DNA of 64,000 nucleotides. Origin: Burkholderiales bacterium. Its GTDB lineage: Bacteria > Pseudomonadota > Gammaproteobacteria > Burkholderiales > Burkholderiaceae_C. Both the position numbers and the translations under genes were made by a program. Numbering within the stretch: position 1 is the first letter of the stretch; each line of letters begins with the position of its first letter. The notes below the pieces were generated by a model. That model made no database searches, was not told the DNA's origin, and worked only from the letters and a program-made list of their open reading frames with translations. The stretch spans positions 124,001 through 188,000 of the forward strand of contig JAGWTR010000007.1 in NCBI GenBank assembly GCA_028868855.1, written 5' to 3'. Below are positions 1 through 64,000 of this stretch, in pieces.

Positions 1-197
1 CGATGCCGCGTACCTCATAGCAGCCGTCGTCCACCTTGATGCGGTGCACCTGCAATCCCCTCTGCTCCAACTGCTTGCGCAACACCTCACGAGACTGCCA
101 AGTCGCCACTGGCGCGGTGCATTCGGTATCAGCCCGCGCTGCGCCACCGGCCAGCAAACCGATCAGTACAGCGCCAGCAAAAACAAGAGACTTCATG
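1..197 (-). CDS. PepSY-domain secreted protein (3' truncated by window edge)
   Basis: The gene runs off the left edge, and its first 65 codons are visible. The start ATG (complement of 195-197) is preceded by an AGGAG-type ribosome binding site. Residues 1-22 form a classic Sec signal peptide ending in AARA. The mature part has the pattern of small Burkholderiales PepSY proteins: WQSREVLRKQLEQRG followed by VHRIKVDDGCYEVRG. In this family such proteins are exported and often lie next to cytochrome b561 or two-component genes; the neighbour on that side is outside the window. Exact role unknown. Confidence 0.75.
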
Positions 198-293
198 GCA
201 GTTCTCCTAGTCATGGTCAATTGGACGCGACCGTCGATGCTAATTCACTCACGCCCGTGGGCAACAAAGTTTCAGTGGCGGCATACTGGGCCC

Positions 294-524
294 ATGACGC
301 CCTCTTCCCAACCTGCTTTGCCCCACGCCACCTGCCCACTGTGCGGCGGCCCCAACGAGTGCGCGCCTGCGGCGTGTGGAACGCTGGACACGCCTTGTTG
401 GTGTACCAAGGCGGTTTTCAACGCGGCGCTGCTCGACACCCTCCCCGCCGATCAGCGTGGCCGGTCATGCATCTGCGCGCGGTGCGCTGCGGCGGCTAGT
501 GCGCCAGCCACTGCAGGGTCTTGA
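294..524 (+). CDS. Cysteine-rich CWC family protein
   Basis: A 76-residue protein with ten cysteines. It matches the layout of the cysteine-rich CWC family: CPLCGGPNECA near residue 14, then CWCTK near residue 35, and a C-terminal CICARC. The clustered CxxC pairs suggest a small metal-binding (zinc-ribbon-like) fold. The reading frame is open much further upstream, but the region before 294 overlaps the promoter of the divergent PepSY gene, so ATG 294 is preferred. Function of the family is unknown. It stands alone on this strand before a small lipoprotein gene. Confidence 0.7.
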   Translation: MTPSSQPALPHATCPLCGGPNECAPAACGTLDTPCWCTKAVFNAALLDTLPADQRGRSCICARCAAAASAPATAGS

Positions 525-580
525 CGATTGAGCCCAGGTCGCTACAGTGGGATCATCCATTGACATAACGGGAGTAGCTC

Positions 581-901
581 ATGCGACTCATCAGCGCCGC
601 AATCAGCGTGTTGATCACCTTGGGGCTGGCCGCTTGCGCCAGCACCGCCCATGAACGCTACGCCGGTGCAGTGATCCCCGTTGGGGAAGGTTCGGTGGCT
701 AGCTGCAACTACCTGGGAACGCTCACCAGCACTTCAGGTCTGTTTGGTTTCTTTGCCCCAAAGGGGGTCGATGACCTCAAGCAAGATTTGTTGAGGCAGG
801 CAGACGTTCTGGGCGCCTCGCATGTGGTCTGGTCCAGGCCCAACGTTGGCTACAGCGGCACATCACTCACGGCCATGGCTTACCGCTGCCCAGCCCCCTG
901 A
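581..901 (+). CDS. Small DUF4156-like lipoprotein
   Basis: A 106-residue predicted lipoprotein. A short signal peptide ends in the lipobox LAAC at residues 16-19, so the mature protein should begin with an acylated Cys19. The mature part has two more cysteines (SCNYLG and YRCPAP), an arrangement seen in DUF4156-like envelope lipoproteins, where they could form a disulfide. The ATG has an upstream GGGAG (about 570). Function unknown; assignment to DUF4156 is by eye and moderate. Confidence 0.65.
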   Translation: MRLISAAISVLITLGLAACASTAHERYAGAVIPVGEGSVASCNYLGTLTSTSGLFGFFAPKGVDDLKQDLLRQADVLGASHVVWSRPNVGYSGTSLTAMAYRCPAP

Positions 902-917
902 CAAGTGCGGTTCGGCG

Positions 918-1247
918 TCAATGAGGCATCAGCACCCGCCGCTTTGGCTTGACCACCACGACCACGGCGGCTCGTTCATCGGGTGACGGTTGACGCACCA
1001 CCTCCACCCTGGGACGGCGAACGATGGCCCCTCGCAACTTGGCTTCGACGCGGCTAAGGTTCAATGCCTGACGCATGTCACCATTGACCTGCCAGTAGGC
1101 GCCGGCCTCATCCTTGGCCAACGCACCAATCTGCATGCCGCGTCGAATCACGCCCAGGTATTCCAAGTCAGGCCTGGCCATGGCGGCGAACTGACGCCAG
1201 CCATCGCCGAGCGTGATCTGAGTGTCATTGGATGCGCGTTTCTTCAC
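918..1247 (-). CDS. Conserved hypothetical protein, basic C-terminus
   Basis: A 109-residue cytoplasmic protein with no signal peptide or membrane segment. The N-terminal 75 residues look like a folded alpha/beta domain. The C-terminus contains a run of valines followed by KPKRRVLMPH and is basic. I do not recognise a named family. It is convergent with the lipoprotein gene at 581-901, with a 16-bp gap, and both ends fit compact bacterial gene packing, which supports it as a real gene. Confidence 0.5.
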   Translation of the reverse strand: MKKRASNDTQITLGDGWRQFAAMARPDLEYLGVIRRGMQIGALAKDEAGAYWQVNGDMRQALNLSRVEAKLRGAIVRRPRVEVVRQPSPDERAAVVVVVKPKRRVLMPH

Positions 1248-1492
1248 GTGTTTAGCTTCCTCATGTGACCACTATAAAACGCTCGCCCCGTTCTTGCTGA
1301 TAGCCGATGTAAAGCCTGATGCAACTAGTCAGCGACTACGCCAGAGCAAGGTGGCCGCTCGGCATGGGCAGGCTGGGCCAGTAGGCAGCAAATCAATCGG
1401 TCGCACCATCCCTAGTCTCGATGGCGTCCACGTGCGACACTCGGCGCCTGCTGTCCTGTTCCTGTGGCCCCGCCGGCCCGCGCCTGCCTTCC

Positions 1493-2773
1493 ATGTCCAA
1501 CGCTTCCACGCCCTCCCCCGCTTCCATCAAATCACCTCGCGTCGCCATCATCGGCGGCGGCCCCGCCGGGTTGATGGCGGCTGAAACCTTGGCAGCGGGC
1601 GGGGTGCAGGTTGATTTGTTCGATGCCATGCCCTCCGTGGGGCGCAAGTTTCTGCTGGCCGGACGGGGCGGGCTCAACCTCACCCATTCCGAAGCGATCG
1701 AGCCTTTCCTGAGCCGCTTTGCCGAACGGCAAGCCGCCTTGACGCCGATCATCCAGGCCTTCTCCGCACAGGCCGTGCGCGACTGGGCCCAAGGCCTGGG
1801 GATCGACACCTTTGTAGGCAGCTCGGGACGGGTGTTCCCGGCCGACCTGAAGGCGGCACCCTTATTGCGCGCCTGGTTGCACCGCTTGCGAGCAGCGGGC
1901 GTGCGTTTTCACATGCGTCACCGCTGGCAAGGCTGGACGAGTGAGGGCGCCCTGCGCTTTGCCAGCCCCGCTGGCGAGATGCTCGACACCCCCCATGCCA
2001 CGGTGCTGGCACTGGGCGGCGCCAGTTGGTCTCGCCTGGGGTCTGACGGCGCCTGGGTGCCGTGGCTACAAGCGCGCGGTGTGGAGGTGGCACGCCTCAA
2101 GCCGGCCAACTGCGGTTTTGACGTGGCCGCCACCGGCGCAGGAGGCTCCGGTTGGAGTGAACACCTGCGTCAGCGCTTTGCCGGTCAACCTGTCAAACCG
2201 GTGGCCTTGCAATTCACCGATGTGCAAGGCCACACGCATCGCCAGCAAGGCGAGTTCGTGCTCACCGACCGTGGCGTGGAAGGCAGCCTGATCTACGCGT
2301 TTTCAGCGCGCCTGCGCGATGCCATCGAGTCGCAGGGGTCGGCCACGCTGCACCTGGACCTCCTGCCATCGCACACACCCGAGCAGGTTCTGAACGAAAC
2401 CCGGCGCCCGCGCGGCCCCCGCAGTTTGTCCACCCACCTCAAAAGCTGTCTGGGCATTCAAGGCTTGAAGATGGCCCTGCTGCACGAAGTGCTCAGTCCC
2501 GAACAACTGGCCGACCCCTTACAGCTCGCCATGGCGCTCAAGTCCCTGCCCATCACCCTGGCGGCGCCCCGCCCCGTTGACGAGGCCATCAGCACCGCCG
2601 GTGGCGTGCCTTTCGAAGCCATGGACGAGCACCTGATGTTGCGGGCCATGCCGGGGGTGTTCTGCGCCGGTGAAATGCTCGACTGGGAGGCCCCTACCGG
2701 GGGCTATCTGCTCACGGCCTGCTTGGCCAGCGGCAAGGCAGCGGGTCAAGGCGCGCTCAAGCAGCTCACCTGA
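1493..2773 (+). CDS. HI0933-like NAD(P)/FAD-dependent oxidoreductase
   Basis: A 426-residue flavoprotein of the HI0933/BaiN group (TIGR03862-like). The dinucleotide-binding motif GGGPAGLMAAE lies near residues 21-31, followed by the family signature GRKFLLAGRGGLNLTHSE. The C-terminus has the conserved FAD-contacting segment AISTAGGVPF, then MPGVFCAGEMLDWEAPTGGY. Family members are cytoplasmic FAD enzymes of mostly unknown substrate. ATG 1493 is chosen because the domain begins just downstream; an in-frame ATG exists at 1421. The 3' end overlaps the next, convergent gene by 8 bp. Confidence 0.85.
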   Translation: MSNASTPSPASIKSPRVAIIGGGPAGLMAAETLAAGGVQVDLFDAMPSVGRKFLLAGRGGLNLTHSEAIEPFLSRFAERQAALTPIIQAFSAQAVRDWAQGLGIDTFVGSSGRVFPADLKAAPLLRAWLHRLRAAGVRFHMRHRWQGWTSEGALRFASPAGEMLDTPHATVLALGGASWSRLGSDGAWVPWLQARGVEVARLKPANCGFDVAATGAGGSGWSEHLRQRFAGQPVKPVALQFTDVQGHTHRQQGEFVLTDRGVEGSLIYAFSARLRDAIESQGSATLHLDLLPSHTPEQVLNETRRPRGPRSLSTHLKSCLGIQGLKMALLHEVLSPEQLADPLQLAMALKSLPITLAAPRPVDEAISTAGGVPFEAMDEHLMLRAMPGVFCAGEMLDWEAPTGGYLLTACLASGKAAGQGALKQLT

Positions 2774-3458
2774 CCGCTGACGTGGTGCCTTCGGCACCTG
2801 CTGGCAGCACAAGACGCAAGGCCTCCTGTGCTGCGCGCCTGGTGCGTTCTTGCGGATCACGGACCGCGTCCTCCAGAAAACCCTGTTGCAGCTTCTGGGC
2901 TTCGGCGAGTTCAAGTTCTCCGTTGATCAAACGCTGAGGCAAGTCATCCAGCAACTGCGTCGCCAGCAGCTGGCGCTTGGCAAGGTCGCTTGACGTGCTC
3001 ATCGACTGCCACAACTCCAACTGCTTCATAAAACGCAAATTGTTGACCAGGCGCGTGAGCTCCTTGTCAGGAGTGGCATGTTGTTGCGCAGCGCCTTGCA
3101 ACATCTGCCATTCCATTGCAGACACGAAGGCCGGGCGTTCCTTGGTAGATCCTTTGACCGGCTTCGTGTCGGGCTGTCGCTCGATCTCTTGGGCGGCGGC
3201 CACTTGTTGTGCAACGACGGCGGCCACGTCGGGGACAGCGCCCGCGGTCATTGCTGACGTGGCGTGATCTGCCAAAGCGGCCACACCTCTAGTGGGCTCC
3301 ATGGCAGAAACGGCCGCTTGCTGAGGCGCGCCGGGCCACCAAAACAAGGCAGCGCCACCGGCACCTGCCACCGCCAGCGCCACGCCCACCACACCGAGCC
3401 AGGTCACGTTCGGACGCCGTGTCACGTGAATGTGTGCCATCTCTCCATCCTTGGCCAC
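2766..3458 (-). CDS. Membrane-anchored hypothetical protein with helical C-terminal domain
   Basis: A 230-residue protein with a single N-terminal transmembrane helix at about residues 19-42, then a low-complexity Ala-rich linker and a strongly helical C-terminal half with segments such as LTRLVNNLRFMKQLELW and QRLINGELELAEAQKLQQG. The topology suggests an inner-membrane anchor with a periplasmic helical domain, superficially like lipase-foldase chaperones, and a secreted lipase gene lies directly upstream on the same strand. That link is only contextual. Met7 (3440) is an alternative start. A terminator separates it from the lipase gene. Confidence 0.5.
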   Translation of the reverse strand: MAKDGEMAHIHVTRRPNVTWLGVVGVALAVAGAGGAALFWWPGAPQQAAVSAMEPTRGVAALADHATSAMTAGAVPDVAAVVAQQVAAAQEIERQPDTKPVKGSTKERPAFVSAMEWQMLQGAAQQHATPDKELTRLVNNLRFMKQLELWQSMSTSSDLAKRQLLATQLLDDLPQRLINGELELAEAQKLQQGFLEDAVRDPQERTRRAAQEALRLVLPAGAEGTTSAVR

Positions 3459-3474
3459 GAAGCCAGAAGCATCA

Positions 3475-3516
3475 TAAAAAATGCCAACCCACCCACAGAA
3501 AGCGGGCAGGTTGGCA
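3475..3516 (-). terminator. Intrinsic terminator after the lipase gene
   Basis: On the minus strand a stem with outer arms TGCCAACC / GGTTGGCA (3482-3516) is followed directly by six T residues (complement of 3476-3481). It lies just 25 bp after the stop codon of the secreted lipase gene. Confidence 0.75.
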
Positions 3517-3541
3517 GCAGGCCCAAGCTAGGCCGTCACCA

Positions 3542-5338
3542 TCAATACTTCACGGGTGCCGGCGGCGACACGGTGAAGGAATAGGTCTGGCCAGGGCCCG
3601 ACATCAGCGACGAGAGAATCGCCGAGATGATGCAACCCTTGATCTGCGGGAAGGTCGTCGTCCCGGCGAAGGTCAGGCCACCGTTTCCCAGCGAGGAAAT
3701 GGGGCCGTCGAAGTTGAGCGGGAAGGCGACGGGCGTGACGGTCTTGCACTCGCCGAACGGAATGCCGAGCACCGAAGTCACGGTGATGTTGGCATAGGCG
3801 GTGCCATGCACATGCAGCTGTCCGTCGTTGTCCAAAGATGCTGTTCCGGTGGTCGCGCCAACAGGAGCAATCCTGAGTCCGACTTGAGCGGGGATGCCAA
3901 TGATTTTCAGCGTCTGCTTGAAATCCGGAACCGACATGCTGCCGGTCAAGGTCTTGGCGGTGATGTCGGTCTGGGCCGTGAACGTCGAGGTGCTGGGCAT
4001 GGTGACGGTCTGCCCCAGAGTCTTCAACCCCACCGTGGCCGCCAGCGGCCAGCTCTTCAGAGAGACCACGTAGTTGCCACCACCCGGATTGGCCGTTGAT
4101 TGCGGCTCGGCCGCGGTCGTGGAGCAGGTGTCGCTTGCCGCCTTGCCGGCGAATCGGTCGCCCAGCCAGGCCAACACCGTCGGCGCAGCCTGGAACTGCG
4201 TCACGATGTGCTCGCTGGGGTACACATCAAACGTGACTTTGCTGAACTTGCTGCAGTACGCCTTCTTCAGCGCGATGTCCTGATCGAGTGGAATGAACTC
4301 GTCAGCTTGGCCGTGATATTGGTACAGGGGAACCGGAACCTTGTTGTTGCCAAGGTTCTGCGCCAGCAAATCGTCACGAACGGAGGCAATATTCTCCAGC
4401 TTTTCGAGGGTCACGCCGGGGATCGTGTACTCGGTGATGTTCTGGTTCAGGTGGCCAAGCAACGCGGGGAAAACGCATTGCGACTTGATGACCTCAAGGG
4501 CCGCCTTGCCTGCGTCGGTGGCCACCAGATCGACGGGTATCTCCAGCGGATATTGCTGGTGCAAACCGATGATGCCGGAGGCCAGGAAGCCAAAGCCGAG
4601 GTTGCCATTGAGGTTCAACGACGTCTTTATGAAGTCGCCAGGAATACCGCCAGCGGCCACGCCAACGACATTCAAGTCCGGCGCATAGGTCGACAACAGC
4701 TCAGCCGCCCAGGCTGCACTTTGGCCGCCTTGCGAATAGCCCCAGATGGCCGCCTTGGCACTCGGGCTGATCCCGACCGACGGAATGCTGGTGGCCGCCT
4801 TGAAAATATCGAGCACCGCCTGTCCTTGGGATTGCCCCGCCAGATAGGTGGGCGCATCACCAGTCATGTAGCCCTGGTAGTCGGTCACGAGCACGGCGTA
4901 ACCAGCCTTGAGCGCGGCCACGATGTTCGCGTTTTCGTAGTCCGTGCCATTTTCGAACTGCCGCGACGGTGCGCAGTTCTGGGCCAGACCATGTGTTCCA
5001 ACGGCATACAAGATCACCGGGCGCGGCCCCGTCCCGGCCCAGGCCGCTGAAGGCACCAGCACCGAGCCGGAGACCACGTTCGTGGCACCGATCGAGTCCG
5101 TTGACTGGTAGAGCACGTTCCAGGCTTTGGTGGCCGGCGCGCCCACACCCAGATTGGCCGTGGTCGAACGATAAGAAAGCAGGTCCCCGTGGTTGCCTGC
5201 CGGCAGGGGCGACGGCAGCGTGTAAAACGTCGAGCCAGAAGGGCCGACCACCGGAGCGGCATAGGCCGAGGTCACCGCCATCGCCATGGCGGCCAGCGGC
5301 ACGGCAAGGACTGACTTGCGCAAAGATGTTTGAATCAT
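3542..5338 (-). CDS. Secretory lipase family alpha/beta hydrolase with extra C-terminal domain
   Basis: A 598-residue exported serine hydrolase. ATG 5338 is preferred because it follows a GGAGAG ribosome binding site and begins a signal peptide (MIQTSLRKSVLAVPLAAMAM, cleavage after AYA). The catalytic domain resembles the LIP (secretory lipase) family. The nucleophile elbow is GYSQG near residue 200, with candidate acid GQADEF near 343 and His in SEHIVTQ near 375. From about residue 425 an additional beta-rich domain of about 170 residues ends the protein; I do not recognise it. Likely an extracellular or periplasmic esterase/lipase. The TetR gene lies 140 bp upstream on the same strand. Confidence 0.8.
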   Translation of the reverse strand: MIQTSLRKSVLAVPLAAMAMAVTSAYAAPVVGPSGSTFYTLPSPLPAGNHGDLLSYRSTTANLGVGAPATKAWNVLYQSTDSIGATNVVSGSVLVPSAAWAGTGPRPVILYAVGTHGLAQNCAPSRQFENGTDYENANIVAALKAGYAVLVTDYQGYMTGDAPTYLAGQSQGQAVLDIFKAATSIPSVGISPSAKAAIWGYSQGGQSAAWAAELLSTYAPDLNVVGVAAGGIPGDFIKTSLNLNGNLGFGFLASGIIGLHQQYPLEIPVDLVATDAGKAALEVIKSQCVFPALLGHLNQNITEYTIPGVTLEKLENIASVRDDLLAQNLGNNKVPVPLYQYHGQADEFIPLDQDIALKKAYCSKFSKVTFDVYPSEHIVTQFQAAPTVLAWLGDRFAGKAASDTCSTTAAEPQSTANPGGGNYVVSLKSWPLAATVGLKTLGQTVTMPSTSTFTAQTDITAKTLTGSMSVPDFKQTLKIIGIPAQVGLRIAPVGATTGTASLDNDGQLHVHGTAYANITVTSVLGIPFGECKTVTPVAFPLNFDGPISSLGNGGLTFAGTTTFPQIKGCIISAILSSLMSGPGQTYSFTVSPPAPVKY

Positions 5339-5460
5339 GTCTCTCTCCATGAGTGAATCAAGGCAATCTGACCGATCACCAGCGATCAAGGGACCGCGTG
5401 CGCAAATTCTGACGAGCAGGTTCGTCAATTACGCACAGGGTTTCCTCGGGAGCAAGTACG

Positions 5461-5496
5461 AAAAACACCCGCCACCCCTTAAACGCGGGGTGTGGC
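5461..5496 (-). terminator. Intrinsic terminator overlapping the TetR stop codon
   Basis: On the minus strand a stem of GCCACACCCC with GGGGTGGC (5471-5496, one bulge) is followed within a few bases by TTTTT (complement of 5461-5465). The stop codon of the TetR gene (5479-5481) lies in the loop, so the terminator ends this transcript before the lipase gene. Confidence 0.6.
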
Positions 5497-6153
5497 AATC
5501 ATTTCGTTAACCCAGGCATCCAGCCCACGCCAGGCGAAGAGGTTGTGTTCAACCATGCTGTCCAGGCTCTTGTCGAATCCAGCGCGTGACCAGGCTGCGG
5601 CCGACTGGGTCGTCATGCCGAGCAGGTTGTTGGCGAGGAACTCGACATCCACATCCAGATCGGCCGCCGCTGGGTACAAGGCCCGGTACAGGGCACTCAG
5701 CAGACTGATGTAGCCGTCGACCGCAATCTCCACATTGCGTGGCTTCGAAAAACGCAAGGCCTGGGCATCGATCAACATGATGCGCGCCCTTCGGGGGTCT
5801 TCGCGCACGAAGCTGAAGAAGGCGCGCAGGCCTGCGTCGGCCACCGCCGCCATCTGCAAGGGCGCCTGAAACATCGCTGCGCTCAGCTTGTCGACCAGAC
5901 GGGCCGTGAGTTCGGCATAGACGGCCTCGAAGACGTCTTCAACACGGCGGAACGACTCGTAGAAATACCGGTCGGTCAGCCGTGCTTCGGCGCAGAGATC
6001 ACGCATGGTCGACTGAGACAGTCCGCGGGTGCCAAACACCTCCATGCCCGCCTCAATGAACCGCTGGCGCCGCTGCAGGCGGCGCTCGTCCGCCCCGATC
6101 CCACCATAGGGACGTGATGCCAGATTCTCAACATCAACTGCTCTGCGAGTCAT
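5479..6153 (-). CDS. TetR/AcrR family transcriptional regulator
   Basis: A 224-residue repressor-type regulator. The N-terminal DNA-binding domain at about residues 25-75 shows the TetR pattern: RRQRFIEAGMEVFGTRGLSQ, then MRDLCAEARLTDRYFYESF with the helix-turn-helix. The rest is a helical ligand-binding domain. The start at 6153 is chosen because residues upstream of it do not belong to the family. It sits upstream of the secreted lipase gene and divergent from the sugar-biosynthesis genes at 6369, so either could be its target; no operator was identified. Confidence 0.85.
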   Translation of the reverse strand: MTRRAVDVENLASRPYGGIGADERRLQRRQRFIEAGMEVFGTRGLSQSTMRDLCAEARLTDRYFYESFRRVEDVFEAVYAELTARLVDKLSAAMFQAPLQMAAVADAGLRAFFSFVREDPRRARIMLIDAQALRFSKPRNVEIAVDGYISLLSALYRALYPAAADLDVDVEFLANNLLGMTTQSAAAWSRAGFDKSLDSMVEHNLFAWRGLDAWVNEMIATPRV

Positions 6154-6368
6154 CAAGGTCACTTCCGGAAAATCAGTTTGGAGCATTATTGCCCGGACTG
6201 AAATGGCGGGGCTCACAGCGTCATCGGACGCACTACTCCTGTCGGAACGTTGATTCAAGGTATGAACTAGGGGTGGTGCACGCCGCACACATCCGTAACA
6301 CTTCGTCAAGGTTCACCAAAGAACACACGGCCGCCACCACCGGCCCATTGGTCAAGAAGGCTCCTGAA

Positions 6369-6848
6369 ATGCCCATCGCAGACAGCGTGACGCTTGGCGA
6401 AAACGTCACAATCTTCCACCCGTCACTGGTGAACCTTTACGGTTGCGCCGTTGGCGCAGGCACGAAGATCGGGGCCTTCGTTGAGATCCAGAAAGACGCG
6501 ACGATTGGCGCGCGCTGCAAGATTTCCTCTCACACCTTCATCTGTGAAGGTGTCTTCCTTGAAGACGAAGTTTTTGTCGGGCACGGAGTCATGTTCACCA
6601 ATGACCGCCATCCACAAGCGACCAATCCTGACGGCAGCCTTCAGACTGACGCGGACTGGAAGGTCGAGATCACACGCGTGAAGCGGGCCGCATCGATCGG
6701 CACGAACGCGACCATCATTTCCGGCATCACGATTGGCGAAGGAGCCCTGGTTGGGGCGGGCGCCGTCGTGACCAAGAGCGTTCCTGCTTACGCGATCGTG
6801 GCGGGTGTTCCCGCTCGCGTCGTGGGCGATACGAGAGCGCAACGCTGA
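6369..6848 (+). CDS. WbpD/WlbB-like UDP-amino-sugar N-acetyltransferase
   Basis: A 159-residue left-handed beta-helix acyltransferase with hexapeptide repeats throughout (for example GAGTKIGAFVEIQKDATIGA and the C-terminal IGEGALVGAGAVVTKSVPAY). The segment FTNDRHPQATNPDG is typical of WbpD/WlbB enzymes, which acetylate the 3-amino group of UDP-2-acetamido-3-amino-glucuronate. It is followed by an oxidoreductase and an aminotransferase that catalyse the preceding steps, which supports the assignment. ATG 6369 fits the family start. Confidence 0.8.
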   Translation: MPIADSVTLGENVTIFHPSLVNLYGCAVGAGTKIGAFVEIQKDATIGARCKISSHTFICEGVFLEDEVFVGHGVMFTNDRHPQATNPDGSLQTDADWKVEITRVKRAASIGTNATIISGITIGEGALVGAGAVVTKSVPAYAIVAGVPARVVGDTRAQR

Positions 6849-6924
6849 GTGCGCCTGTGCGTCGGGCGACGCCTTCGCCCCAGAGATTGCAGTAGTCATC
6901 TACCGCTTCAATGAGGAACACGCC

Positions 6925-7956
6925 ATGATCAATATCGGCATTGTGGGTTATGGGTATTGGGGACCCAATCTGGTGCGCAACTTCGCCGAGCTGCCGGGGG
7001 CCAACATCGCCGCCGTGTCTGATCTTGACTCAGACAAGCTCGCCACGGTTCAGCGTCGCTACCCGGCAGTCAGGACCACGAACGATTTTCGAAGCCTGCT
7101 CAACGACCCCGACATTGACGCCATCGCCATCGCAACCCCCGTCAACACGCACTTCGATCTGGCCTTGGCGTCGCTTCGCGCGGGCAAGCACGTCTGGCTC
7201 GAAAAACCGATGACGGAGAACTCCGCACAGGCCAGGCAACTCATCGACGAGGCCGAGCAACGCAACCGTGTCCTGCTCGTTGACCACACCTTCATCTACA
7301 CCGGTGCGGTGGCCAAGATGGGAGAGATCATCAAAAGCGGCGACCTCGGACGCGTCTATTACTACGATTCGATTCGCGTGAACCTGGGCTTGTTCCAGCG
7401 TGACGTGAGCGTGATTTCGGACCTCGCCGTCCATGACTTCTCGATCCTCGACCACCTCTTGGGTGAACACCCGGTGGCCGTGACCGCCAGCGGCACCAAC
7501 CACTTTCCTGGCACACCAGAAAACCTCGCCTATGTGACGCTCTTCTACGAGTCTGGGAGCATCGCCCACGCCAACGTGAGCTGGCTGGCGCCGGTCAAGG
7601 TGAGGCAGATCCTGGTGGGCGGCAGCAAGAAGATGATCACCTACGACGACCTTGAGCCCAGCGAGAAGATCAAGGTCTACGACAAGGGTGTGAGCTTCAC
7701 CGACGACCCCAAGAAGATTCAGGAGATGCGCGTGGGCTACCGCACCGGCGACATGTGGGCCCCAAAACTAGCGGTGACCGAGGCCCTGCGTGTCGAAGGC
7801 GAGCACTTCATTGACTGCATCGAGAACAACAAGACACCCAAGACCGATGGACATCTGGGCCTGCGGGTCGTGGAGCTCATCGAGGCGGCCAACCAGTCGA
7901 TGCGGCACAAGGGTGAAACCGTCTATATCCATCAGTCAAGGGGGAGAGCATCGTGA
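6925..7956 (+). CDS. Gfo/Idh/MocA oxidoreductase, WbpB/WlbA-like
   Basis: A 343-residue NAD-dependent sugar-nucleotide oxidoreductase. The N-terminal Rossmann motif is GIVGYGYWGPNLVRNF, followed by the family EKP motif in WLEKPMTENSAQA at about residues 91-103. In the WbpB/WlbA group the enzyme oxidises C3 of UDP-GlcNAc-uronate to provide the substrate for transamination. ATG 6925 has the ribosome binding site AGGAA. Its stop codon overlaps the GTG start of the aminotransferase, indicating translational coupling. Confidence 0.82.
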   Translation: MINIGIVGYGYWGPNLVRNFAELPGANIAAVSDLDSDKLATVQRRYPAVRTTNDFRSLLNDPDIDAIAIATPVNTHFDLALASLRAGKHVWLEKPMTENSAQARQLIDEAEQRNRVLLVDHTFIYTGAVAKMGEIIKSGDLGRVYYYDSIRVNLGLFQRDVSVISDLAVHDFSILDHLLGEHPVAVTASGTNHFPGTPENLAYVTLFYESGSIAHANVSWLAPVKVRQILVGGSKKMITYDDLEPSEKIKVYDKGVSFTDDPKKIQEMRVGYRTGDMWAPKLAVTEALRVEGEHFIDCIENNKTPKTDGHLGLRVVELIEAANQSMRHKGETVYIHQSRGRAS

Positions 7957-9086
7957 TTCCGTTCGTCGATCTCAAAGCGCAGTACCTGTCCATCAAGGGC
8001 GAGGTGGACGCTGCCATCCAGGGCGTCCTCGATAGTTGCCAGTTCACCTTGGGCAGCGAAGTGGTGGCTTTCGAAAAGGAGTTCGCCGCCTATTGCCAGT
8101 CGCCGCAAGGCATCGGTGTGAACACGGGCACGAGCGCCCTGCACCTGGCTTTGCTGGCGGCAGGCATTGGCCGCGGTGACGAGGTCATCACCGTGCCGTT
8201 CACCTTCGTGGCCACGGTGTCGGCCATCGATTACACGGGCGCCACGCCGGTGTTCGTGGACATCGATCCGCGCACGTTCACGATGGACGTGTCGGCCATC
8301 GAGGCTGCAATCACGGAGCGAACCAAGGCGATTCTGCCGGTGCACCTGTACGGGCAGACCGCAGACATGGATCCGATCCTCGACATCGCCAAACGCCACG
8401 GCCTGCTCGTCATCGAAGACGCGTGCCAGGCCCACGGCGCCGAGTACAAGGGGCGACGCGCGGGCAGCATGGGCGACATGGGCTGCTTCAGCTTCTACCC
8501 GGGCAAGAATCTCGGCGCTTACGGCGAAGGCGGCATGGTCGTCACCGGCAATGCCGAGTACGCGCGAACCATCCGCATGCTGCGCGACTGGGGCGCCGAG
8601 AAAAAGTACCACCACGTCCTCAAGGGCTACAACTTCCGCCTGGAGGGCATCCAGGGCGCCGTGCTGCGCGTGAAGCTGCGCTACCTGGAAGGCTGGACCG
8701 AGGCGCGCCGCGCAGCCGCCGCACGCTACGACGCACTGTTTTCCCACAGCGGTGTCGTCACGCCGCAGGCCATGGCCTATGCGCGCCACGTTTACCACCT
8801 CTACGTCATTCGCACGCCGCATCGGCAGGAATGGATGGACGCGCTTGGCGCCCAAGGCATACAGACCGGCATCCACTACCCAACACCGGTGCACCTGCTG
8901 CCCGCCTTCGCCGATCTCGGCCATGGCGTCGGCGATTTTCCGCACGCCGAGCGCGCGGCCAACGAGGTGCTGTCGCTACCGATGTTCCCGGAGCTCACCG
9001 AGGCGCAATGCAAAGAGGTGGCTCACGCCGTGATTGAGCTCGCCTCGCCGCAGGCCCGCGCACGCGACCTTGCCCCCGTAACGTAA
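7953..9086 (+). CDS. DegT/DnrJ/EryC1 aminotransferase, WbpE/WlbC-like
   Basis: A 377-residue PLP-dependent sugar aminotransferase. The start is GTG 7953, overlapping the previous stop as GTGA. Conserved features include the N-terminal IPFVDLKAQY, the substrate loop GVNTGTSALHLAL, the PLP aspartate in LLVIEDACQAHGA and the PLP lysine in CFSFYPGKNLGAYGEGG. The operon partner is a WbpB-like oxidoreductase, which suggests that it aminates the 3-keto-sugar nucleotide. The product would be acetylated by the 6369 acyltransferase. Confidence 0.85.
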   Translation: MIPFVDLKAQYLSIKGEVDAAIQGVLDSCQFTLGSEVVAFEKEFAAYCQSPQGIGVNTGTSALHLALLAAGIGRGDEVITVPFTFVATVSAIDYTGATPVFVDIDPRTFTMDVSAIEAAITERTKAILPVHLYGQTADMDPILDIAKRHGLLVIEDACQAHGAEYKGRRAGSMGDMGCFSFYPGKNLGAYGEGGMVVTGNAEYARTIRMLRDWGAEKKYHHVLKGYNFRLEGIQGAVLRVKLRYLEGWTEARRAAAARYDALFSHSGVVTPQAMAYARHVYHLYVIRTPHRQEWMDALGAQGIQTGIHYPTPVHLLPAFADLGHGVGDFPHAERAANEVLSLPMFPELTEAQCKEVAHAVIELASPQARARDLAPVT

Positions 9087-9106
9087 TGCCCTAACGCCGA
9101 CCAGCC

Positions 9107-9841
9107 ATGCGAAACCCCGAGCCGCTGCCTGCCGAGGAGGCCCCGGAGCTTCTGATCTTCCCCTTCAATGGCAACGGCCTCGAAGCGCTGGACTGCCTGG
9201 GCAGCGCCTTCCGGTTGATCGGATTTGTCGATGACACGCCGGAAAAGCAGGGCATCGACCACCACGGTCATGCCGTGTATTCGCGCGAGGCATTCGACCG
9301 ATGGCCTCACGCGATGGTGCTGGCTGTGCCGGGCAGCCCGAAGTCCTACCCCTTTCGACAACGCATCATCGACGGGCTCGGGATCGATGCGTCGCGATGG
9401 GCACGGGTCGTGCACCCGAAAGCCAGTGTCTCGCCCCTTGCCACAGTCGGGCACAACGTTCTCATCATGGCGGGTGTCGTGATCACGAGTAACGCGGTGA
9501 TTGGCGACCACGTTTGCATCCTGCCAAACACGGTCGTTCACCACGATGCACACATCGGTGACTGGAGCCTGCTCGGTGCCACCGTCATCGCCGCCGGCCA
9601 CTCCGTGATCGGCGAGAACTGCTACATCGGCAGCGGCTCGCACCTCATGAACGGGGTCACGATCGGTGCGGCCGCTCTGGTCGGCCTGGGCAGCAACGTC
9701 GTGCGCGACGTCGGGGCCGCACAACGAGTCGCCGGGAATCCAGCTCGAACCGTGGGCCGAATAATCGAGTCTCAGCGCCTGGATGGCTGCAACGACCCCG
9801 CTTGCCCGCGTCAGGGCGTGAACACCACGTCCACCCAGTAA
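9107..9841 (+). CDS. NeuD/PglD-like sugar acyltransferase
   Basis: A 244-residue protein of the PglD/NeuD acetyltransferase group. It has an N-terminal Rossmann-like domain (LLIFPFNGNGLEALDCL, GFVDDTPEKQG) followed from about residue 105 by a left-handed beta-helix with hexapeptide repeats (VGHNVLIMAGVVITSNAVIG and so on). Such enzymes acetylate an amino or hydroxyl group on a nucleotide sugar or glycan. It is the fourth gene of the nucleotide-sugar unit and may add a second acyl group. The 3' end overlaps the convergent giant gene by 31 bp. Confidence 0.75.
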   Translation: MRNPEPLPAEEAPELLIFPFNGNGLEALDCLGSAFRLIGFVDDTPEKQGIDHHGHAVYSREAFDRWPHAMVLAVPGSPKSYPFRQRIIDGLGIDASRWARVVHPKASVSPLATVGHNVLIMAGVVITSNAVIGDHVCILPNTVVHHDAHIGDWSLLGATVIAAGHSVIGENCYIGSGSHLMNGVTIGAAALVGLGSNVVRDVGAAQRVAGNPARTVGRIIESQRLDGCNDPACPRQGVNTTSTQ

Positions 9842-12800
9842 TTGCTCGACTGCCAGGTATTGGACGGGAACGCTGGGCCTGAGCCGTAGCTGTAAACGCC
9901 ATTGCTACCGCTCGCACCGTCTTGCAGCAGATGGAGCGGGCCATTGTCGACGCCGGCCGCCGCAAAAAATGCGTTGTCGCCCGCATAGTGCCCGTTGGGC
10001 GCGAAGTAAGACGCCACGTAAACCACATTGGCGGTGATGGCCACAGGCGTGGCGAAGTTGACCTGCTGCCAGCCGGTGGCGGTCTCTCCGCTGAACGTCG
10101 CCGAGGCCAGCAGCGTGCCAGCCGTGTTCCAGAGGTTCGCCACATGAACGCCGCCGTTGCCCGTGCCCTTGTAGAAGCGGATGCCTGTGATGAAGCCGCT
10201 TTGGTCAGACCTGAAATTGACGCCAAGATTCACCGGGCTGGCATCGGCGTCCGCCGCATTGACGGGCGTCGCTGAGCTGGGCCAGACCGTGCAAGGACAT
10301 GCCGACGCTGCCGCCGTCGTGAAGGACCAGACGGTGTTCGCGGCGAGCGCGTTGCCGGCCAGATCCTTGACGCGCGGGTCGGTCGTACCGCCCTTGACCG
10401 TGACCGTGTATGTGTTGGAGGAAGCCAAGGGGGCGCTTGGCCTCAGTGTTGCGGTGCGCGTGGTCGAGTCGTAGCTCACGGTGGCCGACACCAGGGCGCT
10501 GGCCGCATTGCGCAACTCGATGGACGTGGTCGTGATCGTTGCCGCATCCATCGCTTCACTGAACGTCACAGTGACGGGGCTGGCCGGGCCGATTCCGGTG
10601 GCACCACTCGCGGGGCTCTGCGCCGTCACAGTCGGCGGCGTGGTGTCGGGCCCGCCCTGGTTGAAGACAACATCAACCCAGTAATTGCTCGACTGGTAGC
10701 TCGACGTCGGGAAGGCCGTTGTGGCGGCGTAGGTGTAGACGCCGTTGCTGCCGCTGGGCGCATGCAAAGGTGGGTTGTCCGTGGCCGAGCTGGTGAAGAA
10801 CCCGCGGTCTGCGGAATATCGCCCCCCAGGCGCCAGGTAGGCGGCGATGTAAACCGTGTTCGCACTCACGGCCACCGGGGTGGCGAAGTTCACCTGTTGC
10901 CAGCCCGAGGCCGTTTCGCCCGTGAACGTGGCCGAGGCGAGCAGCGTTCCGGAACTCGTCCACAGCGAGCCAACGTGCGTGCCGGTGTTTGCGCTGCCCT
11001 TGTAGAAGCGAATGCCGGTGATGACGCCGCTCTGATCTGCCGTGAACTTGACGCCCAGGTTGACCGCACCCGTGTCGGCATCGTTCAGCACGGCCGGGGT
11101 GGCACTCGCCGGGAAGATCGTGCACGGGCAGGTCTTCGCACCCGCTGTCACCGTGACCCCCGTGGCCGGTGTCTCGATGTTGCCGCTGTCGTCCACCGCG
11201 CGCGACTTGATGGTGATGGTGCCAATCGAAGAAGGGGTCCAGGTGTAGCTCCACACGCCACGCCCGTTCGCCGGATGCCAGCTCGCACCGCCGTCGACCG
11301 AGACATCGACCCCGCCGACTGCGCCGCCGCCGACATCGCTCGCGGTGCCGCTGATCGTGACGGGCGCCCCGACCGACAAGTTGGCCCCTGACGCTGGTGC
11401 CGTGATGACCGAGGTCGGCGCCAGCGCATCCGACGACGCAGAGGTCGCCACGAGGCCCGATTGCAGCGAGCCAGGCTGCACACCCATATCGGCAAACAGG
11501 TTCACGGTGGCCTGCTGCATTTGCACATCGGCCACGGTCCCCGACCTGTCGTGTGTGGCGTCGAGTCCCCAGGCCCATTGCACCGTGCCTGCGCCGAACA
11601 CGCGTGCGCCGCTGCTGTGCTTGTAGAGGGTCATGGCGTGGGTGGCCGTGCCCGTTCCATAGGTCGAACCATAGTCCTGCAACACAGGCGCGTTGGGGAC
11701 GGTCGTCGAGGACAGGTGGATCAAACCGGCTGGACGGGAGCCGTTGTCGGCATCGATATCCCATTCGTAGCCCAAAGTCCCGTTGGGCAGGGTGGCCGTC
11801 GCCGTTGCACCCAACGCGGCGATGGCGGTGTTGCGCCAGAAGCGCATCTTGCCGTCCGCCGATGGCACGGTGATCGACGTGGTGGCGCCATCGTTGACCA
11901 TGAAGAGCGTGCCGCTCAGTTCGTTCTCGGGTCGTCCGCCATCGGCCGGCGGGCTGAAGCGCGGGTCACGCCACGTGCCGGTCCAGGTGGCGGTCGGGTC
12001 GATCTTGGCGTTGGCGTGCGTTTCCTTGTAGCACACCAGCGTTCGGTAGGCGACGGTCGATCCGTTGGTGCTCGCTTCCCAGCGGGTCTTCCAGAAGATC
12101 TCGTTACCGCTGAAGAAGGCGAGGTTCACCCCGGCATTGCGGGCTGCGGTGACCTTGGAACGCTGCCCATCCGACCAGTACTCGTCATGGCCCACTGACA
12201 TGAAGACCTTGTGTTGAAGGATCAAACTGCCGTACCGCTCAGTGTCGACTCCGGTGGTGTAACTGACGTCGTAGCCGTTGGCCTCCAGCCATCGAACCAT
12301 CGGGTATTCGGCATTGAAGACCCAATCTTGTCCACCATCCACAGCACGCGTGTAGAACGGTCGGTTGTAGCTGACCTTATAGGCACGTCCCGCTGGGGAG
12401 CCGGTGTAGAGGCTATTGCCACCGAAGTCGTTGTAGGCCTGCCAGGTGGTGTCCGAGGTTTGAAACAGCAGCGCCGACGTACTGGCATCGTTGCGAACAA
12501 TGAAGAAAACATGACTGGCCCCGCCCGTGTCGGCCCGAACCAGTTTCGCGAAGTAAATGCCCGACGTCATCGAGGCCGGCACCAACCAAGAAGCCGACAC
12601 GCCCCAGTTGCCGCAGTCCACCAGGCCGGTGGTCGCGTCGTTGAGACACGCCGGCTGCGTCTGCGGCAGCGTGGCCGATGGCATGACGGTCGCCACTTTG
12701 CGCGCGCCAAGACCGCCGTAGTAGCCCATGCGGTAAATGTCGAAACGGTAGCTCGCGGCGGAGGTGTTGACCTTGAAGGACACCGTTCTGCCACGGGTGA

Positions 12801-15800
12801 CGCTGATGTTGGTCGCAAAGCCCTGGATGCTGGGGTCGCCAATGCCGGTGATGTCCCATTCGCTGGCCGGGTTGCCGACCAGGCAGTTCTCCGCAACGAT
12901 GCTGTTGGCCGGGGACGAACAAGCGCCGCTGACGGCGGCGGTGGTGAAGCTCCATGATGAATTGGACGCCAGCGCATTGCCGGCCAAATCCTTGACGCGG
13001 GGATCGGTCGCCCCACCCTTCACCGTTGCCGTGTACGTGCTTGACGCAGACAGCGCAGCGCTTGGTGTCAGCCTCGCCGTGTTGGTCTGCACGTCGTAGG
13101 CGACGGTCGATGGCACCAGCGCATTGGCCGCATTGCGCAACTCGACACTCGATGCGGTCACGGTCGCGGGGTCCATCGCTTCACTGAATGTCACGGCAAT
13201 GCTGGAGGTCATGCCGATGCCTGTCGCGCCAGCGACCGGCGACACGCTGCTCACGGTGGGCGGTGTCGTGTCAGGCGCCACATTGGCATTGAACACCACG
13301 TCCACCCAGTAGTTCGTTGCATTGAACGACAAGGTCGGGAAGGTGCTCGCCGCAGCGTACTGATACACGCCATTGCCGCCGCTCGTGGCATTGCTCAAGA
13401 GATGGATAGGGCTGTTGTCAAGGCCCGCGCTGGCGAAGAAGCCCCCATTGGCCGCGTAGTTGCCTTGCGGCGCGAAATACGAGGCCACATAGACCTTGTT
13501 GGCGGTCACGGCCACAGGCGTCGCGAAATTCACCTGCTGCCAGCCCGATGCCGTTTCGCCGGTGAATGTGGCTGAAGCCAGCCGGGCGCCGCTGCTGTCC
13601 CACAGGTTGCCGATGTGCGTCCCGGTGTTGCTGGCCCCTTTATAGAACCGCAGGCCGGTGATGTAGCCGTTGACATCGGCGGTGAACTTCACGCCCAGTT
13701 CAACGGCATTCTGGTCCGCCACCGCCGCATTGGCCGGCGTGGCTGTCGCAGGCCACGCATCGCACGGACAGGTGGGTGGCGGTGTCGTGGCACCCGTCGT
13801 GTAGCCCCAGGAAACGCTCGACGCCAGTGGGTTGCCAGCGGCGTCCTTGACGCGCGGATCGGTGGAGCCGCCGCGCACCGTGGCCGTGTAAGCCGCAGAA
13901 GGGGCGAGCGCGCCGACCGGCGTCAATGTCGCCGTGCGCGTGCCAGCGTCGTAAGAAACCGCTGCGCTCACCAAAGCGTTGGCAGCGTCACGCAACTGGA
14001 ATGTCGTGGCGTTGACGGTCGAGGCCATCATGGCGTCGCTGAAGGTGGCGCTGACCTTGCCCAAGACGCTGACCCCCGTCGATCCGGACGCTGGCGTCAA
14101 CACGGTGACGCTCGGCCCCGTGGTGTCGGACGCGTACGTCGCGACATAGGACCCTGCGTCGGCCGAGAAGAACGCATAGTCGAGGCCCTTGATGGTAGCA
14201 ACCGTGAAGCTCACCGGGCTGCCACCGCGCGTGATTGAGCCGAGCAACTGCGTGCCTGAGCGCATCGGCAGCATGCCTTGCAGTCCATTGGCCGCGGGGT
14301 CTTTGGTGACCGTGAAACTCAAGGCTCCCGCGCTGAAGGTCATGGCCCCAAAAGACGACGCATTGCGGGCGTCAAGCCACGTCAGCATCTGCTTGGCCGA
14401 GACGATGGGCACGCCACGCGCAAGCGCCGAACTCACCACCGCATCCGACACCGATGAGGCGGCCGTGTCGGTGTGTGCATTCACCGTGTACGCGCCGTAG
14501 TAGCCCTGGGCACCCACCGCGCGGTCGAGCAGCGTGTCGACCGTGAACGGATAAGTCTGGCCCGACTCGTCCGTCATCTGCGTGGCCGCCATGTAGACGT
14601 CAATGAAGCTGCCGTCGAGCCGCGCGAATCGCATCGGCATGGCCGAACCCGTGAAGAGGCCAGGCACATCGGCGACCCAGGTCGGGGGCCAGAAGTAGTA
14701 GCTCGTGTCCAGGCGCACGCCATGACTCAACTCCACCTCGGCGCCAGAGCTCCAGTCGCTCCACACAATGCAGTGGTGCCGCTCGGTCGCCAAGGACCCC
14801 ACGCTCGGGTACTTGGCGCGCCAATCGGCGATCTGCTGGTCATAGAAGGCCTGAAGCGACGCAAGGCTGAAGTCAGCACAGTTCGTGTTGATGTGAAGCC
14901 CCACTTCGAAGCCGTCGCTGACGTATTGGGCCGCCTGGGCATCGGACAAGGGTGTCGCGGGATAGATATAGGAAGTGCTGCGCACACACTCCCAGTTCGC
15001 GACGGCGCAGCCCGACGGACTGAGGGCCTTGAATTGATCGAAACGCCCGGCCGTCCCGCCATTGCCATGATCGTCGCCGGTCATGATGACCACGGCCTTC
15101 GCGCCATTGGGGAAGTACCAAAAACGCGGCAAGGGCTTCTTGCTCGCGTTCATGGAGAGAATGAGGTTGGCCAGCAGCCGCTGTTGCTCGTCGGCCTGCG
15201 GGATCGCGACCTTGCTCAGGTCGATCCAGTCGGGCCGCACGTCACCCACGGCATTGCCGTAAAACTTGTCGTCCGAGCGGATCGGTGCGACGCCATCGCG
15301 CTCTTGCGCAGCCCAGAGTGGGTTGCCCTGGCGCGTATAGACGATCGAGGCCGCCAGGTCATACGCGAAGGCCGCCGCTTTCCCGCTGCCAAAGGCGCGC
15401 AGTGTGACGGCGGGGTTGCTGAGTGCCGCCGTGGCGGTGCTGTAGAGCGCGGCCACTTGCGTTGCGCCGCTCAGGCTGTAGAGGCCTGCCGCGCCGTGAA
15501 ATTGAATGGTCTGATCGACGATGCCATTGCCCGGGCTCGCCGAGGTGTCGACGCGCAAATAGCCGTCGGAGAGGACCGACCCGGTGGCCGCGATGCCGAG
15601 CAGGCTTGCGAGCTGCGAGTCCGGCGCCATCGCGATCAGGTTGCCGCCACCGTTGACCCAGGTCGTCAGCAAGGTCACCTGAGCCGAGGTGAGCGCCGTC
15701 TTGGCGAGCACGACCAGGTCATACGCCGCCAGCGTGCTCGCGGTCACGGTCGTGATGTCGGCCACGGCGAAGGCATTGAACCCCTCGGTCCGCAAGATCT

Positions 15801-15987
15801 CGGCGTAGTACTTGCCGAACGGCGATGACCCCGAGGTGACCACCAGAATGGGGCCGCCTGGTCCTTGCCCAGGGTCCGCTGCCGCGTGCGCCAACGGGAC
15901 CAAGCCGATCAAGCAGCACAGCAGCGCCAGCGCCGTGGCGAACCACTTCGGGCCCCTCAATCTCGACCCGCCATTTTTAAAAGCCAT
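9811..15987 (-). CDS. Giant secreted multidomain protein (deacetylase-like, DMFase-beta-like, DUF4082 and Ig-like repeats)
   Basis: A 2058-residue exported protein. ATG 15987 has an upstream GGGGGAAA and starts a signal peptide (about residues 1-36, ending HAA). Order from the N-terminus: a ThuA/amidotransferase-like domain; a polysaccharide-deacetylase-like domain with VIMTGDDHGNGG and VGLHINTNC (nt about 15080-14700); a Big_5 Ig-like domain; DUF4082 copy 1 (nt about 13770-13290); Big_5; an N,N-dimethylformamidase-beta-like region with GYYGGLGARKV and VGHDEYWSDGQR (nt about 12920-11480); a bacterial Ig domain; DUF4082 copy 2 (nt about 11125-10680); Big_5; DUF4082 copy 3 (nt about 10295-9811). 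It closes the chain-length/kinase/WD40 operon, so a surface or matrix role tied to the exopolysaccharide is likely but unproven. Confidence 0.8.
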   Translation of the reverse strand: MAFKNGGSRLRGPKWFATALALLCCLIGLVPLAHAAADPGQGPGGPILVVTSGSSPFGKYYAEILRTEGFNAFAVADITTVTASTLAAYDLVVLAKTALTSAQVTLLTTWVNGGGNLIAMAPDSQLASLLGIAATGSVLSDGYLRVDTSASPGNGIVDQTIQFHGAAGLYSLSGATQVAALYSTATAALSNPAVTLRAFGSGKAAAFAYDLAASIVYTRQGNPLWAAQERDGVAPIRSDDKFYGNAVGDVRPDWIDLSKVAIPQADEQQRLLANLILSMNASKKPLPRFWYFPNGAKAVVIMTGDDHGNGGTAGRFDQFKALSPSGCAVANWECVRSTSYIYPATPLSDAQAAQYVSDGFEVGLHINTNCADFSLASLQAFYDQQIADWRAKYPSVGSLATERHHCIVWSDWSSGAEVELSHGVRLDTSYYFWPPTWVADVPGLFTGSAMPMRFARLDGSFIDVYMAATQMTDESGQTYPFTVDTLLDRAVGAQGYYGAYTVNAHTDTAASSVSDAVVSSALARGVPIVSAKQMLTWLDARNASSFGAMTFSAGALSFTVTKDPAANGLQGMLPMRSGTQLLGSITRGGSPVSFTVATIKGLDYAFFSADAGSYVATYASDTTGPSVTVLTPASGSTGVSVLGKVSATFSDAMMASTVNATTFQLRDAANALVSAAVSYDAGTRTATLTPVGALAPSAAYTATVRGGSTDPRVKDAAGNPLASSVSWGYTTGATTPPPTCPCDAWPATATPANAAVADQNAVELGVKFTADVNGYITGLRFYKGASNTGTHIGNLWDSSGARLASATFTGETASGWQQVNFATPVAVTANKVYVASYFAPQGNYAANGGFFASAGLDNSPIHLLSNATSGGNGVYQYAAASTFPTLSFNATNYWVDVVFNANVAPDTTPPTVSSVSPVAGATGIGMTSSIAVTFSEAMDPATVTASSVELRNAANALVPSTVAYDVQTNTARLTPSAALSASSTYTATVKGGATDPRVKDLAGNALASNSSWSFTTAAVSGACSSPANSIVAENCLVGNPASEWDITGIGDPSIQGFATNISVTRGRTVSFKVNTSAASYRFDIYRMGYYGGLGARKVATVMPSATLPQTQPACLNDATTGLVDCGNWGVSASWLVPASMTSGIYFAKLVRADTGGASHVFFIVRNDASTSALLFQTSDTTWQAYNDFGGNSLYTGSPAGRAYKVSYNRPFYTRAVDGGQDWVFNAEYPMVRWLEANGYDVSYTTGVDTERYGSLILQHKVFMSVGHDEYWSDGQRSKVTAARNAGVNLAFFSGNEIFWKTRWEASTNGSTVAYRTLVCYKETHANAKIDPTATWTGTWRDPRFSPPADGGRPENELSGTLFMVNDGATTSITVPSADGKMRFWRNTAIAALGATATATLPNGTLGYEWDIDADNGSRPAGLIHLSSTTVPNAPVLQDYGSTYGTGTATHAMTLYKHSSGARVFGAGTVQWAWGLDATHDRSGTVADVQMQQATVNLFADMGVQPGSLQSGLVATSASSDALAPTSVITAPASGANLSVGAPVTISGTASDVGGGAVGGVDVSVDGGASWHPANGRGVWSYTWTPSSIGTITIKSRAVDDSGNIETPATGVTVTAGAKTCPCTIFPASATPAVLNDADTGAVNLGVKFTADQSGVITGIRFYKGSANTGTHVGSLWTSSGTLLASATFTGETASGWQQVNFATPVAVSANTVYIAAYLAPGGRYSADRGFFTSSATDNPPLHAPSGSNGVYTYAATTAFPTSSYQSSNYWVDVVFNQGGPDTTPPTVTAQSPASGATGIGPASPVTVTFSEAMDAATITTTSIELRNAASALVSATVSYDSTTRTATLRPSAPLASSNTYTVTVKGGTTDPRVKDLAGNALAANTVWSFTTAAASACPCTVWPSSATPVNAADADASPVNLGVNFRSDQSGFITGIRFYKGTGNGGVHVANLWNTAGTLLASATFSGETATGWQQVNFATPVAITANVVYVASYFAPNGHYAGDNAFFAAAGVDNGPLHLLQDGASGSNGVYSYGSGPAFPSNTWQSSNYWVDVVFTP

Positions 15988-16018
15988 GGTTTCCCCCAAA
16001 CGCCTCTTGGGCCGCACG

Positions 16019-17035
16019 CTACTTGGCCGCGCCACGCGATACCGCCCACGAGAGAACGCCTTTTGCCTCTGTGCCGACGAAGAGCCGGTTCTGATTTTTT
16101 GCACCGAACGCCACCGCGTTCACCGCGCCGGCGCCCTCCGCGAAGTCCTGCACAACCTGGTGCGTTGCCATGTCCCACACGACAACTCGGCCGCCCTGCG
16201 TTCCACTCGCAAGCAAGCCGCCGTCGCGGCCGAACGCGAGGCTGCGCACCGCCCCAAGGTGTCCTGTCAACGCTTGAATCCGCTTGCCTTCGAGCGGGTC
16301 CCACAGGAACACCTGCCCGTCTTCGCCCCCGCTGGCCAGCAGCGACCCTGCCGCGTTAAAGGCCACGCTGTTGATCGCCCCCATGTGGCCGCACAGCATG
16401 TGGAGCAGCTCGCCTGACACCAGGTCCCAGACCAGAATGCGCCCGTCCGCACCCCCGCTGGCGAGCCAATGTCCGTCGGGGCTGAAACTCAAAGCGTTCA
16501 CGAAATCTGTGGCGCCGCTCAAGGTCCGCTCAAGCTGGCCGGTCTGTCCGTCCCACAGCATCACGCGGGCTTCTTCTCCGCCGGTCGCGATGAGCAAGCC
16601 GTCCGCACTTTCGGCGACCGCCCGCAGCGCGTGCTCGTGGCCACGTAGCGTGAGACGAACCTCGCCCGTATCGGCGCTCCAGACCTTGCCCAGGCTGTCC
16701 CCGCTCACCGCCATGAGGTCACGCCCATCGGCGCTGAAGGCCAGGCCTTCAACGATCACGCCACCCCGATCCTTGAGTGTTCGGATCTCCAGCGCGCCCG
16801 AGGCGTCCAGCAGGCGCAGCCGACCATCACTGCTGGCCACGCCGATGGCATTTCCGTCGGGCGCCACCGCGATCGCCGTGACCCCACGTCGTGACTGCGA
16901 TAGCGCGCGCTGCCGATGCCCGGCATCGGCGCTCGGTGCATTGCAGGCCAAATCCTCCGATGCGTGCGCACCGGACAACCAGCCCAACGAGATCAACAGC
17001 GCAGCCCTCAATAAACGCGACCCAGCCAATTTCAT
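16019..17035 (-). CDS. Exported WD40-repeat beta-propeller protein
   Basis: A 338-residue protein with an N-terminal signal peptide (MKLAGSRLLRAALLISLGWL, cleavage after GAHA). It has about seven WD40 repeats from residue 50 to the end, with repeated patterns such as LLASGGEDGQVFLWDPLEG and WLASGGADGRILVWDLVSG. It should form a beta-propeller outside the cytoplasm, acting as a scaffold. A second Met one codon upstream (17038) is possible; 17035 has better spacing from the GGGGGG ribosome binding site. It lies 19 bp after the kinase gene and 31 bp before the giant secreted protein gene, so the three are probably co-transcribed. Confidence 0.82.
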   Translation of the reverse strand: MKLAGSRLLRAALLISLGWLSGAHASEDLACNAPSADAGHRQRALSQSRRGVTAIAVAPDGNAIGVASSDGRLRLLDASGALEIRTLKDRGGVIVEGLAFSADGRDLMAVSGDSLGKVWSADTGEVRLTLRGHEHALRAVAESADGLLIATGGEEARVMLWDGQTGQLERTLSGATDFVNALSFSPDGHWLASGGADGRILVWDLVSGELLHMLCGHMGAINSVAFNAAGSLLASGGEDGQVFLWDPLEGKRIQALTGHLGAVRSLAFGRDGGLLASGTQGGRVVVWDMATHQVVQDFAEGAGAVNAVAFGAKNQNRLFVGTEAKGVLSWAVSRGAAK

Positions 17036-17054
17036 CATCACCCCCCTTGTGCGC

Positions 17055-17924
17055 CTAGCTGTAGCCGTAGCCATACGGCAAGGTCGACTCGTGTGCCTTG
17101 TTCAGGACCGACATCACGATCGGGCACTGCTCGATGGTGGCCAGCGCCTGGCCGACAGCATTGCGCGGCGTGCGCGTTGCCTCAACGATCAGCAAGATCT
17201 GTCCGACGCGAGAGGCCAGCACATTCGCCTCATTGGTCACCAGCAGCGGTGGCGCGTCTAGGATCACGACTCGATCAGGCTGGCTGGTCGCCAGCGACAT
17301 GAGCAGCGACTCCATCGCCGCGCTGGCGAGCAACTCGGTCGACATGATGTTGCGTGTGCCAGCTGGAAGAATGCTGAGCTTGGGCACGTTGGTCTGCAAG
17401 ATCACGTCAGCCAGATCAAGGTCAGGCTCCGTCAGCACGTCAAGCAGGCCCTTGCCAGCGTGAATGCCCAGTCGCTTCATCACACTGGGCCGCACAACGT
17501 CGGCATCCACCAGCAAGACAGACGTGTCAATCTCAGCGGCCATGCTCAAGGCCAGATTGATGGCACAGAAGGTCTTGCCCTCGCGAGGCAAGGAACTGGT
17601 GACCATGATCAGCGAAAGCCGCTTCACCGCAGACTCCTTGCTGCGCGCGTTCTTGAGCAGCTGCCTCTTCATGTGGCGAAACACCTCGGCCTGAGGCGAT
17701 CCCACATGCGGTGGAACAATGCGACCAGCACGCACGAGCCCGTCCATGTCCAGCGTCACGGCGCCACCGCGCGAACCCGAGTTGGAGGGCACCTGATCAC
17801 CCGGATGCCAACGTGTGGAATCCCTGGGCGGAAAATCCGCGATAACGCTTCGCCCGTTGAACTCGCCGCGCGTGGGCAACTCGCGCGGCGTCAAACGTTG
17901 CCCTTTCTGACCCGTGATGCTCAT
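17055..17924 (-). CDS. CpsD/CapB-type polysaccharide tyrosine autokinase
   Basis: A 289-residue BY-kinase. It has a Walker A in TSSLPREGKTFCAINLAL at about residues 106-123, a Walker A' in VLLVDADVVRPS and a Walker B in VVILDAPPLL. The C-terminus ends in a Tyr-Gly cluster (PYGYGYS), the usual autophosphorylation tail. It is a separate polypeptide from the chain-length protein, as in EpsG and XrtA-type loci. Known family role: reversible phosphorylation that controls Wzx/Wzy polymer length and export at the inner membrane. It follows the chain-length gene by 24 bp. Confidence 0.88.
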   Translation of the reverse strand: MSITGQKGQRLTPRELPTRGEFNGRSVIADFPPRDSTRWHPGDQVPSNSGSRGGAVTLDMDGLVRAGRIVPPHVGSPQAEVFRHMKRQLLKNARSKESAVKRLSLIMVTSSLPREGKTFCAINLALSMAAEIDTSVLLVDADVVRPSVMKRLGIHAGKGLLDVLTEPDLDLADVILQTNVPKLSILPAGTRNIMSTELLASAAMESLLMSLATSQPDRVVILDAPPLLVTNEANVLASRVGQILLIVEATRTPRNAVGQALATIEQCPIVMSVLNKAHESTLPYGYGYS

Positions 17925-17948
17925 GATGAGATGGCTCCAGATGTAGCT

Positions 17949-19469
17949 TCAATGAGAGGTGACCCAGGCCAGCCACATCGCCTGCATCGTCACCAGCGCC
18001 GCGGAGGCGGCCATGAATCGATACGCACTCATTCGCTGCGCGCGCTTGTCGTGAATCGTGAGGAGGGTCGGGACACTGCCCAAAACCGGTCGCTTCGAGA
18101 ACATCCTCAAGGACGATGTCTCGTCGAAGGTCGGCCACATGAGGTCGGCGACGATGGCCGCTGCCACCCCTACGGCCAGCGTAGCCACGGCGGCCATCAA
18201 GGCCAAATGGAGACGGCTTGGAAAGATGGGCGTTCGTGAAACGCGCGTCGGCTCGACGAGCTTGAACTCGGTGAACCGCGAAGATTCGTCCAGCTTGACC
18301 CCAAGGGACGCAGCTTCGCGCCGAGCCACCATCAGGTCATAGTTCTTGCGAATGACTTCGTAATCCCGGTTCAGTTGCGCCAGGTCGGCCTCGACCCCAG
18401 GCACGCGGCTTGCCAAGGCCCTGACTTGGTCGAGGCGCTCCTGTTGCGCAGCAAGTTGTGAGCGCAGCGAGGCCACCTGCGCTTCGGTGTCGGCCAAGGA
18501 GAGCCTCAGCCTCTGATACACGGGGCTGGTCGCGGTTTTCCCCGGCTGGTCCCAAACACGCGTGCCGGCCGTCTTGCGCGCTTGGGCTTCGGCCTCCAGC
18601 GTGGCAATGACGCGACGCGTGCTGATCACCTCCGGGTGCGCTTCGGTGTAGCTGCTCAGGAGCTCGTCGAGGTGCTTTTTCTGGGCATCAAGGCGGGCTT
18701 CGTCGTGCGGGTCTGTGGCGGCGAGTTCACGCGCATACGAATCGCGAGATTTCTCGGCGGCGATCAATGCGATGCGCAGCTTGCCAACCTCGTCGGTCAG
18801 CACCGACACGCGGGTGAAGTAGTCTTGATTTGACGTGCCCGACACGCCGAAATTGCGGGCCTTGAACTCTTTCAGTCGACTCTCCGCATCGACGAGCTTG
18901 CCCTCGTAAAGTTTGATCTGATCTTCGATGAATCGACCGGCCTCCCGAGAATCCCGTTTTTTCGCGCCCAGCCCCGAGTGCACGAACATTTGCACGGTTT
19001 CGTCAACGACGCTCTTTGCGCGCTCGGGACTCGGCCCGCGGTAGGTGATCTGGTAGAGGTTGTCCGATGCGGTGGGCACGACCATGATCTCAGTCATGAG
19101 GCGTGCGACCAACTCTTCATGCGCGCTCGCAGTCAACGCCTGAAAATGCAATTGTGGGAGGCCCACCAGCCGCTCCACATTTGGTCGGGATATCAGCGTT
19201 CGAGCGAGCACGCGAACCTGTTGGTCGACATCCGGCTGGAAGGTGATCCCGGACATCAAAGGCTTGAGCACGGTGTCCGTGTCCACATAGACGGTGGCGC
19301 TGGCGCGGTAGCGATCGGGCACTGCGGCGATGAACACGCCGCTGATGAGGGCCAAACCCGAAGCCACGAACAACACCAGCCATCGACGCTTGGCAACGAT
19401 TCTGGCAACCCACTTCGCCTTGTCTGCGAAGTCTTCCACGACGTTGTTCACATCTTGCTCCCGTGTCAT
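17949..19469 (-). CDS. Polysaccharide chain-length determinant (Wzz/GumC/EpsF family)
   Basis: A 506-residue inner-membrane co-polymerase. A first transmembrane helix lies at about residues 29-49. The periplasmic start shows the EPS/PEP-CTERM-locus pattern: YRASATVYVDTDTVLKPLM, then DVDQQVRVLARTLISRPNVERL. A long coiled-coil region spans about residues 170-370. A second membrane segment lies near residue 430, after the proline-containing VSRTPIFPSRLHLALM. A further hydrophobic segment ends the protein. The start at 19469 (MTREQD) is chosen over upstream codons that add a non-homologous stretch. First gene of the minus-strand operon. Confidence 0.87.
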   Translation of the reverse strand: MTREQDVNNVVEDFADKAKWVARIVAKRRWLVLFVASGLALISGVFIAAVPDRYRASATVYVDTDTVLKPLMSGITFQPDVDQQVRVLARTLISRPNVERLVGLPQLHFQALTASAHEELVARLMTEIMVVPTASDNLYQITYRGPSPERAKSVVDETVQMFVHSGLGAKKRDSREAGRFIEDQIKLYEGKLVDAESRLKEFKARNFGVSGTSNQDYFTRVSVLTDEVGKLRIALIAAEKSRDSYARELAATDPHDEARLDAQKKHLDELLSSYTEAHPEVISTRRVIATLEAEAQARKTAGTRVWDQPGKTATSPVYQRLRLSLADTEAQVASLRSQLAAQQERLDQVRALASRVPGVEADLAQLNRDYEVIRKNYDLMVARREAASLGVKLDESSRFTEFKLVEPTRVSRTPIFPSRLHLALMAAVATLAVGVAAAIVADLMWPTFDETSSLRMFSKRPVLGSVPTLLTIHDKRAQRMSAYRFMAASAALVTMQAMWLAWVTSH

Positions 19470-19814
19470 TGAACAATGACCAGCAACGCGATCCCTGCGC
19501 CCCTCAGAGCCGCTTGGCACCACCCCTCGCGCCGGGGCCAGTGTGCGCCGTCCATGAAGGAAACGCGAGTCAGGAAAACAGCGCCCCCCAAGGGTTAGGG
19601 GGACCTTTACAAGGGGCATTGCGTGAGGCCTGCTGATCGAATACTGTTTGATCGATCAAGCGACGGCATCGCATTCCTGGCAGATGCCGCCCGAGCAGTG
19701 GGTATGAGGGAGCCGCGCAGAAGCAGTACTGAAGAATGACGCGCGCTTCAGCCGGTATTGGCTTCGCATCCCAATTCCCGGCGACCGTTTCTGCGCCTGT
19801 TCAAGGAGAACGGC
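19470..19814. promoter_or_regulatory. Divergent promoter region of the exopolysaccharide locus
   Basis: A 345-bp gene-free stretch between the divergent chain-length operon and the large + strand polymer operon. It should contain both promoters and leader regions. The only notable element is a 12-bp perfect palindrome TTGATCGATCAA at 19648-19659, a possible operator. No sigma-70 or sigma-54 consensus could be assigned with confidence. Confidence 0.4.
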
Positions 19815-21047
19815 ATGAGGGATGAGATTGGAGCTTCGGCCGCTGCAGTCGTCCCACCTCAGGGGCATTCACCAACATCGTCGATGGGCTACCAACCCTT
19901 CGATGATGATGATGGGTTCGGAGACACGCCACACTGGATCGCTCAAGGCAAACGCCGATCCACAGGCCCCGCGTTTGTTGCGGGCCCCTCAGAGCGGCCG
20001 CGCTTTGATGACACGCTGCCACCCAATGATTTTCTGAAAGACCTCTATCGCGAAAAGCGCCGCGTGGAGCGCTCTCGATCGGCCTTGTCCATGGTTCTCT
20101 ATCAGCTGGGCGATTCACGAAACGTGGACATCTTGTTGGAAGTGCTGCACAACGCCAAGCGAGAAACCGACATCGTTGGCCACGTGGGGGGCGACAGGAT
20201 CGCCGTGCTGTGCCCCGACACCGACGAGGAGGGCTCCAGGTGCTTCATTCAGAAGATCGCCACGCGAATGGACGGCCATTCCGTCGAGGTCATCTCGGCC
20301 ACCTACCCGCACGAACTGTTCGACAGCCTCGCCAAGGGCACCCCAACGCAGCCGGCGTTCCAACCGCTTCTCGCCACTGACTCGAGCAGCACGAGGCGCC
20401 AGCCCTATCCGCTCAAGCGAACTCTGGACATCGTGGGTGCGCTCGTCGCCCTATCTCTGGCGTGGCCATTGATGCTCCTGACGGCGGCAGCGATCGCCGT
20501 GAGCTCGCGCGGGCCCATCATCTTCAAGCAAACACGGCTTGGCCAGGGCGGCATCCCCTTCACCTTCTACAAGTTTCGCTCCATGATGATGAATGTGGAC
20601 GACCTCATTCACCGAGACTTCGTGACCAGCCTTATCAAAGGGGCCCCTGAGGTCGATTCCAACAGCGCTGGCTACCAACTCAAGCAGGCGGCCTACAAAT
20701 TGGCCGCCGATCCACGCATCACGCCGGTCGGCCGGTTCATCCGCAAGACGAGCATTGATGAACTGCCGCAACTCTTCAACGTGCTCAAGGGCGACATGAG
20801 CCTGGTCGGTCCAAGGCCGCCCCTCCCCTATGAGGCCACGCAATACCAGCCATGGCACCTACGTCGCCTCCTGAACCTCAAGCCAGGCATCACCGGCTTG
20901 TGGCAGGTCGATGGTCGCAGCCGCGTGACATTCAACGACATGGTCAGGATGGATCTTCGCTACATCCGGGATTGCTCGCTCTCCCTGGATCTCAAGATCC
21001 TGCTGAAGACCGTTCTAGTCGTAATCCGCTGCGACGGCGCGGTTTAG
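19815..21047 (+). CDS. Polyprenyl-phosphate sugar-1-phosphate transferase with degenerate GGDEF-like N-terminus
   Basis: A 410-residue priming enzyme. The C-terminal 200 residues are a bacterial sugar transferase domain: one transmembrane helix after [16 protein letters not shown], then [21 protein letters not shown], the catalytic [19 protein letters not shown] with VGPRPPLP, and [13 protein letters not shown]. It should load the first sugar phosphate onto undecaprenyl phosphate. Residues about 95-190 resemble a shortened GGDEF domain ([20 protein letters not shown]), but the signature reads GGDRI, so diguanylate cyclase activity is unlikely. ATG 19815 has an ideal AAGGAGAA site. First gene of the + strand operon. 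Confidence 0.85.
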
Positions 21048-21101
21048 CCATTGCCACCACCGCCGATAGGCTCAGGAACTTCAAACTGGGAGCACAGACC
21101 T

Positions 21102-22079
21102 ATGGACATCGATGGATCAAGAATTCTCGTTACCGGGGGGGCCGGCCTGGTCGGATCGACCACGATCGACTTGTTGTTGGTAAAGCATGCGCCAGCGCAG
21201 ATCGTGATCCTCGATGACATGGTTCGAGGCACGATGGACAACATTGAGCACGCGCTGGCGGATCCGCGCGTGCGTCTGGTGCGAGGAGACATCTGCGACG
21301 CGGACACCGTCAGGCGCGTCACCAAAGGCATGGATGCCGTCATCCACCTCGCGGCGCTGCGCATCACCGCCTGCGCCGCCGACCCCAGGCGGGCCATGCA
21401 GGTGATGTGCGATGGCTCCTTCAACGTCGTGGACGCGGCACGCGAGGCCGGTGTCAAGAAAGTCGTCGCCGCCTCGTCGGCCTCCATCTACGGGCTCGCC
21501 GATTCCTTTCCCACCCGCGAGGACCACCACCCGTACCACAACCAGACCTTGTACGGCGCGAGCAAAGTCATGCTGGAGGGCCTGCTGCGGTCCTATCACG
21601 CGATGAGCGGCCTGCCCTACGTGGCCATGCGCTACTTCAACGTCTATGGCCCGCGCATGGATCTGCACGGCAAATACACCGAGGTTCTGATCCGCTGGAT
21701 GGATCGCATTGCCGCCGGCCAGCCACCCTTGATCCTGGGCGACGGCAAGCAAACCATGGATTTTGTCTACATCGAGGATGTCGCGAGATCGAATGTGCTG
21801 GCGCTGTTGTCCGACGCGGACGACGACGTTTTCAATGTGGCCAGTGGAACCGAGACGAGCCTCAATGACCTCGCGGCGGCGCTGCTCCGTGTTATGGGCT
21901 CGACCCTTCAACCCAAATACGGACCGGAGCGGGCCGTGAACCCGGTGCCACGCCGGCTCGCCGATACCAGCAAGGCCCAGCGCCTTCTTGCATTCAAGGC
22001 CCAGATCGGCCTTGAAGAGGGCCTGAACCGCCTGGTTGCGTGGTGGCAGACAAACAAATCAACGGTGGAGCAAGCATGA
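21102..22079 (+). CDS. NAD-dependent epimerase/dehydratase
   Basis: A 325-residue extended SDR enzyme. The Rossmann motif is TGGAGLVGS at residues 10-18. The catalytic Tyr and Lys are in LYGASKVML, preceded by the Ser in ASSASIYG. RYFNVYGPRMDLHG is typical of UDP-hexose 4-epimerases and related dehydratases. It converts a nucleotide sugar in the cytoplasm; the exact substrate cannot be read from sequence alone. Its stop overlaps the start of the aminotransferase gene (ATGA), so the two are translationally coupled and may act in sequence. Confidence 0.82.
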   Translation: MDIDGSRILVTGGAGLVGSTTIDLLLVKHAPAQIVILDDMVRGTMDNIEHALADPRVRLVRGDICDADTVRRVTKGMDAVIHLAALRITACAADPRRAMQVMCDGSFNVVDAAREAGVKKVVAASSASIYGLADSFPTREDHHPYHNQTLYGASKVMLEGLLRSYHAMSGLPYVAMRYFNVYGPRMDLHGKYTEVLIRWMDRIAAGQPPLILGDGKQTMDFVYIEDVARSNVLALLSDADDDVFNVASGTETSLNDLAAALLRVMGSTLQPKYGPERAVNPVPRRLADTSKAQRLLAFKAQIGLEEGLNRLVAWWQTNKSTVEQA

Positions 22080-23263
22080 TCCCCATTGCAAAGCCCGTCA
22101 TGGGCAACGCAGAAGCGGATGCCGCACGACGCGCCATCATGAGTGGCTGGATCTCGCAGGGTCCTGAGGTCGCCGCGTTCGAGCAGGAGTTCGCTGCCCT
22201 GGTCAACGCACCTCACGCATGCGCGGTGTCCAATTGCACCACGGCACTGCACTTGGCCATGCTGGTAGCCGGCGTCAAACCGGGTGACGAGGTCATCACA
22301 GTCAGTCACTCGTTCATCGCCACCGCCAACAGCATTCGCTACCTTGGTGCGACGCCTGTCTTTGTGGACGTGGAGCCAGGCACGTTCAACATCGACCCAA
22401 GTCTGATTGAGGGGGCGATCACCGAGCGCACGCGCGCCATCCTGTGCGTGCATCAGATGGGTATGCCGTGCGACCTGCAGCGCATCGTTGCGTTGGCTCA
22501 GCGCCACGCCATACCGCTGATAGAGGACGCCGCTTGTGCCATCGGTAGTGAGATCCTGTGGAACGGCGAGTGGGAAAAGATCGGCAAGCCACACGGCGAT
22601 GTGAGCTGTTTCTCCTTCCATCCGCGCAAAGTGATCAGCACCGGTGATGGCGGCATGCTCACCACACGCCATGGCGATTGGAACCGTCAATTCCACCTGC
22701 TGCGCCAGCATGCCATGAGCGTGCCGGACACCGTGCGGCATGGCTCATCCCAGGTGATATTCGAGTCATATCCCCAGGTTGGCTTCAACTACCGCATGAC
22801 CGATATCCAGGCGGCAGTAGGCCGCGAGCAATTGAAGCGCCTGCCCGAGATCGTGAAGCAGCGGCGGCAAATGGCAGAGCGCTACAAGGATCTGCTGAAG
22901 GATATCGAAGGCCTGGTGCTGCCCGATGAACCCGCCTGGGCGCGCTCGAACTGGCAGAGCTACTGCGTGCGCCTGCCCGCGGGCTGCGATCAACGCGCGG
23001 TGATGCAAACCATGCTGGACGCGGGCATCAGCACACGCCGAGGAATCATGTGCAGCCATCGTGAGGACGCCTGCAAGGACCTCTTGCTGCCCCATCCGCT
23101 GCGGCATTCCGAAGAAGCCCAGGACCAATGCATTTTGCTGCCCCTGTACCCGGGCATGACGCTTGCGGAACAAAAACACACGGCCAGTGTGTTGGCTCAG
23201 GCGTGCGTCCGACATACCCCCGCCTCGAGAACAGCAATGCCATGCACCCTGCTTCACGCATGA
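22076..23263 (+). CDS. DegT/DnrJ/EryC1/StrS aminotransferase
   Basis: A 395-residue PLP-dependent sugar aminotransferase. Hallmarks are MSGWISQGPEVAAFEQEF near the N-terminus, VSNCTTALHLAML, the PLP aspartate in LIEDAACAIGSE and the PLP lysine in CFSFHPRKVISTGDGGM. ATG 22076 overlaps the previous stop and has an upstream GGTGGAG. It is distinct from the aminotransferase at 7953, so the polymer probably contains at least two amino sugars, or this one acts on the product of the adjacent epimerase/dehydratase. Its end overlaps the flippase start. Confidence 0.85.
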   Translation: MIPIAKPVMGNAEADAARRAIMSGWISQGPEVAAFEQEFAALVNAPHACAVSNCTTALHLAMLVAGVKPGDEVITVSHSFIATANSIRYLGATPVFVDVEPGTFNIDPSLIEGAITERTRAILCVHQMGMPCDLQRIVALAQRHAIPLIEDAACAIGSEILWNGEWEKIGKPHGDVSCFSFHPRKVISTGDGGMLTTRHGDWNRQFHLLRQHAMSVPDTVRHGSSQVIFESYPQVGFNYRMTDIQAAVGREQLKRLPEIVKQRRQMAERYKDLLKDIEGLVLPDEPAWARSNWQSYCVRLPAGCDQRAVMQTMLDAGISTRRGIMCSHREDACKDLLLPHPLRHSEEAQDQCILLPLYPGMTLAEQKHTASVLAQACVRHTPASRTAMPCTLLHA

Positions 23264-24795
23264 CCGCCGAACTGTCGTCCGTGGCCGCGAGGGCAACGCT
23301 TCATGCGAAGCGGACCACGTACCAAGATATCCTCCGCTCAACGATGATCATCGGGGGGGCATCTGCGCTGAACGTCGCCATCGGCATGGTGCGCACCAAG
23401 GTCATGGCTGTGTTGCTGGGCCCTGCCGGCTTCGGCTTGATGGGCGTTTACACGTCAATAGCCGACCTGGCTCGCAGCGTCGCCGAAATGGGCATCAACA
23501 GCAGCGGCGTGCGCCAGATCGCCGAAGCGGTCGGTTCTGGCGACGCCAATCGCATCGCCAGAACCATCTACGTACTGCGGCGAACCGCCATCGGCCTGGG
23601 CATCATCAGCGCACTGCTGCTCGTGCTGTTTGCCCGCCCCATCTCCAACTTGACCTTCGGCACCGATGCCCACGCCGGTGCGGTGGCGCTGCTGTCGATG
23701 GCCACCTTCGTGCGGCTGGTGTCCGATGGCCAGGGCGCCTTGCTCCAGGGTATGCGGCGCATTGCAGACCTCGCCAGGGTAGGCGTGCTGGGTGCGCTGT
23801 TCGGCACGGCGGCCAGCATCCCGATCGTCTACTACCTGCGCGAAGATGGGGTGGTGCCGGCGCTCGTGGCAATTGCAGCGGTATCGGGCTTGACTTCGTG
23901 GTGGTACACGCGAAAAGTTCGGCTGACTCCCTGTGCAGCGATGACGGCCAAGCAAGTCACGCAGGAAGCAAGTTCATTGTTGAAGCTGGGTTTCGCCTTC
24001 ATGGCCAGCGGGCTGCTGGCGACCGGCGCGGCCTATGTCGTGCGGCTGATTGTGATTCGGCAATCCGGTCTGGAGGCTGCCGGCCTCTACCAGGCGGCGT
24101 GGGCCCTGGGCGGCCTGTATGTGGGGTTCATCCTGCAAGCCATGGGAACGGACTTCTATCCGCGACTGGTCGGCGTCATCACCGACGCGCCCCATGCGAA
24201 CCGCTTGGTCAATGAGCAGGCACAGGTCAGCCTGTTGCTAGCGGGCCCGGGCGTCATCGCCACGCTGACTTTCGCATCACTCGTGATCGCCCTGTTCTAC
24301 ACACGCGAATTTGTCGCGGCCATCGGCGCGCTGCGCTGGATCTGCCTGGGCATGGCGCTTCGGGTGATTTCATGGCCCATGGGCTACATCCTCGTGGCCA
24401 AGAACTGGCGCTTGCTCTTCATGGCAACCGAAGTCGCCTGGACGGTCGTCAACATCGGTCTGTCATGGGCATGCATCCGGTCGTTCGGATTGACCGGGGC
24501 GGGCGTGGCGTTCGCCGGATCGTACGTTTTCCACTGCGTGATGGTCTATTGCCTCGTTCGAAGAGCGAACGGCTTTCGCTGGACGCCCGCAAACAGGCTA
24601 ACGGGCTTGCTTTTCATCTGTGCCATCGGCACGGTGTTTTGCGCATTCGAAACACTGCCCCCGCTGTGGGCCACAGCAGTCGGTGTGGTCGCGTTGACCG
24701 CCGGCAGTGCCTATTCCATGTGGATGCTGCTGGTGCTCGTCCCCCCCGACCTGCTACCCCGACCAATCCGCCGCCTGCGAGGAAACATGCAATGA
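23260..24795 (+). CDS. Wzx-type polysaccharide flippase
   Basis: A 511-residue polytopic membrane protein with about 12-14 predicted transmembrane helices. The N-terminus YQDILRSTMIIGGASALNV and KVMAVLLGPAGFGLMGVYTS match the O-antigen translocase (Wzx/WzxE, MOP superfamily) group. It would flip the undecaprenyl-linked repeat unit across the inner membrane. The start is coupled to the preceding aminotransferase stop (ATGA); an alternative ATG lies at 23242. Presence with a Wzy-like protein, chain-length factor and kinase indicates Wzx/Wzy-dependent assembly. Confidence 0.85.
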   Translation: MTAELSSVAARATLHAKRTTYQDILRSTMIIGGASALNVAIGMVRTKVMAVLLGPAGFGLMGVYTSIADLARSVAEMGINSSGVRQIAEAVGSGDANRIARTIYVLRRTAIGLGIISALLLVLFARPISNLTFGTDAHAGAVALLSMATFVRLVSDGQGALLQGMRRIADLARVGVLGALFGTAASIPIVYYLREDGVVPALVAIAAVSGLTSWWYTRKVRLTPCAAMTAKQVTQEASSLLKLGFAFMASGLLATGAAYVVRLIVIRQSGLEAAGLYQAAWALGGLYVGFILQAMGTDFYPRLVGVITDAPHANRLVNEQAQVSLLLAGPGVIATLTFASLVIALFYTREFVAAIGALRWICLGMALRVISWPMGYILVAKNWRLLFMATEVAWTVVNIGLSWACIRSFGLTGAGVAFAGSYVFHCVMVYCLVRRANGFRWTPANRLTGLLFICAIGTVFCAFETLPPLWATAVGVVALTAGSAYSMWMLLVLVPPDLLPRPIRRLRGNMQ

Positions 24796-25841
24796 AGCCC
24801 AACGCCAAAAAAATCTGGATCGATCTGGACAACTCCCCACACGTTCCATTTTTCCACCCCATCGTCGACCAGTTGCGCGCCATGGGCTACCCGGTGCTGT
24901 TGACCGCGCGTGATGCCTACCAGGTGACCGATCTTGTGCGGCTGCACCAGATGGACTGCGTCACCATTGGCCGGCACTTCGGCAAGAACAAGCTGATGAA
25001 GGCGATCGGCCTGCTCGTGCGGTCGGCCCAACTGCTGCCCCTGGCTCTGCGCGAGAAGCCCGCGCTTGCCGTGTCGCACGGATCGCGCGCGCAGACGATG
25101 GTGGCCAGGATTTTGGGCATTCCATCCGTCGTGATCGCCGACTACGAACACGTGACGCATGTGAACCGGCCGGATTTCATGATCGTGCCGGACGTCATCC
25201 CCACCGACGTGGCAGGCAAGTTTGCCAGCCACGTGCTCAAGTACCCAGGCATCAAGGAAGACGTGTATGCCGCGGGCTTCAAGCCCGACCCGGCCATCGT
25301 CAGCGAACTCGGCCTGGATACGGACGAGCTGCTGGTAACCGTGCGCCCGCCCGCGACGGAAGCCCACTATCACAACCCTGAAAGCGAGGCGCTGCTGGAC
25401 GCGGTGATTGACCTGCTGGCGTCTACTTCCAATGCGCGCATCGTGCTTCTGCCTCGCAACGGCACGCAGGCCAGAGAAATCAGCAGGCGCTGGCCCCACT
25501 GGCTGGCGACCCGCAAGATGATCATACCGAGGCAGGCGGTAGACGGGTTGAACCTCGTCTGGCATTCCGACCTTGTGATCAGTGGCGGGGGAACGATGAA
25601 CAGAGAAGCCGCCGCCTTAGGCGTGCCGGTTTACAGCATCTTTCGCGGCCACATCGGCGCCGTCGATCGCTATCTGGCCGACCATGGCCGCCTGGTGCTG
25701 CTCGAAACCGCCGAAGACGTCCGCACGAGGATCGTGCTGACCAAGCGCTCGCGCCTCAAAAGCGCAAGTGCGAGCGTGGCTGACACGTCGGCGCTCGACA
25801 GGATCGTCGATCAGCTTGTCACCGTCGCGCAGGAGCACTAG
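24792..25841 (+). CDS. DUF354 glycosyltransferase-fold protein
   Basis: A 349-residue cytoplasmic protein that begins with the DUF354 signature IWIDLDNSPHVPFFHPIVDQL. It contains SHGSRAQTMVARILGIPSVV and a C-terminal nucleotide-sugar-type motif DLVISGGGTMNREAAALGVP, as found in GT-B/UDP-GlcNAc 2-epimerase-like folds. Genes of this family recur in polysaccharide clusters but their reaction is undefined. A glycosyl transfer or nucleotide-sugar role is plausible. Start overlaps the flippase stop by ATGA; the stop abuts the next ATG directly. Confidence 0.75.
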   Translation: MKPNAKKIWIDLDNSPHVPFFHPIVDQLRAMGYPVLLTARDAYQVTDLVRLHQMDCVTIGRHFGKNKLMKAIGLLVRSAQLLPLALREKPALAVSHGSRAQTMVARILGIPSVVIADYEHVTHVNRPDFMIVPDVIPTDVAGKFASHVLKYPGIKEDVYAAGFKPDPAIVSELGLDTDELLVTVRPPATEAHYHNPESEALLDAVIDLLASTSNARIVLLPRNGTQAREISRRWPHWLATRKMIIPRQAVDGLNLVWHSDLVISGGGTMNREAAALGVPVYSIFRGHIGAVDRYLADHGRLVLLETAEDVRTRIVLTKRSRLKSASASVADTSALDRIVDQLVTVAQEH

Positions 25842-26927
25842 ATGCTACGCGTCATCTTCACGCTCGACTACGAAATCCACGGCAACGGCCAGGGCTGCCC
25901 TCGCGCCTTGATGGTCGAACCGACCGACAGGCTGTTGCGCCTCTTCGATGAATACGGCGCGAAGCTCACGATCATGGCCGACGTGGCCGAAATCATGAAG
26001 TTCAAGGAGCACAAGGACACCCACGGCCAGGACACCTATCACTACGGCGCCATCGCCAGCCAATTGCGCCGCGCCATCCAATCCGGCCACGACGTGCAGC
26101 TGCACATCCACTCCTCCTACTTCAACGCCACGCTGGAAGACGGTGGCTGGGCGCAGGACTGGTCCGAATACGACTTCGCAGCGCTGCCTTATGAACGCAT
26201 GAAATGGATGGTCGCCACGGGCAAGAAGTATCTGGAATCGCTGCTGCGCCCCGTCGATCCGAATTACCGATGCGTGGCCTTCCGCGCGGCAAACTGGTCG
26301 GTCAGCCCGTCACGCAATGTCGTGAAGGCCTTGGCCGACAACGGCATCGAGATCGACACCTCCGTGTTCAAGTACGGACGCCGCAACGGCCTGGTTTCGT
26401 TCGACTACTCGCACGCCGACAGCCCGATCGTGCCCTGGCCGGTGAAAGATGACGACATGTGCGTGCGAGACGATGCGGGCGTGCTCTGGGAGGTGCCCAT
26501 CTACAGCGAAAAGCGCTGGTTGGGCGCGTTCGTCTCGCCCGGCCGTGTGTACCGCGCCGTCACCGGATGGCGGCACAAGCTTGCGCAACATGCAGCGCCG
26601 AGCGCCCCGGGCGGGCACGATGCGCCCGACACTGCCAGACGGCACTGGATGTCCATGGTGCTGAACAAGCACGCATGGAAGGCCGACTTCAACCAGTGCG
26701 GCGGACGGCAGCTGACCAAAGCCTTGCGCCGGGCCGCGCGCCAGTACGACGGCAAAGCCGACTCCCTCTTGCCGTTTGTGCTGATCGGGCACTCCAAGCT
26801 CTTCACACCTCGAAACGAAGGCGCCGTGAGACCTTTCCTCGCACACTCGGCGGGCCATCCGGACATGTTCCAGTTCGGCACCCTGGGTCGCTCCATCTTG
26901 CCAAGAAGCGCCGGAGACCTGATGTGA
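25842..26927 (+). CDS. Polysaccharide-deacetylase-like (NodB fold) protein
   Basis: A 361-residue protein without a signal peptide. NodB-type elements are visible: FTLDYE near residue 6 (metal/catalytic Asp), DVQLHIHSSYF near residue 86 with the two metal-ligand histidines, and CVAFRAANWSVSP near residue 146. Family members remove acetyl groups from GlcNAc-type residues. Lacking an export signal, it may act on a lipid-linked or nucleotide-bound intermediate. ATG follows the preceding TAG with no gap. The C-terminal 100 residues are unfamiliar. Confidence 0.72.
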   Translation: MLRVIFTLDYEIHGNGQGCPRALMVEPTDRLLRLFDEYGAKLTIMADVAEIMKFKEHKDTHGQDTYHYGAIASQLRRAIQSGHDVQLHIHSSYFNATLEDGGWAQDWSEYDFAALPYERMKWMVATGKKYLESLLRPVDPNYRCVAFRAANWSVSPSRNVVKALADNGIEIDTSVFKYGRRNGLVSFDYSHADSPIVPWPVKDDDMCVRDDAGVLWEVPIYSEKRWLGAFVSPGRVYRAVTGWRHKLAQHAAPSAPGGHDAPDTARRHWMSMVLNKHAWKADFNQCGGRQLTKALRRAARQYDGKADSLLPFVLIGHSKLFTPRNEGAVRPFLAHSAGHPDMFQFGTLGRSILPRSAGDLM

Positions 26928-27832
26928 GCACCGCCCTTGCCGTCGCGCCATTCGTGTTGATCACGCCTGCCCATAACGAGGAGGCGCTCATTGAGCGCAC
27001 CCTCGAATCGATGATTGGCCAGACGGTGCGCCCTCTCAAATGGATTGTCGTCAATGACAGCTCGACAGACCGCACCGCCGATATCGTCTCCCGGTACGCC
27101 GCGAGCCACGACTTCCTGCAACTCGTCAATCTGCGGCGCACGGGCACCCGGCACTTCGGCAACAAGGTGCGGGCCTTCAACGCTGGGCTGGAGCAGGCGC
27201 GGGCCCTCGACTACCGCTATGTCGGCAACCTGGACGCCGACATCTCGCTTGAGCAAACCTACTTCGAGGATCTGCTGCGCGAATTCGAAGCCGATTCCGG
27301 CCTTGGCATCGCCGGCGGCATGGTCTCCACACGCATCGGCAACCGCTTCGTCAGCCAGGAGGTGGCGACAGACAGCGTTGCGGGCGCCGTGCAGCTGTTC
27401 CGGCGCGAATGCTTTGAGGAGGTTGGCGGCTACCTGGCGCTGCCGGAAGGCGGCATCGATTCAGCGGCCGAGATCATGGCGCGCATGAAGGGCTGGAGGG
27501 TGCGCACCATCCCGACGCTGCGCGTACTCGAACACCGCCGCACGGGCACCGCGACTGCGCCACCCGTGGCATCGAAGTTCAAGGAAGGCCAAAGGCTGCA
27601 ATCGCTGGGATACGGATTTGCCTTCATGTGCCTGAGATGTGTTTACCGATCGATGGACCGGCCCCGTCTCATCGGCAGTGCGGCGACGCTGCTGGGCTAC
27701 GTGCAACGCGCGCTCAAGGACCACCCCACCGTTTTGCCGCCAGATGTCGTGCGGTATCTGCGCGACGAACAGAGCCGCAAGCTCAGGAACTCACTGAAAG
27801 ACACCTATGTGCGGCATCTGCGGAATCTTTGA
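26924..27832 (+). CDS. Family 2 glycosyltransferase
   Basis: A 302-residue GT-A enzyme. GTG 26924 overlaps the previous stop. The fold begins FVLITPAHNEEALIERTLES, then WIVVNDSSTDRTADIV, with the metal-binding DxD as GNLDADISLE at about residues 103-112 and the acceptor-side segment GGIDSAAEIMARMKGW. It is expected to transfer one sugar onto the lipid-linked repeat unit at the cytoplasmic face. Its last 26 bp overlap the asparagine synthase gene, keeping the operon coupled. Confidence 0.83.
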   Translation: MSTALAVAPFVLITPAHNEEALIERTLESMIGQTVRPLKWIVVNDSSTDRTADIVSRYAASHDFLQLVNLRRTGTRHFGNKVRAFNAGLEQARALDYRYVGNLDADISLEQTYFEDLLREFEADSGLGIAGGMVSTRIGNRFVSQEVATDSVAGAVQLFRRECFEEVGGYLALPEGGIDSAAEIMARMKGWRVRTIPTLRVLEHRRTGTATAPPVASKFKEGQRLQSLGYGFAFMCLRCVYRSMDRPRLIGSAATLLGYVQRALKDHPTVLPPDVVRYLRDEQSRKLRNSLKDTYVRHLRNL

Positions 27833-29684
27833 CCGATCGGGCCGCTCCGTGGACCAGGGCGTTCTGGCGCGGATGACGGATGCGCTGGCCCACCGCGGGC
27901 CGGATGGCGAGGGCTTTTTCATCGACCGCGAAATCGGCATGGGACACCGGCGCCTGAGCATCATTGACGTGGAGGGCGGCACGCAGCCCATCGGCAACGA
28001 GGACGAAACGCTCCAGGTCATCTTCAACGGCGAAATCTACAACTTCATCGAACTGCGCGCCGAACTCAAGGCCTTCGGTCACCAGTTCCGAACCGTGTCC
28101 GACACCGAGGTGATCGTCCACGCCTACGAACAGTGGGGAGAAGACTGCGTCAACCACTTCAATGGCATGTTCGCGTTCGCCATTTTCGACGGCGCGGACA
28201 GATCCGTGTTCCTGGCCCGCGACCACCTGGGCATCAAGCCGCTCTACGCCGCGCTGGTGGGCGATCAGCTCATCTTCGCCTCCGAGATCGGGGCGCTGCT
28301 CAAGCATCCGCGATGCCCCCGCGAGGTTGACATGGACGCGCTGGCCGAGCTGTTCACCTTTCGCTTCGTGCCGTCACCCAAGACCTTGTTCAGGGGCATC
28401 TTCAAGCTGCCGCCCGGCCACTGGATGCGCGTCGCGAAAGAAGACTTGCAGATCCGTCGATTCTGGAACTGCGTGCCAGAACAGCGGTCGAAATACTCGG
28501 AGCCCGACTTGATCGAGGAGTATCAGGCGCTGCTCGAAGATGCCGTGCGCCTGCAATTGCGCAGCGACGTTCCGCTTGGCCTCTTCCTGAGTTCGGGTGT
28601 CGACTCCAGCGCGCTGCTGGCCATCATGAGCCGCCACTCTCAGGCGCCGGTGCAAACCTTCACGATCGGATTCGAGGGTGGAGATAGCAGCAATGAGGTG
28701 GACGATGCCGCCGAAACCGCAAGGCGCTTCGGCGCCGAGCACCACTCGATGATGCTCAGCCACCGGGACTACATCGCCTACTTCGAGCGCTACATGCGCG
28801 ACATTGAAGAACCCGTGGCGCATGAGCCGGCGCCAGCGTTCTACTTCCTGGCACAGATGACCAGCCAGCGCGTCAAGGTCGCCTTGACCGGACAAGGTGC
28901 GGACGAACCATGGGCCGGATACGACCGCTATCTCGGCGTGAAGCTGTCGTCCCTCTATAGCCGCCTGCCAACGATGGTGACCGGGCAACTGGCATCGCTT
29001 ATCGGCAAGGTGCCGCTCCCGATGGAGCGCCTCAAGCGCGGCGTGGCTTCGCTCGCGGAGCCCGACATCCTCACCCGATTCACCAAGATCTACTCGTTTT
29101 TCAGCGCCGACATGAAAGCGCAACTCTACAGCGGCGCGCTCAAAGCGAGCTTTGAGAAAGCCCGCTTCGGCCCCAAGGAGGCACTGCGCAGGCTGCAAGC
29201 CGATGTTGAACATCTCGATCCGCTTACGCAGATGCTGTACATCGACACGCGCGCAAACCTGCCGGACGATCTGCTGATGGTCGCAGACAAGACCTCCATG
29301 GCCACGTCGCTCGAAGTCCGCGTGCCGTTCTTGGACCATCGCCTCGTCCGCTTCATCGAGAGCCTGCCGCCCGACCTCAAGCTCAGAGGCATGACCGGCA
29401 AGTACCTGCACAAGAAGGCGATGACCAAGTGGCTGCCGCCCGAGACCGTCTATCGCAAGAAAAAGGGCTTCGCCCACCCGGTGGCCGACTGGTTGCGCGG
29501 GCCGATGAAGTCCCTCGTCGATGACTGCCTGCTGAGCAGCGACTCATACATGCCGCGCTACTTCGATCAGGGCTACATACGGCAGCTCGTCACGCGGCAT
29601 CAGGATGGCAAGGAGCAGTTCATGAGGCACATCTACTTGCTGGTGTCCCTGGAGCTTTGGCACCGCACCTTCATCAGCCGATAG
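27807..29684 (+). CDS. asnB: Glutamine-hydrolysing asparagine synthase-type amidotransferase
   Basis: A 625-residue two-domain enzyme. It begins MCGICGIFDRSG, with Cys2 as the class II glutaminase nucleophile, and the glutaminase domain runs to about residue 190. The synthetase domain has the PP-loop LSSGVDSSALLAIM near residue 260. Length and order match AsnB. In polysaccharide loci such paralogues often amidate a uronic acid of the glycan rather than aspartate. The presence of a probable diacetamido-uronate pathway at 6369-9086 makes this attractive here, though it is an inference. Confidence 0.85.
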   Translation: MCGICGIFDRSGRSVDQGVLARMTDALAHRGPDGEGFFIDREIGMGHRRLSIIDVEGGTQPIGNEDETLQVIFNGEIYNFIELRAELKAFGHQFRTVSDTEVIVHAYEQWGEDCVNHFNGMFAFAIFDGADRSVFLARDHLGIKPLYAALVGDQLIFASEIGALLKHPRCPREVDMDALAELFTFRFVPSPKTLFRGIFKLPPGHWMRVAKEDLQIRRFWNCVPEQRSKYSEPDLIEEYQALLEDAVRLQLRSDVPLGLFLSSGVDSSALLAIMSRHSQAPVQTFTIGFEGGDSSNEVDDAAETARRFGAEHHSMMLSHRDYIAYFERYMRDIEEPVAHEPAPAFYFLAQMTSQRVKVALTGQGADEPWAGYDRYLGVKLSSLYSRLPTMVTGQLASLIGKVPLPMERLKRGVASLAEPDILTRFTKIYSFFSADMKAQLYSGALKASFEKARFGPKEALRRLQADVEHLDPLTQMLYIDTRANLPDDLLMVADKTSMATSLEVRVPFLDHRLVRFIESLPPDLKLRGMTGKYLHKKAMTKWLPPETVYRKKKGFAHPVADWLRGPMKSLVDDCLLSSDSYMPRYFDQGYIRQLVTRHQDGKEQFMRHIYLLVSLELWHRTFISR

Positions 29685-29694
29685 GAGATCGGAC

Positions 29695-30654
29695 ATGGAC
29701 CTCTCGATCATCATCGTCAATTGGAATTCAAAGGATTACCTGGCCAAGGCGATCAGCTCGATCTTCGCCGCCACGAGATCAATGTCGTTCGAGGTCCTGG
29801 TCATCGACTCCGGCTCCTTCGATGGTTGTGCCGAGATGCTGCAAACCACCCACCCCGATGTGGTCTTCATCCAAAGCCGGCACAACCTCGGCTTCGCGGC
29901 GGCCAACAACGCAGCGTTCAGAGCCGCGCGCGGGCGGATCATCCTCTTCTTGAATCCGGACACGGAGATCCTGGGCAACGCCATTGAGCAGCTGTACAGC
30001 CGTCTGACCGGCATGCCCCAAGCGGGCATCGTCGGCCCCAAGCTGCTCAACAGCGACGGCTCGGTTCAGGACACGTGCGTGCGCGCCTTCCCGACCATCC
30101 TGAATCAGTTCCTCGACTCCGACTTGCTGCGCACCCGCTTCCCGCAAGCCGCCTTGTGGGGCAAGCAGACGCTGTCCGTGCAAACCGATCTACCGATGAA
30201 GGTAGAGGCCGTCTCCGGGGCCTGTCTCATGATCAAACGCTCGGTGTTTGAAGCCGTCGGTCTGTTCAGCACCGACTACTTCATGTACGCCGAGGACATG
30301 GACCTTTGCCTCAAGACCAGCAGAGCGGGCTTCAGCGCGTACTACGTCCCCACCGCCGTCGTGGTCCACCACGGCGGTGCGAGCAGCGCACAAGCGCCAG
30401 CGAATACCTTCTCGGCTGTCATGGCCCTGGAATCGCAGTGGCGCTTCTTCCGCAAGACTCGTTCATGGCATTACGCCGCGCTGTATCGCGCCGCCATGTT
30501 CAGCGCTGCGGTGTTGCGCGTGAGTGCCCTGGCGCTTGCGTGGCCCATGCGAGGCCTGCACAACCGGAACTGGCGGGGCGCACAGGCGTTGCGCAAGTGG
30601 ATGGCCCGATTGCGCTGGGCACTTGGCGGCGAGCGCTGGGTGCGCAACTACTGA
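29695..30654 (+). CDS. Family 2 glycosyltransferase (rhamnosyltransferase-like)
   Basis: A 319-residue GT2 enzyme starting MDLSIIIVNWNSKDYLAKAI. It has NLGFAAANNAAFRAARG, the DxD motif in LFLNPDTEI at about residues 83-91 and the conserved VSGACLMIKRSVFEAVG with FMYAEDMDLCLK, which contains the catalytic base region. This pattern is typical of WbbL-type rhamnosyltransferases. A GGAG ribosome binding site precedes the ATG, 10 bp after the asnB stop. Confidence 0.84.
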   Translation: MDLSIIIVNWNSKDYLAKAISSIFAATRSMSFEVLVIDSGSFDGCAEMLQTTHPDVVFIQSRHNLGFAAANNAAFRAARGRIILFLNPDTEILGNAIEQLYSRLTGMPQAGIVGPKLLNSDGSVQDTCVRAFPTILNQFLDSDLLRTRFPQAALWGKQTLSVQTDLPMKVEAVSGACLMIKRSVFEAVGLFSTDYFMYAEDMDLCLKTSRAGFSAYYVPTAVVVHHGGASSAQAPANTFSAVMALESQWRFFRKTRSWHYAALYRAAMFSAAVLRVSALALAWPMRGLHNRNWRGAQALRKWMARLRWALGGERWVRNY

Positions 30655-30718
30655 AAGCGCGTGCGCCCCCGTTTGACACGTTCCAGCCCCCCAACCACCC
30701 GACCGACGGAGCCGCCAA

Positions 30719-31402
30719 TTGAACGTTCAGCTGCTGACCTCGAAACTCTTGCGCACCTTGCGCGAGGACGGCGTCCAGACGACCTGTCGGCGCGCCATGG
30801 CGCATATCTCGCGCCGGCGAACGGCTGAGGAGCCGGCGGACGAATTCGATCGTCTGCATGGCACCGACACAGGCGGCCGGGAGCCGCTGTGGAAGCTCAG
30901 CATCGGCTCGCCCAACGCCAGATTCGGCGAACGCTACGAGGCCACCACCGCAGAAGAGCTCACGGCGGCGCTCGACTTCCTGAGTGAAGACCTGCGCAAC
31001 TTCACCTTCATTGATCTGGGTTGCGGAAAAGGGCGAACGCTCCTGGTCGCGTCGGAACGCGGATTCAAACGCGTCATCGGCGTGGAGTTCGCTCGGGAGT
31101 TGGCGGACACCGCCGCGCGCAACCTGGAACGGCGCCAGGCCGTCAACGCGATCGTTCTTCACGCCGACGCCGGCGACTTCGACTTTCCAGACGACGACCT
31201 GGTTTTGTATATGTACAACCCGTTTTCCGAAGTAGTGGTTCACCAGATGCTGAGCCGGCTGCGCGCCAGCGCCGCAAAGAAGCGCTACGTGATCTACAAG
31301 GCTCCGCGCTGCGCCGACGTTTTGGACGCCAGCGGCTTTCTTCAGCGCCATGGCCAGCCTGCGGCGGCGCCGCACATGGAAGTGTGGCGAGGCCACGCCT
31401 GA
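30719..31402 (+). CDS. Class I SAM-dependent methyltransferase
   Basis: A 227-residue protein. The SAM-binding motif I is FIDLGCGKGRTLLVAS near residue 99, followed by VIGVEFARELADTAARN and the motif IV segment DDLVLYMYNPFSE. Likely O-methylates a sugar of the glycan or an intermediate. The start is TTG 30719 with no strong ribosome binding site, which is unusual in this operon. The 64-bp gap upstream is the first real gap after a long overlapping series. Confidence 0.75.
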   Translation: MNVQLLTSKLLRTLREDGVQTTCRRAMAHISRRRTAEEPADEFDRLHGTDTGGREPLWKLSIGSPNARFGERYEATTAEELTAALDFLSEDLRNFTFIDLGCGKGRTLLVASERGFKRVIGVEFARELADTAARNLERRQAVNAIVLHADAGDFDFPDDDLVLYMYNPFSEVVVHQMLSRLRASAAKKRYVIYKAPRCADVLDASGFLQRHGQPAAAPHMEVWRGHA

Positions 31403-31429
31403 TCATTCCAATCACCCAAGGACGGCACC

Positions 31430-32680
31430 ATGAACATCTGGTCGATTCGTACGTTGCAGGGTCTCGACAGCGTGCGCGCCCATTGGGAGCAATGGCAGAG
31501 CCATACCAACCACGACTTCGCCCAATTTGAATTGGTTTGCCAGCTGCGTCCGGAAGTGGAGAGCCCGTTCGTCACCGTTATCGAACGTGATGGGCAGCCC
31601 AGAACTTTGCTGGCCGGCAGGCTCGAACGGACCATGTTCGCACCCACCATCGGTTACCTCACGCCCATTCGCATCCCAGCGACGATGCTCTCGGTGATCC
31701 ACCAGGGCGTGGTGGGGCCGCTGGATGACGAGGCCGCCGTTCAATCGATTCGCTATCTGCGCTCGCTGCTGCACGAGGGCGTCGCCGACGCGGTGGCGTT
31801 CCATCACCTGCCGGAGCATTCACCCCTGCTCAAGGCCATTCAACGCGACCGCACCGCCCGGCTCCAGGAGAGGACACCCAGGTGGTCCACGCACCGCGAG
31901 ATGCTGCTGCCCGCTCCGGGCGCGAGCATTGAGCAACTGCTGAGGGCCAAGCATCGCACCCGAATACGAAAGCTGCGCAAGGAACTCGAGGCCGCCTTTC
32001 CAAAGCGCGTCGCGTGGACCTGGCTGACCCAGTTCGATAACATCCCGGCCCTCTGTACACGCCTGGAGAAAGTCGCATCTCGAACCTATCAGCGCGGGCT
32101 GGGAGCAGGCTTCTTCGACAACGAGGAATTCAGGCGCCGGCTTGAGCTGTTCGCCCGCCGCAAGCAGTTGCGCGTGCAAATGCTGGAGATCGACGGACAA
32201 GCCCGGGCATTCTGGTTCGGCACCGTCTATGCAGGCGTCTTCCACTCCTCGGAAACCGGCTACGACCCCGATCTGCGCGCCTTTGAAGTCGGTACCCTCA
32301 TGTTCATCAAGATGGTTGATGAGCTGGCGCGCGAGGGCGTCGTGCGATTGGACTTCGGCCTTGGGGACGCCCAATACAAAGAACGTTTCGGCGATCGAAG
32401 CTGGCGCGAAACCCCCGTGTGGCTGTTCGCCCCGACCGCCAAGGGCGTGACCTTGATGCTGTTGCTCAAAGCGTCCTTGCTGCTGGACGGCGCCGCACGG
32501 CGCATCGTGGCGCGTGTCGGCCTGACGGACAAGATCAAGAGCGCATGGCGACGCCGCCTCGACAAGGGCGATTCAGCGTTGCCCGAGATCCCGGGGCCCT
32601 ACGGCACCTCCCCCACCTCTCGAACTGCTGCCGATCCAGGCACGGCCCTCCCGATCACCCACGCGAAGGACAGACCATGA
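31430..32680 (+). CDS. CelD/FemAB-like GNAT acyltransferase
   Basis: A 416-residue protein of the CelD/BcsL acetyltransferase type found in EPS loci. The second GNAT repeat is recognisable: LRAKHRTRIRKLRKELE at about residue 175, RTYQRGLGAGFFDNEEFRRR, then FWFGTVYAGVFHSSETGYDP and VVRLDFGLGDAQYKERFGD. Known or proposed role of the family: acyl or aminoacyl transfer onto polysaccharide or its precursors. ATG 31430 lies 27 bp after the methyltransferase. The stop overlaps the next gene start (ATGA). Confidence 0.75.
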   Translation: MNIWSIRTLQGLDSVRAHWEQWQSHTNHDFAQFELVCQLRPEVESPFVTVIERDGQPRTLLAGRLERTMFAPTIGYLTPIRIPATMLSVIHQGVVGPLDDEAAVQSIRYLRSLLHEGVADAVAFHHLPEHSPLLKAIQRDRTARLQERTPRWSTHREMLLPAPGASIEQLLRAKHRTRIRKLRKELEAAFPKRVAWTWLTQFDNIPALCTRLEKVASRTYQRGLGAGFFDNEEFRRRLELFARRKQLRVQMLEIDGQARAFWFGTVYAGVFHSSETGYDPDLRAFEVGTLMFIKMVDELAREGVVRLDFGLGDAQYKERFGDRSWRETPVWLFAPTAKGVTLMLLLKASLLLDGAARRIVARVGLTDKIKSAWRRRLDKGDSALPEIPGPYGTSPTSRTAADPGTALPITHAKDRP

Positions 32681-33798
32681 CCACACAGCTGAAGATTCTC
32701 ATCGTGGCCGGGGCGCGGCCCAATTTCATGAAAGTGGCGCCCATCATTCACGAGATTCGCAAGCGTGTTGAGAACGGCCATGCGGGGCTGGAGTACCGCC
32801 TGGTTCATACCGGCCAGCACTATGACCAGGCCATGTCGGACGTCTTCTTCGACGATCTCGGCATTCCCGCGCCGGGCATCAACCTCGGCGTGGGTTCGGG
32901 CTCTCACGCCGTGCAGACCGCCAACGTGATGACCAGCTTCGAACCTGTCTGCGAAGCCGAGCGCCCCTCCTGGGTGGTCGTGGTCGGCGACATCAACTCA
33001 ACTCTCGCATGCACCCTCGTCTGCGCCAAGATGGGCATCAAGGTTGCGCACGTCGAAGCCGGCTTGCGCAGTTTCGACCGAGGCATGCCCGAAGAGATCA
33101 ACCGGATCGTCACCGATGCGCTGGCCGATCTTCTGCTCACGCCGTCCGCCGACGGAGATGTCAACCTCAAGCGCGAGGGCATCCCGGAGTCGAAAATCAG
33201 GCTGGTCGGCAACGTGATGATCGACGCGCTGGTGGCGAACCTCGCGCAGGCGCGAGCATCGGAACTTCCGCACCGCCTTCATGTTGAGCCTCAAGGCTAC
33301 GTCTACGTCACGCTGCATCGCCCTTCCAATGTGGACGACGAGTCCAGCCTGCGCGGCATCATGCGGGCGCTCGACACGCTGGCACGGCGCATCCCGGTGG
33401 TCTTTCCCGTCCACCCTCGAACGCGCGGGATGCTCGAGCGCATCGGGCATGAGTCCGATGGCCACTCTGCATTGAGGCTGATCGAGCCTGTCGGCTATCA
33501 CGACTCGCTGTGGCTGACCGAACACGCGAAATTCATTCTCACTGATTCGGGTGGCATCCAGGAGGAGTCCACCTACCTGCGCACGCCCTGCCTGACCCTG
33601 AGGCCCAACACCGAGAGGCCCGTCACGATCGAAGTCGGCACGAATCGCCTCACGCGGCTCGATCGGCTGGCAAGCGACGTGGAGGACCTGATGCAGGACA
33701 AGCCCCCCCGTGGCCGCATACCTGATTACTGGGATGGACGGGCAGCTGAGCGCATCGTTGACGCTCTGCTGGAGCACGTCGGGCCGAGCTTTCATTAG
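32677..33798 (+). CDS. Non-hydrolysing UDP-GlcNAc 2-epimerase family (WecB/WbpI-like)
   Basis: A 373-residue GT-B-fold epimerase. Signatures: LIVAGARPNFMKVAPIIHEI, VHTGQHYDQAMSDVFF, VVVGDINSTLACTLVC, VAHVEAGLRSFDRGMPEE with INRIVTDALAD, and FILTDSGGIQEESTYLRTPC. WecB makes UDP-ManNAc. The homologous WbpI epimerises UDP-2,3-diacetamido-glucuronate to the manno form, which would fit the WbpB/D/E-like genes at 6369-9086. Sequence inspection alone cannot separate the two. Start coupled to the upstream stop. Confidence 0.85.
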   Translation: MTTQLKILIVAGARPNFMKVAPIIHEIRKRVENGHAGLEYRLVHTGQHYDQAMSDVFFDDLGIPAPGINLGVGSGSHAVQTANVMTSFEPVCEAERPSWVVVVGDINSTLACTLVCAKMGIKVAHVEAGLRSFDRGMPEEINRIVTDALADLLLTPSADGDVNLKREGIPESKIRLVGNVMIDALVANLAQARASELPHRLHVEPQGYVYVTLHRPSNVDDESSLRGIMRALDTLARRIPVVFPVHPRTRGMLERIGHESDGHSALRLIEPVGYHDSLWLTEHAKFILTDSGGIQEESTYLRTPCLTLRPNTERPVTIEVGTNRLTRLDRLASDVEDLMQDKPPRGRIPDYWDGRAAERIVDALLEHVGPSFH

Positions 33799-33810
33799 CA
33801 GCGGATCAAC

Positions 33811-35127
33811 ATGAGCAAGCTCGCGATCGCACTCCTGGTCATCGCCTCGATCGCCTTGTTGGCGGCCCCGCGGCGCTGGGCCGCGCTGCCTTTGCTGGTC
33901 GGAGGCTGCTACCTGCCATCGGGCCTCGGCATGGAGCTGGGGCCGTTCAACATGTACCCGCTTCGCTGGCTGCTGGCCTGCGCGCTCATCAGGATCACCC
34001 TCCGAGGCGAACGGGCGCGCAACCGCATGCACGGCCTGGACTGGATGATGTGGCTGTGGGCGGCGGCGGCGCTGATGAGCAGCTTCTTTTACGCCGACGT
34101 CGGCGCCACGCTGATCAACCGCCTGGGGCTCGTGTACACCGCCTGCGCCACGTACTTCGTGTTTCGCGCGCTCTGCCAATCCGAGGAGGATGTGGTCACG
34201 CTATGTCGCATCACCGCCTATGTGCTGACCCCAATTGCGCTGGCCATGCTCTACGAGAGGCTGACCGGCCACAACCTCTTTTCCGCCTTCGGCGGGATCA
34301 ATGAGGTCTCCGAGGTCCGTGCCGGGACGATACGCGCGCAAGGCCCCTTTGCCCATTCGATCCTGGCCGGATCCGTCGGAGCCGTATCCCTGCCGTTGAT
34401 GGCCGTGCTCTGGAAGCCCTACCGAATGGCTTCCATCCTCGGCATTGCCGCCTGTTTGACGATGGTCTATTCCACGGCTTCAAGCGGCCCGATCATGAGC
34501 ACCGGCTTCGCCATCCTGGCCCTGCTCATGTGGCCCTGGCGCCGCCACATGCGTCTGATGCGCTGGACGGCGCTCCTCGGCTACATCGCGCTGAACCGCG
34601 TGATGAACGCACCCGCGTACTACCTACTCGCGCGCATCGACCTGACTGGCAGCAGCACCAGCTGGCACAGGGCGGCGCTGATCGACGCCGCCATCGATCA
34701 CATCTCCGAGTGGTGGCTCGCCGGCACGAGCCACACCAGGGGCTGGATGCCCTACGGCGTGCCTTGGAGCGCGAATCATGCCGATATCACGAACTACTAC
34801 CTGCGCATGGGTGTCGACGGCGGGCTGCCGCTCATGCTGCTGTTCATCGCCGTCCTCGCCAAAGGTTTTTCCTGTGTGGGCCGGGCCCTGCGACAACAGC
34901 AAAGCGACACCCCTTCGCGCGTGCCCTTTGTCGCGTGGGCGCTCGGCTCCTCGCTGTTCGCTCACGCGGCCACGTTCCTCGCGGTCTCGTACTTCGATCA
35001 GTCCGTCGTATTCCTCTATGTGACGCTCGCCGCCATGGGCTCAAGCGCCTTGAGCGAGGCTCCCTTGCCCGTCCAAAGCGCTCCGTCCGAGAGTCCTCTG
35101 CTGGCGGAAACAGCTTGCTCAACATAA
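33811..35127 (+). CDS. O-antigen polymerase/ligase-like membrane protein (Wzy candidate)
   Basis: A 438-residue protein with about 10-12 predicted transmembrane helices and a large extracytoplasmic loop near the centre-right, containing ASSGPIMSTGFAILALL and, later, SHTRGWMPYGVPWSANHADI. This is the usual layout of Wzy polymerases and WaaL ligases, whose sequences diverge strongly. As the only such protein in a Wzx-containing cluster it is the best Wzy candidate. ATG follows the epimerase stop by 12 bp. Confidence 0.7.
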   Translation: MSKLAIALLVIASIALLAAPRRWAALPLLVGGCYLPSGLGMELGPFNMYPLRWLLACALIRITLRGERARNRMHGLDWMMWLWAAAALMSSFFYADVGATLINRLGLVYTACATYFVFRALCQSEEDVVTLCRITAYVLTPIALAMLYERLTGHNLFSAFGGINEVSEVRAGTIRAQGPFAHSILAGSVGAVSLPLMAVLWKPYRMASILGIAACLTMVYSTASSGPIMSTGFAILALLMWPWRRHMRLMRWTALLGYIALNRVMNAPAYYLLARIDLTGSSTSWHRAALIDAAIDHISEWWLAGTSHTRGWMPYGVPWSANHADITNYYLRMGVDGGLPLMLLFIAVLAKGFSCVGRALRQQQSDTPSRVPFVAWALGSSLFAHAATFLAVSYFDQSVVFLYVTLAAMGSSALSEAPLPVQSAPSESPLLAETACST

Positions 35128-35143
35128 CCCGAAAGGAAACGAC

Positions 35144-36583
35144 ATGACCTCCGCGCATGCGCTTGAGCACGAAGACCAGCCCAGGCTCCTGGCCGTCATC
35201 GCAAGCTACGGCGAAAGAAACGTCGAGTTGCTCAAGTCCATCATTGCCGACTATCGCGCAATGGCGCTTGATGTCCACATCGTCGTGCTGTCCAACGTTC
35301 CGAAAGATCTGGGCCCGGACGTGGAAGTCGCCGTCGGTCTGCCCAGCGAGAACCCATGGTCCCTGCCCTTCGCGCACAAGGCCGTGTTCGCCCGTGACGT
35401 GGACCAATACGACCTGTTTGCCTATTCAGAGGACGACATGGCCGTGACCGAACGCAACATCCGCGCATTCATGCGAGCCTCGGAGGAGTTGGCGCCCGAT
35501 GAGATCGCCGGATTCCTGCGCTACGAGGTGGACGCCTCGGGCGCATGGTCGCTGCCCGACGTGCACGGCGGATACCGCTGGAGGCCGGAGTCGGCCCGGC
35601 GACGGGGGAGCCACACCATCGCCGAGTTCACCAACGAGCACGCCGCGTTCTTCCTACTGACCCAGGCTCAGTTGCGCGCGATGGTCGCCGCCGATGGCTT
35701 TGTCCGTGAACCATACGAAGGCCGCTACGACATGCTCTGCACGGCCGCGACCGACCCCTACACCTCGTACGGCATGCGCAAGGTCATTTGCGTATCGGAG
35801 ATCGACGACTTCCTGATTCATCACCGCTCGAATCGATATGCGGGCAAGGTGGGGGTGTCGTTGGCCACGCTGCGCGACCAGATTCGCGCGCTGATGGACG
35901 TGGCCGATGGCCGCCGCCCCGCCAGCACCCCGTTCGCCGCGGAATCCCGCTGGCCGCACAGCGCGTGGGCCAAGAACCTGTATGAGCAGCCCAGCGCAGA
36001 TGTCCTGGCCATGGTGCCTCGCGATGCCCGCACGATCTTGTCGGTGGGCTGCGGCTGGGGAGCGACCGAAGCGCAATTGCTGGCCCGCCACGCCGCCGTC
36101 ACCGTCATACCGATCGACGCGATCGTCGGAGCGGTTGCTTCCGATCGAGGCCTGGATGTGGCCTGCGGGTCATTCGACGAATGCGTCGCGCGCCTGGGGA
36201 ACCGCACCTTCGACTGCGTGATCATCAACGACCTGCTCCACCTGCTGCCCGATCCGAGGCAGCTTGTGGAACACTGCTCGCGCTTCGTGCGTGCCGGCGG
36301 AACGCTGGTGGCGGGCGGACCGAACTTCGGTTCCCTGCGCGTGCTGGCCAAGCGAGCACTCAACCGGGGCGGCTATCGAAAGCTGCGCTCCTTTCACGAC
36401 GGCGGAATCAACGCCGTGGGGCCCTCCACGCTCAAGCGCTACCTCAAGACCTCGGGACTCGAAGTGGCCGCGGTGCGCTGGCCCAACGCCCCCCCCATTC
36501 CAGAGATCGAGGGCAAGCTCGGCCGCTGGGGCGCGGCCGCATGGGTGCTGCAAGCCCGGCGCCAGACCGGGTACCGCGCATGA
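35144..36583 (+). CDS. Two-domain protein: GT-A-like N-terminus fused to class I methyltransferase
   Basis: A 479-residue protein. Residues about 12-250 resemble a glycosyltransferase-like domain: LLAVIASYGERNVELLKSII, LFAYSEDDMAVTERNIRAF with an acidic EDD cluster in the DxD position, and a C-terminal PYTSYGMRKVICVSEIDDFL. From about residue 280 a SAM methyltransferase follows, with ILSVGCGWGATEAQLLAR (motif I) and DCVIINDLLHLLPDPRQLVE. It could add and methylate a sugar in one polypeptide, or methylate the terminal residue to control chain length. Ribosome binding site AAGGAAA. Confidence 0.68.
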   Translation: MTSAHALEHEDQPRLLAVIASYGERNVELLKSIIADYRAMALDVHIVVLSNVPKDLGPDVEVAVGLPSENPWSLPFAHKAVFARDVDQYDLFAYSEDDMAVTERNIRAFMRASEELAPDEIAGFLRYEVDASGAWSLPDVHGGYRWRPESARRRGSHTIAEFTNEHAAFFLLTQAQLRAMVAADGFVREPYEGRYDMLCTAATDPYTSYGMRKVICVSEIDDFLIHHRSNRYAGKVGVSLATLRDQIRALMDVADGRRPASTPFAAESRWPHSAWAKNLYEQPSADVLAMVPRDARTILSVGCGWGATEAQLLARHAAVTVIPIDAIVGAVASDRGLDVACGSFDECVARLGNRTFDCVIINDLLHLLPDPRQLVEHCSRFVRAGGTLVAGGPNFGSLRVLAKRALNRGGYRKLRSFHDGGINAVGPSTLKRYLKTSGLEVAAVRWPNAPPIPEIEGKLGRWGAAAWVLQARRQTGYRA

Positions 36584-36625
36584 ACACGCCCTGCCGTCGC
36601 TTCAACATTCATGGAGCCTGAAAAG

Positions 36626-37645
36626 ATGAGTTCGATTGACATCGTCGTACCTTGCTATCGCTACGGTCGCTACCTGCGCGGCTGCGTGCTGAGCGCGTTG
36701 AACCAGGGTGTGGAACACATTCGCGTCCTGATCCTGGACGATGCCTCCCCCGACGAAACGCCCGAGGTCGCCACCGCGCTCGCCCGGGAGGACTCGCGGG
36801 TGACCTACCGCCGTCATGCCGTGAACCAAGGGCATATCAGCACGTTCAATGAAGGCATCGACTGGACGAGCGCCGACTACATGCTCCTGCTCTCCGCCGA
36901 CGACTATCTGCTACCCGGCGCGCTGCAAAGAGCCATCGACCACATGGATGCCCACCCCGACGTCGGCATGTGCTTCGGTCAAGCGCTGGCCATGCATGGG
37001 GACGGCACGCTGCATCAGATCGAACTGGAGGCGGTCTCATCGGGTGAGCCGTCCGCCGTCGTCAGTGGCGCCGAATTCGTGCGCATGTGCGCTCGGGCCG
37101 GAACGAACAACATCGTGCCCACGCCCAGCGCCGTTATCAGGACGAATCTCCTCAAACGGCTGGGCGGATATCGACCCGACCTGCCACACGCCGGCGATAT
37201 GGAAATGTGGCTGCGCGTTGCCGCGCATGCCCCGATCGGCATTCTGTACACCAACCAGGCGGTGTATCGCCGGCACGGCGCGAACATGTCCAGCGCATAC
37301 CTCCAAGACCACAGCCTGTCGGATCTCCAGCAGCGCAAGGTGGCCATCGACGCCTTTCGGGATATTTGCCGCACGTCCGCGCCCGAAATGCTGCGCGTAT
37401 ACCAGAGCCTCCTGCCGCCCATGGCGCTCGACGCGGTAGGCCACGCCAGCAGCGCATTCAACGCCAATCGGATGGAGCTCTGCCAACGCCTGTGCGACTT
37501 CGCCACGAGCGCGCACCCGGGTGTGCGGCGCAGCCCCGCCTGGCTGGCTCTGGCATGCAAGAAGCTGATGGGGCACCGCATGTCAACGGCGCTGCTGCCC
37601 ACTGTCACTCGCATTCGCGAGGCCCGCACATGGATCCACGGTTGA
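36626..37645 (+). CDS. Family 2 glycosyltransferase
   Basis: A 339-residue GT2 enzyme: MSSIDIVVPCYRYGRYLRGC, then VLILDDASPDETPEVATAL and LLLSADDYLLPGALQRAI, where ADD is the metal-binding motif near residue 95. LPHAGDMEMWLRVAAHAPIG supplies the acceptor/catalytic-base segment, and YRRHGANMSSAYL is typical of the family. ATG 36626 follows GGAGCC; a start at 36611 is also possible. One of four glycosyltransferases in the operon. Confidence 0.82.
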   Translation: MSSIDIVVPCYRYGRYLRGCVLSALNQGVEHIRVLILDDASPDETPEVATALAREDSRVTYRRHAVNQGHISTFNEGIDWTSADYMLLLSADDYLLPGALQRAIDHMDAHPDVGMCFGQALAMHGDGTLHQIELEAVSSGEPSAVVSGAEFVRMCARAGTNNIVPTPSAVIRTNLLKRLGGYRPDLPHAGDMEMWLRVAAHAPIGILYTNQAVYRRHGANMSSAYLQDHSLSDLQQRKVAIDAFRDICRTSAPEMLRVYQSLLPPMALDAVGHASSAFNANRMELCQRLCDFATSAHPGVRRSPAWLALACKKLMGHRMSTALLPTVTRIREARTWIHG

Positions 37646-38598
37646 TTCCCGGCCGGGTTGCGCCGATGAATCGCACGACCAACTCATGCCCCATCGTCCT
37701 GGCATGTGACGAGGGTTACGCGATGCCTTTGGCCACCACCATGAGGTCGATCGTGGAGGCCAACGCCGGCCATTGGCCCACCCCCTTCTACGTCCTGTCT
37801 GACGGATTCCGCAAGAAAACGATGCAGCGGGTGATGGACTCGTTACCAGAAGGATCTGCATGTGTGGAATGGCTAACGGTGAGCCTTGAGCCCTTTCGCG
37901 GCATGGTGACCATCGCGCATATATCGGCGATGACCTATGCCAGATTCCTGCTCTCGGATCTCTTGCCGCCAACGGTGCACCGAGTGCTCTATCTGGATGC
38001 AGACCTGCTGGTTCTGGGTGATCTTGAGCCGCTCTGCAACACACCCCTGGACGAGTGCTGCATCGGGGCCGTAACCGATCACGGCCTGGACTCACTCGTG
38101 AAGCGGCGCGATTCGAAATGCGCGGGCATGCCGCAGGTTCGGGACTACTTCAACGCCGGTGTACTGCTGATCGATCTCGACCGCTGGCGAGAGGCCCGGA
38201 TCGGCGAGAAGGCGATGCAGTATCTGATTGAACATCCTCACACGCCGTTCTGCGATCAGGATGCGCTGAACGCCGTGCTTGATGGCGCATGGAAGCAGCT
38301 GGACTCAACGTGGAACTTCCAGCGGCATCTGCACACCCGCCTGCGGGAGCTGACCGCTGAAGATCGACCGAAGATCGTTCACTTCATCACCGCGGCCAAA
38401 CCGTGGAACCCCGAGATTCCGAACTTGAACGCCGCCTTTTACGACGCCTTCCGGCAGCGAACACGGTTCGCCAGAACACCCGGATCCAACGCGCGGGACG
38501 CCTTCAGGAAGCTGTGGTTTGTTCTCAAGCGTTTGCTCAAGCGCCAAGCGCTCGTGCAGACTGTCTGGGCCCATGCGCATCGCCGCAAGTGGCTTTGA
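37630..38598 (+). CDS. Family 8 glycosyltransferase
   Basis: A 322-residue retaining glycosyltransferase of the GT8 (LgtC/glycogenin) type. Features: PIVLACDEGYAMPLATTMRS, TYARFLLSDLLPPTVHRVLY with LDADLLVLGDLEPL (the DxD motif), YFNAGVLLIDLDRWRE and FCDQDALNAVLDGAW, ending with a KIVHFITAAKPW-type motif. Members typically transfer galactose or glucose. ATG 37630 overlaps the upstream gene by 16 bp and has a GAGG site; ATG 37666 is an alternative. Last gene of the operon. Confidence 0.82.
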   Translation: MDPRLIPGRVAPMNRTTNSCPIVLACDEGYAMPLATTMRSIVEANAGHWPTPFYVLSDGFRKKTMQRVMDSLPEGSACVEWLTVSLEPFRGMVTIAHISAMTYARFLLSDLLPPTVHRVLYLDADLLVLGDLEPLCNTPLDECCIGAVTDHGLDSLVKRRDSKCAGMPQVRDYFNAGVLLIDLDRWREARIGEKAMQYLIEHPHTPFCDQDALNAVLDGAWKQLDSTWNFQRHLHTRLRELTAEDRPKIVHFITAAKPWNPEIPNLNAAFYDAFRQRTRFARTPGSNARDAFRKLWFVLKRLLKRQALVQTVWAHAHRRKWL

Positions 38599-38669
38599 CG
38601 CCCTGACCACGGCTGCGCCGAATTCACCGATCAGCCGGTGACGTTGCGGCACTCTCTTTTTGCCTGCGT

Positions 38670-38718
38670 ATAAAAAGACGCGCCCGGCGACGAGATCGCA
38701 GTCTCGTCGCCGGGCGCG
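38670..38718 (-). terminator. Strong intrinsic terminator (17-bp perfect stem)
   Basis: Arms 38679-38695 and 38702-38718 are perfect 17-bp complements with a six-base loop. On the minus strand the stem is followed by TCTTTTTATA, giving a classic terminator for the beta-helix gene just upstream on that strand. There is no T-tract on the + side, but the stem may still impede + strand transcripts from the polymer operon. Confidence 0.85.
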
Positions 38719-38739
38719 GATCACCCGAGGTATCGCGGA

Positions 38740-40092
38740 TTACAGGACGCTCAGCCCAACGGGCGCCGACAGCAGCATGCCGCCATCGAATTCGAACGCA
38801 CCGCGGTCGGCGTTTCCATCAGCCCCGCGAAGCTTGCCCAGAGGATCCTGATTGAACGGAGCCGACACAGGCGCACCCGCAGCCGTGGCCGCCTTCAGCC
38901 TGAAGTCCAGGCCGGTGTAGTTGACGAACGGATCACCACTCGCGGCACTCGTCCCGTTGGATTCCGAGTGGGTGCCGCCGGAATTGATGAAGTGGTTGTT
39001 GTCATGCGCGCCGAACTTGGCGAAATTCGGGCTGGCGCTGTTGTAGAAGAGATTGTTGTACGCCACGTTTCCGGAGTAGACGTTCGGGAAGGTGCTCAGG
39101 CTTTCCTGATCAACGTTGATGAACGTGTTGTTGTAGACGGATGCATTGCGGAACTGCTCGCCACCACCGCCTGTCCAGCCCCCGATGACCCCGTTGGCTT
39201 GCTCCCAAGTCGCACCAGCCGGCTTGTAGAAAACATTGCCGTACACATTGAGCTTGGCCGCGTTGTTGGTCGAGTTGTCCCACATGATCCCGCCGGTACT
39301 CTTGATATCGGTGATCAGGTTGTCGCGGAACGTCACGTCACCAACGCTACCCGCGAAACCCCAGATGCTGGCCACTTCCGAGTGAACGGCACCGGAGCCA
39401 AAGTAGGACTGAACCCATCCGTGCTCCACCACCAGGTTCTTGGGGCTGATGAAGAAGGGACAACGGCCGATGCCCGCCATGTGGAAGTACGACAAGGTCA
39501 CGTTGGACGAACCATAGATGGCCACGCCGTCGTTGGAGATGGAGCCGCCAGAGTTGCTGACGCTGCCCTTGCCTTGCAAATCCACGTGGCGGATCGTGAT
39601 GTTGTCGGACGTGCCGCTCTGACCAATCTTGATGACCGCGTTGCTGTCGCCCGTCTCGGTGATCTTGAAGCCGAAGCCGCCATTCCAGCCGTTCGCCGCG
39701 CCACCGCCGGTCTGACCGTCGATCACCCAGTACGAAGAGCCGAAGACGAAAGCGCTGGTGAAGCTCGCCTGAGCGGTGCCATAGGCATCGCTCCATCCGG
39801 TATTGGTGCCGTGGTCCGCGACCGTCGACTTCTTGATGGTGATCGGCGTCGATCCGCTCACCGCGGTGTTGAAGGTGCGCCCGGCGTAGGTGCCACCCGC
39901 AACGTAGTACGTGTCGCCACGTACCAGCGTGGACGGAAGAGCTGCATAGGCGTTGGTCCAGTCGGCGCCAGTCTGCGTACCGGTGGCGCCCGCTCTCACG
40001 TAGTGATTGGCGGCTTGCGCGTCCATCGCGCACAGCGCGCTCAGCACCAGAAGGGCTGGCGCGGCAAGCTTGAGCTTCATGCCGCTGCGCAT
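38740..40092 (-). CDS. Secreted right-handed beta-helix protein
   Basis: About 450 residues. A signal peptide (MKLKLAAPALLVLSALCAMD, cleavage after AQA) precedes a mature protein starting ANHYVRAGATGTQTGADWTN, the usual entry to pectate-lyase-like parallel beta-helices. Many short helix rungs follow, such as NVTLSYFHMAGIG, DVTFRDNLITDIKS and LNVYGNVFYK. Such proteins bind or cleave polysaccharide; no catalytic residues could be assigned. Start choice is uncertain: 40092 has AAGGG at good spacing, while 40080 and 40197 are possible. Position directly beside the EPS operon suggests a polymer-related role. Confidence 0.75.
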   Translation of the reverse strand: MRSGMKLKLAAPALLVLSALCAMDAQAANHYVRAGATGTQTGADWTNAYAALPSTLVRGDTYYVAGGTYAGRTFNTAVSGSTPITIKKSTVADHGTNTGWSDAYGTAQASFTSAFVFGSSYWVIDGQTGGGAANGWNGGFGFKITETGDSNAVIKIGQSGTSDNITIRHVDLQGKGSVSNSGGSISNDGVAIYGSSNVTLSYFHMAGIGRCPFFISPKNLVVEHGWVQSYFGSGAVHSEVASIWGFAGSVGDVTFRDNLITDIKSTGGIMWDNSTNNAAKLNVYGNVFYKPAGATWEQANGVIGGWTGGGGEQFRNASVYNNTFINVDQESLSTFPNVYSGNVAYNNLFYNSASPNFAKFGAHDNNHFINSGGTHSESNGTSAASGDPFVNYTGLDFRLKAATAAGAPVSAPFNQDPLGKLRGADGNADRGAFEFDGGMLLSAPVGLSVL

Positions 40093-40208
40093 CGGGCCCT
40101 TGCGGCCGTTGGATTCTCTTGATCCAGAAAGTACTGATTTGGTCATCATGGGACGGGAACTTTCGACTGTTTGTGCGGAGGAATCAATGGATTTCATAGG
40201 TGGGCCTC

Positions 40209-41240
40209 TCACTGGACGCGCTTGGACACTTCGTTTGAATAGGTGCTTTCGTTACCGTAAGCATCGACAGCGGTCACAGAGAAGTAGTACGTCGTACCCG
40301 ACGAGAGACCAGTCACCGTGTAGCTGGTGTTCAGGCCAGGGTTGAGACCGGCACCAGGCGGTTGGGCATACGTGTGCGATGCCGTGCCGAAGTAGACACG
40401 ATAGCTGCTGGGGATCCCCGTGGTCGGAGCTGACCAGTTCAACACAGCAGCGGCCGTCGGTGCAGGTGCAGGTGCAGGTGCAGGTGCAGGTGCGGGTGCG
40501 GGTGCGGGTGCAGGTGCAGGTGCAGGTGCAGGTGCAGGTGCCGGTGCCGGTGCTGGTGCTGGTGCTGGTGCTGGTGCAGGTGCAGTTGCAGGTGCAGATG
40601 CGAGTGCCGCCCCCGTCAAATAGGCCGACATCGGCGAACTCGCCCACGTTCCGCCAACCACAAAGGTCGCCGGCATTGAGGTCAGATTACCCTGACTGGT
40701 CGAGACCGCGGTGCCACCACCCAATGTGGAGCGGAACCCAATGACGCCAGCGCCCGGCGGGGTCAAGACGGCGATCCAATAACGGGTACCGGCCGTGACG
40801 TTGACCGATGCGAGGTTGAAGGCATTCCATGCGCCCGACTTTGGACCATTGAGCGTTGCGCTGGCCAGAAGCTGACCAGGGTTGCCGCCCGCATCGGCAT
40901 AGACGCCGGCGATCACCGTGGTCGCCGTGCTAGTGGCATCGAGATAGACATTGAGCACGTTCGCTGTACCGGTCGCCTGAGCGGTATAAACGAAGGCCTC
41001 GGCCATCCCGGATTGGTCGGTATCGACCACCGCCTGGATGGCGTTGGTGCCAAGCAGCGTCGTCACAGCCGCCGGGGCCGGGGCCGGGGCCGTGGCCGTG
41101 CCCTGTGCCGTGGCAGTGGGCGGCACGGCAGGAGTGGTGCCACCGCTGGTCCCACCACCACCGCATGCGGTGACCAGGAAGGCACTGGAGATCAAGGAAG
41201 CGAATAGAGCTTTCCGGTATTGCTGAAAATCAGACTGCAT
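40209..41240 (-). CDS. Lipoprotein with Ala-Pro repeat linker and fibronectin type III domain
   Basis: A 343-residue predicted lipoprotein. The signal peptide ends with LVTAC at about residue 25, followed by a Gly-rich tether. Residues about 60-215 form a beta-rich domain of unknown type (AEAFVYTAQATGTANVLNVY and so on). Residues about 217-265 are a perfect (Ala-Pro)n linker encoded by a hexanucleotide tandem repeat. The C-terminal 80 residues are a fibronectin type III domain (VLNWSAPTTGIPSSYRVYFG). The build suggests a surface adhesin or polysaccharide-binding protein. It precedes the beta-helix gene on the same strand. Confidence 0.75.
   Translation of the reverse strand: MQSDFQQYRKALFASLISSAFLVTACGGGGTSGGTTPAVPPTATAQGTATAPAPAPAAVTTLLGTNAIQAVVDTDQSGMAEAFVYTAQATGTANVLNVYLDATSTATTVIAGVYADAGGNPGQLLASATLNGPKSGAWNAFNLASVNVTAGTRYWIAVLTPPGAGVIGFRSTLGGGTAVSTSQGNLTSMPATFVVGGTWASSPMSAYLTGAALASAPATAPAPAPAPAPAPAPAPAPAPAPAPAPAPAPAPAPAPAPAPAPTAAAVLNWSAPTTGIPSSYRVYFGTASHTYAQPPGAGLNPGLNTSYTVTGLSSGTTYYFSVTAVDAYGNESTYSNEVSKRVQ
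40459..40604 (-). repeat. Hexanucleotide tandem repeat encoding Ala-Pro linker
   Basis: About 24 tandem copies of a GGTGCA-type hexamer (variants GGTGCG, GGTGCC, GGTGCT) on the + strand, read on the minus strand as alternating Ala and Pro codons. Six-base units keep the frame, so copy-number change would lengthen or shorten the linker without disrupting the protein. Confidence 0.9.
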
Positions 41241-41720
41241 ATAAACATCTACCAAAAAATACAAGTGGACTTCCACCGTCAAGCCAAGAGCAGCGTCAAC
41301 CGTGGCGTGATGCAGTGCTTCCAGCGAGGAATCCGAACGGGTCGGCACGAGCTCTTAACAGGGCTTCGCCTTGGGCACTGTTCCTGACGAACATCCTCCG
41401 AAGACGTCAAGGACCGGTTTTGCACCAGCTACAGTTCGCATTAACCCATTGCTGGACGCCGCGCCTGATACAAGCTGTAATCACTTGGCCGTGTGGAGCG
41501 GGCGTCGTGAGCAGTGCAACTGGGGCGCAGATCGCCCTCTTTTCGCGGCACTCGTTTTCCATATGTGGTCATCTCCGGGGCGAAGGCTTGTTACCCAACC
41601 ACGACAGGCGCCCTCAAAAACACCAACACACCTCAACTTAGGGGTTTACATAGCTGTAGTTTTGTGACATGGCACTTACAAACCGACCCGTGAGCTGGGC
41701 CGTCAACCGGGAGCGTTGCA
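41241..41720. other. Gene-free intergenic region
   Basis: 480 bp between the start of the lipoprotein gene (minus) and the start of the FAD oxidase gene (plus). It should hold both divergent promoters. I see no convincing gene, RNA, repeat or terminator. Open frames here lack ribosome binding sites and family resemblance. Confidence 0.5.
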
Positions 41721-42836
41721 ATGCATGAGGTGGATGTCGCGGTCGTGGGCGCCGGCGTGGTCGGCTTGGCCATCGCTCGCGAGATGGCACAGCGAGGCCT
41801 GGAGACGCTGGTGCTGGAAAGCCAGCAGGCCATCGGCACCGGCGCCAGCTCACGCAACAGCGAGGTGATCCACGCGGGCCTGTATTACCCCGAGGGCTCA
41901 CTGAAGGCACGACTGTGCGTGCAAGGCAAGCAGCGGCTCTATGAGTTTTGCGAGTCGCATGGCGTCGCTCACCAGCGATGCGGGAAACTGCTCGTCGCCA
42001 CCGACGACGAGCAACTGCCTGCGCTGGATCAACTGATGACCCGAGCAGCCACCAATGGCGTGCACGATCTGCAGTGGCTGAGCGCCACACAGGCCATGGC
42101 ACTCGAGCCGCAATTGGCATGCACAGGCGCCATCGTGTCACCATCCACGGGCATCATCGACAGCCACGGCCTGATGCTGGCGCTCCAAGGCGATCTTCAG
42201 CGCGCCGGGGGTGTCGTGGCCCTGTCATCGCCCGTGCACCGCATCTCATGTGGCGCGGGCGGGCATGTCTTGCATGTCGGCGGACAGGATCCGACAACAC
42301 TCGCAGCAGGCATCGTCGTCAACGCGGCCGGCCTGTGGGCGCCCTTGTTGGCGCAGCACACCGAAGGGCTGAACCCAGCGCTCGTGCCGCGCGCCCGTTT
42401 CTGCAAAGGCAGCTACTACGCGCTGGCCGGCCGGACGCCCTTCTCTCGCCTCATCTATCCCCTGCCTCAAGACGCATGGCTGGGCGTGCATCTCACGCTC
42501 GATCTGGGTGGACAGGCCCGTTTCGGCCCCGACGTGCAATGGCTACCCGACGCACAAGCCGAGCCGCTCGACTATGCGGTAGAGCCATCGCGGGCCAACG
42601 TCTTTTATGCCGCAGTGCGACGCTACTGGCCAGGCCTTCCCGATGGGGCATTGCTGCCCGCCTACAGCGGCATTCGCCCCAAGATTCACGCCTGCGATGA
42701 ACCGGCCCCAGACTTCCTCATACAAGGGCCGCAGGATCATGGCATCGAGGGTCTGGTGAACCTCTTCGGCATTGAATCGCCGGGCTTGACTTCGTGTCTT
42801 GCGCTGGCTGACGAGGTGGCCGACAGGCTGGCTTGA
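41721..42836 (+). CDS. LhgO/L2HGDH-like FAD-dependent oxidase
   Basis: A 371-residue member of the DAO flavoprotein family. It has the N-terminal dinucleotide motif [20 protein letters not shown], the group-specific [22 protein letters not shown], and a C-terminal [20 protein letters not shown]. This is the pattern of L-2-hydroxyglutarate dehydrogenase/oxidase. It would oxidise L-2-hydroxyglutarate or a related 2-hydroxy acid. ATG 41721 is preceded by GGGAG. It is the last chromosomal gene before the left attachment repeat. Confidence 0.83.
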
Positions 42837-42889
42837 GGCGCCCCTGCCGAAGCACAAATGCGGCGCGCTCTTGCTTTTGAAGGGAATTC

Positions 42890-42937
42890 CTGGTCGGGGT
42901 GAGAGGATTCGAACCTCCGGTCTCTACGTCCCGAACG
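42890..42937 (-). repeat. attL: 48-bp direct repeat of tRNA-Pro 3' end
   Basis: This 48-bp sequence is identical to 63436-63483, which is the 3' half of the intact tRNA-Pro gene including the encoded CCA. With one mismatch the identity extends leftward to 42882/63428. It stops exactly in the anticodon arm, after CCCGAACG on the + strand. This is the signature of tRNA-targeted integration by a tyrosine recombinase, whose gene begins about 100 bp inside. Confidence 0.92.
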
Positions 42938-42986
42938 CAACCGGACATTCAATGCCTGCTTATCCACTGGTTGATTTCCATGTTTT

Positions 42987-43008
42987 TTGCGACACTGGTG
43001 CGACAGTG
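42987..43008 (+). repeat. Element-internal 22-bp repeat, left copy (candidate integrase arm site)
   Basis: TTGCGACACTGGTGCGACAG plus TG is identical to 63334-63355. It contains GCGACA twice, 11 bp apart, and an inverted CACTG/CAGTG pair. It lies about 50 bp inside attL and immediately upstream of the integrase start. Confidence 0.75.
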
Positions 43009-43034
43009 ACAGGCAAAGAGACAGGAGCAACACA

Positions 43035-44141
43035 GTGGGAACAATCACAAAAAGAGGCGAACTGCAATGGCAGGCACGGGTTCGGCGCAATGGCTTTCCA
43101 CCTCAGGTCCGGACGTTCATGTATCGGGAGGATGCTGAGAAGTGGGTGCGAGGCCTTGAGCGTGAGATGGAAACAACCGGCTTCGTGGACCGAAAGGAGG
43201 CCGAGGCCAACACCCTTGCCAAGATTTTGCAGCGTTACAAGCAGGAAGTGACGCCCCGCAAAAAATCGGCCGAGATCGAAGCGGTGAAGATCGACGTGAT
43301 CCTGCGCGATGCAGCTCTGGTGAGTCTGAAGATGACCGCCATCACCAGCAAGGCCGTGGCGGCGTGGCGTGACCGTCGCCTGGCTGTGGTGTCGGGCGCC
43401 ACCGTCAATCGTGAAATTGACGTGATCTCCACGGTGCTGAACCACGCTCGCCGCGAATGGGGCATCTATGTTGACAACCCCATTCCGTACGTGAAGCGAC
43501 CAGAGAAGGCCAAGGCCAGAGATCGACGCTTTTCGCCAGACGAGGAGCGGTACCTGCTGAGCTACCTGGAAAGCGGAGAGCGCCGCACGGACGGAACTTT
43601 CACCAAAGGAACGCGTAATCCATGGCTTGCTCCCTTGTTGCGACTGGCTCTAGAAACCGCAATGCGCCGAGGTGAGCTATTGGCATTGCGGTGGGAGTTG
43701 GTCGATCTGGACAAGCAGACGGCACACTTGCCGGACACCAAGAACGGCGATGCCCGTACGGTGCCGTTGTCCACGCGCGCCGTTGCGATCCTAAAGTCTT
43801 TGCCTTATGAGCTTGAAGACGAGCACAGCAGCGAAGATGACCCACGCGTGGGCCCTGTGTTCGGCACCACGGCCATGGCCCTGCGCAAGGGCTTCACCCG
43901 CGCGGTCGAGCGCGCACGAGAACAGTACTTGGCGGACTGCAAGACTCAAAAGAAGAGGCCTGTGCCTGGGTTCTTGGAAGATGTCCACTTCCATGACAGC
44001 CGCCATGAAGCGGCGTCAAGACTGGCCGACAAACTGTCGAACATGCTGGAGTTGTCGGCCGTGACGGGGCACAAGGACCTGCGAATGCTGAAGCGGTACT
44101 ACCACCCAAGGGCAGAAGATTTGGCAAAAAAACTAGGTTGA
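43035..44141 (+). CDS. Tyrosine site-specific integrase of the element
   Basis: A 368-residue phage-type integrase. GTG 43035 is chosen because AGGAG lies 8 bp upstream and the frame upstream crosses the arm-site repeat. The N-terminus (GTITKRGELQWQARVRRNG) is the arm-binding domain. The catalytic domain has all key residues: Arg in TAMRRGELLALRW, HxxR in HFHDSRHEAASRL, His in VTGHKDLRMLKRYYHP and the nucleophilic Tyr in the same motif. It should catalyse integration into and excision from tRNA-Pro. It sits at the end distal to the intact tRNA. Confidence 0.9.
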   Translation: MGTITKRGELQWQARVRRNGFPPQVRTFMYREDAEKWVRGLEREMETTGFVDRKEAEANTLAKILQRYKQEVTPRKKSAEIEAVKIDVILRDAALVSLKMTAITSKAVAAWRDRRLAVVSGATVNREIDVISTVLNHARREWGIYVDNPIPYVKRPEKAKARDRRFSPDEERYLLSYLESGERRTDGTFTKGTRNPWLAPLLRLALETAMRRGELLALRWELVDLDKQTAHLPDTKNGDARTVPLSTRAVAILKSLPYELEDEHSSEDDPRVGPVFGTTAMALRKGFTRAVERAREQYLADCKTQKKRPVPGFLEDVHFHDSRHEAASRLADKLSNMLELSAVTGHKDLRMLKRYYHPRAEDLAKKLG

Positions 44142-44196
44142 CGTGGCCTGCACGTTTCCCAGTTTCTCAAATCCCATTCAGCTCGACTTGAACTGC

Positions 44197-44451
44197 CTAT
44201 GCCGCCGTCGCTTGGTAGCGCACCTCGACACGACCACACATTTCCGCCAGCGACAACTCCAAGGCCACCGCCAGCCGATGCAGCACGCTGATGGTGGGCT
44301 GCTTGCGCCCGCTCTCGATCAGCGTGATGTAAGGCCGATCCAACTCGCAGCGCCCCGCCAGGTCTTCCTGCGACAAGCCGAGTTCTAACCTGCGCACCTT
44401 GATCTCCACCCCCAAGGCTTCGATCAACGGTTGGTTTCGACTCGGTCTCAT
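44197..44451 (-). CDS. XRE-family helix-turn-helix regulator
   Basis: An 84-residue Cro/C1-type protein. The HTH spans about residues 14-68: IKVRRLELGLSQEDLAGRCE, then LDRPYITLIESGRKQPTISV with LHRLAVALELSL. There is no additional domain, so it is probably a simple repressor. It lies between the integrase and a divergent lipoprotein gene; a perfect palindrome in the divergent spacer is a candidate operator. Confidence 0.88.
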   Translation of the reverse strand: MRPSRNQPLIEALGVEIKVRRLELGLSQEDLAGRCELDRPYITLIESGRKQPTISVLHRLAVALELSLAEMCGRVEVRYQATAA

Positions 44452-44483
44452 GGACAGCGAGTCTTTCGAATATGTACACTATT

Positions 44484-44493
44484 GACACGTGTC
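44484..44493. promoter_or_regulatory. Palindrome GACACGTGTC in the divergent spacer
   Basis: A 10-bp perfect palindrome lies midway between the XRE regulator start (44451) and the lipoprotein start (44525), overlapping a TTGACA-like hexamer at 44483-44488. It is the best candidate for the XRE operator. Binding is inferred from position only. Confidence 0.4.
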
Positions 44494-44524
44494 TATAGAT
44501 AACATTCGAGAGGAAAGCAAGATC

Positions 44525-45616
44525 ATGGAAGGTCAGCGACGACTCAACACCACGGGCAGCGTGAAGTCGCGCTGCCATCACAAGGCTTCCAGCCTGCGCC
44601 TGATGACATCCATCGGTGTACTTTCTCTGATGCAGGCCCTATCAGGGTGTGTCACCACACAAGCGCAACCCGACGGATCAACCAAGGTGCGACTGTCAGT
44701 GGGTACCTCAACAAAGCCTGCTCAGGCTGCTGCACCAGACAACTTCGAGCGCCAAGATAGGGCAGCCTTGCCGAGTGTCCGCACGACGCCTCTGGCCGGT
44801 GTCTTCAGCAAGCATCCCTACGACGGCACGAATAAGACTCACTTTCCGCGTGTGGCCGTCACGGTGACCGACTGGGCCCGGAACGACTGTTGGTCGGCGA
44901 CCGCCACGATCTGGTGGAGCATGAGCAAGTCAGAAGCGGTACCCTCCTTCTCAGTTTGCTGGGGGCAATCGCTCGGTTACGCGGTCAACAACGCAGCCAA
45001 CTTGCAGCTGTTCATGCAACAGACCGCCATTGAACACAGCGGCAACGTGCGCACCTCCGGGCCCAAACCGCCGATGCTGGCCATTCCCGACAGACAACCG
45101 ATCAGCGAGAGGCAACAACTTGCCTTCCAGGGCTTCATTCAGCAACTGGTGCGCGACACCGGCTGGCAACCTGGCGCGCCGACGAATCTGTGGCTGGTCG
45201 GGTATGGCGCCAGCGCAACTGTGCAGCCATTGGGCAGCAAGGCCAAGATCCAGCTCGAACAGGCGCTGTCTTGCGCCTCTATCACCCAACGCTTTGATCA
45301 AGCCGAGGCGGCACTCAGGCTATCGGGATGGAGCCCAGACCAAGGCATCACGCCAGTGACCTTAGCCGAACCACTCAGGATTCATGGGCTCACCGTGCGA
45401 AAGGTTGCCGTCTCTCGTGATGGTGGTGAGCACGTTTATCGCAGCTTCATGCCGGGTGTCAGTTGGCAGGAGGTGGTGAAAGCAGCCGCTTTGAAGTTAG
45501 GCAAGGACGGCAAAACCTATGGCCGCTTGACCAAGGTCGGTGTGCTCTCCGCTGACATGGAGGGCGGCGATCCTACGCTGACCTGCACCGTCAACACCGA
45601 AGGAGCGGAGGGGTGA
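44525..45616 (+). CDS. Hypothetical lipoprotein
   Basis: A 363-residue protein with a long basic N-terminus, a hydrophobic segment (LMTSIGVLSLMQALSGC) and a lipobox LSGC, so it is likely lipidated and envelope-bound. The mature part contains DCWSATATIWWSMSKSEAV, several cysteines and no recognised domain. ATG 44525 follows AGGAAAG; an internal ATG at 44603 would give a more standard signal peptide. It probably forms an operon with the overlapping zinc-ribbon protein gene. No family recognised. Confidence 0.6.
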   Translation: MEGQRRLNTTGSVKSRCHHKASSLRLMTSIGVLSLMQALSGCVTTQAQPDGSTKVRLSVGTSTKPAQAAAPDNFERQDRAALPSVRTTPLAGVFSKHPYDGTNKTHFPRVAVTVTDWARNDCWSATATIWWSMSKSEAVPSFSVCWGQSLGYAVNNAANLQLFMQQTAIEHSGNVRTSGPKPPMLAIPDRQPISERQQLAFQGFIQQLVRDTGWQPGAPTNLWLVGYGASATVQPLGSKAKIQLEQALSCASITQRFDQAEAALRLSGWSPDQGITPVTLAEPLRIHGLTVRKVAVSRDGGEHVYRSFMPGVSWQEVVKAAALKLGKDGKTYGRLTKVGVLSADMEGGDPTLTCTVNTEGAEG

Positions 45617-45618
45617 AC

Positions 45619-46092
45619 ATGTCGATGCAATGCCCTCGTTGCGGCAGCCCCCACATTCAGCTGATGGCCGTGGTGCATGCCGATGGAACACAGCACTTTC
45701 AAGCCGAGCACATCGCCTTCACGTCGAATGGCCAGTTTGCGCAGGGAAGCAGCCACGGCTCGCAGGCCACGTTGCTTGCTCAGCATTGCGCACCACCCTC
45801 TCCGCCATCGCCTTTGCCTTTTGTGGTGAGCTATGGACTTGGCGGCGCGGTCACGTACCACGCATCGACGAGCTGTGACGTATTTGAGCGGAGCTGCAGG
45901 CTGGACATGTCAGCGGTCGCCATGCTTACCCACAACTGGAAAGAGGCGCTTGCTGGTTTGGGCCTGATCGCATTGGGTTGGCTGCTGATGAAGGCCTGGC
46001 ACATCCAGGCCAAAGACTACAGCGCCGCCAAAGATCAATGGCGCAAGACTTGGTTCTGCCATGGGTGCGGTCAGTCGCACCAACGCGGCTAG
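45619..46092 (+). CDS. Zinc-ribbon-like membrane protein, hypothetical
   Basis: A 157-residue protein. Two CxxC pairs, CPRCGSPH at the N-terminus and WFCHGCGQSH near the C-terminus, could form a single zinc ribbon. A transmembrane helix lies between them (LAGLGLIALGWLLMKAWH, residues about 116-133). The start is 3 bp after the preceding stop with GGAGGGG at ideal spacing, so the two genes are coupled. The function is unknown; the layout suggests a membrane protein whose two ends meet, or a dimer. Confidence 0.6.
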   Translation: MSMQCPRCGSPHIQLMAVVHADGTQHFQAEHIAFTSNGQFAQGSSHGSQATLLAQHCAPPSPPSPLPFVVSYGLGGAVTYHASTSCDVFERSCRLDMSAVAMLTHNWKEALAGLGLIALGWLLMKAWHIQAKDYSAAKDQWRKTWFCHGCGQSHQRG

Positions 46093-46102
46093 ATACCCGC
46101 TT

Positions 46103-46124
46103 GATTACGGTAATTACCGTAATC
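46103..46124. promoter_or_regulatory. 22-bp perfect palindrome between convergent genes
   Basis: The sequence GATTACGGTAA followed by its exact reverse complement forms a 22-bp palindrome, followed by two partial echoes (TCGTAATCACGG) to 46140. It lies between the convergent ends of the genes at 46092 and 46169. It has no T-tract and low GC content, so it looks like a protein-binding site rather than a terminator. Confidence 0.5.
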
Positions 46125-46168
46125 ATCGTAATCACGGTAGTCAGCTTCGCGCCACGTTGCGCTGGACA

Positions 46169-46927
46169 TCAACGTGGTGCGGTCAACGACGTGATCGGCA
46201 CCCACTCTGACTGCGGCTTGCCAAACATCTGGCGCTGAAGTTCACTGTACTGGATCAACGCGAGAGGTGGACGCAGCTCTATGACGATGCCCTCCATGGT
46301 CTGGTCGCCTACCTTCGGCGCACTGCGCAGACGACGCGTCTCTTCGGCCTGACGATCTGAGCGACGCTGGCTTTCTTTGATGATGGCCTCGCTGCGCTCC
46401 TTTTCCTTGGCGTTGTAGAAATCCGCGAATTGAGCAGCTTGCTCCGGCGTGTAAAAAGCAATCACCGGAGCTGGCAGCTTGTCCGGCTCGTAGCGCGAGT
46501 TGCGATAACCGCCATAGGTTCGGACAAACATCACGGCCATCAACTGCGCCTGGCCATCGAAGCAGAACAGCGACGTGCTGCTGTAACGATCTCCGCGCAG
46601 GACCAGATCCTGGTTCGACCAGGCCGCAGCGGCGACATGGAAAGATTGCGCCACGCCAGTGCCGCGCGGAGGTGGTATGTCGGCGGCCGTACCGCCATGG
46701 GTTTGGCACCAAGCCCCAAAGCTGGCCTTGGTTTGCGCCAGGCCTGGCGTGTTGGCCCGATGTGCGCTGCGCTTAAGCGTCGAGGTCTTGTAGTCTACGT
46801 CGCTGATCGCCGAACCTTGCACCGACGCAATGAATGCTGCCCAGTCCATCGCAGACTCCTTCGGCGGAGGAGTTGCGCAGCCCACCATGATCAAGCTTGC
46901 CAGTGCGGCCAGTCTTTTGAGATCCAT
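46169..46927 (-). CDS. Hypothetical lipoprotein with charged C-terminal coil
   Basis: A 252-residue predicted lipoprotein with the signal peptide MDLKRLAALASLIMVGC (lipobox MVGC, Cys17). The central region has a cysteine pair (FGAWCQTHGG, SLFCFDG). A charged helix at about residues 170-205 (FYNAKEKERSEAIIKESQRR) is likely coiled coil. The tail EGIVIELRPPLALIQYSELQ resembles a small beta domain. No family recognised. It is the second of four predicted lipoproteins in the element. Confidence 0.6.
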   Translation of the reverse strand: MDLKRLAALASLIMVGCATPPPKESAMDWAAFIASVQGSAISDVDYKTSTLKRSAHRANTPGLAQTKASFGAWCQTHGGTAADIPPPRGTGVAQSFHVAAAAWSNQDLVLRGDRYSSTSLFCFDGQAQLMAVMFVRTYGGYRNSRYEPDKLPAPVIAFYTPEQAAQFADFYNAKEKERSEAIIKESQRRSDRQAEETRRLRSAPKVGDQTMEGIVIELRPPLALIQYSELQRQMFGKPQSEWVPITSLTAPR

Positions 46928-47004
46928 TCCATCCCCCTGTTAGTTATCTGAATTACCGCGTATTTTCTATCGATATCCGGGGCGACCTTTTGGGGGGGAG
47001 CCTT

Positions 47005-48585
47005 CTATGCTGCGATGAACCCAATTCCGCGTACAGCTGGCCTCATGGCGGGAGGCAAGTCCTGAATGGTGATGTGATTGCGCTCATCGCGAGCGGCCCG
47101 ACCGAGGGCTCTGCGCAACGCTTGGCTCAGTTGACGAGGTGGCAACCCTCTTAGCTGGTCTAGCACTGCGTCATCCAGCTTCGAGGCAAAGGTTTCACCC
47201 CAACAAGCCTCAGCGCGCATGCGGACATAGATCGCCTGCGCAATGCGAGCGACCTGGTCGGGCGTGGGCGCCTGCACATGCAACACAGCCATCCTCGACA
47301 ACAGTGGCGCCGGAATGTTGTCCGCACAGTTGGCCGTGGCGATCCAATTGACATGGCTGGCGTCGATGGTGAAGTCTCGGATGGACAGATCCATGAAACT
47401 ACGCGCGCTGCGGGGCTCCAGCAGGGTGTAAAGCGGTGCCATGGGGTCATATGGCTTTTGCTGATCAACCTTGTCCAGCTCATCCAGGAGCATGATCGGG
47501 TTGGCTTTGGGTTGATAGGCCAAGAGCTCAAACAACATGCCCGGCTCCGAGTTGCTCCAGAAGGATTCAGACCCAGCCAAAGGGGAGCCTGACTGCACAC
47601 TGGCCATGTCGAGCACGCGGAATGGCAATGACAGCTTTTCGGCCAACCATCTGGCCGCTTCGGTCTTGCCGATACCTGCTGAGCCAACCAGCAATACGGG
47701 AGGCCAGGCCACCCTTCGATCGCCCAATGCCGACAAGGCAAAGTGGTCACGCAGCAGATCAGCCAGTTCGAAGAAGTTCGGGAAGGCTTGGATGAACTCG
47801 TCCAGCACGGCGGGCCAGTCACAAGGGAGAACGCCCAACTTTCGGCGCTCACTTCCTGCCGTGTTGATGCGTTCAACCATCGCCTGAGCACGCCTCAACT
47901 TGTCATCACCTTTCGGACGATGGCGATCAACGAAGCGCTTGAGCCCCGCCAACTCCAGCAGCGTCACCGTGGGCTCTGTCGGACAGGGTTCTGCTCCGCC
48001 TGAGGATGATGCCGAGCTCAACAACAAACTGACAGCGGCTTGTTGCTCGTCTTCGCCGGATTCTGTCTTCGGCAGCAGCACCATGACTTCATCACCACGG
48101 TGGCCAACGGTGAGACTCGTGCGCTGCACACCGCGTTGTCGCGCCATTTGCCTGTGACGCCGGACATCTTCTGCAAAAAGCCCGCCCACACCAGCGTGCT
48201 CCATGCATCGCTGCCCTTGTGCTGCATGCACGTCGCTGACCATGGAGGGGGCCCCGCAGACAGGACAGCTCAATTGGGCAGCATCGCGCGCCTGCTCAGT
48301 GATGTCTTGGATGGCTCGCTCACGCTGCACGCTCGCATTGGTCAACTCGCATCGCAGAAGCATCTTGTCGCGTACCGTGGTCACACACAGCATCAACGGG
48401 TTCTGAGGCCCCGTTTCGCCCATCAACAACTCGCATTGAGCCAAGAAGTGAGCAAGCACCCGCAAATGCCCTGGAGGAGGCTCCACGATCTGCTGCGCCA
48501 GCCAAGGGTGGCGTTGCCTCAACTGATCAATCGCGAGCCGGTACTCTTTGCGGCGCAGGGAGCGGCAGCCTTTTGAGATCATCAT
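47005..48585 (-). CDS. Lon-like AAA+ ATPase without protease domain
   Basis: A 526-residue AAA+ protein. Walker A is LLVGSAGIGKTEAARWLAEK near residue 298 and Walker B is PIMLLDELDKVDQ near 365. The sensor-1 segment VNWIATANCADNIPAPLLSR and the general spacing resemble the ATPase of Lon proteases. The protein ends soon after the AAA lid, so no Ser-Lys protease domain is present. A putative zinc site (CPVCGAPSM plus QGQRC) lies near residues 105-130. The role is unknown; possibilities include a remodelling ATPase or a defence component. Divergent from the HTH-like gene at 48666. Confidence 0.78.
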   Translation of the reverse strand: MMISKGCRSLRRKEYRLAIDQLRQRHPWLAQQIVEPPPGHLRVLAHFLAQCELLMGETGPQNPLMLCVTTVRDKMLLRCELTNASVQRERAIQDITEQARDAAQLSCPVCGAPSMVSDVHAAQGQRCMEHAGVGGLFAEDVRRHRQMARQRGVQRTSLTVGHRGDEVMVLLPKTESGEDEQQAAVSLLLSSASSSGGAEPCPTEPTVTLLELAGLKRFVDRHRPKGDDKLRRAQAMVERINTAGSERRKLGVLPCDWPAVLDEFIQAFPNFFELADLLRDHFALSALGDRRVAWPPVLLVGSAGIGKTEAARWLAEKLSLPFRVLDMASVQSGSPLAGSESFWSNSEPGMLFELLAYQPKANPIMLLDELDKVDQQKPYDPMAPLYTLLEPRSARSFMDLSIRDFTIDASHVNWIATANCADNIPAPLLSRMAVLHVQAPTPDQVARIAQAIYVRMRAEACWGETFASKLDDAVLDQLRGLPPRQLSQALRRALGRAARDERNHITIQDLPPAMRPAVRGIGFIAA

Positions 48586-48665
48586 TACCCCCTCTCGTTA
48601 CTATAATTCACTATAACACCAATGATGCAGAAGGACTTGATATAGTCATTTACAGTTAAACCCAA
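48586..48665. promoter_or_regulatory. Divergent promoter/operator between AAA+ and HTH-like genes
   Basis: This 80-bp AT-rich spacer carries ACTATAA at 48600-48606 and again at 48610-48616 (10-bp phase), and TATAGT in the opposite orientation at 48640-48645. Such repeats beside a candidate DNA-binding protein gene suggest an operator controlling both directions. Promoter hexamers could not be fixed. Confidence 0.45.
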
Positions 48666-49418
48666 ATGGCAGACATGCCCAAGCTGACCAACGATCAAGT
48701 GCCTATCGTGGCCGCAGCCCTGATACGCCTGCGGGGTGACACGTTGAGTGCCATTGCTGCGGCAACAGACATACGCGCCGCCAACCTTTCTGTATGGCTG
48801 CGCGGCAAGGCGCAAGTGATCTCAGCCAAGCGGGTTGCAGGGTTGCTGTACCACCTGGGCATAGAAGGTGGCCAACTGCGTAGCGACGTCCTGCATCAGT
48901 GGCAAGACTCTGGCCTGCTGAGCGACACAAAGACTGTGCTGGATGCCCTGCTGACCAATGAGGGCACCAAATGGCTGTTTAAGGACTTGCAGCCAGCGCT
49001 GACCAAGACGCGGTTCATGCAAGTGAACAACGCCTGGCTTCGCCTTGAAATCACGGCCAGTGCAACGGCCGCTGCAGACTTGAGCCAAGCCATTCACGCC
49101 AACCGGGTGCTCACATTCCGAACACCGCTGTCCGACGTGCCAACTGACTCCTTGTCTGACGCGCGAGATACGTTGCTGGCCATGGCCGAGCAAATGGCCG
49201 TTGATGTCGGCGATCAGGAACTACTGGAGGGGTTGATGGCCCGACTGGCTGATCTGTCCGCTGGGGATCTGGTGTTCAACACAGCATCTGCGTCTGAGTG
49301 GACACGGCTAGAAGGTGCGCTTAGCCGCGCCCTTCGATTGGGCGTATCGCCCAGCGCCATCGCCAAGCTGATTGACGATGGCGCAAAGGAAGCGCATCTG
49401 TCAGATGCGACTCACTGA
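48666..49418 (+). CDS. Hypothetical protein with possible N-terminal helix-turn-helix
   Basis: A 250-residue protein. Residues about 10-60 (ALIRLRGDTLSAIAAATDIR then AANLSVWLRGKAQVISAKRV) look like an HTH or XRE-like DNA-binding domain. The rest is helical and unfamiliar. It is divergent from the Lon-like ATPase gene across an 80-bp spacer with repeated motifs, so it may regulate that gene or work with it. It overlaps the convergent lipoprotein gene by 7 bp. Confidence 0.6.
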   Translation: MADMPKLTNDQVPIVAAALIRLRGDTLSAIAAATDIRAANLSVWLRGKAQVISAKRVAGLLYHLGIEGGQLRSDVLHQWQDSGLLSDTKTVLDALLTNEGTKWLFKDLQPALTKTRFMQVNNAWLRLEITASATAAADLSQAIHANRVLTFRTPLSDVPTDSLSDARDTLLAMAEQMAVDVGDQELLEGLMARLADLSAGDLVFNTASASEWTRLEGALSRALRLGVSPSAIAKLIDDGAKEAHLSDATH

Positions 49419-49783
49419 CACTTGCCTGCGGCTTTGAGCAAAGCGTTGCACGAAGCCGCACCGCCGCCCGCCGACGCAGCAGGCTTGGCTGATGCCTTGC
49501 CTTGTTGTGCCTGGCAAATGGCATCAGAGACAACGCGGCCCGTAATGCCCACAGCGCCGGTCACGTAGCAACTGTATTGCTTGCCAGCGTTGGTCTTGAC
49601 CACGTAGGTGGACTTCACCCCGTCATCCACTCGGTCCGAGATGGTGAAGCTGCCCTTGGGCAAGCCGAGGGTAAAGGCAGTATTTTGCTCAATAGCCTCG
49701 TTGCTGACGGCAATAGATGCACAGCCTGCTGCGGATGCGATCAGGGCGAGGATTGCGAGGCGCGTAAGAAATGAGTTTTTCAT
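49412..49783 (-). CDS. Small hypothetical lipoprotein
   Basis: A 123-residue predicted lipoprotein: signal peptide MKNSFLTRLAILALIASAAG, lipobox AAGC with Cys21. The mature part has KQYSCYVTGAVGITGRVVSD and AICQAQQGK, then an Ala/Gly-rich linker and a C-terminal NALLKAAGKCQ. Cysteines in pairs suggest disulfides in the periplasm. The function is unknown. Confidence 0.7.
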   Translation of the reverse strand: MKNSFLTRLAILALIASAAGCASIAVSNEAIEQNTAFTLGLPKGSFTISDRVDDGVKSTYVVKTNAGKQYSCYVTGAVGITGRVVSDAICQAQQGKASAKPAASAGGGAASCNALLKAAGKCQ

Positions 49784-49890
49784 GAGAGTTTTCGAAGTTC
49801 ACGAGAATTAAGGCCATGCCAGCAACGCCCTGTTGGAACTGGCGAAACAGCTTGGTAAATCCATTGCATCAATTGAGCACGTCACCACGA

Positions 49891-50400
49891 TCACGCATAT
49901 CCTCGGTAATCATGTGGCGGCAGTATTTTGCGGAGCCATTCATCTTCTTGCGGAGGCGACAAACCTGGCCAACACGCATCCCAAGTCATTGCCGGAGCCT
50001 CTACGCAGGCTGTTCTCTCTGACCAACAGACCGTTGTATTTCCCAATCCGGTGACAGCATGAACAGGCGGTTGGCGCGGGCTGCTCAGCCAGGCACGGAT
50101 GTCATAGTCAACCATGTTCCAAATTTGATCAAACGTGTCCGCAACGATCTCCAACCGGTACACCGCATCATCAAGGTTGGGTAGATCAGCCAACCACGGA
50201 CCTTCACCCAATGTGACGCGCAACGTCAGACCTGGCGCCCAGTTGCGCACTTTGATCAAGCCTCCTCCGAAGTAGCAAGAGGCCAGGCAAGCCGCACGGA
50301 ATGCTTCCCGCAAGGCATCTGGTATCTGCATATCAATACGCTGCCGTGATGCATGCGTCAGATTGATTTTGAAACCGGAAGTTAAGTTCTCATCAAGCAT
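49891..50400 (-). CDS. Hypothetical protein
   Basis: A 169-residue protein without a signal peptide, acidic and tryptophan-rich (IWNMVDYDIRAWL, MTWDACWPG, DEWLRKILPPHDY). No family recognised and the ribosome binding site is weak. It follows two periplasmic proteins downstream of the VgrG-effector pair on the same strand, so it could be an accessory or cytoplasmic immunity-type protein. That is only a positional suggestion. Confidence 0.45.
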   Translation of the reverse strand: MLDENLTSGFKINLTHASRQRIDMQIPDALREAFRAACLASCYFGGGLIKVRNWAPGLTLRVTLGEGPWLADLPNLDDAVYRLEIVADTFDQIWNMVDYDIRAWLSSPRQPPVHAVTGLGNTTVCWSERTACVEAPAMTWDACWPGLSPPQEDEWLRKILPPHDYRGYA

Positions 50401-50499
50401 TCAGTCAGGGCCTTCTTCCACGAGGTGCAGCCGCTATCGGCGATGCCCAAAAATTGCCCGTTTGCCCCACACGAATCCGCGATGCGTCAAAAAAATGGG

Positions 50500-51123
50500 T
50501 CATTTTGCTGCGCCTGTACCAACGTCAACATCCACAACTCGGATCACCGCAATCTGTTCAAACAGCAAATACAACAAGTTCAGGTCTTTCTGGGAAAGAC
50601 GCCGAGGTTTATCTACGCGTAATGAAATGCAAGGGGCATGGACCTCCGCGTTGCATGCAAGCAGTTCATTTTCTTTTATCGGCTGAGCATCTCCCAACAC
50701 GTAGTCAATGACCGCAACGTTGGCGAGCCAATTACGGCCCTTGATCAATTTCTGCGAAGCCACGTGCCTGAAGTAGCGTCCGCCCGCATCCTCTTCTTGA
50801 ATCACGGCTTGTGCATCGGGAACATTTCCCCCCTGACTTGCGGCATTGTTCAATGGGTCAGCGCAACTGATGCTCAGTCGCGCTGACATGAGTTGCTTCC
50901 GCCTCTTCAATTCCAAGCGAAAGCTGACCTTGACACCGGAGGGAGAAAATGCCTCGACGTTTGCGGCCGTCACACTAGACTTTAGATCGATCAAGTCGTA
51001 ACCACAGCGTGCACTTGCTGTTGCCAGACCATCGCCGATATCAACCGCTTTCGCCAATGCAATGTGACTCATGCCGAACAGCAAAAACGAGAAAACCAAT
51101 CGTTGAAATGAACGAGTTTTCAT
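50500..51123 (-). CDS. Periplasmic hypothetical protein downstream of effector module
   Basis: A 207-residue exported protein. The signal peptide is MKTRSFQRLVFSFLLFGMSH with likely cleavage after ALA (residue 24). The mature protein has four cysteines (ARCGYDL, SISCADP, LLACNAE, APCISL) spaced for two disulfides. No family recognised. It lies in an AT-richer patch with the probable immunity gene upstream on the same strand, and could be a second immunity protein. Confidence 0.55.
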   Translation of the reverse strand: MKTRSFQRLVFSFLLFGMSHIALAKAVDIGDGLATASARCGYDLIDLKSSVTAANVEAFSPSGVKVSFRLELKRRKQLMSARLSISCADPLNNAASQGGNVPDAQAVIQEEDAGGRYFRHVASQKLIKGRNWLANVAVIDYVLGDAQPIKENELLACNAEVHAPCISLRVDKPRRLSQKDLNLLYLLFEQIAVIRVVDVDVGTGAAK

Positions 51124-51286
51124 GCAACCACTCTTTTAAAAAAGTCTTCTGGCACAAGTTGATTTACCCCCTGACTATTTGGGAACAACGGGTGCTCAGT
51201 CAGCACCATGAGGGTATTGAAAAATGCAATTGAGCGATCAACAAGCCTTTGAGGAGTTGAATATCCCTTAGTAACAAACCAACTTC

Positions 51287-51814
51287 TTAATCACATTTAA
51301 TTACAGCTGGCGAACTGGCAAACCTCCACCCAATACCAGCCCGACAAAATCCCTCTTCGCGAGAAAGAAAAAGAACTTCCTCGTCGACCCATGCATCGGA
51401 TACATTGCTCTTCGTTTTGATGCGATAAAGTGCATCAATATTTCCGTCCTCATTGAAGTCCTTGAACTCTACCGCGTAAATCAAGCACCCAACAAAGCTT
51501 CCCGCGTCCGTTGCACTTCTTGAATTTGCCGTAACGTTGACAAAGGAGCAATATTCCTTGTTCTTTGCCTGCATCGCAATGAGCCACAATCTGTCTGTTC
51601 CTCTGGACGGCAGAACAAAAGCAGATTTAGCTCCATAAAATTTGACTGAACCATGGGCATCAACACCGACAAAAGCTAGCGCATTCCTCAACACTTTTTG
51701 AGGCGGCTTTTCGACGGATACTGCCATAGGGCTAGCCGACATGGCTGCTATGACATGAAATGTCGCCCCGATCAACAAACAGACACCAAGCGTCAGACGC
51801 ATCAAATATTTCAT
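51287..51814 (-). CDS. Probable periplasmic immunity protein for the adjacent effector
   Basis: A 175-residue exported protein with the signal peptide MKYLMRLTLGVCLLIGATFH (cleavage near VIA-AMS). It contains an EF-hand/FG-GAP-like DFNEDGNIDALYRIK at about residues 120-134 and cysteines in KNKEYCSFVN, FVGCLIY and FCRAG. Its start overlaps the stop of the peptidoglycan-hydrolase effector gene (ATGA). A coupled, exported small protein directly after a wall-degrading T6SS effector is the expected form of its cognate immunity protein. No family name assigned. Confidence 0.6.
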   Translation of the reverse strand: MKYLMRLTLGVCLLIGATFHVIAAMSASPMAVSVEKPPQKVLRNALAFVGVDAHGSVKFYGAKSAFVLPSRGTDRLWLIAMQAKNKEYCSFVNVTANSRSATDAGSFVGCLIYAVEFKDFNEDGNIDALYRIKTKSNVSDAWVDEEVLFLSREEGFCRAGIGWRFASSPAVIKCD

Positions 51815-54042
51815 TGAGAGGGTCTTTCATAGTTGACAATAATTGTCCCGCGTGGCGTCTGCATGCTTTTCTCCACATCCAAAGACACGTCATCGGTCAG
51901 CAGCCTAAACAAATATGCTGCATACCCCTGACGCTCCATATACCCATTCCCACCACCATTCACCAAAACACACACCCGCCCCACTGCGGCTGCATCAATT
52001 CCGGCGTCAGTCACAGAATTAATGTTGTACCTGCCACCGCCAACAAATTTAGATGCCCAAAAAAATCCACCGCTATCACAGGCATTATGGGCTGAACTTG
52101 CTATCACATCAGGATCAAATCGAGGCGACCAGCGCGCCTGCAATGACCCATTGCTGCCAGGATCCCCTGACCAGTGAATAGTTTGACCAGTAATCCGTTG
52201 ATCAGAATAATTTCCAGAATGATTAGGAAGTGCGCCAGCGGATCTAAAATCTCCGTATATCACATAATTACTTAACCATGTCAACTGGAGTATTCCGCGA
52301 CCATAGAACGGCCCGTAATACTGAGCCATCGGAATTCCAGGATTTGGCGCCCCACTCCCATATTCCCGCATTGTTTTCCAGCGATCGGTTTCCAAAAAAA
52401 CTTGCGCAAGAAAATGGGCTTGCCTATGCCTTGATTGAATATGGTATTTCCGCATGGCTTCGTTGAGCGGAAGCACATACCTTTCTATCCTAATACGGGC
52501 CGCATTGTTTGTAATTTGATAAACCGTCGCGGGGCCGTTGGTGTGCGCTCGGTATTGATTGCCCACGCGGTCATAGTATGGGTAGCGAGGCATCAATTGG
52601 CTCAACTCGCTAAGCGACAGCCATGCGCTTTTCCTGAAATGCCGCACAAACTGCATCGGATGAAAGTGCCAAATACTGCGATCACCCAAACCAGCATCAG
52701 CCCAGAAAGCCATCTTTTGCACATGCTCGACGAACTTTTGCCATGAATCAGCTTCGGCCAGCGGTTGCCCGGGTTCGCGCAGATGCCCATACCTGGCCTC
52801 AAGGTCGGCAGCATCCCATTCACTGGGGGCCTTGCACACCAAATGCCGAACTTTGACGCGTGATGCTTCATCAGCGCCTTGGCACAGCGTGATCGTGCGT
52901 TGGTCATCGCAAATGCCATCGCCCGCATTGGCCGTTTGGCCCTCCTCGCGCTTTTCCCAGCCTTGCCAATGCACGAAGTCCGCATCGCTTAACTTGGCAA
53001 TGGCATCAGGCGCCAGATCAACGTACCCCATGGCCGTGGCGCTGTAGCGCACCAGTTGCCAATTTTCGTTGCGCGTGGTGACGTCAGTCCCCAGAACACG
53101 ACCGAAGCGCAGCCATTCCAGCCCGGCGCTGGGGCAGTCTGGATACAGGGCCGTGGCCAGTCTGAACAGCTCGTATTCATAGTTATCTTGAACGACCGGG
53201 GCACCTAACTGCGAGTAACTGCCATCTGCCCCTGCCACATAGGTGGTAGCGACACGCCGACCTTGTTCCAGCTTGACGGACACACACAGTGGCAACGCGT
53301 TTTGTCCAGCAGCCCCTTCAGGCAACGCAAAGTCGATGTTGCCAGGGAAGTCAATGCGATGTGCGCCGTTCTCTGCAGCACGCGGATGGCGCACTGCAAA
53401 GTCTCGATTGGCGGGAATCACAAAGTGTGCGTCACCATAGAAGTCAGCACTGCCTGCACCTTGTGTGACGGATGTACTGTCACGCCAAAATGCGCGGAGA
53501 CCTGCATCGGTGGCAAAGACTTCGACGTGGCACGCTTCCCGGTCGTACAACACGCCCGCAAAGCCAAGCACGTCCTTGCGCCATACACGCAGGTTTGTTG
53601 GCCTCTGTACTGACGGACCAGGCGAGGCTTGCCTCAGCCATTCGCTAAGTTGCTGAAAGCGGTCGGGCAGCAATGAACTGCGACTGGCCAGATGCATATA
53701 GAGCGTATAGAACCCGACTTCGGTGTGCTCGCCCGTTTGCGTTGCGTGCCGGATCAGCACGAAGCTGGTGTCATATTGGCCCAAGCCCTCATAGGTTTCT
53801 GGCGACCGCGCAAAGCGATAAGCAACAACAACGCCATCTGCTATGGCGCGAATCGGTTCGCCACCCCCAATGACGTGTATGCCGCCATGCCAGCGATGCA
53901 CAGGGCCATGGGATGTGTTGAGGGTGCTGACGGGGTATCTGCCCTCATTGGCATCGACATGGGCTGCCAGCAGGCGGTCAAGGTACGCGTCTTCGGACTC
54001 GTTGTTTTGCCTCGTAGGCAACACGGGATAGCTGATCAACAT
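51811..54042 (-). CDS. T6SS cargo effector: M23-like plus GH19-like peptidoglycan hydrolase
   Basis: A 743-residue protein with no signal peptide. Residues about 40-125 resemble an M23 (lysostaphin-like) peptidase, with HRWHGGIHV (49-57) and LYMHLAS (114-120). The usual metal-ligand Asp of HxxxD is His56, so activity is uncertain. Residues about 545-720 resemble a GH19 chitinase/endolysin: HFLAQVFLETDRWKTMREYG with candidate catalytic Glu, then FYGRGILQLTWLSNYVIYGD. It would cut both peptide and glycan parts of the wall in a target cell. It starts 12 bp after VgrG, the usual arrangement for a VgrG-delivered effector. Confidence 0.75.
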   Translation of the reverse strand: MLISYPVLPTRQNNESEDAYLDRLLAAHVDANEGRYPVSTLNTSHGPVHRWHGGIHVIGGGEPIRAIADGVVVAYRFARSPETYEGLGQYDTSFVLIRHATQTGEHTEVGFYTLYMHLASRSSLLPDRFQQLSEWLRQASPGPSVQRPTNLRVWRKDVLGFAGVLYDREACHVEVFATDAGLRAFWRDSTSVTQGAGSADFYGDAHFVIPANRDFAVRHPRAAENGAHRIDFPGNIDFALPEGAAGQNALPLCVSVKLEQGRRVATTYVAGADGSYSQLGAPVVQDNYEYELFRLATALYPDCPSAGLEWLRFGRVLGTDVTTRNENWQLVRYSATAMGYVDLAPDAIAKLSDADFVHWQGWEKREEGQTANAGDGICDDQRTITLCQGADEASRVKVRHLVCKAPSEWDAADLEARYGHLREPGQPLAEADSWQKFVEHVQKMAFWADAGLGDRSIWHFHPMQFVRHFRKSAWLSLSELSQLMPRYPYYDRVGNQYRAHTNGPATVYQITNNAARIRIERYVLPLNEAMRKYHIQSRHRQAHFLAQVFLETDRWKTMREYGSGAPNPGIPMAQYYGPFYGRGILQLTWLSNYVIYGDFRSAGALPNHSGNYSDQRITGQTIHWSGDPGSNGSLQARWSPRFDPDVIASSAHNACDSGGFFWASKFVGGGRYNINSVTDAGIDAAAVGRVCVLVNGGGNGYMERQGYAAYLFRLLTDDVSLDVEKSMQTPRGTIIVNYERPSQ

Positions 54043-54054
54043 GGTCGAGCTGAG

Positions 54055-57000
54055 TTACGCGGAAAAGGGAAATGGCCCATTGAGCTTGAAAGTGCTTCGC
54101 GGCAAGACGGGCATAGACCAGCTCATGGTGCCTGGCCCCACCATCGACTTCTGCCCTGCTTGCACGGTAATTTGGCCTGGGCACTGGAAGGTGACGCCCC
54201 CGTTCTCGATGATGATGCTTGCGCCGCCAGATACCGCAATGACGATACGTTTGTAAGCTGCCAGGTTGACTACACCATTGGCTGTCTTGATCTCAAGCGT
54301 GCCCTTGGCTGCAATCTGAGCAGTTCCGGCTTGCGCTTGCAGATCAATCGGCCCTTGGGCTGCGATCAGCGTCAAGCCCTTGCCTGCTGCTTCGCTACCT
54401 GGCTGAATGGCCCCCGCCAAGATGCCGATGGCCTGCCCCGTATGGATGCGTGCTTGCCCCCCCACGGCAAAATGCGTGTCCTGCCCGCTGCCGATCGTTG
54501 TGGTGTCGTTGCTGCTCAGGTGTAGGTCTTGCCCTGCCGTGATGCCGATACCCGCCTTGCCAACCATGGCGATGTTGGCGTCGGCCATGTGCGGCACCTT
54601 GTCTTGCCCTGTGCCAGTGTTTTTGCATTGCGCATCGGCCAAAGCGTTTTGCAGACTCGTGTTGCTGACCATGCCACTCAGGCTCTTGGTCAGCGCCGCC
54701 GCAGGTGCCAGCTTGTCGTCCAGCGCGCTTTGATTGGCGCCTGTGCTGCCCGCCGTAGCGGCCAAGCCAACGGTCTGGTGCGTGGTGGTGGCTTGATGGA
54801 AGGCACTGGCCAGTTGCTGCATCTGTTTAGCCAGGGCCATCCCTGCTGCGTTGTCGCCCGCACCTTCTCCGGATTGACCCAAGCCGTTGTTGAGCCCATA
54901 GGTACTCAGCATCACGCCACGCACCGCTCTGAGGCCGCCCCAAGCATCCGTGCGCATCTCGAAGCCCAAGCCTCTGAATGATCCCCGGTGGTTGTCGGCC
55001 TGGTGCAGCAGGTGTCCCATCTGCAGCCATGTCTGGGCCTGCGTGGAGTGCAGTTGCATGCGCCCCTGGTTGGGCGTGTCGTCAAAGACAAGCTGGTTGT
55101 AGCCCTGTCCGCCGAACTCCTTGCTCTTGACGCCACTCAGTGCCCCAGCGTTGTTCTGGCCTTCGGCACCATCGGTTGCGGCACCCGGTGCAGCACCGTG
55201 CCAGGGCGGGCTGTTGCCACCGCTTCCAGAGCCCACCAGATTCATCTGGCCGCTGGGGCTGTGATCGGTGGACGCTGCAAAGGCACTTGTGTCGGACGCG
55301 TCAGCCTGCCCGCCCGGCGTACGGGGGACGCCACCTTCACCCCGCCCGTTATAGAGGCTGGCCTGAACGTAGGGGCGATCGATGTCATTGCTCAAAAAGC
55401 CAACCAGCACCTCATGGCCAATGCGCGGGATGAACTGGTGGCCCATGCCAGGGCCTGACAGGCGCTGCATGACGCGCAGCCAGCAACTGTGATCGCTGTT
55501 GGCTCGCTGGGGCGCATAGGGATTGGATTGCCAGTGGAACTTGACTTTGACCCGCCCGAGCTTGTCGGTATAGAGTTCATCGGCGCCGTTGGGTGTGGTG
55601 CTGCCGTCTGGGCCAACGACGATGGCAGTCTGGGGGCCTAATGCGGTTGGGCGGGGGCGTGGCCGATGGCCGGTGTCGTCCATCAAAACCGCACGCCAGG
55701 GCACACTGCGACGCACCGCCTGGAACTGACATGCATAACCCGTCTCTGCGGCTTGCTGCTGCAAGGCTCTGGTGTCTACGGCCTCCTGGTCCACCGAGAT
55801 GCTGAGTTGCGGCAGTGCGGCTTGCCCCAATGACTTGGCGATGGTGTCACTGAGGTCTTTGGGCAGATTGTTGACCCCATAGGCATCCGTGGTGGTGATG
55901 AAAAATGATTTGTCGTCCGGTGTGAGCCCAAACGCTGACAGCGGGTCCAAAGTGGATTGGGTGATGTACATCCAAGTGCCCGCGCGCAAGGTGCGCACAG
56001 TACCTCGGCCCAACCAAGTCTTGTAGCGGGCCTCATGGGCCTCTTGCAAACGGGTGGCGGTGAACTGGGCTTCGGCCTGGTTGCCAAAGATGTAATCGCC
56101 GGTGGGGTCGTAATTGACCAGCCAGCCTTGCAGGCTGGTGGCTTCGTCGCCACCCCATTGCTGGTTGGTGGGCACATCCGCGGTGATGGCACTGTTGCTG
56201 GCGTAATCCCAGCCTTGCACCACGGTAGCAGTCGGGCCCAGCTTGCGGATGGCGCCCAGAGCCTGGATGCTGTCTTGCACTTCCTGGCTGCTGCTTCGAT
56301 GAAAGCGGATGCCCTGGCCGCCAAGGCTGCTGCCACTGGTCGGATCTTGCGGCTGATTCTTGCTGTCGACGAAGAAAACGACGGTGTGGCCCCCAGGTGC
56401 AGATTCGTCTTCCTCGACGCGCCAGCAGATGCCTTCCTCCGCCAGCAGACGACTCACGAAATCCAGATCGCTCTCACGGTACTGGACGCAGTAAGAGCGC
56501 TCGCCACCGTTGCGGGCAAACAGGCCCTGCGCGACATAGCTGGGCACATCGTCATCCCACTTCCATGCGGCGATCGAGGTGTGGTCAGCGAACACGTCCT
56601 CGACGATGTCAATGATCGATTTGCCCTGCCAGATTCGGCTGCAAAGGGTGTGGCCAAGCAAGGCGATCCAGGGTTGAACCAACAGGCCTTTGCGGGCAAA
56701 TCCGCCATCAGAGCCCAGTGAATCCGCCTCCATGACGTAGCCGCTGCGCCGGGTACGACTGCCATCTGCAAGCGTGGTTTGCAATGTGATGGGACGGGCG
56801 TAGAGCTGCTTGAGCTCGACGTGGGCGTTGAGCACCAACGCGTTGATGTACAAAGCGAAAGGCTGCGACACGGCCTCGTGCAAAACGAAGCTCTCGACCA
56901 TCAAGTCGGCGGGCAGACTGCGTTCGCTGCTGGGTGCGGACAGGGTGTAGAGGCGGGTATCTGTGCCCCACTGGCCAATGATGGAGGCCAAGGCCCCTTG

Positions 57001-57057
57001 AACAGCAGACTGGATGGACGACAGCCCTCCAGCCATGCTCAATGAATCCAGACCCAT
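54055..57057 (-). CDS. vgrG: Type VI secretion tip protein VgrG
   Basis: A 1000-residue VgrG. The N-terminal Rhs/Vgr domain has YCVQYRESDLDFVSRLLAEE with GICWRVEEDE. The gp5-type OB-fold contains DKLGRVKVKFHWQSNPYAPQ, CWLRVMQRLSGPGMGHQFIP and GHEVLVGFLSNDIDRPYVQA. The C-terminal DUF2345 region has glycine-rich beta-spike repeats (GKAGIGITAGQDLHLSSND and others). It forms the puncturing tip of the T6SS tube and should load the following gene product. No other T6SS structural genes are present here, so it must use apparatus encoded elsewhere. Confidence 0.93.
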   Translation of the reverse strand: MGLDSLSMAGGLSSIQSAVQGALASIIGQWGTDTRLYTLSAPSSERSLPADLMVESFVLHEAVSQPFALYINALVLNAHVELKQLYARPITLQTTLADGSRTRRSGYVMEADSLGSDGGFARKGLLVQPWIALLGHTLCSRIWQGKSIIDIVEDVFADHTSIAAWKWDDDVPSYVAQGLFARNGGERSYCVQYRESDLDFVSRLLAEEGICWRVEEDESAPGGHTVVFFVDSKNQPQDPTSGSSLGGQGIRFHRSSSQEVQDSIQALGAIRKLGPTATVVQGWDYASNSAITADVPTNQQWGGDEATSLQGWLVNYDPTGDYIFGNQAEAQFTATRLQEAHEARYKTWLGRGTVRTLRAGTWMYITQSTLDPLSAFGLTPDDKSFFITTTDAYGVNNLPKDLSDTIAKSLGQAALPQLSISVDQEAVDTRALQQQAAETGYACQFQAVRRSVPWRAVLMDDTGHRPRPRPTALGPQTAIVVGPDGSTTPNGADELYTDKLGRVKVKFHWQSNPYAPQRANSDHSCWLRVMQRLSGPGMGHQFIPRIGHEVLVGFLSNDIDRPYVQASLYNGRGEGGVPRTPGGQADASDTSAFAASTDHSPSGQMNLVGSGSGGNSPPWHGAAPGAATDGAEGQNNAGALSGVKSKEFGGQGYNQLVFDDTPNQGRMQLHSTQAQTWLQMGHLLHQADNHRGSFRGLGFEMRTDAWGGLRAVRGVMLSTYGLNNGLGQSGEGAGDNAAGMALAKQMQQLASAFHQATTTHQTVGLAATAGSTGANQSALDDKLAPAAALTKSLSGMVSNTSLQNALADAQCKNTGTGQDKVPHMADANIAMVGKAGIGITAGQDLHLSSNDTTTIGSGQDTHFAVGGQARIHTGQAIGILAGAIQPGSEAAGKGLTLIAAQGPIDLQAQAGTAQIAAKGTLEIKTANGVVNLAAYKRIVIAVSGGASIIIENGGVTFQCPGQITVQAGQKSMVGPGTMSWSMPVLPRSTFKLNGPFPFSA

Positions 57058-57349
57058 ATTGGGTTCCCTGACGTTGCGTTTATTTGTTTGACTTCAACAG
57101 GGGGATTTTCAGGCCTGAACGCACGTCAGGCAGCCCCTCTAAGGTGGGTTCATGTAACCACCTGAAACGTGCGCACCATCTGAATTCAGCTTGACTGATC
57201 ACCACCAGTGGCCGCGTGGGCGGCAGTTCGGCTTGTGGCCGCATTCAGGGGCGGATTCAGCCGGTCAGAGTGATGGACGCAACCCATTGATTGATGTCCC
57301 CAACTGGCCGATGGCCGCGATTCCTGACGAAATCGCAACCAACGGCCAC

Positions 57350-57384
57350 ATTCTTTGTGCTCTGGCAGAGCCAGCACAAAGAAT
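57350..57384. repeat. Imperfect inverted repeat in vgrG upstream region
   Basis: Left arm 57350-57366 and right arm 57370-57384 pair as ATTCTTTGTGCT..GGC with its complement, with a two-base bulge and a three-base loop. There is no T-tract on either strand, so it is not a standard terminator. It could be a cruciform or protein-binding site. Confidence 0.55.
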
Positions 57385-57449
57385 GTTCTGGATGGCTGGG
57401 GACAGCTCGATTTGGTGCTGCGTCCACATCAAGAATGTGACGACAAAGA

Positions 57450-57541
57450 TGTCAACACTGTGCGCTGATGATGTCAACCATGTGCCGACACGATGACGAC
57501 CACTGTGCCAAGTCGGTGTGAACCGTGTGTCAACCTTGTGC
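57450..57541 (+). repeat. Array of about 22-bp-spaced direct repeats
   Basis: Copies of TGTCAACCATGTGCC-like units start at 57450, 57472, 57494 and 57517, with a fifth at 57528. The first three are spaced exactly 22 bp (two helical turns). The array lies in the 578-bp gene-free stretch 57058-57635 between the divergent vgrG and lipoprotein genes. It resembles an iteron or cooperative operator array but is unrelated in sequence to the iterons beside RepA. Confidence 0.65.
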
Positions 57542-57635
57542 CACTCAGTGTGTTGGCCATCGTTCGCATGCGCTAATCTCCGAGGCCTGAGGCTGGCCTC
57601 AGGACCATCAAAAAATACTCAAGGGATCAAGCAAT

Positions 57636-58229
57636 ATGCAAGTGACTCATCTCGTTCGCGCCGCTATCGTGGTGGCAACCGCCATGGCCTTGACCGGGTG
57701 TCTGGTGCCAGAAAAATTCAATGCATCGGTAACCGTTCGCCCTGATGGGGCCTATACCTACAAATACCAGGGCACAGCAGTTCACATGCTGGCGGCCATG
57801 GAGATCAAGAAAAGCGGCAGCTTGAGCGCCAAGGCGGAAAGCCAACTCAAGGCTGATGCCGAGAAGGCGGCAAAGGCACCTGGCGTCAAGAAGCTGACTT
57901 ATCAAGGTTCTGGTCGATATGAGGTTTCTGTTGATCGTGATTTGAGGGTGGGTCAACGCTCAGAAGTTTTGGGTATCGTCTCCCTGACCAAGTCGAAGGA
58001 CGGCGTTTACACCTTGTCTGGCTCTCAGCTTAAAGAGAAAGAACGCTCCGAGCTGATGGGTCTTGGCATCAAGGTAGATGGCGCGGTGGAGGTGACTTTG
58101 CCCGGCAATGCCAAGGTGCTGACGCAAAATGCAAGCGGTACGCCCGGCCTTTTTTCAAAGGCCTATTCGTGGAAGGTCAATGGCTATGACGCCAAGCCCA
58201 TGATGACCTTCACACTCCCAGGTGGTTAA
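57636..58229 (+). CDS. Hypothetical lipoprotein
   Basis: A 197-residue predicted lipoprotein with the signal peptide MQVTHLVRAAIVVATAMALT and lipobox LTGC (Cys22). The mature part begins LVPEKFNASVTVRPDGAYTY, resembling the beta-rich start of LppM-like domains, then a charged helix and further strands ending with YSWKVNGYDAKPMMTFTLPG. The function is unknown. It is divergent from vgrG and its end overlaps the recombinase-helicase chimera gene by 4 bp. Confidence 0.65.
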   Translation: MQVTHLVRAAIVVATAMALTGCLVPEKFNASVTVRPDGAYTYKYQGTAVHMLAAMEIKKSGSLSAKAESQLKADAEKAAKAPGVKKLTYQGSGRYEVSVDRDLRVGQRSEVLGIVSLTKSKDGVYTLSGSQLKEKERSELMGLGIKVDGAVEVTLPGNAKVLTQNASGTPGLFSKAYSWKVNGYDAKPMMTFTLPGG

Positions 58230-61200
58230 GCCGTGATGCTTGGTCGTGACGCCTTCAGCTTCTCAAGTATGGCCTGCGGCTCAGTCAACTTGACCAACTC
58301 ACCCATGCTGCCATCGTCATTGATCCAACGCAGGTGATTGCCGTATGGCGTGATGAACAAGACCTTGCCATAGGCCGCCGGGAAATGCTGGGACTTGCGA
58401 GCGGCATCTTTGGTGCTCTCTTTGGTTTCCAGCAGGCGCTGCATGGGGGCTTGGCCTGCCTCGTGCGACACGCACACCACAAAGTCCGGGTAGAAATAGT
58501 GTTCGTGCTCTGCACGCACCACTCGCACTGAGTAAGGCTTTTTGTCGGGGTTGCGGTGCCACCAGTGCACGAAGTCAGCTTCGTCCAATGCCCTGGCAAA
58601 CGCCAGTTCCAGCGTGTTGAGCTTGACCCAGCCGTCATAGCGGCCCACGCTGAAAGTGGCGCCATCGTCCAGCTTAAAAACTTGGTCTGCCCACCAGTGC
58701 CGCTCGTCCATGAACAGCACGGTCTCTACGTCTTGCGCATCTTCGGTGGATGGCGGCAGTACGCCATAGATGTTCTTGCTGGACTCCTCCAGTGCGATGT
58801 CCTCAGGGAAGATCATCACATCCGGAAGGGGCTGTGCATCCACCTGTTTGGCTTGGTTAGCAATGGCTTGGAAGATGGCCTCGCGCAACTCTTGAGCGCT
58901 ATCCCGGATGACCCAGTGCGCGGCATCTCGTGTCAGTCGCAACAGGTCACTGCCTGTCAATGCCGTGTCCGAGGGCGTCAATGCCAGAGCAGCATCCAGG
59001 GTGGGCCTCAAGCGGGCAGACAGAGCCTGCACGATGATGCGGTAATCCTCTTCCTCGGCGTGTGGCAACTCTTCCAGGGCAGCCATGGCTTCGCGAGCCA
59101 ACGCGGCCCGGTCCGTGACAACCTGGATGGATTCCTCGTACTTGGTTCCAAGGGTCAGCTCTTTGTGCAGCTCTTTCTGCCGGATTCGGTTGAGCGCTGC
59201 GTGCACGGCCGTTTGAGCGAGCGTGGCGCTGATGTCCAGGGTCTGCGCCACCTGCAGCGAGATGGCTGACAGATCGACCAGAGAGGGCTTTTCTTCCGAT
59301 TTCAGGGCGGTACCCAAGGTCGGAAGGTGGGCCTTCCGATGAAAGGTCTTCAGGCGGTTTTCGCTCAAGGCTTCCAGCACCTCATCTCGCGTGCGCGGCT
59401 TGCCTGCGCGAGCAGGCTTCTTCTGAGTTGGGTCACCGACGGTTGTGTCAAACGACCACGTGGCATCACCAAACAGATCTTGACCCGAGGGCTGAGGCGT
59501 AGCGCCATCGTGGTGAGCTTGCCACTCAGGGGAGGGCTGTACTGAGTCCGATGTCGCAGGAGGCGCGACGCCTGACGACCCTGGCAACCCGAGGTTGTAG
59601 CTCAGGGGCTGATCAGGCGTCGGACGGTTGGTGTAGACCACGCCTCCGGCCACGGTATGCCTTGTCAGCAGCTTTTCGGTCTGGCCTTCAAGCTGGCTCT
59701 TGACCGCGCTGGTGGCCTGCACCGCCGTCTCAAAGCCTGCTTGCGCCTGGGCATTGCCCAGGTAGACATAAGCAGTGTTCAGTTCGGCTGGGATGGCTTG
59801 CGGCTTCGGGAAGCCGTCGCGAACCTGGCGCGCCACGCGCATGACGCGGCCAATGAACTGCATGGCAAAGTCAGTGTCGTTCACCGGCTTTGTACTGGCC
59901 AGTACAAAGGCACGCGGTGCATCAAAGCCCGTGCCTGCTGATTGTTTGAAGATCAGCACCTGCTTGGTGGTGTCGTTGGCAATGGCGGCCATCAAGATTG
60001 GGTCAGGCTCGTCGGCAGAGTGCTTACCAATGGCCTCGGGAGGCACATGGCACTGGCGCATCAACTCGTCTGCGGCCTCGTCCACCGTGCGCTCACCGTT
60101 GGCCACCTGCACAAGCAGCAGTGGGGTGCAGGCAATGCCTGCTTGTTTGAGCTGTTGGCCAATCAGCACGTTGCGAGCCCAGGCCTGGCGCAGCACCGTG
60201 CGGCGCAAGTCGGTCACCTGCTGCATGGTGGTGCCCAGGCTGTAGACCACGGCCTCGATGTACTGCTTATTCAGGCGAGCCTTGACCACGTCGTCACGGC
60301 TGACTTCAACCGCAATGGGGGTCAAGGCCTGACTACCTGACGCCTGGTTGGCTGTGCCGTACAGGCGCCGTGTTTTGCACGATAGGTGTCCCAACCCTCG
60401 GCTCGCTGCATCCTCGCCAAGCATGGCCTTCAGGTCTGCTGCCCACTGGTGGCGGAAACAATAGGCGGTAACCGAAGCATGGTGTTCGGGCCAGAGCTTT
60501 CGGGCGATTCTGCGAACTTCCACTGTGAAATTGACGGGGCTCTTGATCTGAACCTTCATGGCCGTGGCGCCATGCCTGCGCCACCTTTCACGCAAGGCGT
60601 CCACGAGCGGGTGAGGGTCGTCGGCACGGTACAGCACATCGCGTGACGGCTGGCCCTGGCTCGCCTTGACCTTGGCGCCTTCAACGCGGATGTTGATGGC
60701 ATTGGTCTGCCGCGCGTCATCGTAGCCATAACCAATGAGCACCCCTCGCGCCAATTCCTCAGGCCTGCAACCGGTCAGCGCGCAGATCAGCATCGGAAGG
60801 GCGTAGCGGCCACTTGCCGCCGCCTGAAACATCTGAGTGCGCCAGCCTGTAGGCAGGCCGCGAAGCGCCTGGCGCTTGCTTTTGCGGCGGGTGCGAGCAG
60901 CCGACAGGCCCTTTGCTTGCACGTCCGAGACTGAGTGAATGATGCCCAGTATGTGCGCGAGATCTGGCCCGAGATTGACCGGGCTCTGGCCCTGGGTGCG
61001 TTCGATCTCGGCCGTCTTCAGTGCGTCTTGGACGCTGGCAAAACAGTAGTAACGCAGCGCTGCCAGACGCTTGAAGTAGGTGGAGGGTCGGGTTGTGTCC
61101 AGGATGGCAGCTTGCAGGCCGCCGTTGGTGCCAGCAGATCGATTGATCAGCATCTGCGCTGTCTGGATGTACTCGGCCTTGGTTTTATCTGAGGGTGAGC

Positions 61201-61285
61201 CGAATCGCCCACCTTTGGGCGCAATGGACAGGAGTGCCTGAGTGCACTGCTGCGTCAGCTCCAGCAGGGTTTGATGTTCCGTCAT
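58226..61285 (-). CDS. Chimeric protein: tyrosine-recombinase-like domain fused to helicase C-terminal lobe and PD-(D/E)XK nuclease
   Basis: One uninterrupted 1019-residue frame. Residues about 1-312 look like a tyrosine recombinase: Arg174 in CALTGCRPEELARG, Arg278 in TAYCFRHQWAADL (the HxxR His is Tyr275), His300 in RGLGHLSCKTRRLYG and Tyr309. From about residue 325 the protein matches the C-terminal half of type III restriction-like SF2 helicases: motif V SAGTGFDAPRAFVLAST near 449 and motif VI QFIGRVMRVAR near 476. The C-terminus has a PD-(D/E)XK pattern, HYFYPDFVV then RLLETKES. No Walker A or DEAD box exists, so the first RecA lobe is missing. Neither a DNA methylase nor a second helicase gene is near. 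Confidence 0.8.
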   Translation of the reverse strand: MTEHQTLLELTQQCTQALLSIAPKGGRFGSPSDKTKAEYIQTAQMLINRSAGTNGGLQAAILDTTRPSTYFKRLAALRYYCFASVQDALKTAEIERTQGQSPVNLGPDLAHILGIIHSVSDVQAKGLSAARTRRKSKRQALRGLPTGWRTQMFQAAASGRYALPMLICALTGCRPEELARGVLIGYGYDDARQTNAINIRVEGAKVKASQGQPSRDVLYRADDPHPLVDALRERWRRHGATAMKVQIKSPVNFTVEVRRIARKLWPEHHASVTAYCFRHQWAADLKAMLGEDAASRGLGHLSCKTRRLYGTANQASGSQALTPIAVEVSRDDVVKARLNKQYIEAVVYSLGTTMQQVTDLRRTVLRQAWARNVLIGQQLKQAGIACTPLLLVQVANGERTVDEAADELMRQCHVPPEAIGKHSADEPDPILMAAIANDTTKQVLIFKQSAGTGFDAPRAFVLASTKPVNDTDFAMQFIGRVMRVARQVRDGFPKPQAIPAELNTAYVYLGNAQAQAGFETAVQATSAVKSQLEGQTEKLLTRHTVAGGVVYTNRPTPDQPLSYNLGLPGSSGVAPPATSDSVQPSPEWQAHHDGATPQPSGQDLFGDATWSFDTTVGDPTQKKPARAGKPRTRDEVLEALSENRLKTFHRKAHLPTLGTALKSEEKPSLVDLSAISLQVAQTLDISATLAQTAVHAALNRIRQKELHKELTLGTKYEESIQVVTDRAALAREAMAALEELPHAEEEDYRIIVQALSARLRPTLDAALALTPSDTALTGSDLLRLTRDAAHWVIRDSAQELREAIFQAIANQAKQVDAQPLPDVMIFPEDIALEESSKNIYGVLPPSTEDAQDVETVLFMDERHWWADQVFKLDDGATFSVGRYDGWVKLNTLELAFARALDEADFVHWWHRNPDKKPYSVRVVRAEHEHYFYPDFVVCVSHEAGQAPMQRLLETKESTKDAARKSQHFPAAYGKVLFITPYGNHLRWINDDGSMGELVKLTEPQAILEKLKASRPSITA

Positions 61286-61599
61286 GGATGTGCTTTTCGT
61301 TGGCAGGGCTTGCCCACAATTTGCAGGGCAGCCACTACCAGTGGTGTTCCTATTTGTTCAAGCTACGTGCAGCTACTTGCTCGACACCTGAGCGGGCGGG
61401 AGGCCAACGCACGGAGGGGCAGCGAGTGAAGACACGTTCGTTTTTGGCGAGTGATCACACGCTGCCTGGTGAGCGATGACACGCTGATTGGCGAGTGATC
61501 ACACGTGGACAAGTTGCCGTGAGCCGGTGTTCTCGGGGTAAATGACCGCATCTTGGTCAGCGAGTGATCACACGTGGATAAGTCTCTCAATTCACAGGG
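61286..61599. other. Probable plasmid-type replication origin
   Basis: This 314-bp gene-free stretch lies directly downstream of repA (on the minus strand). It contains four GCGAGTGATCACACG-type iterons and DnaA-box-like GTGGATAA/GTGGACAA sequences at 61504-61511 and 61573-61580. Together with an adjacent RepA gene this is the usual structure of a theta-replicating iteron plasmid origin. Confidence 0.7.
61446..61580 (+). repeat. Four 22-bp-phased iterons
   Basis: Copies begin at 61446, 61468, 61490 and 61559. The first three are exactly 22 bp apart. Copies 1, 3 and 4 share GCGAGTGATCACACG; copy 2 has three changes. Copies 3 and 4 continue into CGTGGACAAG and CGTGGATAAG, one mismatch from a DnaA box (TGTGGATAA) in copy 4. 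The core contains the palindrome GTGATCAC. Confidence 0.85.
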
Positions 61600-62547
61600 C
61601 TATCCACTGCCTGTCGCTGCTGGCTTGGGGTGTATCAGCACGCCAGCATGGATCACGATGCATTTGTCGTCTGTTGAGTCTGAGACAAGGTCATGGAGCT
61701 CTGGGTAATAAGCGGCCACCTTTCGAAGCTGCTTTTTGAAATTTGATTTGAAGTCCTTCAATTGCCGTTTCGTGGGCCCTGAGTAGTCAGCGCCTAGTTG
61801 ATTCATGAGTTGCTCCCAAGGTATTTCTGTGTGCTTTCTTTGGGATCTGTTGAGTGTGTATGTTCGATAAATTGTCCACAGGTATATGTCCATGGCCAGC
61901 GGGGATCGTGTGAGTTTTCTGTAAACAGAGAACTTCAGCGGGACACTGCTCCTGCAGATGGCTCGATAAAAGCCATCGGAAACAGTGATTGTGTTTTTCC
62001 ATGGTGATCCTTTTTGGGGATCGATAGGGTCCCAGAGGATGTCAAGAGAGTCGGTAACAAGGAGCCTCTTCGATGACTCTCTGGGTATTTGATCCAGCCG
62101 CTCAAGTGAAATGGTGCAGCAAAATAGCCGCATGGCTTGGTCCTTGAATCGCTCAATGGTGCCTGTGTCCTTTGAATTCAGCCCAATTTTCTTCATCCAT
62201 TCAGTTTGGTTTTTGCCGATGTCAATGACCTGTGATTTGGTTTTTTTGACCTCGGTGCACAGCCAAGCAAGGATCAATCGAGGGATTGGGCCGTAAGGTA
62301 TACCGAATCGAGGAGAGGTCGGAGAAATGGTCAGGCGCATCAGTCGATTGCTTCTGCTGAAATGCGCTCCCGGCTTGTCGTCGGGGTTGCTGTGGGGCAG
62401 CGTTGTCTGCACAAGAAAATTTGCCATATAGCAATCGGGCTGACGCCAATTCGCCGTGCCCTGCAATTCGACGGCATGGTTGATGATTCCAGTGTGGGCC
62501 GGACATATCAATGAGCCAGTCTTGCGGCTATTGTTGGTGGAAGTCAT
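61600..62547 (-). CDS. repA: Plasmid replication initiator, RepA family
   Basis: A 315-residue protein of the plasmid-encoded RepA family (RepA_C type). The family core is clear: FGIPYGPIPRLILAWLCTEV with KKTKSQVIDIG, then WMKKIGLNSKDTGTIERFKD and QAMRLFCCTISL. Later come FKLT-type segments (VYRKLTRSPLAMDIYLWTIY) and IPWEQLMNQLGADY. It would bind the iterons just downstream and start theta replication. The ATG has an excellent GGAGGTCAACA site and overlaps the stop of the preceding HTH gene. Confidence 0.88.
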   Translation of the reverse strand: MTSTNNSRKTGSLICPAHTGIINHAVELQGTANWRQPDCYMANFLVQTTLPHSNPDDKPGAHFSRSNRLMRLTISPTSPRFGIPYGPIPRLILAWLCTEVKKTKSQVIDIGKNQTEWMKKIGLNSKDTGTIERFKDQAMRLFCCTISLERLDQIPRESSKRLLVTDSLDILWDPIDPQKGSPWKNTITVSDGFYRAICRSSVPLKFSVYRKLTRSPLAMDIYLWTIYRTYTLNRSQRKHTEIPWEQLMNQLGADYSGPTKRQLKDFKSNFKKQLRKVAAYYPELHDLVSDSTDDKCIVIHAGVLIHPKPAATGSG

Positions 62548-62867
62548 TGTTGACCTCCATTCTCAGCGTCTTGCTGTTGCCAACGCTGCATATTCAATTG
62601 CTCAGCCTTGGTTGGGCGGCCACGCGGGCGTTTGGCCGGTGGCGGACATGCTGGTCGATTGGATTGAATCCAATCCATGACCTCATCACGAAACCAACAT
62701 AATCTTCGGCTGCCAGGCATTTTCCAGGGCCGTGGAATCAGGTGTTGGTATTTCTCATTGGTTGAGCAAGTTCGGATGGTTGTGGCTGTTTTTCCGATGA
62801 TTTCGGACAAATCTTCGACGAACAGAACTTCCCGCTGCCCAGGGACTGCGCAAATAGATTTCTTCAT
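62544..62867 (-). CDS. Small DNA-binding protein upstream of repA
   Basis: A 107-residue protein. Residues about 12-70 resemble an AlpA/MerR-like winged HTH: VLFVEDLSEIIGKTATTIRT, then LIPRPWKMPGSRRLCWFRDE and VMDWIQSN. The tail is basic and AT-hook-like (KRPRGRPTKAEQL). Genes of this type often precede repA on plasmids and may control copy number or excision. ATG 62867 follows GGGGAAA; a GTG at 62876 is possible. Its stop overlaps the repA start. Confidence 0.75.
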   Translation of the reverse strand: MKKSICAVPGQREVLFVEDLSEIIGKTATTIRTCSTNEKYQHLIPRPWKMPGSRRLCWFRDEVMDWIQSNRPACPPPAKRPRGRPTKAEQLNMQRWQQQDAENGGQQ

Positions 62868-62939
62868 TTTCCCCACCGATGGTTGGGCACGCGAACCATG
62901 GTCGCGAATCGGTGGCGCGCATCAGCGCCACCCCGTCAG

Positions 62940-63269
62940 TCAGCGAGGCGACTTGCGGGGTGGGGGGGTGTCAGGCTTTGGTGCCCGCGACTTGAATCGA
63001 TCGGACGTGAGGCCGGTGGGCAATGTGACTGCCGCTGCCACCTTGGGCCGCCTGCCGGAGGCCAGCACGGTGGGGATGGCGATGCTCAGGGCGAGACCGC
63101 CAAGTGCGAGCCAAGCAATGGCAACGACCGCGCTGCCTGCTACCGCCGCCGCATCGGGGAACAGGCTCAAAGCCACTGAAACGACCATGCAAGCCAATGC
63201 AAGCAAGCTCACGCCGAAAGCGAGTGCGTACCGCTGTGATTGCTGCCGATGGTTGAGCCTGGGTTGCAT
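62940..63269 (-). CDS. Small membrane protein, hypothetical
   Basis: A 109-residue protein with two transmembrane helices (about residues 17-38 and 43-65) and a basic, proline-rich cytoplasmic tail ending PPPRKSPR. No family recognised. Start uncertain: ATG 63269 is used; a TTG at 63326 would add 19 residues. It is the last gene before the right end of the element and lies upstream of the HTH-repA pair on the same strand. Confidence 0.5.
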   Translation of the reverse strand: MQPRLNHRQQSQRYALAFGVSLLALACMVVSVALSLFPDAAAVAGSAVVAIAWLALGGLALSIAIPTVLASGRRPKVAAAVTLPTGLTSDRFKSRAPKPDTPPPRKSPR

Positions 63270-63333
63270 TGGTTTGGAGCTGCTTGGAGCAGTCTCCACA
63301 ATACCCAAGACTGTTGCGCCAGTCAAACGGCTA

Positions 63334-63355
63334 TTGCGACACTGGTGCGACAGTG
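63334..63355 (+). repeat. Element-internal 22-bp repeat, right copy (candidate integrase arm site)
   Basis: Identical to 42987-43008, about 80 bp inside the right attachment repeat. Presence in the same orientation at both ends, each inside its att repeat, fits integrase or excisionase binding. Confidence 0.75.
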
Positions 63356-63435
63356 CGCGCCGAAATTTGCTCTAAATCGCCATGAATGCCGAATCAGAGT
63401 GATCTCGATAAGTGATTGATTCAGAAGGGGAATTT

Positions 63436-63483
63436 CTGGTCGGGGTGAGAGGATTCGAACCTCCGGTCTCTACGTCCCGAACG
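63436..63483 (-). repeat. attR: 48-bp direct repeat within tRNA-Pro
   Basis: Identical to attL at 42890-42937. It covers the 3' part of the functional tRNA gene from the anticodon loop through the encoded CCA. Integration left this copy as part of the intact tRNA. Confidence 0.92.
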
Positions 63484-63513
63484 TAGCGCTTTACCTGACT
63501 AAGCTACACCCCG
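63437..63513 (-). tRNA. tRNA-Pro (CGG anticodon)
   Basis: A 77-nt tRNA on the minus strand. The acceptor stem CGGGGTG pairs with CACCCCG, followed by discriminator A and encoded CCA. The anticodon stem-loop is CTACG-TTCGGGA-CGTAG, giving anticodon CGG, proline. The T arm contains GGTTCGAATCC. It is the integration target of the adjacent element. Confidence 0.95.
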
Positions 63514-63539
63514 CAGTGTTGTGGTGACGCCGGGGCGGA

Positions 63540-64000
63540 TCACGAAGATCGGCTCACCGAGTCAAGCGCCAATTCTAGCAGAGCGTCCCGATACGACGAA
63601 GGCTCCAGCGCATCGAGGTGCCCTTGGGCCAGCCTGGCCTGGGCCTGCGCCGCTTCACGGGTGGCTTGCAAAGCACCCGTGGCTTTGACGATCTCGACGA
63701 TCTCGCCCATGCGTTCGACCTCGCCATGGATGATGGCGTGGCGGATCAACTCACGTTCGGCCTCGGTGCCGCGCTGCATGGCCACCAGCAGCGGCAAGGT
63801 GGGCTTGCCTTCACGCAGGTCATCGCCGATGTTCTTGCCCAGTTCGGCCGTGGTGCCTTCGTAGTCCAGCAGGTCGTCAATCAATTGAAAGGCTGTGCCC
63901 AGCGCACGGCCATAGGCGGCGCAGGCCTCTTCGATGTCCTGTGGCGCGTCCGTGATCACCGCGCCAAGTCGCGCGCTGGCCTCGAACAGCTTGGCTGTTT
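63540..64000 (-). CDS. ispB: Octaprenyl/polyprenyl diphosphate synthase, C-terminal part
   Basis: The gene continues beyond the right edge; the last 153 codons are visible. They read KTAKLFEASARLGAVITDAP, then GTAFQLIDDLLDYEGTTAE with the second aspartate-rich motif (DDLLD) and LGKNIGDDLREGKPTLPLLV. This matches the trans-isoprenyl diphosphate synthase that makes the quinone side chain from farnesyl diphosphate and IPP. It lies 26 bp downstream of the tRNA on the same strand's reading order and is a housekeeping chromosomal gene. Confidence 0.9.
   Translation of the reverse strand, partial: TAKLFEASARLGAVITDAPQDIEEACAAYGRALGTAFQLIDDLLDYEGTTAELGKNIGDDLREGKPTLPLLVAMQRGTEAERELIRHAIIHGEVERMGEIVEIVKATGALQATREAAQAQARLAQGHLDALEPSSYRDALLELALDSVSRSS

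What the first reader, a model, noticed from the sequence alone, without database searches (positions are those of the whole stretch)
58226..61285. Tyrosine-recombinase-like domain fused to half a helicase and a PD-(D/E)XK nuclease
A single 1019-codon frame joins a recombinase fold (Arg174, Arg278, His300, Tyr309; HxxR His replaced by Tyr) to the C-terminal RecA lobe and nuclease of a type III restriction-like enzyme. The ATP-binding first lobe is absent. Either two neighbouring genes fused in frame by deletion, or this is a working DNA-processing or defence protein in which the recombinase domain provides DNA binding or cleavage. I know of no named system with this order.
Basis: partly seen in the sequence, partly recalled or inferred. 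Interest (0 to 1): 0.75.

Follow-up and report, generated by a model that had tools for sequence, protein, structure and literature searches.

The report
One-off recombinase–restriction gene fusion
A mobile DNA island in this bacterium carries a gene in which a recombinase-like protein is joined in frame to the back three-quarters of a DNA-restriction enzyme that has lost its engine, most likely by a chance rearrangement rather than as a new working system.

Summary
In detail: one 1019-codon frame (minus strand, 58226-61285) joins a tyrosine-recombinase-like protein (REC, residues 1 to about 328) to the last ~692 residues of a type III-like Res subunit that lacks its ATP-binding lobe. Relatives split exactly at the junction. 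REC relatives are stand-alone genes; Res relatives are full-length enzymes beside a methyltransferase gene. Only the window's own genome crosses the junction in genome samples of 299, 42, 399 and 369 (overlapping), among 20 genome-contig loci and among 40 plasmid records. The window holds a ~20.6 kb island between tRNA-Pro and a 56-nt copy of its 3' end, with a canonical integrase at the far end. In sister islands an alpA-repA-rec module lies by the tRNA, and defence genes (restriction enzymes among them) often follow rec. Best reading: illegitimate recombination in that cargo slot, probably a deletion that took a methyltransferase gene, Res lobe 1 and the rec tail. The Res part cannot act as an ATP-driven type III enzyme; REC may still work. 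No island with the intact ancestor was found. A working fusion is not excluded, but nothing found supports it. Low interest.

The parts
58226..61285 (-). fused ORF, 1019 aa (P0001)
60302..61285 (-). REC part, residues 1 to about 328: tyrosine-recombinase-like protein without its variable tail
   Evidence: REC relatives match up to residue 326-331; XerA match E 0.0026; 0 of 50 invariant columns broken
58226..60304 (-). RES part, residues 328-1019: type III-like Res without lobe 1, stop codon included
   Evidence: RES relatives match from about residue 328 on; full-length relatives
60296..60307 (-). junction region (codons 327-330)
   Evidence: shared bases with REC and RES relatives amount to about GTC
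61422..61573 (-). four iteron-like repeats GTGTGATCACTCGC (three exact, one with 2 mismatches) between repA and rec
   Evidence: 5 matches in the window on both strands, one of them the plus-strand reading of a palindromic copy; 0.74 expected by chance
61600..62547 (-). RepA-like gene
   Evidence: PF04796 RepA_C E 1.1e-23
62544..62876 (-). small regulator-like gene called AlpA-like here; the label is recalled from its size and place, no library names it
   Evidence: no Pfam or NCBIfam hit; phrog_6355 (unknown function) E 6.5e-8
63437..63513 (-). tRNA-Pro (CGG), island attachment site
42882..42937 (-). 56-nt direct repeat (98%) of the tRNA-Pro 3' end, distal island end
42987..44141 (+). canonical tyrosine integrase (INT) beside the distal repeat
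   Evidence: PF00589 E 2.1e-21
57636..58229 (+). 197-aa gene (called lip) convergent with the fused ORF, overlapping it by 4 bp
   Evidence: 91% identical in G159 and G047, there not next to REC

Best explanation
The ORF is a one-off in-frame fusion made by illegitimate recombination in the cargo slot of a tRNA-Pro genomic island. Shown: the island's repA-rec module lies at the tRNA end; defence genes lie near rec in several sister islands; relatives of the two halves are separate genes; the junction falls at the end of Res lobe 1 and in the non-conserved tail of REC. Inferred: a type III-like mod-res pair sat in this slot, and a deletion with at most a few shared bases removed mod, the lobe-1 codons and the rec tail. 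The product is REC with a new ~690-residue passenger. REC keeps every invariant residue of its family and may still act on DNA. The Res part has no ATP-binding lobe and no methyltransferase of its own kind in the genome, so it cannot act as an ATP-driven type III enzyme and is most likely a relic.
For: Homologues split at the junction: 20 genome-contig loci (12 RES only, 8 REC only), 40 plasmid records (10 RES type, 30 REC type), and no junction outside the own genome in samples of 299, 42, 399 and 369 genomes, which overlap. In 20 REC loci whose match reaches residue 326-331 the frame ends 19-30 codons later. Lost motifs. Mod matches lie upstream in 12 of 12 RES loci L032-L043 but no Mod is beside this ORF, and the own genome holds no other copy of Res lobe 1 of this family and only distant Mod matches. 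Island. Cargo near rec: 9 of 10 chosen proteins from 7 sister islands hit defence models, among them type I and type IIG restriction enzymes. REC genes elsewhere are found broken or interrupted (L083, L086, L054), so changes to rec seem to be tolerated.
Against: No island with the order rec-mod-res-lip was found, so the ancestor is inferred. None of the defence genes scanned near rec in sister islands is a type III system, and the island most like this one (L126) has lip and a secretory-lipase gene there instead. The Res part shows no stop in 692 codons, as expected of a recent event but also of a gene under selection.
Confidence: 0.65

Rival explanations
1. Capture instead of deletion: a stray Res fragment was inserted by illegitimate recombination between rec and lip, where no intact mod-res ever stood. 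The product and its state are as in the best explanation.
For: L126, which shares vgrG, lip, rec, repA, the AlpA-like gene and ispB with the window, has rec and lip facing each other with 35 bp between and no mod-res. The Res stop lies exactly at the lip stop (4-bp overlap).
Against: It needs two illegitimate joins, whereas a deletion from resident cargo needs one. In other sister islands whole defence genes sit near rec.
Confidence: 0.18
2. A working fusion: REC binds specific DNA and delivers the PD-(D/E)XK nuclease there, an ATP-independent nuclease for defence or exclusion of rival elements.
For: Both cores keep their key residues. REC breaks 0 of 50 invariant columns. The frame is open, and the junction lies between domains.
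Against: The junction occurs in one genome only. The Res part has lost lobe 1 and breaks 4 of 212 invariant columns, all within residues 978-988, where 12 of 15 controls break 0-2 and L007, L042 and L040 break 6, 8 and 17.
Confidence: 0.07
3. Assembly chimera: the junction does not exist in the cell.
For: It is seen in one assembly only, and no reads are at hand.
Against: Both sides continue in island order (ispB, tRNA-Pro, AlpA-like, repA, rec on one side; lip and vgrG on the other, genes that also occur together in L126). Two false joins, one of them in frame, would be needed. The assembly is 99.67% complete with 0.23% contamination.
Confidence: 0.06

Closest known systems
Type III restriction-modification Res subunit (full relatives carry Pfam ResIII PF04851)
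   Same: The last ~692 residues align over their whole length with full-length Res-like proteins at up to 84% identity; PADLOC REase_III E 2.3e-7.
   Different: No lobe 1 (motifs I, II, III), no Mod gene beside it, a REC protein in front.
Tyrosine recombinases (XerA, IntI4 as nearest solved structures by profile)
   Same: Arg...Arg...LGH...Tyr pattern in register; profile hits XerA E 0.0026 and IntI4 E 0.067.
   Different: Tyr in place of the HxxR His; no Pfam or NCBIfam model hits REC; a profile comparison with the island's own INT finds no similarity (probability 0.2%).
tRNA/tmRNA genomic islands with integrase at one end and AlpA at the other (I23, I44, I55; PMC12595487, passages read)
   Same: Direct repeats of the RNA gene's end, integrase at one end, AlpA-like gene at the other, defence cargo (here in sister islands).
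   Different: Target is tRNA-Pro; a RepA-like gene with iteron-like repeats and rec are present; excision and transfer not tested.

Membership tests
Type III restriction enzyme (Res) | Two-lobe SF2 ATPase with motifs I and II | tested here: not met
   G[SA]GKT and DEAH of 11 aligned full-length relatives lie before the point where the window joins; the window protein has neither
Type III restriction enzyme (Res) | C-terminal PD-(D/E)XK nuclease motif | tested here: met
   P933-D934 ... E953-x-K955; D934, E953 and K955 lie in invariant columns of A4
Type III restriction enzyme (Res) | Partner Mod methyltransferase beside it | tested here: not met
   No Mod match in the window; only distant matches in the own genome, on another contig
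Type III restriction enzyme (Res) | ATP-dependent cleavage between two sites | not testable with these tools
   needs enzyme assays
Tyrosine recombinase | Arg I, Arg II, LGH His and Tyr nucleophile | tested here: met
   R174, R278, H300, Y309 invariant in A3; R278, H300 and Y309 in register with XerA
Tyrosine recombinase | His of HxxR | tested here: not met
   Tyr275; Tyr in 16 of 20 and Thr in 4 of 20 aligned rows. This residue is recalled to vary among active members, so it is not taken as excluding
Tyrosine recombinase | Fold | tested here: inconclusive
   Best Foldseek match is Tn1549 integrase, but E 0.18, probability 0.60; XerA profile match E 0.0026
tRNA genomic island | Direct repeat of the tRNA 3' end at the far end | tested here: met
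   56 nt, 98%
tRNA genomic island | Integrase of its own | tested here: met
   PF00589 E 2.1e-21 beside the repeat
tRNA genomic island | Empty site in relatives | tested here: inconclusive
   G033 and G241 (same genus) have ispB and tRNA-Pro without the labelled island genes in the 7 and 10 kb fetched, but the window's left-flank genes were not found in any fetched locus

The most novel reading that the evidence does not exclude
The fusion is a working protein: REC's DNA-binding and cleaving core directs the retained PD-(D/E)XK nuclease to recombination sites, giving an ATP-free, site-directed nuclease that the island uses against rival elements or phages.
Probability: 0.07. Interest if true: 0.65.

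Novelty: new member of a known kind. Interest (0 to 1): 0.2.

Why it matters
If the main reading is right, this is a snapshot of how defence islands shuffle cargo: a restriction gene cut down to a fragment, its remains riding on a module gene without breaking that gene's conserved core. It also warns against reading a domain fusion seen in one genome as a new system. The side result deserves more follow-up than the fusion: a recombinase-like family without a Pfam or NCBIfam model that goes with an AlpA-like and often a RepA-like gene in tRNA islands, at least some of which also carry a canonical integrase.

Tried and rejected
Full-length structure: a joint alignment of both halves (A1) put the REC rows on the RES part (15-19% identity), so I did not use it and modelled the halves apart. 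The RES model is poor (mean pLDDT 60.5, pTM 0.41) and its Foldseek list has no match with E <= 0.001; I draw nothing from it. The REC model also has no Foldseek match with E <= 0.001; the best is Tn1549 integrase, E 0.18.

REC compared with the island integrase INT by profiles: no similarity found (probability 0.2%), a result against close kinship of the two.

REC as the island's integrase: dropped, because a canonical INT lies beside the distal repeat here and in the three other islands whose distal repeat I fetched (L079, L121, L123).

Selection test: dS to the nearest relative is saturated (2.0), so dN/dS says nothing about the time since the fusion.

Empty-site test: left flank not found in fetched relatives. 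Viral contigs: no match.

Papers: five searches, of which I saw listings; passages read of PMC12595487 and PMC11142916. No title or abstract start in those listings tells of a tyrosine recombinase-Res fusion; the body texts of the listed papers were not read for it, and most subscription journals are not held.

Full report
OBSERVATION. The frame 58226-61285 lies on the minus strand (the plus strand there holds stops), 1019 aa, in a 3.4 Mb genome of 17 contigs. Library hits to the whole protein are few: Pfam Helicase_C below its cut-off (E 0.14, 434-484), nothing in NCBIfam, PADLOC REase_III E 2.3e-7 over 867-956, and in PHROGs a helicase (E 0.0034) and, barely, an integrase (E 0.85).

TWO GENES, ONE JUNCTION. 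tblastn against 72,556 plasmid records gives 40 records, none covering 80% of the query: 10 RES-type matches start at 322-328, 30 REC-type matches end at or before 330. In genome contigs 20 loci are related: 12 match only from residue 314-329 on, 8 only up to 326 or 330. In whole genomes only the window's own crosses the junction: among 299 of the family (46 with any match), 42 of the genus (10), 399 of the order (26) and 369 of the class (11); the samples overlap, are drawn from larger groups (except the genus), and many of the weaker matches are to other helicase or nuclease genes. Some RES rows start at 314-326, where the end of lobe 1 aligns weakly. One REC row (L026) runs to 345, but it is a REC fragment with a stop. 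In the 20 REC loci whose match reaches residue 326-331 the frame ends 19-30 codons later. RES relatives have 205 or more residues before the junction point in frame (stop to stop), except L006, whose lobe 1 is split between pieces, and apart from short or weakly matching rows such as L020; 11 aligned full-length ones show G[SA]GKT, DEAH and [TS]AT there. On the named plasmids L052 and L053 the Res gene follows a gene annotated as site-specific DNA-methyltransferase, and a Mod match lies upstream in 12 of 12 RES loci L032-L043.

THE JUNCTION. The window reads GTT GAA GTC AGC CGT GAC GAC GTG GTC AAG. REC relative L013 reads GTT GAA GTC GAA CGC. RES relatives L032-L034 read TCT or TCA, GTC AGC CGC, then two Asp codons. 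The shared stretch is about GTC; with no long homology, illegitimate recombination is the inference. REC loses only a tail that is not conserved; Res loses lobe 1. The Res end is about as long as in L032.

STATE OF THE TWO HALVES. REC breaks 0 of 50 columns that are invariant in 19 relatives; of the 19 as controls, 18 break 0-2 and L110 breaks 9. The REC profile (15 real rows) hits XerA (E 0.0026) and IntI4 (E 0.067), motifs in register. The REC model has mean pLDDT 79.5, but residues 292-312, with H300 and Y309, are below 50. RES has no stop in 692 codons; dN 0.105 and dS 2.0 (saturated) to L032; 4 of 212 invariant columns are broken, all in residues 978-988, against 0-2 in 12 of 15 controls and 6, 8 and 17 in L007, L042 and L040. 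This may be a first sign of decay near the end, but it is weak. The RES model is too poor to judge.

SURROUNDINGS. tRNA-Pro (CGG) is at 63437-63513 and a 56-nt copy of its 3' end (98%) at 42882-42937; a PF00589 integrase (INT) lies at 42987-44141 beside the copy. Together they mark an island of about 20.6 kb. A partial tRNA copy with INT beside it also occurs in L079, L121 (G047) and L123 (G159). At the tRNA end lie the AlpA-like gene, the RepA-like gene (PF04796), four iteron-like repeats and rec. Of 18 REC loci scanned for tRNAs 13 have one (nine Pro, three Arg, one Ser); of 6 RES loci none has. Of 104 ORFs listed in 11 loci I scanned 10 against PADLOC, chosen by size and nearness to rec, from 7 islands. 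Nine hit defence models: SoFic, DruE and DpdE in L073, DruE in L076, PD-Lambda-5 and type IIG in L128, type I HsdR in L077, DrmD in L132, mads_8 in L078; the one from L127 hit none. None of the ten looks like a type III system. L126, the island most like this one, has lip facing rec at 35 bp and a secretory-lipase gene beyond, so defence cargo is common near rec but not universal.

MISSING PIECES. In the own genome the full Res of L032 matches only this locus, with its residues 210-898 of 903. The best Mod matches are distant ones on contig C1, where a ResIII match in another frame lies nearby, probably a separate system. So neither lobe 1 nor a close Mod is elsewhere in the assembly.

HOW IT WORKS. 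Type III enzymes need ATP hydrolysis by an SF2 helicase-like domain together with Mod subunits (PMC11142916, abstract and passages). The window protein has no ATP-binding lobe and no Mod beside it. Its likely state is a REC protein with an inert passenger. Because INT is present, island integration probably does not need REC (inference). REC genes elsewhere are found in pieces or interrupted (L083, L086; L054 with an IS3-family transposase), so the fusion may cost little. REC's own role is not shown; its company (RepA-like gene, iteron-like repeats, related genes on 2.3-3.4 kb plasmids) suggests work on a replicating circle such as resolving multimers (inference).

VERDICT. A working fusion stays possible at about 0.07. 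The odds are set here for the first time in a filed report, split between deletion (0.65) and capture (0.18) because no intact ancestor was found.

Noticed in passing
60302-62876 (minus); L044, L045, L073, L076, L078, L080, L128, L132: A recurring AlpA-like - RepA-like - REC module beside tRNA-Pro and ispB. REC has no Pfam or NCBIfam model, and in several islands it coexists with a canonical integrase.
   Followed up: partly
42882-63513: A ~20.6 kb genomic island at tRNA-Pro (CGG), bounded by a 56-nt repeat, with INT at the far end.
   Followed up: yes
44489-49783: A block next to INT (two unknown genes, a 252-aa gene, a Lon-like AAA ATPase, two more unknown genes), members of which recur in the islands of G047 and G159: a conserved block of unknown function.
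   Followed up: no
51811-57057 (minus): VgrG gene (DUF2345, T6SS_Vgr) and a 743-aa gene with a weak Peptidase_M23 match inside the island; a VgrG at 82% identity also in island L126.
   Followed up: no
own genome, contig C1:204084-206568 (L057-L059, L142): Distant Mod matches in a 653-aa frame and a ResIII match in a 1025-aa frame nearby: probably a second, separate type III system.
   Followed up: no
plasmid hits H12, H14, H17-H40; L055: Plasmids of 2.3-3.4 kb from Klebsiella, Enterobacter, Escherichia, Citrobacter, Salmonella and Polaromonas encode distant REC relatives, many annotated as site-specific integrase.
   Followed up: partly
L054, L083, L086, L026: REC genes that are interrupted or in pieces, one with an IS3-family transposase gene.
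   Followed up: no
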